IMG/VR virus record: IMGVR_UViG_3300000553_000110
Span: 1-38,795 of that record
DNA: 38,795 nt
Source of the DNA: a virus
Reading direction: 5' to 3' (one strand)
Part shown: positions 1 to 38,795 of the stretch, piece after piece
Position numbering within the stretch: position 1 is the stretch's first letter
Layout of the letters: each line of letters starts with the position of its first letter
Translations under genes and position numbers: made by a program
Notes under the pieces: generated by a model
What the model was told of the DNA's origin: nothing
The model's database searches: none
What the model saw: the letters and a program-made list of their open reading frames with translations, nothing else

Positions 1-1
1 C

Positions 2-223
2 ATCAAGCCAAGTGTTGGTTGGTATCAAAAGATTGATCCAGAGACCGGTGAAGTACTTGATAAGAAATATCGTATGGCCGATACCGACACCAAAGAATTT
101 TGGTTGCCAATTCTTAAGTCCAAATCTTTTAGAAATTATATCGAAGAAAACTATATGATCACTAGTGATGAACAAATGGTCAAAAATGAAGATTTGACCG
201 ACATCTATAAAGAAATGCAATAA
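2..223 (+). CDS. uvsX: UvsX-like recombinase, C-terminal end (partial)
   Basis: The reading frame is open from the window edge and stops with TAA at 221-223, giving 73 residues of a protein that begins upstream. The segment RMADTDTKEFWLPIL followed by a short acidic tail resembles, from memory, the C-terminus of T4-type UvsX, the RecA-like strand-exchange protein that loads on gp32-coated single-stranded DNA during recombination-dependent replication. The neighbour supports this: the next gene, 18 nt downstream on the same strand, is the gp41 helicase, and uvsX also lies just upstream of the gene 41 region in T4. The Walker motifs are outside the window, so the call rests on the tail sequence and synteny. 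Confidence 0.65.
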   Translation: MKPSVGWYQKIDPETGEVLDKKYRMADTDTKEFWLPILKSKSFRNYIEENYMITSDEQMVKNEDLTDIYKEMQ

Positions 224-241
224 TATATTTGGAGATAATGA

Positions 242-871
242 ATGATTGAAGATGTTATTTTTTCACATCTACTACACAATGAAGACTATACTAGAAAAGT
301 TATTCCATTTCTTAAATCAGAATATTTTCAATCTAGAGTCAATAAAATATTGTTTGAGCTAATCAATAACTATATTACAGACTACAATAGAATCCCCACC
401 AAAGAGATTCTGGCCACTAGAATTAATTCCCTAGATAACCTGTCAGAAAATGAATTTCAGTCTTCCACGAGCTTCCTGCAGACACTAAAAGCAGATTCCA
501 ACACAAGTCTAGATTGGCTTGTCGATGAGACAGAAAACTTTTGTCAAGAACGCGCAGTCTATAATGCTATCATGGATTCAATTAAGATCATTGACAAAAA
601 AGATCCAAAAAGAAATAAAGGATCAATTCCGGAAATTCTACAAGAAGCGTTAGCAGTTTCTTTTGATACTAATATTGGACACGACTTCATTGGAGATGCA
701 GATGCTCGATTTGATTTTTATCATCATAAGGAAGAAAAACTAGAGTTTGATTTAGAATACTTTAACGCAATCACTAAAGGTGGTATTTCTAAAAAGACTC
801 TTTCATGTATCTTGGCATCATGCGTGCATCCAGACACTAAGGTAAAGATTAGATACCGTAAGATCGCTTAA
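242..871 (+). CDS. 41: gp41-like replicative DNA helicase, N-terminal half fused to a 16-residue N-intein
   Basis: Residues 1-193 match the N-terminal part of T4 gp41, the DnaB-family hexameric helicase of the phage replisome, ending in a segment (FNAITKGG...LSCILAS) that aligns with the start of the T4 P-loop. Residue C194 begins an intein N-block (CVHPDTKVKIRYRKIA) which is cut by TAA after only 16 residues. The P-loop is completed in the gene at 1703-2950, so this protein cannot work unless it is trans-spliced to that partner. GGAG at 231-234 lies 7 nt before the ATG. The stop overlaps the stop of the opposing HNH gene in the palindrome TTAA (868-871). The two exteins together give 477 residues, against 475 recalled for T4 gp41. 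Confidence 0.9.
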   Translation: MIEDVIFSHLLHNEDYTRKVIPFLKSEYFQSRVNKILFELINNYITDYNRIPTKEILATRINSLDNLSENEFQSSTSFLQTLKADSNTSLDWLVDETENFCQERAVYNAIMDSIKIIDKKDPKRNKGSIPEILQEALAVSFDTNIGHDFIGDADARFDFYHHKEEKLEFDLEYFNAITKGGISKKTLSCILASCVHPDTKVKIRYRKIA

Positions 872-1578
872 ATATAAGTTCTTTTACCGTTTACCATTAA
901 AAGCCTTTTGCCTTTTCTTTCGGTAGATGAACCTTTTTTCTTATTAGTACCAGAACCAAGTTTCCATCCGTCTACTAGATAATTTTCTATTTCGGATGGA
1001 AACACCCGAATTCTTTTTCTATCTTTATTCATCCATTTTTTGCCGGTATGCGATTGACCACCTAGACTGCACCATTCTGATTTATATTGTGGATCATGCA
1101 GGCCGGTTTTTTTCTCATATGATATTTTGCCACCAATAGAACCACCCATTGATGCACGTTTTTTTCTGCCTTCTTCTGTAGACCACCAATAGAATGAATT
1201 TGTATCATCAGATTGTTTTTGTGATTCTAGTCCTTTGGTTGACCATTCTAATTTAGTCTCTTTAGTATGCTTGTCAGAATGAAATCCTATACCATTATCT
1301 CTACAGAAAAATCCAATAAGTTTTCTTTGTGCAACAGACAGTTCTGCTCCAAGCATATGCATAGCTCTTAAGTCATTTGGATTTTTATATATCTTCCATA
1401 AAAGGAAATGTGCTAGCACGTGCTCTCTTACTGTAAGATATGTCAAGTTTGTTTGTTCATCTGTACCGCCCATATGTTTGGGTACAATATGGTGTTTATG
1501 TAGTCCAGAACCTGATTTATATTCAGATTTTAGTTTACTTTTAGATGAACATAGGTTATAATAGATAGATAAGTACAC
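868..1578 (-). CDS. HNH homing endonuclease lodged between the two halves of gene 41
   Basis: This 236-residue protein carries an HNH nuclease motif near the N-terminus: HKHHIVPKHMGG (H29, H30), N44 in TNLTYL, and H53/H57 in REHVLAH. The C-terminal segment KWMNKDRKRIRVFPSEIE followed by WKLG resembles the NUMOD-type DNA-binding modules of phage homing endonucleases. Translation probably starts at GTG 1578, with GGAG 8 nt upstream. It runs antisense to gene 41, converging on the N-half (shared TTAA at the stops) and diverging from the C-half. The inferred role is to cleave intein-free gene 41 alleles and spread the intein/endonuclease insertion. A CATAAATA box at 1644-1651, one base from the T4 late consensus, may drive it. 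Confidence 0.85.
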   Translation of the reverse strand: MYLSIYYNLCSSKSKLKSEYKSGSGLHKHHIVPKHMGGTDEQTNLTYLTVREHVLAHFLLWKIYKNPNDLRAMHMLGAELSVAQRKLIGFFCRDNGIGFHSDKHTKETKLEWSTKGLESQKQSDDTNSFYWWSTEEGRKKRASMGGSIGGKISYEKKTGLHDPQYKSEWCSLGGQSHTGKKWMNKDRKRIRVFPSEIENYLVDGWKLGSGTNKKKGSSTERKGKRLLMVNGKRTYI

Positions 1579-1702
1579 TGCTGTTGCTCCATATTAGTAA
1601 TAGAGTAGGTGGGATTCTGGGGAGTCTCCGCGACCTACACTTATATTTATGCTTAAATAATTTTTCAGATTTTGTTATTTTTATATTTTATAAGGATTTG
1701 AT

Positions 1703-2950
1703 ATGATCGAGTGGATTGAAAAAGAAGTAAAGATTAGTCAACTAAAGAACCTTCTTGCTAAAGGCCATGAAATTGAAGTTACTTCACCTGATGGATGGGT
1801 AGGAGTAAACTATTATATTGAAAAGGGAACATTTGAAGAATATGTTCTAGTTACAGAAAATGGATATTCTGTTTCTTGCAATAAAGGACACTTATTCAAA
1901 AGTAGTCTTGGTTGGTATTCTGCTGAAACCATTCTTTCTATGCAAGAACCTACGGGTCATGCTATGTCTTTCAATACCGAGACTGGATGGTCTAAAGGAT
2001 ATATTGCAAAGACCGGTAAGACTGTTCCTATTGTTGATATCAATGTAGATCATGTGAACCATCGATACTTTACAAATGGTATTGAATCACATAATACGGG
2101 TGTCGGTAAAACCATGTTCATGACGCATAATGCTGCACATCATCTATCGATTGGAAAAAATGTTCTTTATATTACCATGGAAATGTCAGAAGAACGAATT
2201 GCAGAAAGAATTGATGCTAATCTGATGAATATCACTATTGATGATCTAAAGGAACTTTCTAAAGATTCTTTTGATAAGAAGATCAATCGAATCAAAAGTA
2301 AAACTCCGGGTAAATTAATTATTAAGGAATATCCAACTTCATCAGCAGGATCAGCACACTTTCGGCATCTTATTCAAGAACTTAAGATTAAAAAGAATTT
2401 TAAACCCGATATCATTTATATCGACTATTTGAATATTTGTGCGTCTACTCGAATGAAGATGGGTAATGGAGTTAATTCTTATCAATACATCAAGAGCATT
2501 GCAGAAGAACTTCGTGGCCTTGCAGTAGAGTTTGATCTACCTATTATTACAGCCACTCAAAGCAATAGAGATGGTTATAATTCATCTGATATTGGACTTG
2601 ATAATACGTCGGAATCTTTTGGTCTACCAGCAACCGTTGATTTAATGTTTGCTCTTATCTCTACAGAAGAGCTGGAAGATTTAAATCAAATCATGGTGAA
2701 GCAGTTAAAGAACCGCTATGGAGACATTAACGAAAACAAAAGATTTGTTATCGGAGTCAATAGAGCAAAGATGAGGTTTTATGATGTCGAGCAATCTGCT
2801 CAAGACGATATTCTAGAAGGACCTAAATATTCAGCAAAGCCAGTAATGGATAATAGCGACTTTGGAAAAAGATATGATGAAGAAGAGAGTATGCGGTTTA
2901 TGACAAAGAAAGCCGGAAGAAAAGACTTTAGTAAATTGCAATTGTCATGA
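1703..2950 (+). CDS. 41: C-intein (131 aa) fused to the C-terminal helicase half of gp41
   Basis: Residues 1-131 form an intein C-fragment with a block-B-like SCNKGHLF and the C-terminal splice signal NGIESHN; the extein begins at T132. From T132 (codon 2096) the protein is gp41-like: TGVGKT completes the Walker A, NVLYITMEMSEE follows, IIYIDYLNIC is Walker B, and then come TATQSNRDG and GLPATVDLM. Joined to the N-half, the P-loop reads ASTGVGKT, the same length as AGVNVGKS in T4. AAGG lies 8 nt before the ATG. The C-intein is far longer than those of canonical split inteins because the split is next to the N-terminus. Trans-splicing is inferred from the intact Cys1, His-Asn and Thr+1. Confidence 0.9.
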   Translation: MIEWIEKEVKISQLKNLLAKGHEIEVTSPDGWVGVNYYIEKGTFEEYVLVTENGYSVSCNKGHLFKSSLGWYSAETILSMQEPTGHAMSFNTETGWSKGYIAKTGKTVPIVDINVDHVNHRYFTNGIESHNTGVGKTMFMTHNAAHHLSIGKNVLYITMEMSEERIAERIDANLMNITIDDLKELSKDSFDKKINRIKSKTPGKLIIKEYPTSSAGSAHFRHLIQELKIKKNFKPDIIYIDYLNICASTRMKMGNGVNSYQYIKSIAEELRGLAVEFDLPIITATQSNRDGYNSSDIGLDNTSESFGLPATVDLMFALISTEELEDLNQIMVKQLKNRYGDINENKRFVIGVNRAKMRFYDVEQSAQDDILEGPKYSAKPVMDNSDFGKRYDEEESMRFMTKKAGRKDFSKLQLS

Positions 2951-3114
2951 TGTATAGAATAAAAACAAGTGGAGGATATTATCATATCCTCGAAATATCT
3001 ACTCAGAGATTAATTTTTAAAAGTATAAATGAACAAAGGATTAAAGACCTTTGTAAAAAGCTAAACGCCGGAAGTGGGTTTAATGGCCACACTCCGGCGT
3101 TTTTTTGTCTTTAG
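2950..3114 (+). CDS. small protein translationally coupled to gp41
   Basis: This 54-codon frame starts at ATG 2950, overlapping the helicase stop by one base (TGATG), a coupling arrangement. The product begins MYRIKTSGGYYHILE and contains IKDLCKKLNAGSGFNGHTP, a phrase that looks like a conserved small phage protein rather than noise, although no family can be named. The 3' end is encoded inside the terminator hairpin at 3064-3107 and its TAG overlaps the stop of the convergent gene at 3111. There is no separate Shine-Dalgarno sequence. It is probably real, because both the overlap and the composition fit, but the function is unknown. Confidence 0.5.
   Translation: MYRIKTSGGYYHILEISTQRLIFKSINEQRIKDLCKKLNAGSGFNGHTPAFFCL
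3064..3107 (+). terminator. rho-independent terminator after gene 41
   Basis: AACGCCGGA pairs with TCCGGCGTT around an inner GTGG/CCAC stem, followed by a run of seven T. It ends the plus-strand replication-gene transcript just before the convergent minus-strand operon. Confidence 0.85.
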
Positions 3115-3356
3115 CGCTTTTGCATTAAGGGATCGATATATCCTGTCCAGTTAACTGGCTGCCCGCCATAATATACTAAAACACGATTAATCGCAGCTAG
3201 GTCTTCAATATGATCTAGCAAGTCTTGCTTTTGAAAAGACTTAAGATCGGACTTTTGAAGTAGCTTATTGATTTCTTCTGATAAGCTTACGGCAGACTCT
3301 TTTAGAGTAGAGACTACAATCTTTTCGGCGATTTCATCATTTAATTCAATATTCAT
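3111..3356 (-). CDS. conserved-looking small phage protein, function unknown
   Basis: 81 residues starting MNIELNDEIAEKIV. This start is preferred over an upstream in-frame ATG because TGGAGAAG lies 7 nt before it. The protein is mostly helical and charged, with two predicted amphipathic helices (AVSLSEEINKLL and DLLDHIEDLAAINRVL) and an aromatic C-terminal tail (YYGGQPVNWTGY). No known domain is recognised. Its first bases overlap the last 11 bp of the 52-codon gene upstream (stop at 3346), so the two are likely translationally coupled. It is the last gene of a compact minus-strand operon and abuts the gp41 transcript tail-to-tail. Confidence 0.75.
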   Translation of the reverse strand: MNIELNDEIAEKIVVSTLKESAVSLSEEINKLLQKSDLKSFQKQDLLDHIEDLAAINRVLVYYGGQPVNWTGYIDPLMQKR

Positions 3357-3504
3357 TCTTATCTTCTCCAAATTGTACATTTTTTTCTGAATAATCATAT
3401 CCAATTGGATTTACGATATATCGCTTTGTAATATCCTCTGGTGTGATATCAAAATTGACCTTGAAGTCAATTTCCATGTAATCATAGTTCTTAAAGTTTG
3501 TCAT
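3346..3504 (-). CDS. small protein (52 aa), function unknown
   Basis: A short frame, ATG at 3504 and TGA at 3346-3348, encoding a protein that begins MTNFKNYDYMEIDFKVNF and contains ITPEDITKRYIVNP. AGAGGA lies about 6 nt upstream of the ATG, and the 3' end overlaps the next gene by 11 bp. Both features argue for a real coupled gene. The product is acidic and rich in Tyr, Asp and Ile, with no membrane segment or recognised motif. Coding is supported by the tight fit between the genes on both sides rather than by homology. Confidence 0.65.
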   Translation of the reverse strand: MTNFKNYDYMEIDFKVNFDITPEDITKRYIVNPIGYDYSEKNVQFGEDKNEY

Positions 3505-3515
3505 CGATTTCCTCT

Positions 3516-3653
3516 TCAAAATATACGAATAAAAAGTGGGCCTACTCTATAAGATATATATGGGTTTCCACTATTAAATCTTAAGACTTTCTCAAAAGCC
3601 CAAGATTTAAGAGGCCAACAAAAGCCGATATCTATCCATCTTGGAGTTTTCAT
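3516..3653 (-). CDS. possible small aromatic-rich protein (45 aa)
   Basis: ATG at 3653 opens a 45-residue frame (MKTPRWIDIGFCWPLKSW and onwards) rich in Trp, Phe, Ile and Arg. It ends 11 nt before the next start, so that its stop lies beside the Shine-Dalgarno sequence of the 52-aa gene. It fills an otherwise empty interval in the operon. No convincing ribosome site is visible upstream, only the GC-rich GCCGGCG, so translation may depend on read-through from the gene above. Function unknown; the frame could be fortuitous. Confidence 0.4.
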   Translation of the reverse strand: MKTPRWIDIGFCWPLKSWAFEKVLRFNSGNPYISYRVGPLFIRIF

Positions 3654-3670
3654 TATAACAAAACGCCGGC

Positions 3671-4057
3671 TCATTGACTTAAATCTTTCATTTTAATTAA
3701 TACGGCATTTAATGGATCCATCATCAATACCCTAGAGCATGTAATATGAACTGGATGAAATACTACTCCACTATCAGATTCTTCGGTAGAATCTAGATAT
3801 TGAAAGAATTCTTTAACAGATTCAGAAAGCTCTTTATTTTTAATGCCTACGGGTTCACAGGCATAACAGCTGCCCTGGTATCCATTTCGATATCGATCTA
3901 GTTCTTCTTCTAAGCTTTCAATCGTGTCGGCTGCTTCATTCAATAAACTCCATAATCCAACTCTGGCTTCACGGAGATGTTGTCTTTCATTCTCACCATC
4001 TGATCTTAGTCTTTCAATAATATCAGTCATCAATACTTTCCCAATAATATCAGTCAT
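3671..4057 (-). CDS. hypothetical protein with a duplicated start region
   Basis: 128 residues from ATG 4057, or 119 from ATG 4030. The two starts arise from a perfect 27-bp tandem duplication (4016-4042 and 4043-4069) that copies the ribosome site GGGAAAG, the ATG and the first codons, so the protein begins MTDIIGKVL-MTDIIERLR. The copies are in frame and either start is usable. The body is a helical, probably coiled segment (EAADTIESLEEELDRYR), then CYACEP, then HPVHITCSRVLMMDPLNAV. ATG 4057 overlaps the stop of the upstream gene in ATGACTGA. Similar NEAADTIESLEEEL-type phrases occur in ead/Ea22-like phage proteins, but that likeness is weak. Confidence 0.7.
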   Translation of the reverse strand: MTDIIGKVLMTDIIERLRSDGENERQHLREARVGLWSLLNEAADTIESLEEELDRYRNGYQGSCYACEPVGIKNKELSESVKEFFQYLDSTEESDSGVVFHPVHITCSRVLMMDPLNAVLIKMKDLSQ

Positions 4058-4069
4058 CAATACTTTCCC
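4016..4069. repeat. 27-bp perfect tandem duplication over a gene start
   Basis: Two adjacent identical units, 4016-4042 and 4043-4069. Each contains the minus-strand ribosome site GGGAAAG and start ATGACTGA. The unit length is nine codons, so the frame is preserved. It looks like a recent slippage duplication. Confidence 0.9.
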
Positions 4070-4271
4070 ACCCGTAATTAATTATCATCCAGTCTTCCAG
4101 ACAGGCTTCAAAACAATAATATTCGTCAACATGTTCTTTACCAAACTTTTTACACATTTGTTCATACCAATGAGGATAGTACTCTTTACGAATATCATTC
4201 TCTGACAGTACTTCTATATAAGAATCTACTGCCGGATTTGTCTTATACGTGTTATAACAAAAATACCGCAT
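4050..4271 (-). CDS. conserved-looking phage protein, function unknown
   Basis: 73 residues beginning MRYFCYNTYKTN and containing HWYEQMCKKFGKE and YCFEACLEDWMIINYGW. AAGGTGA sits 4 nt before ATG 4271. The product is soluble, aromatic-rich and acidic. The three Cys residues are spread out and do not form an evident zinc site. It is the first coding gene below the tRNA-Asn and overlaps the next gene at ATGACTGA (stop 4050-4052). An extended -10 (TGCTATAAT) 12-21 nt upstream may start this operon. No domain recognised. Confidence 0.75.
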   Translation of the reverse strand: MRYFCYNTYKTNPAVDSYIEVLSENDIRKEYYPHWYEQMCKKFGKEHVDEYYCFEACLEDWMIINYGWESIDD

Positions 4272-4280
4272 TATTCACCT

Positions 4281-4295
4281 TAATTTCTATGATAT
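4281..4295 (-). promoter_or_regulatory. possible extended -10 promoter for the 3.1-4.3 kb operon
   Basis: On the minus strand the tRNA-Asn to gene interval contains TGCTATAAT, an extended -10. No clear -35 is seen, since that position lies inside the tRNA. The operon may instead be transcribed together with the tRNA. Confidence 0.3.
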
Positions 4296-4306
4296 TATAG
4301 CATTGA

Positions 4307-4382
4307 TGGCTCCTCGGGCAGGACTCGAACCTGCGACCCGCCGGTTAACAGCCGGCTGCTCTACCAACTGAGCTACCGAGGA
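4307..4382 (-). tRNA. tRNA-Asn (GTT)
   Basis: A 76-nt cloverleaf: acceptor stem TCCTCGG/CCGAGGA, D arm with AGCTCAGTTGGTAGAGC, anticodon loop CTGTTAA giving anticodon GTT, T arm GCAGG-TTCGAGT-CCTGC, discriminator G as expected for Asn, and an encoded CCA. It sits at the border between the AT-rich 3-4 kb operon and a GC-rich block. Phage tRNAs usually supplement codons that the phage uses more than its host. Confidence 0.95.
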
Positions 4383-4509
4383 TTAATTATCTATTGCCCA
4401 TTATGCCTGATTCTCATGAGCCACGTATACGTAGCCCTCACCGGGCATTCAGCCTCGCAAAAGGTCTAGACCCGAAAGCAGATCATTCGTCATTCTCCAA
4501 GGCTCAGGC

Positions 4510-4689
4510 TCACCCCTGGGCCGTTTCTGTTAGGGCCTCATCGTCGTACCATTCAGCGTCACAGACGGGACACCGCCAATAATCGGCGCCTGCCGGAACC
4601 TTGTCGCCATCGCCGCAGCCGTAGCAGGGTTCGGGGTCGTCATCTTCAAAATCGGCGGCGTCCGTGGGGCTTCGGGGATCGTGGCTCAT
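4510..4689 (-). CDS. small zinc-ribbon protein
   Basis: 59 residues. A four-cysteine ribbon (CYGC at C22/C25 and CPVC at C40/C43, 14 residues apart) follows a strongly acidic N-terminus (FEDDDPEP). Such ribbons bind one zinc and often mediate nucleic-acid or protein contacts; the partner here is unknown. The start MSHDPRS is chosen because GGAGGAG lies 5 nt before it and because ATGA overlaps the stop of the upstream gene. The gene is GC-rich, unlike the AT-rich phage core, and belongs to an apparently acquired block with the gene at 4686-4931. The C-terminus ends 128 bp before the tRNA-Asn. Confidence 0.75.
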   Translation of the reverse strand: MSHDPRSPTDAADFEDDDPEPCYGCGDGDKVPAGADYWRCPVCDAEWYDDEALTETAQG

Positions 4690-4931
4690 GTGTTCTCCTC
4701 CCCCTGTGGGGGGAGGTTGAGCTTGTCGGCCTCGTCTCTCCGCCTGATCTCCCAACCTGAGGAGACCATTTCTTCAAGGCCAGCACGCGCGCGGCCAAAG
4801 AAGATTGGCCAATTATCGTTGACGTGCGCCTCGATCTCCTCGGGCGTGCGGCCTGGGCGGCTCACGTCAGACCAGAACCGGCAAAGCCCCCTCGCCGCAG
4901 TCTCTATCGCCTCGGGGTCAAGAGGGGTCAT
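4686..4931 (-). CDS. GC-rich accessory gene, function unknown
   Basis: 81 residues from ATG 4931 (MTPLDPEAIETAARGLCRFW); a GTG at 4940 could also serve. AAGGCG lies about 10 nt before the ATG. The sequence is soluble and rich in Ala, Glu and Arg, with an Arg/Glu-rich end (WEIRRRDEADKLNLPPQGEE). The form DPEAIETAARxLCxxxG/W is common in small uncharacterised phage and proteobacterial proteins, but no function is known to me. It is coupled to the zinc-ribbon gene by a 4-nt ATGA overlap. High GC sets it apart from the surrounding genome and suggests recent transfer. Confidence 0.65.
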   Translation of the reverse strand: MTPLDPEAIETAARGLCRFWSDVSRPGRTPEEIEAHVNDNWPIFFGRARAGLEEMVSSGWEIRRRDEADKLNLPPQGEENT

Positions 4932-5055
4932 GGGGGACACGCCTTTTCATCGGGAAACAGCAGCGTTTTGAGGCCCGGCAATATTGCCGGGATTGATCCT
5001 TATCACCGCGCGCGTCGGGGCAGGAGGTCGTTGGTCGTCATGCTGGGTCCTTGCA
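4932..5055 (-). other. GC-rich interval with a palindrome and a decayed reading frame
   Basis: No intact gene. CCCGGCAATATTGCCGGG at 4974-4991 is a perfect 18-bp palindrome with no T-run after it. The minus frame from ATG 5041 reads MTTNDLLPRRAR, two stops, then PGLKTLLFPDEKACPP ending in a TGA that overlaps the ATG at 4931 (ATGA). That overlap is typical of a real gene end, so this may be the remnant of a small coupled gene broken by mutation. Confidence 0.35.
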
Positions 5056-5217
5056 AGACCCAGACCAAGACCCAGACCCAGACCAAGACCTAGACCTAGA
5101 CCCAGACCCAGACCCAGACCAAGACCCAGACCCAGACCAAGACCTAGACCTAGACCCAGACCCAGACCCAGACCAAGACCTAGACCTAGACCCAGACCAA
5201 GACTCAGACCAAGACCT
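5056..5217. repeat. G-rich hexamer array 1 (about 27 units)
   Basis: A tandem array of GACCCA, GACCAA and GACCTA hexamers on the plus strand (TGGGTC, TTGGTC, TAGGTC on the minus strand). It lies immediately 3' of the gene at 5238-5495 on its coding strand. All six frames are open because no unit makes a stop, which creates long spurious frames (PR-, DPDQ- and SWSG-type repeats). The flank TATATTTTTGCTTAAGG and following bases up to 5240 is shared with array 2. Confidence 0.95.
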
Positions 5218-5237
5218 ATATTTTTGCTTAAGGCCCC

Positions 5238-5495
5238 TCACTTGAGAAGGCCAAAGCTTTCAATGGCATTGATTTGTACATACCAAACACCGGGAAGCGA
5301 TTGAGCATCCTTCCAAGTCTTGGTGTTTAGTTCACCGGTTTCATAGACAATCTTAGCACCATCCAGCTTTACACATGTATCATTCACACCAACAAGCTTA
5401 CCGGTATAAATGTAATTCATGCAAAACAGTGTCACATTTTGCCCCATGAGAGCCATGAGACCTTCTTCTTCGGTAGCTTCTACCAATACCTTCAT
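5238..5495 (-). CDS. conserved small phage protein, probable beta-barrel fold
   Basis: 85 residues. The core (LMGQNVTLFCMNYIYTGKL, then LDGAKIVYETGEL, then WYVQINAIESFG) is a pattern I recall from many unrelated phages. The strand-rich VTLFC...YTGKLVGVND...VKLDGAKIVYE layout suggests a small SH3/Sm-like barrel, but this is inference and no biochemical role is known to me. AAAGGAAC lies about 7 nt before ATG 5495. Its promoter (5528-5555) overlaps the end of the SWIM gene upstream. The stop is followed at once by TGAGGGGCCTTAAGC and the G-rich hexamer array, which would form its 3' UTR. Confidence 0.8.
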   Translation of the reverse strand: MKVLVEATEEEGLMALMGQNVTLFCMNYIYTGKLVGVNDTCVKLDGAKIVYETGELNTKTWKDAQSLPGVWYVQINAIESFGLLK

Positions 5496-5527
5496 GATTT
5501 AGTTCCTTTTTGATTGATGATAGTGAT

Positions 5528-5555
5528 ATAATATCACAGAGTTAATTAATGTCAA
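5528..5555 (-). promoter_or_regulatory. early-type promoter, variant -10
   Basis: TTGACA - 16 nt - TATTAT, with TTAATT following the -35 as in all the other copies. The stop codon of the SWIM gene (TGA, 5552-5554) is inside TTGACA. It drives 5238-5495. Confidence 0.8.
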
Positions 5556-5773
5556 ACCGCCAATAGCTTCTCACCGACGATTTTAATGTGCTTACATTTG
5601 CCATGCCTAAAGAAGCCTTGGCATGTACACGTAAAGCCCATAGACTCTAGGGTGATATCATATGTCTCAGAGCCTCTAGATGAGGCTACAGGCCATATAG
5701 TTCCTATGAACCAATGGTTCCTATGGTTGATACCATCGATGGCCACTGGGCGCTTTTTATAGCGGTTAGGCAT
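5552..5773 (-). CDS. small SWIM-type zinc-finger protein
   Basis: 73 residues. The C-terminal half has the SWIM signature CxCx(8)CxH: C49 and C51 in FTCTCQGFF, C60 and H62 in HGKCKHI. SWIM domains bind zinc and are thought to contact DNA or proteins; they occur in bacterial SWI2/SNF2 ATPases and plant transposase-like proteins. Here the domain stands almost alone after a basic N-terminus (PNRYKKRPVAI), so it is probably a small adaptor or nucleic-acid-binding protein. Only a weak GAAAG precedes ATG 5773, and upstream lies hexamer array 2 rather than the usual promoter, as though the control region had been displaced. The TGA is shared with the next promoter. Confidence 0.8.
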   Translation of the reverse strand: MPNRYKKRPVAIDGINHRNHWFIGTIWPVASSRGSETYDITLESMGFTCTCQGFFRHGKCKHIKIVGEKLLAV

Positions 5774-5796
5774 GACACTTTCAATTACGATCTTTT

Positions 5797-5927
5797 ACCC
5801 AGACCCAGACCCAGACCAAGACCTAGACCCAGACCAAGACCTAGACCTAAACCCAGACCAAGACCAAGACCAAGACCCAGACCAAGACCTAGACCCAGAC
5901 CAAGACCCAGACCCAGACCAAGACCTA
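5797..5927. repeat. G-rich hexamer array 2 (about 22 units)
   Basis: Same hexamer family and same downstream flank (to about 5949) as array 1, about 740 bp away, in the same orientation. It lies between the SWIM gene start and the end of the gene at 5961. The minus strand carries runs such as TCTGGGTCTGGGTCT with potential to stack G-tracts. Confidence 0.95.
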
Positions 5928-5960
5928 TATTTTTGCTTAAGGCCCCTCATCTAAGGCTCC

Positions 5961-6152
5961 TCACGCGATGCTCTGAGCATCAAACCAGCCAGACCGCCAA
6001 AGGACAAAAGAAACAGGATGATCATCCGGATTAAAGGGATTATCTTCCAGACTATTGTCGGCCTGATATGCGACAAAGCCACTGTCATAAATGGCTCCTT
6101 GTTCCTCATCGCTCAGGATGCGCGTGGAGTCAATAGTGGAAAAATCAGTCAT
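5961..6152 (-). CDS. hypothetical protein (63 aa)
   Basis: Starts MTDFSTIDSTRILSDEE at ATG 6152 with GAAAGGAAAC 5 nt upstream; this start is favoured over ATGs further up. The product is acidic and soluble, with GAIYDSGFVAYQADNSLEDNPFNPDDHP and a C-terminal FVLWRSGWFDAQ. The layout DNPFNPxxxP...LWxxGWxDA is a pattern seen in small phage proteins that contain a ribosome-modulation-factor-like GW motif, but I cannot assign a role. The start overlaps the stop of the upstream gene in ATGACTGA, so the two form a coupled pair under the promoter at 6394-6421. After the stop, the 3' flank shared with array 1 leads into hexamer array 2. Confidence 0.7.
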   Translation of the reverse strand: MTDFSTIDSTRILSDEEQGAIYDSGFVAYQADNSLEDNPFNPDDHPVSFVLWRSGWFDAQSIA

Positions 6153-6363
6153 TTTGTTTCCTTTCATGCGATTCATTCAGGGCTTTGATGTATTCCGCAA
6201 CTTCCGGGAATTTATACGCCAGGTGTTCGATATTGCCTTTGAGAGCACCAATAATATAGTACGGCCGGTACTTGGAGTCGGGGAAGGAGTCGGTGAAATA
6301 TACGTAGGATTGCCGCTCGATCCGTTCGAAAAGCCGTTCGACTTCTGATGTGCTAGTGGTCAT
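6145..6363 (-). CDS. hypothetical protein (72 aa)
   Basis: Translation most likely starts at the second of two ATGs (6363, MTTSTSEVERLFERIE), because AGGA lies 7-8 nt before it and only 1-2 nt before the first (6369). The protein has an amphipathic N-terminal helix, a central YVYFTDSFPDSKYRPYYI, and a helical end (GNIEHLAYKFPEVAEYIKAL). No family recognised. It is the first gene of a coupled pair with 5961-6152 (overlap ATGACTGA) and is directly preceded by an early promoter. Confidence 0.7.
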   Translation of the reverse strand: MTTSTSEVERLFERIERQSYVYFTDSFPDSKYRPYYIIGALKGNIEHLAYKFPEVAEYIKALNESHERKQND

Positions 6364-6393
6364 GTTCATTTCCTGTTTGCTTTTGATATATCC

Positions 6394-6421
6394 ATTATAT
6401 CAAGGGTTCAATTAATGTCAA
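6394..6421 (-). promoter_or_regulatory. early-type promoter
   Basis: TTGACATTAATT...TATAATGG with 16 nt between hexamers and an extended -10 (TGATATAAT). The TGA stop of the gene upstream (6418-6420) lies within TTGACA. Drives 6145-6363 and 5961-6152. Confidence 0.9.
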
Positions 6422-6585
6422 CCGCGTTCCTGGATCCAGACTGACCAACCAGTCTTTTCACTCACCTCATACGCGTAGCGCTCGGCATCGATCCAGTGAG
6501 CGAAGGTTGCCAGACACTCGTCTATCGTCTCGCCGGCACGGTAAAAAGTCCGCATCGCGCGATAGGGGGGCTTGGTCATGGTCAT
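6418..6585 (-). CDS. small hypothetical protein (55 aa)
   Basis: A short frame between two promoter copies, starting MTMTKPPYRAMRTFYRAG (ATG 6585; ATG 6591 is also in frame but only 1-2 nt from the AGGA). It reads through ETIDECLATFAHWIDAERYAY and ends WIQERG with the TGA that forms part of the next promoter. The spacing, shared 5' leader (AAACAGGAAATGAACATG) and stop position match its neighbours exactly, which makes it convincing despite the size. Alpha-helical and soluble; function unknown. Moderately GC-rich. Confidence 0.65.
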   Translation of the reverse strand: MTMTKPPYRAMRTFYRAGETIDECLATFAHWIDAERYAYEVSEKTGWSVWIQERG

Positions 6586-6615
6586 GTTCATTTCCTGTTT
6601 GCTTTTGATATATCC

Positions 6616-6643
6616 ATTATATCAAGGGTTCAATTAATGTCAA
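6616..6643 (-). promoter_or_regulatory. early-type promoter
   Basis: TTGACA - 16 nt - TATAAT with the common flanks. A 33-codon frame upstream (6640-6741) stops inside TTGACA. Drives 6418-6585. Confidence 0.9.
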
Positions 6644-6741
6644 CCAGCCCTATGCGTTTTTTCAGCCCATAGCCCAGATATATCAATGCCCCCAAAAGCG
6701 GCTGCTAGGGGGGGTGTTGGCAGTGGATAAAGTTCAAGCAT
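6640..6741 (-). CDS. doubtful small ORF ending in a promoter
   Basis: A 33-residue frame (MLELYPLPTPPLAAAFGG and onwards) whose TGA is inside the TTGACA of the next promoter, the same arrangement as its proven neighbours. There is no ribosome site, so it may be the 3' remnant of a gene that lost its start. Confidence 0.25.
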   Translation of the reverse strand: MLELYPLPTPPLAAAFGGIDISGLWAEKTHRAG

Positions 6742-7051
6742 GAACCAATGACATTGGCTCGAATTATTTCAAAGACCTTTGGACCGTATCTCCGACTATA
6801 TCTGCGCCTACGTTTACACCGGGGAAAGGATCGATTCCCTCTTGCGTTGGCTTATCCATTAATTTGGCGCCGCCTCTTTTAGGTGTTTAGTCCTGAGCTT
6901 TTGAATTTTAGTTGGGCTCATCCTTCATCTTTATGCCCTCCTCATCCAGCGATCCAATACACGTATTGGCCAGATTCTTGGTGCAGATGGTTCTGAACCT
7001 TTCCTAATTCATCGTCTCAATACTATTTATAAAACTTTTAATCTTTATAAA
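6742..7051 (-). other. interval without a convincing gene
   Basis: About 310 bp. The best candidate is a 31-codon minus frame at 6764-6859 (MDKPTQEGIDPFPGVNVG) whose ATG overlaps the stop of a 20-codon frame (TAATG); neither has clear support. A 13-bp palindrome CCAATGACATTGG lies at 6745-6757. The stretch may be a decayed gene cluster or an unprocessed tRNA trailer. Confidence 0.4.
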
Positions 7052-7128
7052 TGGTAGCCACAGTCGGATTCGAACCGACACTTTACAGATTTTAAGTCTG
7101 TCTCCTCTGCCGGTTGGGATATGTGGCC
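7052..7128 (-). tRNA. tRNA-Leu (TAA), short variable loop
   Basis: A 77-nt cloverleaf: acceptor GGCCACA/TGTGGCT, anticodon arm ACAGA-CTTAAAA-TCTGT giving anticodon TAA (reads UUA), T arm GTCGG-TTCGAAT-CCGAC, discriminator A and encoded CCA. The variable loop is only AAAGT, unlike the long class II arm of bacterial tRNA-Leu; the D-arm TATCCCAACCGGCAGAGGA is of a type I recall from other phage Leu tRNAs. Confidence 0.9.
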
Positions 7129-7176
7129 TTGATTTTCTTTTTAATAGCTATTTCCCGGGCTTTTAACCATGGCTGG

Positions 7177-7194
7177 AGACTATCCGGATAGTCT
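7177..7194. other. 18-bp perfect palindrome
   Basis: AGACTATCCGGATAGTCT lies between the end of the small membrane-protein gene (7213) and the tRNA-Leu. It could form a hairpin in the transcript but has no T-run, so it may protect or separate the tRNA transcript rather than terminate it. Confidence 0.5.
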
Positions 7195-7212
7195 AGCTAT
7201 AGTTACCTACCG

Positions 7213-7308
7213 CTAATGGCCAGAAAGGACACAGATACCCACCAGAAGAGTGCCTAAAGCACCAATCAAAACCACGGCTTCGATGGCCGCTCGAAATAGT
7301 CTAGTCAT
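7213..7308 (-). CDS. single-span membrane micropeptide (31 aa)
   Basis: MTRLFRAAIEAVVLIGALGT begins a 31-residue product with a short basic head followed by about 20 hydrophobic residues (AVVLIGALGTLLVGICVLSG), a single transmembrane segment with N-in orientation by the positive-inside rule. ATG 7308 overlaps the stop of the ArfA-like gene by 4 nt (ATGA), so it is the second gene of a coupled pair under the promoter at 7439-7466. Phage membrane micropeptides often modify host membrane functions or lysis, but nothing here fixes the role. Confidence 0.6.
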   Translation of the reverse strand: MTRLFRAAIEAVVLIGALGTLLVGICVLSGH

Positions 7309-7406
7309 TGTTTACCTTTGCGGCTATAGGATCCTTTGCCCTTCTTGGGCTTGACCACTGAGGATCGGTTGAACTTCCAGGCATTCTTCGCGATTGGATT
7401 GCGCAT
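7305..7406 (-). CDS. ArfA-like alternative ribosome-rescue peptide (33 aa)
   Basis: The product begins MRNPIAKNAWKFN and ends VVKPKKGKGSYSRKGKQ. The tail matches the ArfA core KKGKGSYMRKGKH as I recall it from E. coli, the basic segment that enters the empty mRNA channel of stalled ribosomes and helps recruit RF2. ArfA rescues non-stop complexes when tmRNA fails. ATG 7406 is preferred over in-frame ATG 7415 because AGGG lies 9 nt before it, as in the sister leader at 7995. The peptide is short and very basic and has its own early promoter, consistent with keeping host ribosomes available early in infection. Family membership rests on this motif alone. Confidence 0.6.
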   Translation of the reverse strand: MRNPIAKNAWKFNRSSVVKPKKGKGSYSRKGKQ

Positions 7407-7438
7407 TTGGTTCATCCCTGTTTGCTTTTGATATATCC

Positions 7439-7466
7439 ATTATATCAGGGGTCGAATTAATGTCAA
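7439..7466 (-). promoter_or_regulatory. early-type promoter
   Basis: TTGACA - 16 nt - TATAAT with the common flanks. Drives the ArfA-like and membrane-peptide pair. Confidence 0.9.
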
Positions 7467-7469
7467 ACA

Positions 7470-7706
7470 TCAATCCGAATCTTTTACCGGCTCATCCTCC
7501 TCGGCATAGTGAGCTTCCAGCTCGTTCCAATCGATGCAGTCCAGGTCCAGCATATCACGAATGAACCCGTTCGTGCCGATCTCATTATCGACGTAGTCCA
7601 GTACTTCAGCCTCGATGGCTCGCGCATCCATTCCTTGCAAGGAATCCTCGAACCACAGGGCCACAAGCCACGTCTCGCGATTGCGCCAACCGTTATAGCC
7701 ACTCAT
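7470..7706 (-). CDS. NGWxNxETW-family phage protein
   Basis: 78 residues. The N-terminus GYNGWRNRETWLVALWFEDS matches a small family widespread in phages (the DUF7249 type, as I recall) whose hallmark is NGWxNxxTWxVALW. The rest is acidic (VLDYVDNEIGTNG, NELEAHYAEEDEP). No function is established to my knowledge; the small acidic character would suit a DNA mimic or host-protein inhibitor, but that is speculation. GGGAAC lies about 9 nt before ATG 7706. Its TGA (7470-7472) is 3 nt before the next promoter, whose leader it abuts. A second long frame in the same DNA (7484-7702) is a shadow. Confidence 0.8.
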   Translation of the reverse strand: MSGYNGWRNRETWLVALWFEDSLQGMDARAIEAEVLDYVDNEIGTNGFIRDMLDLDCIDWNELEAHYAEEDEPVKDSD

Positions 7707-7739
7707 TTTGTTCAGTTCCCGTTTGCTTTTGATAGATCC

Positions 7740-7767
7740 ATTATATCAGGGGTCGAATTAATGTCAA
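7740..7767 (-). promoter_or_regulatory. early-type promoter
   Basis: TTGACA - 16 nt - TATAAT with the common flanks, 34 nt upstream of ATG 7706. Confidence 0.9.
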
Positions 7768-7782
7768 CCCGCCGCGGCCAAA

Positions 7783-7995
7783 TCAATAATCAAATGTAAG
7801 AATATATTCTTCTTCCGGAGTCTGATTCGACCAATACGGGTTCTTGACAATTTCGTAATACACAAGCCAATAAAGACATACGACGCCCATTAGGATGAAG
7901 CCTCCCCAAAGCAGGATATATACGGCCTGGACCATCTGGGCGAGATTGCCAGAAAAAAGCATCGCGACCACTTCCGTGAATATGTTGGCGTGCAT
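7783..7995 (-). CDS. small membrane protein (70 aa)
   Basis: ATG 7995 (MHANIFTEVVAMLF) is chosen because the AGG lies 9 nt upstream, while the in-frame ATG at 8004 is too close. The protein has one long or two short hydrophobic segments (VAMLFSGNLAQMVQAVYILL and GGFILMGVVCLYWLVYYEIV), then a polar tail (KNPYWSNQTPEEEYILTF). It is probably an inner-membrane protein with one or two spans. No homology recognised. The promoter upstream is the class with TTTACG as -35. The TGA at 7783 is 15 nt before the next promoter. Confidence 0.65.
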   Translation of the reverse strand: MHANIFTEVVAMLFSGNLAQMVQAVYILLWGGFILMGVVCLYWLVYYEIVKNPYWSNQTPEEEYILTFDY

Positions 7996-8027
7996 TTGGT
8001 TCATTCCTGTTTGCTTTTGATGATACC

Positions 8028-8055
8028 ATTATATCAGGCAGCGAATTAACGTAAA
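8028..8055 (-). promoter_or_regulatory. early-type promoter, TTTACG class
   Basis: TTTACGTTAATT - TATAATGG, 16 nt between hexamers. Its upstream flank GGTGGACCCA plus the A/T hairpin is the same as at 11994-12050, so the whole boundary module is duplicated. Confidence 0.8.
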
Positions 8056-8092
8056 TGGGTCCACCGCATTTTTTTGAAAAAAATTTGCGCCT

Positions 8093-9028
8093 TTATCGAC
8101 CTATTAATTTATAGGCCGATTTAGAATCGCTAGTAGAATCGCGCTTTAATTGAAGCCGTACAAACTTCTTTCCTTTATGTTTAACAATAATTCCATTTCC
8201 AGAATGCTGTACGGTAAAATGTTCTGGTGAATTGAATTGCTCATTATATTCGGTGCTGGGTTGCACTAAATTATGAGTGTAATTTCCATTTAAACCACCG
8301 GTAGTAAATCGATAGTGAGGAATAATTGTTTCTCTCGCGTGCAAAACATGATTCCTCAAAAAGCCAGACAATTCTTGTGGCTCCATATTACCTAAGACAG
8401 TGGCATATTCACGGGCAGCCATATTCAGGTGCTTTTTATGAATAGCATCTACAGAAGTCTTTATTGCCGGATTGTTTTTTAGAAATTCTTTTCTTTGTGA
8501 TTTATTTGTAAAAGTTCTTAGTTCCGGATACGTATTCTCAATTTCTATTCTTGCGTTTGTCTGATTTGAAACTCCATTGGTTCCTGTATTAGTATCCATT
8601 GTGCCAATGCCGATAGTCGAAACTGGTACTTTTGCATTTCTTTTGTAGGAAACCTTCAAAGATATTCCAGTGTAAGTAGCATTTTCATGCGTAAACATGA
8701 TATCCGACGGATCATCATGTTGAGATGCTTTTATTCCTGTTACCCTTTCGATATCGCCGGGTTTAGAAGTCCACGATACGACTGCAATAGGATTTTTTTG
8801 TGATTCGAATTGCAACTTAATATAAGCAGCAGCGGCGCGGGCCCTATTGTCTATTTGCTCATATTCTTCCGGACTTACACGATCCTTAATCGTATTGTGG
8901 GCTTCTTCTGGAGATTGGCCACTTTTATCAGAGTGCTTTTGCATATGTTCGCCATTTATATAATAGCCAACCAAAAGTTCGTGTAATTTTCCTGCAGCAT
9001 CAATAGCAGCGCCATTTTGTATGGACAT
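8093..9028 (-). CDS. large conserved phage protein, possible nuclease-like core
   Basis: 311 residues. The N-terminus IDAAGKLHELLVGYYINGE, a central WTSKPGDIERVTGIKASQHD, then DPSDIMFTHENATYTGISLK with VSYKRNAKVPVS form a pattern I recall in uncharacterised phage proteins (KPGDIxRxTG...ASDI...GxSLKV). The D-x(10-15)-SLK layout could be a variant PD-(D/E)xK nuclease core, in which Ser replaces the second acid; this is inference. The C-terminal part is basic (VKHKGKKFVRLQLKRD). AAAGGGAAC lies 6 nt before ATG 9028. It stands alone under an early promoter and is the second longest gene in the early accessory block (8-14 kb). Confidence 0.75.
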   Translation of the reverse strand: MSIQNGAAIDAAGKLHELLVGYYINGEHMQKHSDKSGQSPEEAHNTIKDRVSPEEYEQIDNRARAAAAYIKLQFESQKNPIAVVSWTSKPGDIERVTGIKASQHDDPSDIMFTHENATYTGISLKVSYKRNAKVPVSTIGIGTMDTNTGTNGVSNQTNARIEIENTYPELRTFTNKSQRKEFLKNNPAIKTSVDAIHKKHLNMAAREYATVLGNMEPQELSGFLRNHVLHARETIIPHYRFTTGGLNGNYTHNLVQPSTEYNEQFNSPEHFTVQHSGNGIIVKHKGKKFVRLQLKRDSTSDSKSAYKLIGR

Positions 9029-9055
9029 GCCGTTCCCTTTGCTTTTGATATATCC

Positions 9056-9083
9056 ATTATATCAAGGGTCTAATTAATGTCAA
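9056..9083 (-). promoter_or_regulatory. early-type promoter
   Basis: TTGACA - 16 nt - TATAAT, common flanks, 27 nt upstream of ATG 9028. Confidence 0.9.
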
Positions 9084-9103
9084 TCAGCGCCAGCACGTTT
9101 TTT

Positions 9104-9133
9104 CAAAAAAATATCTAACCCCCTACCGGTTAG
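9104..9133 (-). terminator. weak terminator hairpin between cassettes
   Basis: CTAACC-GGTAGGG-GGTTAG followed by ATATTTTTTT, placed after the stop of 9146-9835 and before the next promoter. A near copy with one mismatch is at 9925-9953. Confidence 0.55.
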
Positions 9134-9135
9134 AA

Positions 9136-9149
9136 GGAATTAATGTCAA
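9136..9149 (-). repeat. isolated TTGACATTAATTCC element on a stop codon
   Basis: The first 12 bases are those of the early promoters, but no -10 follows at 16-18 nt. The TGA stop of the gene at 9146 is inside it. Further copies in the same strand are at 9956-9969, 12074-12087, 13400-13413 and 14050-14063. Confidence 0.85.
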
Positions 9150-9835
9150 GCGGCAACTTGCACAACAAACCCGCTTTGGTCGCCGCGAGCCTTGCCCTTA
9201 GCCTTGAGCCCCACCACCACTTGCGCGGGGTCTAGGAAGCGGAGGTCCGTTTCATCGCCGTTAATTACAGGGCGACCGTAGTAACTAGTAGGAAGCCCTC
9301 CGGAAAAGACTACCGCGACATTGGTCGAAGTGCCGATTACTTGTACCGTGTCTTCCTCATTTCCATCAGCACGACTAAAGGTCAAGTGATAATTGTCAGG
9401 AAGCCGCCGGCGATTAGTACGCTTGGTATAGTCGTAAAATTGAATTGACGGAAATACGGACATGATATTGTCAAAACCAGCAACAGGAATACGTTCCCAA
9501 GGAATATCACTAGTGCCATTAAGACGGACTACTGGGATTAGTCCCATCCGATACGCTTTTCTGATCAAAGCACCAATCTCGGTGACTAATTGATCCATGA
9601 ATGCTTCACGATTTTCAAAATAAAATTGAGTCTTATTAATACGCGATTGTTGAACCGTGCTAAAGGCACCACGACCGGCGGTATAGAGGCAAGCTTCGGT
9701 GCAACCTTTGGTGCGCTTGGCGCAAGTCTCATATCCCGACACCTTAGCGGGTGCAAGATACAGGATGCCAGTCAGATAACCGGCTTTTTCACCCTTGACG
9801 GTTTTGGTATCAGCGGAAACGCTAAGGAGCTTCAT
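9146..9835 (-). CDS. conserved phage protein of the DUF7227 type
   Basis: 229 residues from ATG 9835 (MKLLSVSADTKTVKG). The segments GYLTGILYLAPAKVSGYETC, KGCTEACLYTAGRG, SRINKT, VVRLNGTSDIPWE, FYDYTKR, NYHLTFSRA and NGDETDLRFLDP match a distinctive protein family common in phages (DUF7227 as I recall). Three Cys (C38, C45, C49) are conserved in it and could hold a metal or cluster. No activity is established. The ribosome site is weak (GAAAGAAAG). ATG 9865, giving MDISKRK, lies in the promoter -10 and is not a start. The stop is within TTGACATTAATTCC. Confidence 0.8.
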   Translation of the reverse strand: MKLLSVSADTKTVKGEKAGYLTGILYLAPAKVSGYETCAKRTKGCTEACLYTAGRGAFSTVQQSRINKTQFYFENREAFMDQLVTEIGALIRKAYRMGLIPVVRLNGTSDIPWERIPVAGFDNIMSVFPSIQFYDYTKRTNRRRLPDNYHLTFSRADGNEEDTVQVIGTSTNVAVVFSGGLPTSYYGRPVINGDETDLRFLDPAQVVVGLKAKGKARGDQSGFVVQVAA

Positions 9836-9863
9836 TTTTTCTTTCTTTCGTTTTGATATATCC

Positions 9864-9891
9864 ATTATATCAAAGGTCGAATTAATGTCAA
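9864..9891 (-). promoter_or_regulatory. early-type promoter
   Basis: TTGACA - 16 nt - TATAAT; spacer TTAATTCGACCTTTGA. Drives 9146-9835. Confidence 0.9.
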
Positions 9892-9924
9892 CCAGCGCCA
9901 GCTGGTGACCAGCACGTTTTTTTC

Positions 9925-9969
9925 AAAAAAATATCTGACCCCCTACCGGTTAGAAGGAATTAATGTCAA
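9925..9969 (-). other. cassette boundary: isolated TTGACATTAATTCC plus weak hairpin
   Basis: 9956-9969 is TTGACATTAATTCC with the stop of 9966-10241 inside it; 9935-9953 repeats the CTAACCGGTAGGGGGT hairpin with one mismatch, followed by ATATTTTTTT. A 13-bp palindrome GCTGGTGACCAGC lies at 9901-9913. Confidence 0.7.
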
Positions 9970-10241
9970 CCCGCTAGCGGTACGTACAGGCTATCATAAA
10001 CCTTTTTTGTCACCTTATAATAAATGCCTTCCGGAGTAACAACGTTATAACAAGGCTTAGCAAGTTTCAGGTTATATTCTCTTTGTTCACTGTGTGTCAT
10101 ATTATTAAACTTACGACGATTATACTTGAACGAATGATCGGTAATTTTTTTCTTAAGCGTGTTAGACTTCACATGTAGGTCTATAAACTGATCCATAGTC
10201 ATGGGATTGCGATGACCGGTAAAATAGAAAAGTTTGGACAC
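9966..10241 (-). CDS. hypothetical protein (91 aa), GTG start
   Basis: Begins at GTG 10241 (MSKLFYFTGHRNPMTMDQF) with AGGGA about 10 nt upstream. Basic and helical in the middle (KSNTLKKKITDHSFKYNRRK, then MTHSEQREYNLKLA), ending CYNVVTPEGIYYKVTKKVYD, a beta-hairpin-like region. No domain recognised; the basic helix may bind nucleic acid. It is a single-gene cassette: early promoter upstream, and a TGA lying inside TTGACATTAATTCC downstream. Confidence 0.7.
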   Translation of the reverse strand: MSKLFYFTGHRNPMTMDQFIDLHVKSNTLKKKITDHSFKYNRRKFNNMTHSEQREYNLKLAKPCYNVVTPEGIYYKVTKKVYDSLYVPLAG

Positions 10242-10274
10242 GTTCTTGTTTCCCTGTTTGGTTTTGATAGATCC

Positions 10275-10302
10275 ATTATATCAAGGGTTCAATTAATGTC
10301 AA
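10275..10302 (-). promoter_or_regulatory. early-type promoter lying inside the end of the upstream gene
   Basis: TTGACA - 16 nt - TATAAT. The upstream gene reads through the -35 region: its last residues VDIN are encoded by GTTGACATTAAT and its TGA is in AATTGA. Confidence 0.9.
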
Positions 10303-10717
10303 CCACCTCCTGAAGGATTTGATGCTTTCCGTGATCAAAGACTTCCCATTGACCGTCTCGAAACAGATAGCTATAATCTTCTCCGCACTCACCAAATGCT
10401 TCTACATACTCGTCAAATCCACCATCATACAGTTTACCATGCTGATTCTTCTCACCGCGATCACGTCCATAGAACACAGTATAGCGATCAATGCGACTAT
10501 TGAAGCTATGACCAGCTGGGCAGTCAATAGAAGTGTCCAGTACAAAGATGTTTCCGAGAGCAACGAGAGCCTCGACTTGCTCTAGTGTATTATAATGATT
10601 CAACAACGTCTTACCGACACCCTCGTAATAGCCATCATGATGGCAGTATACGCGAGTGATTTGACCGTCTTCGTGTTCGACTGCGATGGTTGCCCAGATG
10701 GTTGAGCGCGTAGGCAT
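10289..10717 (-). CDS. conserved phage protein, function unknown
   Basis: 142 residues from ATG 10717 (MPTRSTIWATIAVEHEDGQI). The layout MPTRSTI...DGxIxxVYCHHDGYYEGVGKTLLNHY, then HSFNSRIDRYTVFYGRDRGE and YSYLFRDGQWEVFDHG, is one I recall from many phages and plasmids as an uncharacterised family. Several His and Asp in YCHHDGYYEG hint at a metal site, without proof. AGGA is about 12 nt upstream. The last four residues are encoded by the -35 region of the next promoter, so the two have been fitted together. Confidence 0.75.
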   Translation of the reverse strand: MPTRSTIWATIAVEHEDGQITRVYCHHDGYYEGVGKTLLNHYNTLEQVEALVALGNIFVLDTSIDCPAGHSFNSRIDRYTVFYGRDRGEKNQHGKLYDGGFDEYVEAFGECGEDYSYLFRDGQWEVFDHGKHQILQEVVDIN

Positions 10718-10751
10718 GTTCGTTCGGTTCCTGTTTGGTTTTGATAGATCC

Positions 10752-10779
10752 ATTATATCAAGGGTCGAATTAATGTCAA
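10752..10779 (-). promoter_or_regulatory. early-type promoter
   Basis: TTGACA - 16 nt - TATAAT. Its upstream flank forms, with an oppositely oriented TTGACATTAATTCC at 10825-10838, a 15-bp inverted repeat. Drives 10289-10717. Confidence 0.9.
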
Positions 10780-10824
10780 CCAGCCCAATCACGTTTTTTT
10801 AAAAACTTTTTTCGCTGCGAAGGG

Positions 10825-10838
10825 TTGACATTAATTCC
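10825..10838 (+). repeat. inverted copy of TTGACATTAATTCC
   Basis: Oriented on the plus strand, pointing into the end of the RHH gene (stop 10840). With the promoter at 10774-10779 it makes a 15-bp inverted repeat enclosing about 45 bp with an A/T hairpin and TTCGCTGCGAA. Confidence 0.8.
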
Positions 10839-10839
10839 G

Positions 10840-11181
10840 TCACCATCCGGAATCACTCTCTGAGTCCTCATCCATCCCAGGCATCCAGATACCAATCGGC
10901 TCTTCGATATCCTCAGGATAGTGTTGCCGATTACTACCGTTCGCCTTGAATCGCGCACGAAGAAGCGCCTTATGTTCTCTGAGATGCTCTTTGGTCTTCT
11001 TGATCTCCTCGTTCCACATCTCAATTTCATTGCCGCGATATACGATTGCCCTTCGCATCAAGTCCAGCAGCATCGCCGTTCTAGTGATTGCGTGCTGTTC
11101 GCAAAGATCGTCGAACGTCTCCAAAAGATCGATCGGCGCCATGAAGTTTATCAATTTTTCTTTTTTAGTTTTATCGTTCAT
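10840..11181 (-). CDS. ribbon-helix-helix DNA-binding protein
   Basis: 113 residues (MNDKTKKEKLINFMAPIDLL). Residues about 8-47 fit the RHH/MetJ-Arc fold: a short strand (KLINFMAP), helix (IDLLETFDDLCEQH), turn (AITR) and helix (TAMLLDLMRRAIV). RHH proteins dimerise and insert the strand pair in the DNA major groove, usually as repressors. A long charged helix (EIEMWNEEIKKTKEHLREHK) and an acidic tail follow. There is no early promoter of its own and no clear ribosome site; it lies 37 nt after the repeat protein gene and is probably co-transcribed. It is the best local candidate for a regulator of the repeated promoters, though that link is inference. Confidence 0.75.
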   Translation of the reverse strand: MNDKTKKEKLINFMAPIDLLETFDDLCEQHAITRTAMLLDLMRRAIVYRGNEIEMWNEEIKKTKEHLREHKALLRARFKANGSNRQHYPEDIEEPIGIWMPGMDEDSESDSGW

Positions 11182-11218
11182 CAGACACACAACCAATGAT
11201 TTTTCGGGGTATTGTTAT

Positions 11219-11965
11219 TTAATCTAGATTTAGCACCTCATTTTGAGCCTTGAGAAATTCAAGAATCAACAAAGTTTCTTTCTTTTTCTTTTCACAATCA
11301 TACGTATTAATATGGTTCATATATTCATCGATTGTCATATTTCTACAACCAGTTTGAATATGAAATAATCCATCAGACATAGGAACATATACAAAAGTAT
11401 ATCCATCTGACCTAATAGACTGAGGGAAAAACTTAGAGACCTGAGCATTGCCAAAGACCCGAGCATTGCCAGATATCCGAGCGTCGCCAAAGACCTGAGC
11501 GTCGCCAAAGACCTGAGCGTCGCCAAAGACCTGAGCGTCGCCAGAGACAATAGCATTGCCAGATATCCAAGCATTGACAGAGACAATAGCATTGCCAGAT
11601 ATCCAAGCATTGACAGAGACAATAGCATTGACAGAGACAATAGCATTGCCAGAGACAATAGCATTGCCAGAGACAATAGCATTGCCAGAGACAATAGCAT
11701 TGCCAGATATCCAAGCATTGACAGAGACAATAGCATTGACAGAGACAATAGCATTGCCAGAGACAATAGCATTGCCAGAGACAATAGCATTGCCAGAGAC
11801 AATAGCATTGCCAGATATCCAAGCGTCGCCTTCTTGAGACAGATTAGCTTCAGATTCAATCCAGCCGCCAAGATCACCAGCCTTGACACCATGATGCTTG
11901 ATATCAATCAAAGCACGAATTTGCGTCAGGCCATTCTGCTTGTTTTTAGTCAATTCATATTTCAT
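11219..11965 (-). CDS. hexapeptide-repeat (beta-helix-like) protein
   Basis: 248 residues. After an N-terminal domain (MKYELTKNKQNGLTQIRALI, HHGVKAGDLGGWIESEANLS) come 22 exact hexapeptide units of the GNAIVS / GDAWIS / GDAQVF type, which should coil into a stacked beta-helix as in other GDAxVxGNA phage and bacterial proteins. A C-terminal domain follows (GYTFVYVPMSDGLFHIQTG, MTIDEYMNHIN). Within the array a six-unit block (four GNAIVS, VNAIVS, VNAWIS) is duplicated. GAAAGGAA is 8 nt before ATG 11965; ATG 11995 lies in the -10 and is rejected. The function of this family is not established; a surface- or scaffold-type role is a guess. Confidence 0.8.
   Translation of the reverse strand: MKYELTKNKQNGLTQIRALIDIKHHGVKAGDLGGWIESEANLSQEGDAWISGNAIVSGNAIVSGNAIVSGNAIVSVNAIVSVNAWISGNAIVSGNAIVSGNAIVSGNAIVSVNAIVSVNAWISGNAIVSVNAWISGNAIVSGDAQVFGDAQVFGDAQVFGDARISGNARVFGNAQVSKFFPQSIRSDGYTFVYVPMSDGLFHIQTGCRNMTIDEYMNHINTYDCEKKKKETLLILEFLKAQNEVLNLD
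11435..11830. repeat. 18-bp tandem repeats (22 units) coding the hexapeptides
   Basis: Units such as AGAGACAATAGCATTGCC on the plus strand, with near-perfect identity in the middle and a duplicated 108-bp super-unit. Because 18 is a multiple of three, all frames stay open, producing long shadow frames on both strands. Confidence 0.95.
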
Positions 11966-11993
11966 ATGGTATTCCTTTCGTTTTGATAGATCC

Positions 11994-12021
11994 ATTATAT
12001 CAGGGGTCGAATTAACGTAAA
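11994..12021 (-). promoter_or_regulatory. early-type promoter, TTTACG class
   Basis: TTTACGTTAATT - TATAATGG, 16 nt between hexamers, followed by the ATCAAAACGAAAGGAA leader. Drives the repeat protein and probably the RHH gene. Confidence 0.85.
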
Positions 12022-12073
12022 TGGGTCCACCGCATTTTTTTGAAAAAAATATCGGGCACTCTACCGGCTAGCA

Positions 12074-12123
12074 GGAATTAATGTCAACCCTCAGGCGATA
12101 AAATTTTTTGGTTGACATTAATT
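12074..12123. repeat. inverted pair of TTGACATTAATT elements after the SprT-like gene
   Basis: 12074-12087 (minus orientation) and 12112-12123 (plus orientation) form a 14-bp inverted repeat with about 20 bp between. The same 50-bp block recurs at 14050-14099. It may act as a hairpin terminator or a two-sided binding site. Confidence 0.75.
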
Positions 12124-12125
12124 TT

Positions 12126-12467
12126 TTAGATATAAATCCGATGAACGTAAGCCATTCTTTTCATACTACGCCAAAACGATGTATGATGACCAACCTCTAA
12201 TTGATGGTATATTTGAATAGCATGGACATATTCATGCGAAATGAGATTAACTGCTGTTTCATAACTATCAACATCAGGAATTAATCCCATTTCTATACAA
12301 TGAAACTCATCATTTGGAATACAATACCCGGCTTCGGTATCCATATCTTCTATCATGATATCAATCGATTCAAATGGCACATGATATTTGTAAAATGGAC
12401 TGATGGCGTAATTGCATATTGAGTCCAGAATATTCCATGCTCGGTCTTCGGTAAGAATATAATTCAT
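12126..12467 (-). CDS. SprT-like zinc metallopeptidase domain protein
   Basis: 113 residues. H78-E-Y-V-H82 is a zincin HExxH motif, and GHHTSFWRSMKRM supplies a third ligand region (H94/H95) in the spacing seen in SprT/Spartan-like proteins, which cut proteins crosslinked to DNA. The N-terminal part (MNYILTEDRAWNILDSIC) is helical. ATG 12467 is chosen because it overlaps the AAA+ gene stop as ATGA, indicating coupling. There is no separate ribosome site. Pairing with an AAA+ ATPase is notable, since an ATPase could feed or remodel substrates for the peptidase. Activity is inferred from the motif only. Confidence 0.7.
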   Translation of the reverse strand: MNYILTEDRAWNILDSICNYAISPFYKYHVPFESIDIMIEDMDTEAGYCIPNDEFHCIEMGLIPDVDSYETAVNLISHEYVHAIQIYHQLEVGHHTSFWRSMKRMAYVHRIYI

Positions 12468-13291
12468 CGGCAACATGTCACGCGCGCGATCTTTGACCAT
12501 TTGGAAGGAGAAGACTTTCGAATAGAAGCAACCTTAAGAGCCATACGCAGCGAAAGCTCACGCATGGTGTTTTGATTGTTTTCGATAAACTCGATAACTT
12601 CTTCCTGAGCAATCTTATTGAGACCACGATCAGAAAGAAGGCCAGACTTCAAGACTTGACGAATTCGAATCATATAATCACGCTTCGTTTTCATCTTAAG
12701 ATCAATATAATGAGAACGAGACAACATGGCCTGCAAATGAGGAGCAAGCTTATGACCTTTGTCAATCATGACGTCAAAGTCATAATTAGTAATGAATATG
12801 ATTGTGCCTTCAAAATCAAACTGCTTGGGCAGCTTAACCGCAGTCTCTTCATCATAAAGAGCACCCTCTGTCATGTAAGAGATAGTGCGCTTCTTACCCG
12901 TATCACATACGGCCTTGAGCATATTAAGGCTGGTGTCATCGAAAAACACCGTATCGGCATCATCAAATACCAGGACCTTACCTTTTTCGGCATGTTGATA
13001 CAACAGCTTGTAAAGACCTGTGGCCCGAACATAACCCTTGACCACTGTATGATTAATGCTATTGGGGTCCCATTGACTCAAACGATCTTCAATCGTATAA
13101 GACTTGCCGACACCGGCAGGTCCAGATACAATCATCGCTCGAACATCACCATGCATCGCAGCATCAGTCAAGTCCGAAAGAATTTCGAATCGTTCAGCAA
13201 TTCGAATTTCAATTTCTTGATCTGTCTCGTTTGAAACAGGCTCAAAACCAATAGAGTTTGAATTTTTACGTTGATAGACGCCGCGAGGCAT
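12464..13291 (-). CDS. AAA+ ATPase
   Basis: 275 residues from ATG 13291 (MPRGVYQRKNSN). Walker A GPAGVGKS at residues 57-64, Walker B VLVFDDAD at 106-113, a sensor-1-like IIFITNYDFD and a possible arginine finger in MLSRSHYIDL, then a helical C-terminal lid (NTMRELSLRMALKVASIRK). The basic N-terminus could bind DNA. AAA+ folds of this size act as helper or remodelling ATPases; the substrate is unknown. GAAAGGAAC is about 6 nt before the start. It overlaps the SprT-like gene by 4 nt. The promoter upstream is of the TTTACA class. Confidence 0.85.
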   Translation of the reverse strand: MPRGVYQRKNSNSIGFEPVSNETDQEIEIRIAERFEILSDLTDAAMHGDVRAMIVSGPAGVGKSYTIEDRLSQWDPNSINHTVVKGYVRATGLYKLLYQHAEKGKVLVFDDADTVFFDDTSLNMLKAVCDTGKKRTISYMTEGALYDEETAVKLPKQFDFEGTIIFITNYDFDVMIDKGHKLAPHLQAMLSRSHYIDLKMKTKRDYMIRIRQVLKSGLLSDRGLNKIAQEEVIEFIENNQNTMRELSLRMALKVASIRKSSPSKWSKIARVTCCR

Positions 13292-13319
13292 TGATTGTTC
13301 CTTTCGTTTTGATATGACC

Positions 13320-13347
13320 ATTATATCAAGGGTCGAATTAATGTAAA
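13320..13347 (-). promoter_or_regulatory. early-type promoter, TTTACA class
   Basis: TTTACATTAATT - TATAATGG, 16 nt between hexamers. Drives the AAA+/SprT-like pair. Confidence 0.85.
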
Positions 13348-13409
13348 CCTCCTGGAGAAATTTTTTTCAAAAAAATATCGGGCACCCTACCAGCTAGCAG
13401 GAATTAATG

Positions 13410-13736
13410 TCAATCGGCTTCGACCTCGATCCAGACATTTTTTCCGCCGATGTTGGGGTCATAGCCATCGATAATAAACCCAGGAGAACATCCGCAAGAG
13501 CACCCGGCTTTCTGAGACCAGCGATAGGTGATACGAGAAAGATCAACGTCAATCATAGTAAGTCCTTCCAACAGGACTTGTTTATATTGATCACGCGGCC
13601 GTGATCGACGGTTCATGATATTTTCTAAAATCGATTCATTCTTTGGATGAATATAAACACGAGTCTTAGGATCAAACCGACCGAATCGCGGAATGCCATT
13701 GTTTGAAATGGGTTGAGTGGTTACACTAATGCGCAT
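13410..13736 (-). CDS. conserved phage protein with a Cys cluster
   Basis: 108 residues. The basic first half (NESILENIMNRRSRPRDQYK) is followed by RITYRWSQKAGCSCGCSPGF, in which three Cys lie within five positions (GCSCGCSPG), a pattern I recall in a small uncharacterised phage family. A zinc or iron site is possible but unproven. AAGGAATAT lies about 7 nt before ATG 13736. It is the second gene of an operon with 13755-13943 (18 nt apart). The TGA lies in an isolated TTGACATTAATTCC (13400-13413). Confidence 0.7.
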   Translation of the reverse strand: MRISVTTQPISNNGIPRFGRFDPKTRVYIHPKNESILENIMNRRSRPRDQYKQVLLEGLTMIDVDLSRITYRWSQKAGCSCGCSPGFIIDGYDPNIGGKNVWIEVEAD

Positions 13737-13754
13737 AGTTATATTCCTTTTCTT

Positions 13755-13943
13755 TTAAAAGTTCCAAGTAGGACGAGGCGATCCCATAGTATAATATAGT
13801 TCTGGGTCATCTGGATCACACCAAGGTTGAGCCTCGAGCCAAGCGGTATATTCATCTACCTCAACAAGTTGTTCATATGTATGAGGTTCGGAGCAATGAA
13901 CCTCGATGCCAGCCGGAGTGGTGTACACATATTGTAGAGACAT
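13755..13943 (-). CDS. hypothetical protein (62 aa)
   Basis: MSLQYVYTTPAGIEVHCSEP begins a small acidic soluble protein with HTYEQLVEVDEYTAWLEAQP and a Pro-rich aromatic end (GSPRPTWNF). GAAAGGAAC sits 5 nt before ATG 13943. No domain recognised. It is the first gene of the minus-strand transcript leaving the divergent control region at 13944-14205. Confidence 0.65.
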   Translation of the reverse strand: MSLQYVYTTPAGIEVHCSEPHTYEQLVEVDEYTAWLEAQPWCDPDDPELYYTMGSPRPTWNF

Positions 13944-13969
13944 ATCGTTCCTTTCGTTTTGATATGACC

Positions 13970-13997
13970 ATTATATCTGGCGACAAATTAATGTAAA
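13970..13997 (-). promoter_or_regulatory. early-type promoter, divergent partner
   Basis: TTTACATTAATT - TATAATGG, 16 nt spacing. With its leader it is a near-perfect inverted copy (about 45 bp) of the plus-strand promoter at 14151-14178. Confidence 0.9.
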
Positions 13998-14150
13998 CCC
14001 CCTGGAGAAATTTTTTTGAAAAAAATATCGGGCACTCTACCGGCTAGCAGGAATTAATGTCAACCCTCAGGCGATAAAATTTTTTGGTTGACATTAATTT
14101 TTTTCGGTTTGACAAAAAGCCATATTTTTTTAAAAAAATTATGGCCCCGG
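13998..14150. other. divergent control region
   Basis: No gene. It contains A/T hairpins (TTTTTTTGAAAAAAA and TTTTTTTAAAAAAA), an isolated TTGACATTAATTCC in minus orientation (14050-14063), TTGACATTAATT in plus orientation (14088-14099) and another TTGACA at 14109-14114 without a good -10. The 14050-14099 block copies 12074-12123. Confidence 0.7.
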
Positions 14151-14178
14151 TTTACATTAATTTGTCGCCAGATATAAT
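14151..14178 (+). promoter_or_regulatory. early-type promoter on the plus strand
   Basis: TTTACATTAATT - TATAATGG, 16 nt spacing, then the ATCAAAACGAAAGGAAC leader. Drives 14206-15055. Confidence 0.9.
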
Positions 14179-14205
14179 GGTCATATCAAAACGAAAGGAA
14201 CAACA

Positions 14206-14463
14206 ATGAATAACACATATCAAGAACGAGTCGGTCGTTATCGGATTATTCGGCACGATGAATTGCCGGAATCTCATAAAGCTGAATATCGTTTAAAGGG
14301 AATTGATCCTGATGATAATTGGCAACTCATTTGGTCTTTTAGTGATCTTGCTGCTGCTGAAAATTGTCTAAACGATTGTAAAGAAGACGCTCCAGTCTGG
14401 TCGACCTATAAGTTGGTTGATGCTGGTAAAGAAGAATTTATTACACGTCAAGCATGGTTTTAG
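14206..14463 (+). CDS. hypothetical protein (85 aa)
   Basis: Starts MNNTYQERVGRYRIIRHDEL with GAAAGGAAC 6 nt upstream. The protein mixes strands and helices (DDNWQLIWSFSDLAAAENC, then VWSTYKLVDAG) and ends TRQAWF. No domain is recognised, although the IWSF-x-AxxxxC arrangement is reminiscent of small DUF-type phage proteins. It is the first of three plus-strand genes running from the divergent promoter, with the next only 9 nt away. Confidence 0.7.
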   Translation: MNNTYQERVGRYRIIRHDELPESHKAEYRLKGIDPDDNWQLIWSFSDLAAAENCLNDCKEDAPVWSTYKLVDAGKEEFITRQAWF

Positions 14464-14472
14464 GAGAAAAAA

Positions 14473-14883
14473 ATGTTTAAATTGAGTAATAATCGTGGTT
14501 TTCATATGACATTTGCAAATGAATACAAGGTATCCGTTCAATTTGGATCCCATACATATTCAAGCAATAGAGATATATCATGGGATGAACCAATTATTCC
14601 AGAGGCGGAATTGGTTGAGACTGCACTAATTGATCCTAATGGGAATTTTGTTGAATATGCTGGAGATGATGTGCAGGGATACAGAAATGCGGAGCAAGTG
14701 TTGGAACTTATGAATTATGCAGCTAGACAGGGATATAATATTCGAATTGGTGATGAAGTCTATCATAATGGACACGATTGCACAGTTTATCAAATAGTCG
14801 GAACAGATGTCTGGCTTAAATATAATGATCCTGTGGTTCGATATATTCAAGTCAAGCTTAAAGATTTAAAAAATGCACATTAA
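14473..14883 (+). CDS. conserved phage protein, function unknown
   Basis: 136 residues. TAGGAG lies 7 nt before ATG 14473, which decides the start over the internal ATG at 14506. The internal segment NEYKVSVQFGSHTYSSNR followed by WDEP and AELVETALIDPNG is a pattern I recall in small phage proteins; the second half (YNIRIGDEVYHNGHDCTVYQIVG) is strand-rich. Function unknown. The 3' end overlaps the next gene by 11 nt. Confidence 0.75.
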   Translation: MFKLSNNRGFHMTFANEYKVSVQFGSHTYSSNRDISWDEPIIPEAELVETALIDPNGNFVEYAGDDVQGYRNAEQVLELMNYAARQGYNIRIGDEVYHNGHDCTVYQIVGTDVWLKYNDPVVRYIQVKLKDLKNAH

Positions 14884-15055
14884 AGATAGTCTTGTAAAAG
14901 ATATGCTAGATCAACTTTATCGTGATGAAGAAAAAATACAAAAGTTGGTCAATTACATTAATCGTATGATAGAGGGCGATGAAGTATTTCCCGAATTAAC
15001 TGAAGATATGTTTAAATGGGGATATTGGGATAAAGATGGGCTTCAAATTGAATAG
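14873..15055 (+). CDS. hypothetical protein (60 aa)
   Basis: MHIKDSLVKDMLDQLYRDEE opens a small, mainly helical, acidic protein ending MFKWGYWDKDGLQIE. Its ATG lies inside the end of the preceding gene (11-nt overlap), implying coupling. It ends 4 nt before the convergent papain-like gene, with no terminator between. Function unknown. Confidence 0.65.
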   Translation: MHIKDSLVKDMLDQLYRDEEKIQKLVNYINRMIEGDEVFPELTEDMFKWGYWDKDGLQIE

Positions 15056-15059
15056 AAAA

Positions 15060-15821
15060 TTAAGAACGAATAGTCCAGGCATCTGTTCCTAGTTGATTAT
15101 TTTCTAAATACTCACCGGGAATCCAGAAATGACCGCGATCTCCCCAATCAACTCCCCAACTGTTTCTTACTTCATAGTATCTTCGGCCCATTCCTTGAAA
15201 GTTTTCATCGTATCCAATTACGGCTACAGCATGTCCACCTAGACAATTTTCATATTGACTTGGCATTGGTACTACACCTGTTCTGGCTACTGAGTCAGAT
15301 TCAAAAGATTGAAAGATTTGAATCCCTAACATAAATGGATATCCATCAACTAAACATTGTCTATAATCATTGGCGTCGCCATCATCAAGACTAAAATACT
15401 GTGTAATCTTATTAAGAGCGCCTTCTTGTAATTCAATAGGTGGAGGCTGCACAGTAAATTTAGATATATCATATGGCCAATGTTCTTCCAAGCCTATTCC
15501 TTTTGCATTGAGAACTTTTATGGCGTCTCTTAAATAGGCTCCACTATCATGATCTATTGTACCTTCTAATTCTCTTTCCCAATAATAAAGAGCAAGGCGA
15601 GAATAAGGTCCGCCGCCGTGTTCATATGTAAAAATACCTGTGGCGGCATGGGCAGAACAACTGCCTAATTCACCCTGATCATATGGTAATTCTTTAAATC
15701 GATTTCTTAAACTAACCTTTTCAGGAAAAATAGGGTTATCTTCAATAGAACGAACTGCTCTAAATCTAATATCTGTAGGATCTTTAGGATCTTTTAGATA
15801 ACCATATTTTCTTGTAATCAT
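15060..15821 (-). CDS. papain-family (C1) cysteine protease
   Basis: 253 residues with all the landmarks of a mature papain-like enzyme: catalytic C55 in DQGELGSCSAHAATG, the oxyanion Gln Q49, H197 in CLGGHAVAVIGY, and N220 in VRNSWGVDWGDRGHFWIP. There is no signal peptide and only a short N-terminal extension, so it is not an obvious zymogen. It follows the 809-residue virion protein with a one-base TAATG overlap and so is expressed late, with structural genes. It might process virion proteins, act on the host at entry or assist lysis; the sequence does not decide. It is distinct from the gp21 prohead protease. Confidence 0.85.
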   Translation of the reverse strand: MITRKYGYLKDPKDPTDIRFRAVRSIEDNPIFPEKVSLRNRFKELPYDQGELGSCSAHAATGIFTYEHGGGPYSRLALYYWERELEGTIDHDSGAYLRDAIKVLNAKGIGLEEHWPYDISKFTVQPPPIELQEGALNKITQYFSLDDGDANDYRQCLVDGYPFMLGIQIFQSFESDSVARTGVVPMPSQYENCLGGHAVAVIGYDENFQGMGRRYYEVRNSWGVDWGDRGHFWIPGEYLENNQLGTDAWTIRS

Positions 15822-18250
15822 TAGGACATTGCTTCCTGTGCTATGATATGAACACCAACATTTGCTGCATTACTGGATGTTGTTATTGCAACTGTTAAAA
15901 CATCAGTTAGATTTCCAGATATTGTATTATATAATGGAAAGAAATAAGATAAATCTAATTCTTGTAAACCAGAACCTCCAGCTGGAGAAGTAAGAGCAAA
16001 TACCACTTCGCCGCCAGATAATGCTGTGGCGCTAATATCTCTCATTGCAAATGAATTGTTTGATCCTAATCCGGTTAAATTAAGAGTTGCACCATTTGCA
16101 ATTGTAAAACCAACAGCCTGAGTTAATTGCCCAGAAATTGTATTGGTTGAATTAATATTTGCAAGAGTGGAGAAGTTTGCGCCGGTTAAAAGAATTGGAC
16201 TAGAAGTAGTCGATGAAATTAATTCAACAATGCATTGAGCATCTGCTGAAATATACATTTTCTTTGGTAATAATTGACCTCGATCAATTAATCCAATTTG
16301 ATAAGGAGTGTTGGCCATTGTACTAGTATTAGCAATTGGGCCGCCTGTAATTATATCACCAAAAGTAATTACACTTGAATTACTGGCCGTAATACGTGCG
16401 GTTAATCCGGTATTGGCGGTTCCACCTTGTTGTGGGAAGTAAATATGTCTACCGACCAAAGTATTATTGGTATATGTATTAGCAATAACATTTGTTTGTG
16501 CGGCTGTGGTCGTTGTGGATATTACATATGCAGATGAATTGACATATGTTATGGTGGAACCGGCGGGAATACCAGAACTAGCGGAAGTTACAGATTGTCC
16601 AATAAATATATTTGCGGTGCCTCCCGGAATTGTAATAATATTATTACTATTTCCCCAACTCGATAATGTTGATGACGCTAATACACCATCAAATACTGTA
16701 TTAGGAGTATTAAGTGTAATTTGTGTTGTATTGCTAGATGTATTTGTAGCATTATAGGTAGAATTGCCACTTAATTCAATTACGCCCATGACTCTAGGTG
16801 CAACTGATAAAACAGGATATCGTGTCGTACTAGCACTAACTGTACGTTTAATAGCAGTATTGGTCATACCATATGAATAAGTAAATCCGCGTTGCTCATC
16901 CTGACCGCCCTCAACAATTACAGATACTCCCCAGTGATACATATCATTCTGTGAAGTGGTAGCACCAACATTTCTTTGTTCATATCGAACAGGAAGATTG
17001 CCTGTTCTGGACCATGGAGATATTTGAGCAGGAAATGCAAATTGATTAGTTTGTGCATTTGTTGTATTAATTGGGCCTTTATTTCCAAATCCAACATAAT
17101 GTAAAACTACCCATTCGCCATTAATGACTACCCCCCAGCGTGTCATACCAGCACCATACCAAGTATATTCCATCCAAAGCATTTGAATACGTGACCAATC
17201 AATAGAATTTATTGTTGCTTGGTCACCATTCCATATAGGTAGTGGATAACGTGAATCTGTAGGAATACCATTTTGTGTTCCATGGTTTTGAATACCGGCT
17301 GAGTTTACATCGGATCGAATTACACAATACATACCAAAAGGATTTGCTAGAGAAGTAAAAGTATAACTAGTACCTGTGGTGGTGGTTGTAGTTGCGGAAC
17401 TAATTCCAACTGCTGTACTATTAATAATGTTAGTTATAACGGTATTATAGGGAATAGCAATTACACCACTAGGATCTACTTTTGAAATACTAGGATTGAT
17501 ATTAGGTCCAGTTACCTGCATACCAATATACATGTTTGCAGTATTGGATAATCCAGTAAGAAAATTTTGACCAGCAACACTGCTTGCTGTGTAGGTTGTG
17601 CTGGTATTTGTAAATGTTGGATCAGCTTGTTCCATAAATATGCCATTACCATCATCAAAAAAACCAACTCGTTGACGTTGACCAGTTTGTGCTGTACCAA
17701 AATTAACGGCGGTGGACATGACCATCGTTTTACCGGGCTGATACCGATGATATGGTCTAGTTTGACGAACAGTAATATCACCATTTGCTGTAGATAAACG
17801 CATTCTAACACCACCAGACCCGGGTAGTTGTAAAATATTCGAACCTTTACCTAATACTACTGAACCACTACTAACCGTAGTCGTCGGAGCTTGACTTAGT
17901 GTAATAGAATTAGAACCCGCCGTAGTATTGACTGCTACGACATATGAACCGGTTGAAATTGCACCAGAAGCCGTACTGAATACCGGCATACCAATAATGA
18001 CATTACCAGTAGCAGAGCTTGTGTTGATTGTATTACCGGATGTTCCAGTGGCTGTAATTGTTGTTGTCGGAGAAAAAATATAATTTTCCCATCGCATTGG
18101 CTGTGAACCATATTCAAAATCTGCTTCATAAATATTTTGGTGTCTTGATGTTCTTAGACGACCCAAATTATCCATAGAACCAAATTTAGCGCCCATTGCC
18201 GGAGCCATTGGTTGAATTACTGTATTATTTGCGGGTTGCTTAAATGTCAT
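15821..18250 (-). CDS. large virion structural protein with repeated beta-modules
   Basis: 809 residues. The conserved core (MGAKFGSMDNLGRLRTSRHQ, RQTRPYHRYQPGKTM, GQRQRVGFFDDGNG, MLWMEYTWYGAGMTRWGVV, LPVRYEQRN, HWGVSVIVEGG) matches a virion protein type I recall from marine T4-like phages, without an assigned role. It is interrupted by Thr/Ser/Asn-rich insertions near residues 60-135, 215-305 and 510-600, each of the form IG-x-V...GIPxGSxIT-x-V, probably beta-sandwich modules. GGAGAATTAT precedes ATG 18250 and a late promoter lies 45 nt upstream. It comes directly after gp23, suggesting a capsid-decoration or fibre role. Confidence 0.7.
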   Translation of the reverse strand: MTFKQPANNTVIQPMAPAMGAKFGSMDNLGRLRTSRHQNIYEADFEYGSQPMRWENYIFSPTTTITATGTSGNTINTSSATGNVIIGMPVFSTASGAISTGSYVVAVNTTAGSNSITLSQAPTTTVSSGSVVLGKGSNILQLPGSGGVRMRLSTANGDITVRQTRPYHRYQPGKTMVMSTAVNFGTAQTGQRQRVGFFDDGNGIFMEQADPTFTNTSTTYTASSVAGQNFLTGLSNTANMYIGMQVTGPNINPSISKVDPSGVIAIPYNTVITNIINSTAVGISSATTTTTTGTSYTFTSLANPFGMYCVIRSDVNSAGIQNHGTQNGIPTDSRYPLPIWNGDQATINSIDWSRIQMLWMEYTWYGAGMTRWGVVINGEWVVLHYVGFGNKGPINTTNAQTNQFAFPAQISPWSRTGNLPVRYEQRNVGATTSQNDMYHWGVSVIVEGGQDEQRGFTYSYGMTNTAIKRTVSASTTRYPVLSVAPRVMGVIELSGNSTYNATNTSSNTTQITLNTPNTVFDGVLASSTLSSWGNSNNIITIPGGTANIFIGQSVTSASSGIPAGSTITYVNSSAYVISTTTTAAQTNVIANTYTNNTLVGRHIYFPQQGGTANTGLTARITASNSSVITFGDIITGGPIANTSTMANTPYQIGLIDRGQLLPKKMYISADAQCIVELISSTTSSPILLTGANFSTLANINSTNTISGQLTQAVGFTIANGATLNLTGLGSNNSFAMRDISATALSGGEVVFALTSPAGGSGLQELDLSYFFPLYNTISGNLTDVLTVAITTSSNAANVGVHIIAQEAMS

Positions 18251-18294
18251 ATAATTCTCCGATTCATTAATTCATCAACAAAAGATGCTATGTG

Positions 18295-18302
18295 TATTTA
18301 TA
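18295..18302 (-). promoter_or_regulatory. T4-type late promoter
   Basis: TATAAATA on the minus strand, 45 nt before the 809-residue virion protein gene. Confidence 0.75.
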
Positions 18303-18320
18303 CGATCTGGGTTTTAACAT

Positions 18321-18347
18321 AAAAAAGAGGGTTCCATTCGAACCCTC
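18321..18347 (-). terminator. rho-independent terminator
   Basis: GAGGGTTC-GAATG-GAACCCTC followed by TTTTTT. It separates gp23 transcripts from the downstream gene, which has its own late promoter just after it. Confidence 0.9.
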
Positions 18348-18426
18348 CAGTTTGTCTTTAATTTTCTTGTTATTGTTTATTTATCATGATTGTATTTGGG
18401 ATTGCGGCAATGCAAAATATGAATAC

Positions 18427-18458
18427 AAAAATGCTCCCTTGATGTTATCTCAGGAGCA
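18427..18458 (-). terminator. rho-independent terminator directly after gp23
   Basis: TGCTCC with inner TGA/TCA pairs and GGGAGCA, followed by TTTTT. Two terminators in a row after the major capsid gene suggest strict separation of its very abundant transcript. Confidence 0.75.
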
Positions 18459-18488
18459 CTAATGCTAATTTAATATACTTTTATAAAA

Positions 18489-19838
18489 TTAGATAATGTT
18501 GGCCACAGTAAAGCGACGATAGAAGACGTTGCTGTTTTGTGTTATTGTACCAAGTGTAGTACTAGCGGCTGCACTGACAGCACCATTAGAAAATGGATTT
18601 GCAACCATTCCATACCGTGTCTTGAAGCCGATCTTAGGTTGGAAAGTGTCTTGACCAACTGCACGGACCATTTGGAGAGGAACATAGGGGCAATAGAAGA
18701 TACCAGCATCAAAGGCGCTAGAACCCTTATAACCGACTACGCAATAGTTACCACCAGCATAGGGGTCAACATAAACACGCATACGACCATTTAGAACACC
18801 GGCGAAAGTATTACCAGTATCATCGACTTGTAGGTTGTTGCTGTTTAGAGCAGGAGCATAGTCAAGAACACCGGCCATTTGAAGAGCAGAAGCAACATCT
18901 GAAGAACAGACTATGATATTACCCTTACCGCGACGAGTTGCCTTTGCGATAGCATTTGCTTCACGCTCGATTTGGAACATTAGGCCCTTAAACTTTTCAA
19001 CTGACCAGCGGCCATTTGAATCGACGTCTAGGTCAAATACACCTGGGTTAGTTGTATCAACAGCACCTGCAGTAGATGAAAGAACGATTGTACGTACAAC
19101 TTCACGATTGATTTCAGCAAGAATTTCTGCTGAAAGAATTGTGGAGAGTTCTGTTTCTGCGTCGAGACCATGGATAGCCTTTAAATCTTGAGCAAGTTCA
19201 ATTGAATACTCAGCCTTTAAAGCGCGAGTCTTTGCAGTAACAGTAACCTTATCGATTGAGAAGGCCATTTGAGCAAAGTCAACTGAAGTAGTAGCACCAT
19301 AAGCTTCCACATTGGCTGTGGAACCACCACCACCGAAGTTGTAGGTAGATGAGTTGCCGGAAACTACAGTAGTATTAGAACCACCGAGATACATACCGCC
19401 GACGTTATTAGCAGCATCACCAAAAGCGGTTGTACCACCAGTATTACCGGAGAAAGCGGTATTGGGCTCATAATAGAAAGCATCTGTACCAGCTTGATTT
19501 GAATACTGAGGACGTAAAGCAAAGATTAGACCGGTTGGACCAGTCATTGGCTGAACGCCGCAGATATCATAAGCAATGAGATTGGGCATTGCACGACGAA
19601 CAAGTGAGATAAGCACCGGATCATAGTTTAATGAACCACCAGAAAGGTTGGTGGGTGCTGCACCAGTTGTTTCTAATAGTGATTGAGGTGAATAAGACCC
19701 GGCCTCACGAAGAGCGGTTTCTGTATTCTCTAGAAGTTGAGCGACAACCGACCGCTTATGAGCATCACCGATCTTTGGTAGATCAGGATGTTCTAAAACC
19801 GGCCCCCACTTATGGGTAATTTCTTCGTTGAGTAGCAT
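18489..19838 (-). CDS. 23: major capsid protein, gp23-like
   Basis: 449 residues with typical T4-family gp23 features: MLLNEEITHKWGPVLEHPDL, then LEGxxx-like SLLETTGAAP, YDPVLISLVRRAMPNLIAYD, ICGVQPMTGPTGLIFALRP, KAEYSIELAQDLKAIHGLDAE near the centre, and YVDPYAGGNYCVVGYKG. It builds the hexamers of the head. The N-terminal 50-65 residues are probably removed by gp21; a site such as SLLE/TTG fits the known (I/L)xE preference. A late promoter lies 33 nt upstream, AAGGGAGAAAG precedes the ATG, and two terminators follow. Codon use is well adapted, as expected for a highly expressed gene. Confidence 0.95.
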   Translation of the reverse strand: MLLNEEITHKWGPVLEHPDLPKIGDAHKRSVVAQLLENTETALREAGSYSPQSLLETTGAAPTNLSGGSLNYDPVLISLVRRAMPNLIAYDICGVQPMTGPTGLIFALRPQYSNQAGTDAFYYEPNTAFSGNTGGTTAFGDAANNVGGMYLGGSNTTVVSGNSSTYNFGGGGSTANVEAYGATTSVDFAQMAFSIDKVTVTAKTRALKAEYSIELAQDLKAIHGLDAETELSTILSAEILAEINREVVRTIVLSSTAGAVDTTNPGVFDLDVDSNGRWSVEKFKGLMFQIEREANAIAKATRRGKGNIIVCSSDVASALQMAGVLDYAPALNSNNLQVDDTGNTFAGVLNGRMRVYVDPYAGGNYCVVGYKGSSAFDAGIFYCPYVPLQMVRAVGQDTFQPKIGFKTRYGMVANPFSNGAVSAAASTTLGTITQNSNVFYRRFTVANII

Positions 19839-19870
19839 ATCTTTCTCCCTTTTCCTAATTGGGTTATAGT

Positions 19871-19878
19871 TATTTATA
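19871..19878 (-). promoter_or_regulatory. T4-type late promoter for gp23
   Basis: TATAAATA, 33 nt upstream of ATG 19838. Confidence 0.85.
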
Positions 19879-19881
19879 AAA

Positions 19882-21081
19882 TTACTTTTTTGAAGTTTGT
19901 GAAATTGCTTTTACATACTGAGACATAGGACCGCTATATTCTTGAGTTTCTTGATCATTATAATCATAATCAGCGGCTTCTGCTAGAGTAACTTGTTTTT
20001 CTTTCTTTCCACCACCAATGGGGAAATAAGTTTCTTTGATTATGCTCAGCTTCTTTGTAAATTCATCAACGTCTGAGTATTCAATACCTTCAACTAATGA
20101 GCGAAGCTTTTCTTGTTGAGTAATTGGAAGAGTATCAGCTTCCTCAGCAAAAATTTTATCTACTTCTAAAGAATCTACATAATCTTTTAGATCGAGATTT
20201 TCACTAATAGTTTCATTAAGCTTTTCTTCTAAATCTGCGACATGATGTGAAAGCTCGGAGACTAAATCAACCTTATCATCTGGAATTTCTACATAGTTTT
20301 CAATGAATAGATTCTTTAAACCATGCATGAAGTCTTCCATGACTTCAGTCTTTAACCCGGTTTCAATAGCAAGTTCATTATCTTCAAGCCACTGTTCTAC
20401 TGCATAAGAAAGATATTTATCTACATTTTCTGTTAATTGAGAAACTTTTTCTTGAAGAGCTTCTACTAAATTTGTTTCAAATTCTTCTTCAAGCCGAGCA
20501 ATTTCAGAATACAACCGAGCATTAACGGCTGCTTCGAAAATTGTACGGGCTTTTTCTCTGGTTTCTTCTGATAGTTCTTCACCACCAAAAATTACGTCCA
20601 TATCTTCTGCATGAACACTTGTGGGTGAATAATATGTTTGAGCAATGGTTTGGCCATTGGTATTATCTTTAGCTGTGCCACCAATACGGCGAGTAGCTAA
20701 AGCCTTACCTCGATCATGATGAGGACCTTTATCGGTTAGACCCTTATACACGTTGGCTAGTTCTTGATGACCTAGACCAGAAAGATGACCCATGATCTGA
20801 TTAATGGCTTCAACTTTAGTGAAAAAAGGAGGAATATCAGTTTGACCACCGCTTGTCTTATCGGCAGAACGTCCTTTATGACCATCTTTATCTACTGGAC
20901 CGGGAACATGACTAATACCGTCTGAAGAATCAAAACCGCCAGATTCACCATCACCAGTAGCGGGTTCTGACTTATATAAAACCGAACGCTCATCTTTTTT
21001 AGATACGCCTTCTTCTTTACGACCAAAGTTCTTCTTGGGGGTTTCTGGCTTATCACGCTCTTTGTTGATTAACTCTGCCAT
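19882..21081 (-). CDS. 22: prohead core scaffold protein, gp22-like
   Basis: 399 residues, highly charged, with long coiled-coil segments (ARLEEEFETNLVEALQEKVS, VADLEEKLNETISENLDLKD). The region from about 200 to 360 resembles T4 gp22, including YVEIPDDKVDLVSELSHHVA and EEADTLPITQQEKLRSLVEG. The N-terminal 150 residues are an extra hydrophilic, Gly/Ser/Lys-rich stretch longer than in T4 (269 aa). It forms the inner core on which gp23 assembles and is later degraded by gp21. Late promoter 29 nt upstream; position between gp21 and gp23 as in T4. Confidence 0.9.
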   Translation of the reverse strand: MAELINKERDKPETPKKNFGRKEEGVSKKDERSVLYKSEPATGDGESGGFDSSDGISHVPGPVDKDGHKGRSADKTSGGQTDIPPFFTKVEAINQIMGHLSGLGHQELANVYKGLTDKGPHHDRGKALATRRIGGTAKDNTNGQTIAQTYYSPTSVHAEDMDVIFGGEELSEETREKARTIFEAAVNARLYSEIARLEEEFETNLVEALQEKVSQLTENVDKYLSYAVEQWLEDNELAIETGLKTEVMEDFMHGLKNLFIENYVEIPDDKVDLVSELSHHVADLEEKLNETISENLDLKDYVDSLEVDKIFAEEADTLPITQQEKLRSLVEGIEYSDVDEFTKKLSIIKETYFPIGGGKKEKQVTLAEAADYDYNDQETQEYSGPMSQYVKAISQTSKK

Positions 21082-21109
21082 TTTAATTATCTCCTTTAGG
21101 AATTATTAG

Positions 21110-21117
21110 TATTTATA
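21110..21117 (-). promoter_or_regulatory. T4-type late promoter for gp22
   Basis: TATAAATA, 29 nt upstream of ATG 21081, overlapping the intergenic space just after gp21. Confidence 0.85.
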
Positions 21118-21119
21118 AA

Positions 21120-21788
21120 TTATCGTATTACAAGCGTATTTAAGAAATTTTCAAAAAGGCGTAACTGATTTTCACCAATTTGCGAAATAGTCATTTTCTT
21201 TATTTCTTTTTTTGTTTCTTCTAAAGCTTCTGCGGCTCTCCATGTTCCAGAAGCTATATCATATAGCCATTCTGTATTTTCCATGACTCCACGCACAAAT
21301 GCTTTGTGGGCTGAAGGATCGGCCACAATGTCTGCGGCAGTCGCCAACATAAAATCATCTTGTACTTGCATATATCCACTTTTTTCTTTTAGTGTCCCCA
21401 TACCACGAGAAGAAACACCAAGATTGGCGCCTTCATCTAATAAGTTCATTGCGATATTACCCATAGGAGTATCGGTAATCTTAGCTTTACCAATAAAATC
21501 TGAACCCTCTTGAGTAAGAGACTTGATCATATGAGATACACGATCTAAATTGATTGAAGGGCCTGATGGATGCCCTAATTCACCATATGCTCTATTTGTT
21601 TCAATAAGTTCTTTTGTATATCGAGCAACTTCTTTTGCTAAAATTTTTGATTCATAAACACGACCATTTTTATTGGGCTGATCACCCATAAGAAAAACGC
21701 CTTCAATATAATAATTCTTTTTACCGTCTTCTTTAGCTTCTTTAATAAGAGAAAGCTTACTGTCTAATACTTCACAAATTAGACGCAT
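21120..21788 (-). CDS. 21: prohead maturation protease, gp21-like
   Basis: 222 residues. GELGHPSGPSINLDRVSHMI contains the catalytic His (H73), and LGVSSRGMGT holds the Ser (S126 or S127) of this herpesvirus-assemblin-like serine protease family; DFMLATAADIVADPSAHKA follows as usual. It cleaves the scaffold and the N-terminus of gp23 after (I/L)xE during head maturation. GAGAGGAAT precedes ATG 21788, and the stop of the upstream gene (21790-21792) is one base away, so they are coupled. Length is close to T4 gp21 (212). Confidence 0.92.
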   Translation of the reverse strand: MRLICEVLDSKLSLIKEAKEDGKKNYYIEGVFLMGDQPNKNGRVYESKILAKEVARYTKELIETNRAYGELGHPSGPSINLDRVSHMIKSLTQEGSDFIGKAKITDTPMGNIAMNLLDEGANLGVSSRGMGTLKEKSGYMQVQDDFMLATAADIVADPSAHKAFVRGVMENTEWLYDIASGTWRAAEALEETKKEIKKMTISQIGENQLRLFENFLNTLVIR

Positions 21789-21789
21789 T

Positions 21790-22806
21790 TTACATTCCTC
21801 TCTTTAAATTAATTTTAGAAAGCCTTTGAGCTAGATAAAAAGAAGAATCTTCTTTTGCTAATGATTGTTCGCCATTTCCTTTAAATGCAGATGGCTTTTG
21901 AGTATCTGTGTTATCTTTATTTGAAGAGCCATCATCTTTTTGTTGATTATCTTCATCTTCATCTTTTGCATCAGAAACATGATCACTGACTGACATAACA
22001 AAGTTTTTAGCTAAGTCTAATTTTTCTAATACCCAACTTGGTAATTTTATATTATCTTGAATATTTTCATAAAGTTCTGCTGCCGCTGTAGCAATAGTTT
22101 CTAATTGATCTTTGGCTGTTGTTACAGATTCATCGGGTTCGCCATCTGTGTTGTCGTGGTCATTATCATTAGGTGAATCTTTACCAGAATCATCGGTGGC
22201 TTTAGCGGTATCACCAGACCACCCGGGACTGTCTGAAGTAGCAGGAGCAGGAGCCATAGGTTCACCCAACTCATAAAGATAGGCTTCTTTAGCTAATACT
22301 TGAGGAGGAACTTTTACGTGTGGTTTTTTTTGTTGTGGTTCTGAAGTTTCATCGCCTTTTGTTTCAGCGGTTTCGTATTCATGGCCATGACCTTCAATAG
22401 AACCTTTCTTTTGAGCATTAATAGGTTCTACTGGTACTTTTTTACTAACTTTAGCAATATACTTTTCAACAATCTTTTTCTTTGCTTTTGGTTTAACGGG
22501 CTTTGGTTCACCTTCTTGTGGTTTACCTTCATCATATGCTATTTCATCTTGACCTAGTTCATAATCAGCCCTGCGTGTGGTATCATCTTTGACTTTACTT
22601 CCACCAAAAATAGCTTCATTTTCTTCTGGGTCATTATTTGGTTGATCACGTCTTAAAGCAGGATGTCTAGCACTAAACTTCTTTAACCCATCTCTACTTT
22701 CTGGACCCACGACATATTTTGATATATCTACATTAATGAGTTTCCGAGCAAGATCCTTTGGTTGCGTAGGAACTGCCATTTTTGATTTATTATCTTGTAT
22801 AGGCAT
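21790..22806 (-). CDS. prohead core protein at the gp68 position, acidic and low-complexity
   Basis: 338 residues from ATG 22806 (MPIQDNKSKMAVPTQ), chosen for the AGAGGAAT before it. The N-terminal 60 residues (KDLARKLINVDISKYVVGPE) are ordered; the rest is mostly disordered, with Lys/Pro-rich (KPVKPKAKKKIVEKY) and Asp/Asn/Ser-rich parts, plus a short helical segment (DQLETIATAAAELYENIQDN) and a basic end. Gene order 20-67-x-21 places it where T4 has gp68, a prohead core component of 141 aa, but no convincing sequence match is visible. An inner-core role is inferred from position and composition. Confidence 0.65.
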   Translation of the reverse strand: MPIQDNKSKMAVPTQPKDLARKLINVDISKYVVGPESRDGLKKFSARHPALRRDQPNNDPEENEAIFGGSKVKDDTTRRADYELGQDEIAYDEGKPQEGEPKPVKPKAKKKIVEKYIAKVSKKVPVEPINAQKKGSIEGHGHEYETAETKGDETSEPQQKKPHVKVPPQVLAKEAYLYELGEPMAPAPATSDSPGWSGDTAKATDDSGKDSPNDNDHDNTDGEPDESVTTAKDQLETIATAAAELYENIQDNIKLPSWVLEKLDLAKNFVMSVSDHVSDAKDEDEDNQQKDDGSSNKDNTDTQKPSAFKGNGEQSLAKEDSSFYLAQRLSKINLKRGM

Positions 22807-22807
22807 A

Positions 22808-22969
22808 TTATTCCTCTGGGTTAAAGAAACTTTTAGCAACTTCAATTTTTTTGGTTGCTAAAACTTCGGCGGTTCTTTCTTTCATCATATCATTCACAAT
22901 ATCTTGAATCTTTACAGCATTGCCATCAATAGCAGAATCAATAATGTCTGATGCAGTATATTCTATCAT
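22808..22969 (-). CDS. 67: prohead core protein, gp67-like (53 aa)
   Basis: A small gene between the portal and the gp68-position gene: MIEYTASDIIDSAIDGNAVK starts a helical product ending KKIEVAKSFFNPEE. The pattern, a short helix, D/N-x-V, then RTAEVLATKKIEVAKSFF, parallels T4 gp67 (AARTIDLIKEEKIAIARNFL as recalled), which shapes the prohead core; the acidic tail of T4 gp67 is missing. GGAGAATACT precedes ATG 22969, the stop overlaps the ribosome region of the next gene, and two late promoters lie just upstream. Confidence 0.75.
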   Translation of the reverse strand: MIEYTASDIIDSAIDGNAVKIQDIVNDMMKERTAEVLATKKIEVAKSFFNPEE

Positions 22970-22989
22970 AGTATTCTCCAATTTTGTTA

Positions 22990-23003
22990 TATTTATATTT
23001 ATA
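22990..23003 (-). promoter_or_regulatory. two overlapping T4-type late promoters
   Basis: TATAAATATAAATA: TATAAATA at 22996-23003 and again at 22990-22997, upstream of the gp67-like gene and next to the portal stop at 23007. Confidence 0.8.
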
Positions 23004-23006
23004 ATA

Positions 23007-25247
23007 TTATTGACTTAATTGTGGTTCTTGAGGATATTGAGTAGGAGTTTCACTTCCCTGATCTTCACCAGAACCATCACTTTCGGGTTGCTGCGGCATT
23101 AATTGTTGTTGTTTTGCTTGTTTTGCTTGTTGTTCAATATTTGTCACCATTTCTTCATCAATTTGCTTTTCAATTTTTACAATATCATCATCTGTCATTT
23201 GAAGAATGTTCTTTTTTACCCATTCTTCAGAATAATATTTACCGACATATGGATCGATCATAGCAAGACTATTAATTCTATTTGTAAGAATTTCTGATTC
23301 TTTTAATTCTGCAAAATAATTATCTACTTGAAAATTAAAATGAATATTATTTCTGATATTCTCCCATTCTTCTTCAGCAATAACTCCAGTCAATATAAGC
23401 TGCTTTTCTAATGCCTTATAAAATAATTCAGAAAACTTTGTTCTTAATCTAATAATAAACTTTTGAAATTTTAATTCATCTCTAGTAATTTCTGATGATC
23501 TACCAAGATTAAATCCTGAGTCAGAAATCATACGAGACACTGGAACATTTAAAGATTGATATAATTTCTTTTCAAAATATTCAACATCTGCTAATTCACC
23601 AAGATTTTGACCTGAAGGCAATGTGGTGACTTGAGTTCCACCGCCATCTGCTCTGCGAGGAAACCAGTAATCTTCCATCATACTCATAAACTTGCGATCA
23701 TCACGAATGTTACCAGTCGAATTACATGTGTATATACCAGCATCTAAAGCAAACGTGTGATAATCGTGATAAATTTCGTGCTTATCGATGCCTAATGTAC
23801 CAACATCCATTGTTTCTTCAGGAAAAGTAATAGATACAATTTTATGATTTCTTAGTGAAGCGGCCTGTCTATTATAATTTATATGATGTACTGTATTTTT
23901 CAATGCATCTTTGTATGACACACTATATGTAGTTTCATTTAATAAGCCAATTTCATCTTTCCATGAAGATACTAATCTATGAGTGTATAACCATTTTTTT
24001 GTAGAATTTTCAAAAATTTGTTCATATGTATTATTACCACCAGGTATTGTTTTTTGTCTAGTATAAAATGGTATCATAGAATCACCGATAACCAAATCTT
24101 TAGCTTCTACTTTTCCTTTATTCCATACTGGAAATTTATGATCAAGAGTACATGTAATACTTTTTCCATTATCTAATGTTATTGTCATTACTTTTTGATC
24201 AAATTTTGTAATACCAGCAGATGTAATTAATCCAGGAGCAAATTTACCGGTATTTGGATCTGCCGAATACGCCCAAAGTTCTTCGCCAGCTTCAAATCTT
24301 TCTTGAATTTCATATAAAGTTAATGTTCTGCCATCAAGTAAAGGAATTTTTGTATTCATATCTAAACAGGCATCGTAAATCAAACGATTCTTATGCTTAA
24401 CCATGACTTCACGGACGTATTGCTCTGCTTTCATCTTTGGAAGGTTGCCAACATCAATACTGAAAATACGCCGCTCGGGTGCTCGACTAATGCGATAAAT
24501 TACTGTAGCATCTTCTAAAATACGAAGTTGATTAAGTGGTTTTATAGCTTTGTGTAAGTATCCCAAAACAATCTTGTTATCTTTATCCACGACGCCTGAA
24601 GTCACATGAAGAATAGAATCTTTGGCGATCTGTAAACCTTGGTTGTCCATGCCAGTCGCAGAAGCTCCTTTAAAGCCTCTTTCATTATACATATAAAATT
24701 CTGAATCAGTTACATTGACATATACTTGATCTTTACGTACTCTTTTTACGGCTCGAATTTTTCTAACTTTACGAGGATCAATATATCTAAGTTCTTGAAT
24801 ACCCTTTCGCGGATCATTAATATCAATCATTACATGATAATAAACCCGACCATCTACATACCAGCGTTTAAAGATTTCATATCCATAATTGTTAAAATCA
24901 AGAAGGTTTGAAATTTTATCCCATTCTGAAGAAATTCTTTCTTTAACATTATCAGCATATTCAAGATCGTCTAAATCGATTTCAACAATCTTTTGTTTAT
25001 CTTCTTTTACAATGGCTTCTGATATAATATCATTTACAGCTAATTCCACTTCTGGTTGAATAGCCATTTCTCTATATTTCGCAACTATCTCTGCTTCGGT
25101 TCTTGCCGAACCTTCTAAATCAAGATATGTGCCATATGTACCGCCAGCAGAAACTACAAGAGCGCCATCATCCGTTTCTCTAGGAGTAAATGATGGAATA
25201 TCTTGTTTTTCTTCTTCACGACGAATTTCAAAACCAAAAAGACGCAA
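23007..25247 (-). CDS. 20: portal protein gp20-like, interrupted by an intein
   Basis: 746 residues from TTG 25247 (MRLFGFEIRREEE), with GAGAGGGG 8 nt upstream; the frame is open further up, but there the DNA codes the end of the HNH gene. Exteins (530 aa, T4 gp20 is 524) are typical: RRWYVDGRVYYHVMID-like KRWYVDGRVYYHVMID, YLHKAIKPLNQLRILEDATV, IYRISRAPERR, and MSMMEDYWFPRR. Between LIYDA and STGNIRDD sits a 216-residue intein (C294 to N509; 23721-24368), so the joined product reads YDASTG as in T4. The dodecameric portal starts head assembly and is the DNA gate. The Gln-rich tail (QQAKQAKQQQ) is unusual. Confidence 0.93.
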   Translation of the reverse strand: MRLFGFEIRREEEKQDIPSFTPRETDDGALVVSAGGTYGTYLDLEGSARTEAEIVAKYREMAIQPEVELAVNDIISEAIVKEDKQKIVEIDLDDLEYADNVKERISSEWDKISNLLDFNNYGYEIFKRWYVDGRVYYHVMIDINDPRKGIQELRYIDPRKVRKIRAVKRVRKDQVYVNVTDSEFYMYNERGFKGASATGMDNQGLQIAKDSILHVTSGVVDKDNKIVLGYLHKAIKPLNQLRILEDATVIYRISRAPERRIFSIDVGNLPKMKAEQYVREVMVKHKNRLIYDACLDMNTKIPLLDGRTLTLYEIQERFEAGEELWAYSADPNTGKFAPGLITSAGITKFDQKVMTITLDNGKSITCTLDHKFPVWNKGKVEAKDLVIGDSMIPFYTRQKTIPGGNNTYEQIFENSTKKWLYTHRLVSSWKDEIGLLNETTYSVSYKDALKNTVHHINYNRQAASLRNHKIVSITFPEETMDVGTLGIDKHEIYHDYHTFALDAGIYTCNSTGNIRDDRKFMSMMEDYWFPRRADGGGTQVTTLPSGQNLGELADVEYFEKKLYQSLNVPVSRMISDSGFNLGRSSEITRDELKFQKFIIRLRTKFSELFYKALEKQLILTGVIAEEEWENIRNNIHFNFQVDNYFAELKESEILTNRINSLAMIDPYVGKYYSEEWVKKNILQMTDDDIVKIEKQIDEEMVTNIEQQAKQAKQQQLMPQQPESDGSGEDQGSETPTQYPQEPQLSQ
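23721..24368 (-). mobile_element. intein in the portal gene
   Basis: Cys at +1 (ACLDMNTKIPLLDG), block B TCTLDHKFPVW, block F DYHTFALDAGIY, and the end TCN followed by Ser. The usual His before the terminal Asn is Cys. Between blocks lies VHHINYNRQAASLRNH, like a worn HNH motif, so the homing domain is probably inactive; a separate HNH gene lies just upstream. Splicing is inferred. Confidence 0.9.
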
Positions 25248-25248
25248 A

Positions 25249-25878
25249 TTATATACCCCTCTCAATAAAATCGTAACCTAAGTCTTTCAAAGGTACACCG
25301 ATTGGAATATTGTATTTATTCTTTTTTCTAATAGGTCTATTCAACTTACAATACGTTATAATAGTTGTTGCTGGTATATCAAAAGGTGCGGCTTTACTAG
25401 CAGCAGGGGGAGAATCAAAAGTACCCCAAGGAGTTATGTACCATCCCTTGAAGTTATTATTGTGGATTCCTGTTTGATTAACATGAGGACGTTCACCTCT
25501 CATGTTAATTTTATGAGTTTCAGATTTAGGAACACCTATAAAATATTCTTTTATTGCAAGTGCACCTATAATCTTTGCCTTATTATATTGTAAGGAAGAA
25601 ATTTTATTTTTAGAGTTTGCCATTTTCCATAATGCATAACTAAGTTTTCTTTTAATTTCACCTGAAGTCATTTTAACTAACAATCTATGACATATGAAAT
25701 GTTCTTTGAATGAAAGTTCAACTAGATTATATTCATAATCAGAGCCACCCATACACTTAGGTACAATATGATGATCTTCAGTATAACCACATACGGGTCT
25801 ATTTTTAACGTTGTTTATTATACTAAAATAGATCCGTGTATATTTGTTATCTAAAAACATTTCAAAGTCCCATGCCAT
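25249..25878 (-). CDS. HNH homing endonuclease between gp19 and gp20
   Basis: 209 residues. HNH motif: H36/H37 in EDHHIVPKCMGG, N51 in YEYNLVELS, H60/H64 in KEHFICHRLL. A C-terminal DNA-recognition part contains GWYITPWGTFDSPPAASKAA. Start ATG 25878 or, as in similar proteins, the ATG at 25860 (MFLDNKYTRIYFS); neither has a strong ribosome site. Its last codons (GAG AGG GGT) double as the ribosome site of the portal gene, which begins one base after its stop. Insertion between two essential genes is typical of free-standing phage homing endonucleases, and the nearby portal intein lacks its own nuclease. Confidence 0.85.
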   Translation of the reverse strand: MAWDFEMFLDNKYTRIYFSIINNVKNRPVCGYTEDHHIVPKCMGGSDYEYNLVELSFKEHFICHRLLVKMTSGEIKRKLSYALWKMANSKNKISSLQYNKAKIIGALAIKEYFIGVPKSETHKINMRGERPHVNQTGIHNNNFKGWYITPWGTFDSPPAASKAAPFDIPATTIITYCKLNRPIRKKNKYNIPIGVPLKDLGYDFIERGI

Positions 25879-25893
25879 TACTATATTGAATAA

Positions 25894-26445
25894 TTAAAAT
25901 CCTCCGGCGTTACCAGTCGTTCCTCCAGTAACTTCCCAATAATCATACATAAATGATACATTGAATTCTTCAATTTGATCTGTAGCATTCCAATCAAGAT
26001 TAATGGCCGAAATATCACCAGGATAAATCCCAACAAAAGTATATTCACGAATTGAATTACCCAACTTATCATATTGAGTAACCGTAGCATTTGATTTATA
26101 AAGATTTGGAGAAGATGATGCAAAAGTGCGAAGATTTCCTTCAAATGAATTAATTGCATTAGACCAATTTTCCAAAGCATTTCGAATAAGAAAATCTTCA
26201 TCATTAATTACTGTCACTGCCCAATCAGCGTAGTTTCTATCACCAGCCAATTTAATTTTTCTTCCAAAATATGGAACTTCAATTGTTCCTAATCTTGCTT
26301 CTGGAATAGAAGAAGCTTTTACTAAAAACGGTACTTTAATATCGCTAACACCATTTGCGGGATTTGCAAATTGAACACTAAATAATGATTGCCTTGCACC
26401 GCCACCGACTAACTGCGACTTTATTTCATTTATATTAAAAGCCAT
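25894..26445 (-). CDS. 19: tail tube protein, gp19-like
   Basis: 183 residues. MAFNINEIKSQLVGGGARQS, LFSVQFANP, PFLVKASSIPEARLGTIEVPYFGRKIK, YADWAVTVINDEDFLIRNALENWSNAIN and VGIYPGDISAINLDWN match the T4 gp19 family, the hexameric tube inside the contractile sheath (T4 gp19 is 163 aa). It lies 25 nt downstream of gp18 with AGGAGAAAGAA before ATG 26445, and is followed by the HNH gene. No late box is seen immediately upstream, so it is probably transcribed with gp18. Confidence 0.95.
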   Translation of the reverse strand: MAFNINEIKSQLVGGGARQSLFSVQFANPANGVSDIKVPFLVKASSIPEARLGTIEVPYFGRKIKLAGDRNYADWAVTVINDEDFLIRNALENWSNAINSFEGNLRTFASSSPNLYKSNATVTQYDKLGNSIREYTFVGIYPGDISAINLDWNATDQIEEFNVSFMYDYWEVTGGTTGNAGGF

Positions 26446-26470
26446 TTCTTTCTCCTAGTTTCTTTATTGA

Positions 26471-29089
26471 TTAAAATTGGCCGACAATTTCAGAGAAAGC
26501 TACACCAGTTCTTACAGCAACGAAATTAAGCTGAATATAATTGATAGAACGAGCAGGTTTAATGTAAATGTCACCGACAAATGTATTTGAATCTATTACT
26601 TCTGGAGTGTTGTTTGTAGTATCACATATCACCTGGAAGTCATAGATACCTCTACGTCCTTGAACATCTTTAAGGAATGGTGTAACAAGTGAAACAAATT
26701 GTGCGCGAGTAAATGCATCATTAAATTCAAATAGTAAATTCTGAGCAGCAATTGATATTGTTTTTTCTAGAACAATAAAGAGTCTGCGAACATTAATTCT
26801 ATCAAAGGCTGAAGCATATGCTTGAAGTGTTTTATCACCAAACAATACAGTTCCTTGACCCGGGAATGTTACTACTGGATTTACTCCATTGGGATATAGA
26901 TAATCACGATAAGCCTGTGAAGGATTGAATGCCAGCTTGACTACATTTTTAATCTGACCTCTATTAAACCCGGCCGGCGACCACCATGGATCTCTTGTAG
27001 TATCAGTATATACACAAAGCCCGGCAATATCACCATTAAGAGGAATATAACGATAGATATCATTATATTTGTCATATTGATATTTGTATCCAGAATCAAG
27101 CACACCATAAGAAGTACTAGTTAAGCCTTGTCTAAAGCTTACAATAGATGTGGCTTCATTTCCAAGATTATTGACAACAGTTCCTCTATTTGGAGAAACA
27201 AATACAACACAATCCATTCTTGGTTGAGCAATATTTTGAATGAGATAGTTGGCTAACAATGTAGTATTAACATCATCAGATTTACCAGTCATCAAAAGAG
27301 ATATTGGTGCTGTTTCTTTTGATTTAAATAAATCATAAGCATTTGTAATGGTTCCAATAACTGGAGTAGATTCGTTAAATCCGTCTTGACCTCCGGCAAA
27401 TTGAACACTAAAAGAAGTAGTATTTGTAACAGAAGCAATCTGTGCTGCATTGGCTACATAACCAGAACTTTGTCTATGATTAGCAAACCAAACATAATTT
27501 GAATTTTGATTGAGAACATTTACATAAAAATTAGTAGAACCATCTGTAGTTTGAGCATCATAAGCTCTGGATAGTCCTTGATATGTTTCTAGAATTTGAC
27601 CCGGAGTTCCTGTAATTGCACCAAGAGCATCTGTTACTACCACGTGAACCTGATCGACGGCTGCACTGTTTCCATATTTAGAAACATATTGAGATGTTGA
27701 TGGAGGATATGGCACCGATCCAAAATACTGCCAAAGTCTACCAACATTTGCACCTGTTGTGTTTGCCTGTGAAGGAGTAGCAGGAGACCAGTTGCTAGTC
27801 GAAAGAGTATATGGTGTATTGAATGTTAAACTTAATGGACTGTATATAACAAGATTTGCCGTTGTGCGGGAAACAGTATATGTTGCATTAGTGTTAGTAG
27901 CCGAGGCGGCAGTATTAATAGTGATAGTTCCAGCACTTTGATTAGTTGATAATACAGAAGCATTTCCAGTAAACACTGAAGTATTGCTACAAGAAATATT
28001 TGCACCAATGGCAATAGTGGCCGCCGCCGTGGTGCCAACAGTTATAGTATTACTACCTGATGTAGAATTTCCAGTAATACTACTATTACTAACACCAGAA
28101 AAAGCGGTTGGTATTGTATTTACTGTAGCAATAATATTACCATTAGTGTCTGTGCCGAGCGTTGTAATGGTAACTGGAATACCACTAAATCCATGGCCGC
28201 CAAGAATAAATGCTTGCATTCCGGCTGTAATTTTATTAATACTCGGATTTTGAGAATTAATTACAGTAAAGGTCAATGTGCTATTTCCACTTGACCAGCC
28301 TGCTGTAGCAGTCGTAAACGGTCCTGCAGTCCCATTTATATAATTTTTTGAAGTAACTTGTAAATTTTGAGTTCCAATGGTTGAATTTCCTACTGTAATA
28401 TAATCTTCTACAATAATTGAGTTATAAGCTGTACTGACTGATAGATTTGCTATATTAGATGAAGGAGTTACAACACTTGAACTATCAATAAAATATAACA
28501 AAGCTGAGTTACTATTAAAAGTAAGCGTGGTACCTACAACATTTGCTATATTTGAAGAATATCCTGCGGCAGTATCAACTAAAGATACTGCTAAACTTGA
28601 TCCCATTGCACCGGGATATTTTGCTATGAAATTATATGATGTGTTGGTAGAAAAACCGGTGGCTACGCCATTTATGATATTTGCAGTATTATAATAATCA
28701 TCTTGATTAATAATCATAAATGTAGTATTAACATTTGCTCCAGAATATGTGCCATTAGCTACAGCATTTGCGATATTACCAGATGAATCTGCAATACCAC
28801 TCCAAACACCATTGGCGCTTGTATCATTTGTATTTCCGGCTCGACTTACATAGAGTTGATTTCCATATGAAAGAAAGTTTGCACCGGTAAAAAAAGTTTC
28901 TGCATTAAGATTTGTGGGTTGACCAAATCTTTTCCATAAAGTATCTTCAGAATCTACTAATGTTAATTGACCAATGGGACCCCAACGAAATACACCAGCA
29001 AGAGCACCGGCAGTAGTAGAAGCGGTTGGAACAATTGCAGTTAAATCAATTTCTGATACATTGACACCTGGGCTGACTTGAAATGCCAT
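26471..29089 (-). CDS. 18: contractile tail sheath protein, gp18-like, with an insertion
   Basis: 872 residues, longer than T4 gp18 (659). N-terminus MAFQVSPGVNVSEIDLTAIV and C-terminal domain (FNRGQIKNVVKLAFNPSQAY, GVNPVVTFPGQGTVLFGDKT, RINVRRLFIVLEKTISIAAQ, NNTPEVIDSNTFVGDIYIKP) are those of T4-type sheath. The centre, about residues 90-440, is expanded by Thr/Ser/Asn-rich beta segments (ITGNSTSGSNTITVGTTAA, GTITINTAASATNTNATY), which would decorate the outer face of the tail. Late promoter 46 nt upstream. The insertion modules resemble those in gp15 and the 809-residue protein. Confidence 0.95.
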   Translation of the reverse strand: MAFQVSPGVNVSEIDLTAIVPTASTTAGALAGVFRWGPIGQLTLVDSEDTLWKRFGQPTNLNAETFFTGANFLSYGNQLYVSRAGNTNDTSANGVWSGIADSSGNIANAVANGTYSGANVNTTFMIINQDDYYNTANIINGVATGFSTNTSYNFIAKYPGAMGSSLAVSLVDTAAGYSSNIANVVGTTLTFNSNSALLYFIDSSSVVTPSSNIANLSVSTAYNSIIVEDYITVGNSTIGTQNLQVTSKNYINGTAGPFTTATAGWSSGNSTLTFTVINSQNPSINKITAGMQAFILGGHGFSGIPVTITTLGTDTNGNIIATVNTIPTAFSGVSNSSITGNSTSGSNTITVGTTAAATIAIGANISCSNTSVFTGNASVLSTNQSAGTITINTAASATNTNATYTVSRTTANLVIYSPLSLTFNTPYTLSTSNWSPATPSQANTTGANVGRLWQYFGSVPYPPSTSQYVSKYGNSAAVDQVHVVVTDALGAITGTPGQILETYQGLSRAYDAQTTDGSTNFYVNVLNQNSNYVWFANHRQSSGYVANAAQIASVTNTTSFSVQFAGGQDGFNESTPVIGTITNAYDLFKSKETAPISLLMTGKSDDVNTTLLANYLIQNIAQPRMDCVVFVSPNRGTVVNNLGNEATSIVSFRQGLTSTSYGVLDSGYKYQYDKYNDIYRYIPLNGDIAGLCVYTDTTRDPWWSPAGFNRGQIKNVVKLAFNPSQAYRDYLYPNGVNPVVTFPGQGTVLFGDKTLQAYASAFDRINVRRLFIVLEKTISIAAQNLLFEFNDAFTRAQFVSLVTPFLKDVQGRRGIYDFQVICDTTNNTPEVIDSNTFVGDIYIKPARSINYIQLNFVAVRTGVAFSEIVGQF

Positions 29090-29134
29090 CGGCTTCTCCC
29101 TTATTTCAAAAAATAGTTATAGAATGTTCTGTTG

Positions 29135-29142
29135 TATTTATA
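29135..29142 (-). promoter_or_regulatory. T4-type late promoter for gp18
   Basis: TATAAATA, 46 nt upstream of ATG 29089, just after the gp17 stop (29153). Confidence 0.85.
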
Positions 29143-29152
29143 AAAATGAGAA

Positions 29153-30766
29153 TTACAATAACCAATCTGAAGAAGATTTTTCAAAATCAATGTCTTCTGG
29201 ATTTCTCCATATATCATCTATAAATCCAAAAGGACTTACATTTTCATCTACCAATCTTCTATTATTTTCAAGAACATCTACTCTAGCATCATTATCAGCC
29301 AATAGCTTAAAATATTCTTGATGAACTAACCAAGAGAATAATACACAACACATTACTAGATCGTCATGCTCACCTTCTTCGGCGGCATATTTGGCATTAT
29401 GCTCGACAAATCTAAACATTTCATATAATAAATCATAATCATTGATTATTAATTTATCATTTTCAACTAGACTTTTAAAATTAGCGCAACCAATTCTTTT
29501 GACTGAAGTTGTAGTACGAACACCTATAGTATATCTAAATCCTCCAAGCGTTCCTCCAACTTTCTGGCCGTTTCTTCCTTTTACTTTAGTGGATAATACA
29601 TGTTCATATTCTAAATCGTGTTGAAGAATATCTGCTACTTGTTGACCAATATCATTTGTTTCTACAAGAACATAAGCATCATTATAGTGTCTAGCCAAGT
29701 TATAAATGATTGTCGGATACACCAATGAAGAAATTTCATTATTTTTATATTTGGCGACGACTTTATATGGTGTTTCTGTAATATCAAATACAATAAACGC
29801 CGAATAATCTATTCCAGAACCACGAGAAGTATCTACAGAAATTAAATATATATGTTTTTCTTTTACGTCTTCATACATATCAACATCACCAGATATTAAT
29901 ATAGGTTCCATGTAAGTAAGCTGTGCAAGTTTAGAAGCATCAATAAGAGTATTAGAACTGCCTAAAAATTCTGTTTCAAACTCAACACGCCATTGCCGTT
30001 CAGATGTATTAGCAATATATTCTTTTTTAAATTTCTCATCTCTTCCTGGAACATCTGACCAATGAACAGAACATCTTTTATAAAAATTCTTTCCGTCTTC
30101 AGAATCTTTCCATATTTTATAAAATAAATTAAATCCATTTGGAGTAGAGACTATAATAACTTTTGTGGTTGTACCAGAGGTAATTGTAGGATATACTGAT
30201 GCAAAAAATGCTTCTTGTATATTATTTGGTACGAATGCAAATTCATCAAGTACAAGTAGTGAAAAAGTTTTTCCTCTTACTGCCGATCCACCAGTGGCAG
30301 AAGCCATAACTTTTGAACCATTTTCAAGTTCAATATCACCCTCATTCCATCTTTTTACACCTTGTTGAAGCCATCTAGGAAGATGCTCAAACATTAATTT
30401 TACTCTGCTGAGTATTTCTCGCGCTTGCATATCTTTATTAGCAAGAATCGCAACTAGATAATTATTATTAAATAATATTTTATGTAAAGTAAATGCACAA
30501 ACCGTAGTCGTTTTCCCACATTGGCGTAGTAATTTTGCTATACTATATCTATTATTTTCAAAAGTATTAACCATTTCTTCTTGAAACGGCCACATATCAA
30601 AATTAATCAAGCCTCTATCGACATGGACAATTTTACAATAATTTTTAATGAAATATATTTGATCTTCGGAGCATTTTTTATACTCTTTAATTAAATCTTC
30701 TGTCCAATTTATAGTAACATTAATGTTTTTAAGATTACTATTATTTAAATAATTTTCGGTCGCCAT
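29153..30766 (-). CDS. 17: terminase large subunit, gp17-like
   Basis: 537 residues. ATPase domain: KLLRQCGKTTTVCAF (Walker A, residues 81-87, of the RQxGKTT type used by T4-like terminases), FSLLVLDEFAFVP (Walker B, about 169-180) and IIVSTPNGFN (coupling motif). Nuclease domain: ISVDTSRGSGIDYSAF (D312), YVLVETNDIGQQVADIL and EEGEHDDLVMCCVLF, giving the three acidic residues of the RNase-H-like centre. It packages DNA through the portal and cuts concatemers. It starts 12 nt after gp16. Confidence 0.96.
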   Translation of the reverse strand: MATENYLNNSNLKNINVTINWTEDLIKEYKKCSEDQIYFIKNYCKIVHVDRGLINFDMWPFQEEMVNTFENNRYSIAKLLRQCGKTTTVCAFTLHKILFNNNYLVAILANKDMQAREILSRVKLMFEHLPRWLQQGVKRWNEGDIELENGSKVMASATGGSAVRGKTFSLLVLDEFAFVPNNIQEAFFASVYPTITSGTTTKVIIVSTPNGFNLFYKIWKDSEDGKNFYKRCSVHWSDVPGRDEKFKKEYIANTSERQWRVEFETEFLGSSNTLIDASKLAQLTYMEPILISGDVDMYEDVKEKHIYLISVDTSRGSGIDYSAFIVFDITETPYKVVAKYKNNEISSLVYPTIIYNLARHYNDAYVLVETNDIGQQVADILQHDLEYEHVLSTKVKGRNGQKVGGTLGGFRYTIGVRTTTSVKRIGCANFKSLVENDKLIINDYDLLYEMFRFVEHNAKYAAEEGEHDDLVMCCVLFSWLVHQEYFKLLADNDARVDVLENNRRLVDENVSPFGFIDDIWRNPEDIDFEKSSSDWLL

Positions 30767-30777
30767 TATAAATTCTT

Positions 30778-31188
30778 TTATTCACTTTTTAAAAGTTTTA
30801 ATATATCCGCAGTGCTTCCAACATACAATGTATTGTTAATTGTATCTGGGCCTTCTTTTTCTTTTTCTTGTTTCTTGATATCTTTAACTTGTTTTGAAAG
30901 ATGTAAAAGCTTTTGATTAGCATCTACTAAATTATTAATAAGTGTTCCAACAACTTCAAAAGCACGAGGATGCTGAGCTTGTCTAGCAAAATCTATCATA
31001 TCAGTCAAAGCGCCTTGACCTTGTTCTATGATATCATAAAGATTTCTTCTAGCATACTCATAATCTCTTTCTGCTTTATCTGAACCAGTTCCATCAGTAA
31101 ATACCGGTGTGGCTTGTTCTACATCTGAAGCTTTTACATTATAAGAAATGCCCAAGATATTGCTTATATTATCATTATTTGCTATCAT
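30778..31188 (-). CDS. 16: terminase small subunit, gp16-like
   Basis: 136 residues. ERDYEYARRNLYDIIEQGQGA, LTDMIDFARQAQHPRAFEVV and LINNLVDANQKLLHLSKQVK are characteristic of T4-like gp16, which forms a ring that recognises DNA and stimulates gp17. The C-terminus has TINNTLYVGSTADILKLLK, also typical. The order gp15-gp16-gp17 agrees with T4, and it lies 8 nt downstream of gp15. Confidence 0.92.
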   Translation of the reverse strand: MIANNDNISNILGISYNVKASDVEQATPVFTDGTGSDKAERDYEYARRNLYDIIEQGQGALTDMIDFARQAQHPRAFEVVGTLINNLVDANQKLLHLSKQVKDIKKQEKEKEGPDTINNTLYVGSTADILKLLKSE

Positions 31189-31196
31189 AACAAACC

Positions 31197-32240
31197 CTAA
31201 TTTATGTTTGTAAAAAAGTCCGTAATATATCCATAATTATCATTTGCAGTTATATTAGATATTGGAATAGAAATAGAAACATTACTTGTTGGATTTCCAT
31301 TTGCATCTAATCCAGGAATTATAGTGAAATATTCAGCGACTGGAGTTTCTTCATATATATTTAATTTCGCAGCATATGTATTGGCTCCAATATAAGCACT
31401 ACTCATTACTAATGCTGTTGAATTAATATATGTAATTGAAGTGTTTGCCGGAATTCCATATGTTGTTGAAGTTACAAATTGACCAATACTTGCGCCGCCA
31501 TTAGAAGATAATGTAACTGTAGCACTATTTGTAATCAAATTACCATATACTGTAATTGGAACTCCGTTGACGCCTTCTGCTGCTGTATTGGTGGAAGGAA
31601 TATAGAAATTAACATCGACTTGAGTGATAAGCCCTTGAGTAGAAATTGGACCAAAAATATATCCCTTTAATACAAATTCTAATTCCCAAATGATAGCATA
31701 TCGATCAGTAAAACTTCCTTCATATGTATCTTGATAATTAATTGATTTTAAAATAATAGGAATATCCATTATAATTCCCATTTCAGGAATCAGATTTATA
31801 GCTGTCGTCCATTCTGGTTTAAAGAAAGGAAGTATTTGTTCGACAATCCTACAAGCATCATCGGCATTTCTAGTCAATATTGATAATGAAATATTAAAAT
31901 TATAAGGAACTGGATTATATTGAGTATTTGATACGTTATTGGCAGACCCAACTTGTTTGTTTCTTCCTATAGTATTTAATTTTCTTGAATTATCATAGTC
32001 TATACTTTTTATTTCAAATGTCATTCTAGGAAGTATTTGATTTGCTTCACGTAACAAATCAGGATTTTGTTGTAATCTAGCCAAGTATCTATCTTTAGGA
32101 CCATAAGAAAGCGGAACAGTAATACTTTGAACGGTATTGTTATTACCGTCTACTCTATCTATTAGAATATCATTAAAGAGTGATCCAAAAAGAGTGATGT
32201 ATTTTCTTATAGATCCAAAATAAAACGACCAACCAAACAT
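31197..32240 (-). CDS. 15: tail completion / sheath terminator, gp15-like, with an added module
   Basis: 347 residues. MFGWSFYFGSIRKYITLFGS, LFNDILIDRV, VPLSYGPKDRYLARLQQNPD, ILPRMTFEIKSIDYDNSRKL, QYNPVPYNFNISLSILTRNA and IVEQILPFFKPEWTTA follow T4 gp15 closely, the ring that caps tail tube and sheath. It is about 75 residues longer than T4 gp15 (272) because of an insertion near residues 230-290 (VTLSSNGGASIGQFV...GIPANTSITYINS) related to modules in gp18 and the 809-residue protein. The start overlaps the gp14 stop (TAATG). Confidence 0.92.
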   Translation of the reverse strand: MFGWSFYFGSIRKYITLFGSLFNDILIDRVDGNNNTVQSITVPLSYGPKDRYLARLQQNPDLLREANQILPRMTFEIKSIDYDNSRKLNTIGRNKQVGSANNVSNTQYNPVPYNFNISLSILTRNADDACRIVEQILPFFKPEWTTAINLIPEMGIIMDIPIILKSINYQDTYEGSFTDRYAIIWELEFVLKGYIFGPISTQGLITQVDVNFYIPSTNTAAEGVNGVPITVYGNLITNSATVTLSSNGGASIGQFVTSTTYGIPANTSITYINSTALVMSSAYIGANTYAAKLNIYEETPVAEYFTIIPGLDANGNPTSNVSISIPISNITANDNYGYITDFFTNIN

Positions 32241-32968
32241 TAATAGCCACCGTCATCAGAAAAAGGATTTTGAATCGAAAAATCAATAAATCCTGCCGCT
32301 AAAGTCTCAAATTCTTGATTTTGAATAATAGGATCAGTATCATTTATACTTGGATTGTCAATAATAAAATCATATCCATTTTGTGTTTGTAAATTGTAAC
32401 CGTTTTCAGTTAATATAAAATAGTTTTGATTATCATCTACTGAGTAATATTGTTGTACGTTATCAACAGCAGGAATACCGGTATTAAATCTTTCTGAGTT
32501 ATAATTAAATTTCTCTAATTGAAGTTCAAAATATTGTAAAGCACCTGTCTGATAAAATGAAGCTTCATGTTCAACAAACTTAATTTCAAATAAACCATTT
32601 GTAAACGGAAAATAAACTAAATCACCTTCTAAAGGTCTGATCATATTATAAAATGCTCCAATATCTTCAGCAAATCTTCTTCTACTTAAAGAAAGAACTA
32701 ACTTATCAGCAACATTTAATCCAAACTTGCTGAGTAAATCTCCATCTCCTTGAAATCCTTCATAGGTATTGATATACATTTCTATTGGTATTGCTGTATT
32801 AAATGATGAAGTAGGTGCTTCATCAAATAACGGATCAATATAATTTGTGGAACGAATTATATAATAAACATCTATTCCAAAAATCTTAATCATCTCATCA
32901 GCAAGATTTTGCATGAGATTTTGCTCTGGCGAATAATCTGTAGCTCTGAAAAAAAAGTTTGTCGCCAT
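32240..32968 (-). CDS. 14: neck protein, gp14-like
   Basis: 242 residues beginning MATNFFFRATDYSPEQNLMQ, then DEMIKIFGIDVYYIIRSTNY, PIEMYINTYEGFQGDGDLLS, SRRRFAEDIG and VYFPFTNGLFEIKFVEHEAS, as in T4 gp14, which with gp13 closes the packaged head and joins it to the tail. It is coupled to gp15 by TAATG. Its late promoter (32993-33000) overlaps the last codons of the GIY-YIG gene upstream. Confidence 0.93.
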   Translation of the reverse strand: MATNFFFRATDYSPEQNLMQNLADEMIKIFGIDVYYIIRSTNYIDPLFDEAPTSSFNTAIPIEMYINTYEGFQGDGDLLSKFGLNVADKLVLSLSRRRFAEDIGAFYNMIRPLEGDLVYFPFTNGLFEIKFVEHEASFYQTGALQYFELQLEKFNYNSERFNTGIPAVDNVQQYYSVDDNQNYFILTENGYNLQTQNGYDFIIDNPSINDTDPIIQNQEFETLAAGFIDFSIQNPFSDDGGY

Positions 32969-32992
32969 TGCGGTTCCTTGTAGTATAATCTA

Positions 32993-33000
32993 TATTTATA
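32993..33000 (-). promoter_or_regulatory. T4-type late promoter for gp14
   Basis: TATAAATA, 25 nt upstream of ATG 32968, lying across the end of the homing-endonuclease gene (stop 32996-32998). Confidence 0.8.
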
Positions 33001-33799
33001 CACTACACATTTGTCTATATTTCATCACACTGTGTCTATGAATACCAAGTATTTTTGCGGCTTTAGTTGCTTTCATATGCATTGTGGCAATAATATCGTC
33101 TCTATACTTATCTATTTGAAGTTTAGATTCTGATATCTTATTGCGGGTTTCTTTTGATTTGGGTACACCAACATGAGGATGTGGTTTACCTTTTAGTGCT
33201 TTTGAGATATTATCACCAACTTTTTTCTTATACTCATCTTGTTTCCAACGATCAGATACAATATTAGCCATAGTATCTCTGTATTCTTGTGAACCAAATT
33301 CCATGCGGACTAGTCTATTCTCAACAGGAAACTTTTCAGCCATAGTCTTTATCATAGACTGTTTTCTTTTTTCTATAACTTCTGGATTTGATGATTGATT
33401 ATCTCTAGTCTCTAAACCTTTCATATATTTTTCGCGTACTTCAGGACGTTGCATGGCTTCTTTGGTTTTCTGAGAGATTCTTTTCTTGATATCTTTCTCA
33501 TATTCTTCGGCTGTCCAATGACCATTTCGATGTTGTGTTAAGTTATAGTATTTTTTACCAAGTTCTTCTATTGGAATCATTGATAACCAACGATACTCTT
33601 CGTCTAGAAGTTCTAATTTTGTGGTGTAAATCCTAGAAATTATTCGCCTTTTGAAATCTGATTTTCTTCTATTATATGATTTTCTCATCCACCTAGAACT
33701 ACAAATGTAACCATCAGATTCGATTCCCCAATGTGATCCTATATAAAACTTTTTGTGCTTACGATCATACCAAATATAAACAAATCCGTACTTTTTCAT
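32996..33799 (-). CDS. GIY-YIG homing endonuclease (Seg-like)
   Basis: 267 residues from ATG 33799, with AAAGGAG 7 nt upstream. GIY-YIG core: GFVYIW (5-10) and FYIGSHWG (18-25), then RWMRKSYNRRK and the catalytic-region E in LLDEEYRWL. The second half carries NUMOD3-type modules (ISKALKGKPHPHVGVPKSKE, TRNKISESK) and ends with a helix-turn-helix (ATKAAKILGIHRHSVMKYRQ), the usual DNA-binding set. It is inserted between gp13 and gp14, in the manner of the seg genes of T4. A small hairpin (ACATCTATTAGATGT, 33835-33849) lies upstream. Confidence 0.93.
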   Translation of the reverse strand: MKKYGFVYIWYDRKHKKFYIGSHWGIESDGYICSSRWMRKSYNRRKSDFKRRIISRIYTTKLELLDEEYRWLSMIPIEELGKKYYNLTQHRNGHWTAEEYEKDIKKRISQKTKEAMQRPEVREKYMKGLETRDNQSSNPEVIEKRKQSMIKTMAEKFPVENRLVRMEFGSQEYRDTMANIVSDRWKQDEYKKKVGDNISKALKGKPHPHVGVPKSKETRNKISESKLQIDKYRDDIIATMHMKATKAAKILGIHRHSVMKYRQMCSV

Positions 33800-33885
33800 T
33801 TTAAACTCCTTTGAATAATATACTATCTTATACCACATCTAATAGATGTACATTTATTTAGTCATGCAAGACTAAAATGGGTCTT

Positions 33886-34626
33886 CTACCCGATCATGTC
33901 CGAAATTGGGAGACTCCACGAAGTATACATTTCTTGTTCTAATGATTCTATTTCTTTTTGAGCATTATCATAAATTTTATTAGCATTAAATTTCATACCA
34001 CCTGGTAAATTTACGTCTTGATATTTAATCAGATTCTCCCCCCACTGTCTTTTAATTAATGCAGAAGCATATCGAATTAACCAACGATCTCCCCAGGCTT
34101 TAGAATATACTTCAGGATCAATGATTTGATATGCCTCTATTATGAGATATGAACCCGGACTTACAATATCCCATGCCATATCAAGATAAAGAATATTATT
34201 GTATCTATTATATCGAAGAGGTTGCTGACCGACTAAAAGTTGTTCTAAAAATTGAATATGCTGCATGGCGAGATAATAAGGAACCATTGTTGTAGCCGTC
34301 AAGTCATACAAATCATTCAGTGTGATTTGATAACGAATATTAAATAAATTATTAGAAGATAAAGATTCACCCACCGGAAACAGATTGATGGCTCCAATTA
34401 TGTTTGATGGCATAGTAATATATTGATTATTAATATCTGTTTGTGTTACTTGATATTTGTAAAAAGTTCTTTCAGAACCTTCAAAGTGATAGTCCCAGAA
34501 AAAAGTTAAAGCTTCATCTATACGATCTTCTACTTGATCATCATCCACATTGATATCAATTACTGGAGCACCAACTCTACGAAGACAATAGTTTTTAAAT
34601 TCTTCTCTGGTTGCAGGTATAGCCAT
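33886..34626 (-). CDS. 13: neck protein, gp13-like
   Basis: 246 residues. MAIPATREEFKNYCLRRVGA, PVIDINVDDDQVEDRIDEAL, TFFWDYHFEGSERTFYKYQV, IQFLEQLLVGQQPLRYNRYN and WGENLIKYQDVNLPGGMKFN match T4 gp13, partner of gp14 in the neck. The length is a little shorter than T4 (309). AAGGAAAATACA precedes ATG 34626. AGTAAATA at 34645-34652 is a near-late box about 19 nt upstream. The GIY-YIG gene separates it from gp14. Confidence 0.93.
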   Translation of the reverse strand: MAIPATREEFKNYCLRRVGAPVIDINVDDDQVEDRIDEALTFFWDYHFEGSERTFYKYQVTQTDINNQYITMPSNIIGAINLFPVGESLSSNNLFNIRYQITLNDLYDLTATTMVPYYLAMQHIQFLEQLLVGQQPLRYNRYNNILYLDMAWDIVSPGSYLIIEAYQIIDPEVYSKAWGDRWLIRYASALIKRQWGENLIKYQDVNLPGGMKFNANKIYDNAQKEIESLEQEMYTSWSLPISDMIG

Positions 34627-34650
34627 TGTATTTTCCTTTAAATGTATTTA

Positions 34651-35247
34651 CTATGTGAAGTAAAATATTACCGCACCACTTTGTCCAGATATATTATTAC
34701 CAGAACCATTAGAACCCGCGCCGCCCGCGCCGTATGGACCACCATTTATTCCAGTTGTACCTGTACTATTTCCTGCGGGAGTTGCATCAAAATTATTTTG
34801 TCCGGTAATATTTGCTATGTTTCCACCAGTTGCACTTCCTCCATATGCTGCCCCCATAGTAAAAACACTTCCTCCTCCGTTATCAGTCATTGAAGTAATA
34901 CTAAACGTACCAGAAGTAACTGTAGTAGCACTACCCGATTGACCTCCAGAAGAACCACCATTCCCTACTGAATAGTTTATGGTTTTAGTTGATTGCCCGG
35001 TTATATTATATGTGCTTCTTGAATATCCTCCAGCAGCACCAGGCGAACCTGGAATAATGCCAAATGGTGGATTGTTAGTTGCATTTCCACCGGCTCCTCC
35101 ACCGCCCCAAGATTCAATTACTAAATTAATTGCTCCATATGGAATATTTATACTTCCAGATCCATTAGTAAAAGTATATAATGTTGGAGTAAATGTAACA
35201 CCAGATTTGCCGTGTGCTCCAGCAAATGATGGAAGTATAAATGTCAT
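34651..35247 (-). CDS. glycine-rich tail-fibre tip / adhesin-like protein
   Basis: 198 residues from ATG 35247 (MTFILPSFAGAHGKSG), which overlaps the preceding stop as TAATG. TFTPTLYTFTNGSGSINIPYG leads to a glycine-rich body (ESWGGGGAGGNATNNPPFGI, GGSSGGQSGSATTV, GGPYGAGGAGSNGSGNN) ending SGAVIFYFT, the architecture of phage Gly-rich fibre tip domains, where poly-Gly helices present variable loops to the host receptor. It is the last fibre gene before gp13. Receptor recognition is inferred from the family. Confidence 0.75.
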   Translation of the reverse strand: MTFILPSFAGAHGKSGVTFTPTLYTFTNGSGSINIPYGAINLVIESWGGGGAGGNATNNPPFGIIPGSPGAAGGYSRSTYNITGQSTKTINYSVGNGGSSGGQSGSATTVTSGTFSITSMTDNGGGSVFTMGAAYGGSATGGNIANITGQNNFDATPAGNSTGTTGINGGPYGAGGAGSNGSGNNISGQSGAVIFYFT

Positions 35248-36353
35248 TATGCGGTGTCTCCACCCATAATCCATGCGGCGGCAGATCCTCCGGAATTATT
35301 ACTTACATAAAGTATGGCAAGTGCATATTGACCACTTGTATTTGCTCCGGCTGATCTATGAAAAAACGTAGTACCCGTTGCATTTGAGAATGTTACATTT
35401 CCAGTTCCAGTTTGAACTACTGTACAATTAAATCCCACAGGAGCTGTATTGGGCAAAGTCACTGTAGTAGCAGAAGAACTATTCATTTCCACTATCTTAC
35501 CACTATCAGTATTAGCAAGAGTATAGTTCGCAGTCTGTTTATTAATATTTCCAAGAAATCCAGAAATTGTAGAATTACTAAATGTTGTTGCAGAATTTGT
35601 AAATACTACATTTTGCGTAGAATTACCTACAACAGCATTTGTCGAAAGTATTATTGAATTAGTATTGATGGCTGTAGAATTTATAGTAGAATATGTTGTG
35701 GTAGATGTATTACCTACTATAACAATAGCTGCGGCCGCGTTAACGGATAGATTTGCTGATATTACACTATTACCACTTACAGAAAAAATATTTGATATTG
35801 TTATTGCATTGGTAAATGTCCAGTTGTTGGCTGCAATCTGAGCACCCGTCAATCCACTAACTGACGTTGACCAATATACATTACTTCCTGTAGAATCGGC
35901 AGACGTTAAAACTTGACCGGCAGAACCAGGACTTCCATTGGCTATTATAGTTACGCCAGAACCAATAGTTAAGTTGGCGTTCATTATAGTTGTATTGGAT
36001 ATTGTTATTGCATTGGTAAATGTCCAGTTGTTGGCTGCAATCTGAGCACCCGTCAATCCACTAACTGACGTTGACCAATAAACATTACTTCCTGTAGATG
36101 TTAAAACTTGACCCGCAGAACCAGAACTTCCATTGGCTACAATAGTTACACCAGAACCAATAGTTAAATTGGCATTTAATGTAGTAATGCCGCCGATTGT
36201 TGTATTACCACTGATATTGGCCGTACCGATTATAGCAACATTTGCATCTGGAGAAGAAGTATTGAATCCAATTTTACCGGTATTTGCCCAAATTAAATTA
36301 TTGTTTACGATTAGGCCATTTTTTACGACAAAAGAATTATTAGTAGTAGCCAT
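35247..36353 (-). CDS. tail fibre protein with internal duplication
   Basis: 368 residues. MATTNNSFVVKNGLIVNNNL is a common N-terminus of phage fibre proteins in this class, followed by IGFNTSSPDANVAIIGTANI. A block of about 65 residues (NANLTIGSGVTI, SAGQVLTS, SNVYWSTSVSGLTGAQIAAN, NWTFTNAITISN) occurs twice, 35793-35975 and 35998-36177. The C-terminal part (QTANYTLANTDSGKIVEMNS, VTLPNTAPVGFNCTVVQTGT) is a fibre-tip fold frequent in phages. Late promoter 34 nt upstream. Translation is coupled to the glycine-rich protein. Confidence 0.8.
   Translation of the reverse strand: MATTNNSFVVKNGLIVNNNLIWANTGKIGFNTSSPDANVAIIGTANISGNTTIGGITTLNANLTIGSGVTIVANGSSGSAGQVLTSTGSNVYWSTSVSGLTGAQIAANNWTFTNAITISNTTIMNANLTIGSGVTIIANGSPGSAGQVLTSADSTGSNVYWSTSVSGLTGAQIAANNWTFTNAITISNIFSVSGNSVISANLSVNAAAAIVIVGNTSTTTYSTINSTAINTNSIILSTNAVVGNSTQNVVFTNSATTFSNSTISGFLGNINKQTANYTLANTDSGKIVEMNSSSATTVTLPNTAPVGFNCTVVQTGTGNVTFSNATGTTFFHRSAGANTSGQYALAILYVSNNSGGSAAAWIMGGDTA
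35793..36177. repeat. about 200-bp direct duplication inside the fibre gene
   Basis: Two near-identical stretches, 35793-35975 and 35998-36177, encoding the repeated fibre module; the first carries an extra DS-type insertion (ADSTGSN against STGSN). Confidence 0.85.
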
Positions 36354-36386
36354 ATCGGTTCCCTTTCCCCGGAATATATTTGCTAC

Positions 36387-36394
36387 TATTTATA
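36387..36394 (-). promoter_or_regulatory. T4-type late promoter for the tail fibre gene
   Basis: TATAAATA, 34 nt upstream of ATG 36353 and abutting the stop of the gene at 36395. Confidence 0.8.
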
Positions 36395-36976
36395 TTATGA
36401 ATTATCCGGCCAACCTTGAGTAAAATCTGTGTTGGCTAATATTGAACTATTGGTGCTGTTTATTAGATTTATATAATACTTTTCTTGATCATATGCCGCT
36501 TGAACATGAGCAAATACTTTATTTGTTATGTTTGCCATATCGGATGCAGTTAGTGTAATGAAATCAGTATCATTTATTTTCCAATTAATAGAAGAATTTG
36601 ATGAATTTAACATAAAAGAAGCTGTCATATATTTTATTTGTGAATCGCGGTCGGTGGCAAATACAGTATTACCTATAGTTATTCCGCCTGTTTCAATTTC
36701 ATATCTTTTATCTGTTATAGAATTTATTAATTGATTAGTTGAAAGAAGAATTGTATTCCAAGATTGTGTCCAAACTCCATCAATAATTTGTGGCCGACTT
36801 TCTTGTACCATCCAACCAAAATTAACATTTGGTGTGGGCGTAGGAACAACGACTACATATTCTATATCATTTATAATTCCTCCAGACCAATTTTCTGGAA
36901 AACTTACATTAAGATTTTCCATTATCGGATTTGCTGGATATTGAATTATTTGATTATTAGATATTATTGCATACAT
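36395..36976 (-). CDS. DUF4376-type tail fibre-associated protein
   Basis: 193 residues. The second half, ITDKRYEIETGGITIGNTVF, then ATDRDSQIKY, WKINDTDFITLTASDM and VFAHVQAAYDQEKYY, is the DUF4376 pattern found in phage tail fibre or fibre-assembly proteins. The N-terminal part (MYAIISNNQIIQYPANPIME, FGWMVQESRPQIIDGVWTQS) is an attachment-type region common in such proteins. It follows the propeller gene closely, with the start 5 nt after its stop. Role as an assembly factor or fibre part is inferred. Confidence 0.8.
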   Translation of the reverse strand: MYAIISNNQIIQYPANPIMENLNVSFPENWSGGIINDIEYVVVVPTPTPNVNFGWMVQESRPQIIDGVWTQSWNTILLSTNQLINSITDKRYEIETGGITIGNTVFATDRDSQIKYMTASFMLNSSNSSINWKINDTDFITLTASDMANITNKVFAHVQAAYDQEKYYINLINSTNSSILANTDFTQGWPDNS

Positions 36977-36980
36977 ATCA

Positions 36981-37856
36981 TTATCCGTAAACTATTCCAT
37001 TTATACCAATAGCAGTTCCGCCAATAATTATATTGGTCCATGTAATTGCATTTGTAGATGTTTGAAGAACAAAGCCTGACCCTCCTGCAACATATAATCC
37101 TCCTCCATACCCAACACAATTTAAATTACCAATATTAGCTGATGTTCTATTTGTCCAAGTTGTTCCATCCGGAGAAGTTTGAATTGCACCATTAACACCC
37201 ACGGCTACAAATATACCATTACCATATGTTACAGCAGACATTTGATTAGTGTTAGCAGTTGTACGACTAGTCCATGTAATTGCGTTTGTAGATGACCATA
37301 CCGATCCAGTGGCTCCAGCAGAAACATACACTCCATTGCCATATGCTACACCATATTGTACATTAGCATTTACACGAGTTCTATTTGTCCAAGTTGTTCC
37401 ATCTGGAGAAGTTTGAATTGCACCGCCACCGCCTACAGTCACAAATAACCCATTACCGTAAGTTACAGCTTGTATAGTGTTAGTATTAGCTCCAGTTCTA
37501 CTTGTCCAAGTTGTTCCATCCGGAGAAGTTTGAATTGCACCACCGCCACCCCCTGCTACAAATATACCATTACCATATGCTACACCATTCATGGTATTAG
37601 TAATAGAACCAGCAAATGCCTGAGTATTCCAAGCAATGCCATTATTAGATGTTGATACTTGTGCTGTAGTACCTACTGCGGTATAAATTCCATTGCCATA
37701 TGCTATAGCTTGCCATACAAGTGAAGTTCCTGTATTATATCTTGGCCAAAAAACGCCATCTGTTGATATAAGAGAATTTGTAATCCCGGCCATAGCAACA
37801 AATTGTTGTATATGAGATGTATTTGCTGGTAATAAGTATTCATTAAATAAAGCCAT
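36981..37856 (-). CDS. beta-propeller tail fibre protein
   Basis: 291 residues composed of about six repeats of some 40-43 residues with the core YGNGIFVAVG-x-GAIQTSPDGTTW followed by TxRTxxN, a sialidase/BNR-like Asp-box motif (SPDGTTW). This predicts a six- or seven-bladed propeller that may bind host surface sugars. The start overlaps the stop of the gene above (TAATG). Such propellers are frequent in phage tail fibres; binding specificity cannot be read. Confidence 0.8.
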   Translation of the reverse strand: MALFNEYLLPANTSHIQQFVAMAGITNSLISTDGVFWPRYNTGTSLVWQAIAYGNGIYTAVGTTAQVSTSNNGIAWNTQAFAGSITNTMNGVAYGNGIFVAGGGGGAIQTSPDGTTWTSRTGANTNTIQAVTYGNGLFVTVGGGGAIQTSPDGTTWTNRTRVNANVQYGVAYGNGVYVSAGATGSVWSSTNAITWTSRTTANTNQMSAVTYGNGIFVAVGVNGAIQTSPDGTTWTNRTSANIGNLNCVGYGGGLYVAGGSGFVLQTSTNAITWTNIIIGGTAIGINGIVYG

Positions 37857-38795
37857 TATCTAACATCTCTATTAACTTGATTTCCATACCAAGTTGTTCC
37901 TCCATTTGGAGTAAAAAATACCCAAATATCGGTATTAGCAGAAGGAATCGGGGCGGCCGCGCTAGGCCATTTGGGAGTATTAAACCAAGATATAGTATTA
38001 GTTCCACCATTGGCAAGAACTAAAACAAAAGAATATGCTGAGTTACTGGGAATACTACTAAAACTAATATTGGCAGCAGATCCATTTGCTGTAGCCTGAA
38101 AGAAATTTGCTGTAGAGCAATTAATTACAATATTATTTGTAGTTGCTATAGTTGTTTGTGCTATAGCATAATTTCCATTTATCATTAATTTGGTGGCTGG
38201 AGCAGTATTTGCAACACCAATATTTCCATTTGAAACAAAATATACACCAGTACCAATTGTGACTACATTTGTTGTAGTAATTAAATTTGCAGTACTAATT
38301 GCTACAGCATTTACTAAAGTTGAATTGGCGGTAAAAGTAGTACCAACATTTGCTGAAGTTGTTACATATAACGTAGCAGTATTTGTCTGTCCTGTAATAT
38401 TAATTGCAGCAGCATTTACTAAAGTTGAATTGGCGGTAAAGGTAGTACCAACAGCATGAGATGAACCATTGACAACACCGGTATAATTTGGTAAATATGC
38501 AGCAATACTTGTATTGACTGCTGCTAGGGTTTGGAATGTCGAATTTACATAAGTGTTACTAGCTGCATAAGCATATATTGCTGTATTTTGAGCAAAAGTA
38601 GAATTTACATAAGTGTTACTAGCTGCATAAGCATATATTGCTGTATTTTGAGCAAAGGTAGAATAAACACCAGTATTTTGAGCAAAAGTAGAATTTACAT
38701 AAGTGTTACTAGCTGCATAAGCATATATTGCTGTATTTTGAGCAAAAGTAGAATTTACATAAGTGTTACTAGCTGCATAAGCATATATTGCTGTA
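37856..38795 (-). CDS. tail fibre protein, C-terminal part (partial)
   Basis: The frame enters from beyond the window and gives 312 residues. The ATG at 38185 is internal: the frame continues upstream without a stop. First comes an array of 20-residue repeats (TAIYAYAASNTYVNSTFAQN, 38543-38795), then TTFTANSTLVNAVAIST-type modules (twice), GTGVYFVSNGNIGVANTAPA and a C-terminal fold with YSFVLVLANGGTNTISW and VFFTPNGGTTWYGNQV, which is common at the ends of fibre subunits. It is Asn/Thr/Ala-rich, as expected for a trimeric fibre shaft. It is coupled to the propeller gene by TAATG. Confidence 0.85.
   Translation of the reverse strand, partial: TAIYAYAASNTYVNSTFAQNTAIYAYAASNTYVNSTFAQNTGVYSTFAQNTAIYAYAASNTYVNSTFAQNTAIYAYAASNTYVNSTFQTLAAVNTSIAAYLPNYTGVVNGSSHAVGTTFTANSTLVNAAAINITGQTNTATLYVTTSANVGTTFTANSTLVNAVAISTANLITTTNVVTIGTGVYFVSNGNIGVANTAPATKLMINGNYAIAQTTIATTNNIVINCSTANFFQATANGSAANISFSSIPSNSAYSFVLVLANGGTNTISWFNTPKWPSAAAPIPSANTDIWVFFTPNGGTTWYGNQVNRDVR
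38543..38795. repeat. 60-bp tandem repeats in the tail fibre gene
   Basis: Four copies of a 60-bp unit (20 codons), with a 30-bp partial unit between the second and third counting upward; they continue to the window edge. Identity is near perfect, so copy number may vary between relatives. Confidence 0.9.

What the first reader, a model, noticed from the sequence alone, without database searches (positions are those of the whole stretch)
242..2950. Replicative helicase encoded in two pieces by an ultra-short split intein
Gene 41 is cut inside its P-loop. The N-half ends with a 16-residue intein start (Cys1 to a stop), the C-half begins with a 131-residue intein remainder ending HN/Thr. Canonical split inteins break near the middle of the fold; very short N-inteins of this atypical class, including ones in T4-like helicase genes, have been reported only rarely. 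The catalytic residues look intact, so an essential replication enzyme depends on protein trans-splicing. A 16-residue N-intein is also at the small end of those known to me.
Basis: partly seen in the sequence, partly recalled or inferred. Interest (0 to 1): 0.85.

Follow-up and report, generated by a model that had tools for sequence, protein, structure and literature searches.

The report
Phage helicase rejoined by split intein
A T4-like phage carries its replicative helicase gene in two pieces, which a split intein with an unusually short 16-residue front part should splice back into one protein; the kind is known (VidaL), but more than 80 related loci show it as a mobile family built around a homing-nuclease gene lying in the break.

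Summary
Window 242-2950 holds a T4-like gp41 helicase interrupted inside Walker A: N-extein plus 16-aa IntN (Cys1, TAA 869-871), an antisense HNH gene (1578-868), then a 131-aa IntC ending His-Asn, and Thr+1 with the rest of the helicase. A second contig carries the locus at 100% identity, so the break is probably not an assembly error. IntC matches the atypically split intein VidaL best by sequence and by predicted fold (Z 14.4). Splicing itself was not tested.

It is a new member of a known kind (VidaL, IntN also 16 aa). The news lies in the family. I found 86 distinct split and 15 contiguous relatives at the same helicase site. Usually an HNH gene sits in the break, mostly antisense; in some loci it is decayed or gone. 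Some IntC are 100% identical at DNA level in helicases only 72-81% identical, which indicates recent horizontal transfer. Contiguous inteins nest within split clades, so breaks have probably healed. The window's HNH leader has a strongly covarying hairpin beside a late-promoter-like site; it recurs before other nuclease genes. VidaL itself sits in uvsX, not in the helicase.

The parts
242..820 (+). N-extein: residues 1-193 of the T4-like gp41 replicative helicase, up to the start of Walker A
   Evidence: phrog_19, E 3.5e-39
821..871 (+). IntN: 16 codons CVHPDTKVKIRYRKIA (catalytic Cys1) plus TAA stop at 869-871
   Evidence: same motif in 86 relatives, Cys1, Val2 and Thr6 invariant
868..1578 (-). 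HNH homing-endonuclease-like gene, 236 aa, GTG start; its stop (TTA on +, 868-870) overlaps the IntN stop in TTAA
   Evidence: (phrog_655, E 4.8e-18)
1600..1643 (.). covarying hairpin in the leader of the HNH gene; stem 1 1605-1610/1633-1638, stem 2 1612-1615/1626-1629
1644..1651 (-). T4-late-promoter-like CATAAATA (consensus TATAAATA, 7 of 8) just upstream of the hairpin, for the HNH gene
   Evidence: consensus from own knowledge. TATTTAT alone is no more frequent in the window than chance; its recurrence at this place in relatives is the evidence
1703..2095 (+). IntC: 131 aa with block B His63, block F Asp112/His120, block G His130-Asn131
2096..2950 (+). C-extein: Thr+1, rest of Walker A (TGVGKT) and helicase C-terminal domain, 284 aa
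   Evidence: DnaB_C, E 3.3e-17; phrog_19, E 3.3e-79

Best explanation
The locus is a T4-like gp41 helicase gene broken by an atypically (S1) split intein with a homing-endonuclease gene in the break. Both halves are made as separate proteins. The 16-residue IntN completes the fold of the 131-residue IntC; Cys1 and Thr+1 serve as the two nucleophiles, Asn131 cyclises, and the two exteins are joined into a 477-residue helicase with an intact Walker A. The break puts helicase activity under splicing control, because neither half has a complete nucleotide-binding loop. The antisense HNH gene most likely cuts inteinless helicase alleles at this site, so that IntN, HNH and IntC are copied together into coinfecting phages. 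Shown here: the anatomy, the fold (predicted), the intact catalytic residues, purifying selection, the empty sites, and horizontal transfer among relatives. Inferred: that splicing happens, that HNH is the nuclease responsible, and when it is expressed.
For: Anatomy and reading frames. Joined IntN+IntC hits VidaL (6vgv/6vgw) at E 2.2e-8. AlphaFold model of IntC, pLDDT 92.4, best solved structure VidaL: Z 14.4, rmsd 2.0 over 121 residues, aligned to VidaL residues 17-141, that is from just after its 16-aa IntN. A contiguous relative (L084), pLDDT 96.6, matches VidaL at Z 21.4, rmsd 1.4 over 136; the break in the split relatives falls between its strands 7-13 and 19-24. In 101 distinct relatives Thr+1 and terminal His-Asn are invariant; in 86 split ones Cys1 is invariant. 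IntN pN/pS 0.22, IntC median dN/dS 0.30, HNH 0.39. Empty sites. Horizontal movement: IntC 100% identical at DNA level with exteins 72-81% identical (L017/L018; L184/L190). Second contig identical across the locus.
Against: No splicing assay, protein or transcript data exist for this phage. Block B lacks the common Thr of TxxH (here NKGH; VidaL AFNH); VidaL is described as fast-splicing, so this need not matter. The HNH Pfam match is below its curated cut-off (19.4 against 21.4 bits), although the PHROG match is clear. Whether this particular HNH is active is unknown.
Confidence: 0.93

Rival explanations
1. Genes in pieces without splicing: an HNH insertion split the helicase and the two polypeptides work by non-covalent assembly, as reported for a phage ribonucleotide reductase gene, with the intein sequence a dead remnant.
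For: A nuclease gene does lie between the halves, and such a case is known (Friedrich et al. 2007, cited in PMC10448857).
Against: The break lies inside Walker A; all catalytic intein residues are kept in 86 split relatives; IntN (pN/pS 0.22) and IntC (median dN/dS 0.30) are under purifying selection; a plain insertion would not carry a complete HINT domain.
Confidence: 0.04
2. The insertion is removed from RNA: a group I or II intron carrying an HNH gene.
For: HNH genes are common in phage introns (own knowledge).
Against: The ends of the insertion encode an intein up to the last codon; no Rfam intron matched 600-2200; 15 relatives are one continuous in-frame intein; HNH is antisense here.
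Confidence: 0.01
3. Assembly error or broken pseudogene.
For: Metagenomic origin (an IMG/VR virus record, probably a fragment).
Against: A second contig is identical over 7,095 bases; the same architecture recurs in 86 distinct loci; both ORFs are intact.
Confidence: 0.02

Closest known systems
VidaL (PDB 6vgv/6vgw), atypically split intein, IntN 16 aa
   Same: S1 break after the second beta strand; IntN of 16 residues; Cys1; terminal HN; best match by sequence (E 2.2e-8) and fold (Z 14.4); P-loop insertion site; nuclease-like gene in the break in some loci (L074)
   Different: VidaL IntC is 98-100% identical to loci L071-L074, whose host gene is uvsX (GESG|SGKS, +1 Ser), not the helicase; only about 29% identity; the nuclease-like ORF there is of another kind and on the sense strand
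Fractured genes (Dassa et al. 2009): canonically split inteins such as gp41-1 with a nuclease gene in the gap
   Same: Phage helicase host gene for gp41-1 (own knowledge); gene halves separated by a nuclease gene
   Different: Here the break is at S1 (16 + 131 aa), not the canonical site, and the nuclease is HNH and antisense; the paper itself was not held, so its content is from own knowledge
PolB16 OarG, AceL-TerL, GOS-TerL (other atypically split inteins)
   Same: Short IntN (15, 25, 37 aa) and long IntC (PMC10189870, PMC13014065, PMC11766414)
   Different: Other host genes (PolB, TerL); AceL and GOS TerL break after the first helix (S2); PolB16 uses Ser1/Ser+1
I-TevI of phage T4 (regulation of the nuclease gene)
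   Same: Late-promoter-like site and hairpin upstream of the nuclease gene; in other relatives a homing-site-like sequence next to the promoter (PMC2988022)
   Different: HNH, not GIY-YIG; in an intein break, not an intron; autorepression is only a guess here and does not apply to the window, whose leader is of the hairpin type

Membership tests
Intein (HINT domain, class 1) | N-terminal nucleophile Cys/Ser1 | tested here: met
   Cys1 at 821-823, invariant in 86 split relatives
Intein (HINT domain, class 1) | Block B His, block F Asp/His, penultimate His and terminal Asn | tested here: met
   His63, Asp112, His120, His130, Asn131; His63, Asp112, His130 and Asn131 invariant and His120 at least 90% conserved in A3
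Intein (HINT domain, class 1) | +1 Cys/Ser/Thr | tested here: met
   Thr+1, 101 of 101 relatives
Intein (HINT domain, class 1) | HINT fold | tested here: met
   Predicted model; 84 chains at Z 5 or more, the 50 entries listed being inteins, Hedgehog or intein-like domains
Intein (HINT domain, class 1) | Precise insertion; inteinless alleles exist | tested here: met
   Abutting halves in Synechococcus phage S-B64
Intein (HINT domain, class 1) | Splicing activity | not testable with these tools
   Needs co-expression
Atypically split inteins, S1 type (VidaL, PolB16) | IntN of about 15-37 aa and long IntC on separate polypeptides | tested here: met
   16 + 131 aa; published range 15-37 (PMC13014065)
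Atypically split inteins, S1 type (VidaL, PolB16) | Break directly after beta strand 2 | tested here: met
   IntC aligns to VidaL 17-141; break maps between strands 7-13 and 19-24 of the contiguous relative L084
Same allele as VidaL | Same host gene and insertion site | tested here: not met
   VidaL loci are in uvsX; the window's is in the gp41 helicase
Canonically split inteins (gp41-1, Npu DnaE) | Break at the endonuclease insertion site, IntN about 100 aa | tested here: not met
   IntN 16 aa
HNH homing endonucleases | HNH motif and family match | tested here: met
   phrog_655 homing endonuclease, E 4.8e-18; Pfam HNH sub-threshold, E 0.0012
HNH homing endonucleases | Cleaves the inteinless allele and drives homing | not testable with these tools
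   Horizontal transfer of the cassette in relatives is indirect support

The most novel reading that the evidence does not exclude
The split intein and its nuclease gene form one composite mobile element that cycles: nuclease genes of several kinds enter the S1 loop of a contiguous helicase mini-intein and split it, the cassette homes between divergent T4-like phages, the nuclease gene decays or is deleted leaving a split intein with a short gap, and some of these fuse again into contiguous inteins. The nuclease gene is controlled by a dedicated leader: either a covarying hairpin next to a late promoter, or a homing-site-like operator.
Probability: 0.5. Interest if true: 0.7.

Novelty: new member of a known kind. 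Interest (0 to 1): 0.5.

Why it matters
The relatives are a ready natural library of ultra-short split inteins (IntN predicted at 14-24 aa) in one host site, useful for protein labelling and for asking what keeps a 16-residue fragment competent. They also let one ask directly how split inteins arise: the set holds contiguous, nuclease-bearing, decaying, nuclease-free and apparently healed states of one intein at one site. And an essential replication enzyme that depends on trans-splicing is a point where phage replication can be controlled.

Tried and rejected
Search of 50,697 phage isolates with IntC: only distant hits at about 30% in uvsX and terminase genes, so no isolate with this helicase intein was found there. 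Single-sequence scan of viral contigs found only the twin contig; a two-sequence profile with VidaL opened the family. Rfam on 600-2200: nothing but one chance-level match. Nucleotide identity between nuclease leaders and the same locus's own helicase junction: only weakly above shuffles, 4 of 40 on the nuclease strand against 3 of 40 on the other; the operator idea therefore rests on the LAGTG codon pattern (11 strict matches on the nuclease strand, none on the other, shuffles 0), which was noticed before it was tested and whose regular expression fixes the non-wobble positions. A first dN/dS script timed out and was rerun smaller. The 2009 fractured-genes paper is not held, the main VidaL papers were met only as references, and no held paper speaks of T4Lh inteins, so what the literature says about helicase inteins of this class could not be checked. 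The IntC tree has few columns and many unresolved forks.

Full report
WHAT IS THERE. The window is part of a T4-like phage genome fragment (gp23 capsid, gp20 portal, T4-type terminase; a uvsX-like gene lies just upstream in the overlapping contig). The N-half and C-half cover the PHROG helicase profile at 162-360 and 362-604, so the insertion removed nothing, and in inteinless phages such as S-B64 the halves abut at the same base. A second IMG/VR contig has the same 7,095 bases without a difference.

INTEIN IDENTITY. IntN plus IntC match VidaL at E 2.2e-8; the C-half reached no Pfam intein model. The AlphaFold model of IntC (pLDDT 92.4) is nearest VidaL: Z 14.4, rmsd 2.0 over 121 residues, starting at VidaL residue 17, the first after its own IntN. 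A contiguous relative, L084, gives a complete HINT model (pLDDT 96.6) with VidaL at Z 21.4; its residues 15/16, where the split relatives break, lie between two strands. All class-1 residues are present.

THE FAMILY. From scans of viral contigs I sorted 101 distinct loci with both halves: 86 split, 15 contiguous, all at the same Walker A position, all with Thr+1 and His-Asn. Distinct means different junction sequences; some are close relatives. IntN is 14 to 24 aa, mostly 16 to 18; five loci (L077, L090, L123, L144, L155) are predicted at 14, under the 15 aa called the shortest characterised (PMC10189870). These lengths are read from the frame. No isolate among 50,697 phage records has this helicase intein, so the hosts are unknown.

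WHAT SITS IN THE BREAK. Of 73 split loci with a gap of 350 bases or more, 64 have the HNH gene antisense and 6 a related HNH gene in sense. L068 has a sense-strand ORF of another kind and L039 yet another; from its motif I read L068 as Vsr-like, but Pfam gave no match, so that is a reading of the sequence only. Thirteen loci have gaps of -4 to 301 bases: the nuclease is gone or a remnant. L132, L142 and L093, with nearly identical inteins, show the series intact (gap 707), remnant (172) and absent (37). VidaL's own locus does the same in uvsX: L074 has a full ORF in the gap, L071 a broken one, L072 and L073 a gap of about 58 bases.

MOVEMENT AND HEALING. L017 and L018 have IntC identical in every base while their exteins are 73-81% identical over the longer stretches compared; L184 and L190 likewise with exteins at 72-74%. 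That is recent horizontal transfer of the intein, in line with homing. In the IntC tree, contiguous L011 lies inside a supported clade of split inteins, L058 inside another, and L141 pairs with split L091. L011 differs from L018 by loss of everything between the end of IntN and the first codon of IntC, the IntC being 98.7% identical. Fusion of a split intein is the simplest reading; the tree counts changes but cannot give direction, and many forks are unresolved.

THE NUCLEASE LEADER. Between HNH and IntC the window has a two-part hairpin (1600-1643) beside a late-promoter-like site. In an alignment of 20 leaders 98% of pair cells are standard pairs, 58 cells have changes on both sides against 15.5 in shuffles, slid controls drop to about 50% or less, and no G-U pair occurs in any cell, which may mean that both strands or single-stranded DNA matter. 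The alignment was made from sequences picked by a hairpin search or by eye, which favours pairing but not the covariation pattern. A covariance model finds the hairpin also before other nuclease-like genes: an HNH-like ORF in L027 and GIY-YIG-like ORFs in L135 and L050 (families read from sequence). Many other relatives lack the hairpin and instead have, on the nuclease strand, a sequence that reads LAGTG or VAGTG in helicase codons across the insertion site; no locus was found with both, and the leader types (hairpin, LAGTG, neither) change at least 10 times on the HNH tree. T4 I-TevI has a homing-site-like operator over its late promoter and represses itself (PMC2988022), so I suggest an operator; a scar of how the gene arrived is the alternative, and the evidence is moderate.

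VERDICT. As a single locus it is a new member of a known kind. Its family gives it more interest than the single locus deserves: common, mobile, and caught in several stages of splitting and apparent healing.

Noticed in passing
window 1600-1643; L027:6165-6202, L135:5225-5264, L050:260-300: Covarying hairpin beside a late-promoter-like site, before nuclease-like genes of different families; every paired cell is Watson-Crick, no G-U. No Rfam family found for the window stretch.
   Followed up: partly
leaders of L049, L057, L062, L102, L133, L149, L185, L191 and others: On the nuclease strand the leader reads LAGTG/VAGTG, the helicase codons over the intein insertion site; not found together with the hairpin. 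Candidate operator.
   Followed up: partly
L011, L058, L141: Contiguous inteins within or beside split clades: apparent re-fusion of split inteins.
   Followed up: partly
L071-L074: IntC is 98-100% identical to crystallised VidaL and the host gene is uvsX, with an intact, broken or absent nuclease-like ORF in the break.
   Followed up: partly
window 23007-25265 (-): Portal gene gp20 carries a contiguous intein (Pfam Intein_splicing, E 2.5e-10) with what looks like a degenerate HNH motif; an HNH ORF of the same PHROG as the helicase one lies directly upstream, 25249-25878.
   Followed up: no
window 32996-33838 (-): Further homing-endonuclease-like ORF with a NUMOD3 motif, between structural genes.
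   Followed up: no
window 6357-10781: Nine copies of a 67-base repeat before small minus-strand genes; in that orientation it contains TTGACA and TATAAT, a sigma-70-like promoter.
   Followed up: no
window 4500-6000: GC-rich stretch (62% at 4501-5000) and two arrays of 12-base repeats at about 5010-5290 and 5761-5985; also in the twin contig.
   Followed up: no
window 15060-15821 (-): Papain-family cysteine protease (Pfam Peptidase_C1, E 1.9e-13), unexpected in a tailed phage.
   Followed up: no
window 11219-11995 (-): ORF with many repeats of the type ISGNAIVSGNAIVSG.
   Followed up: no
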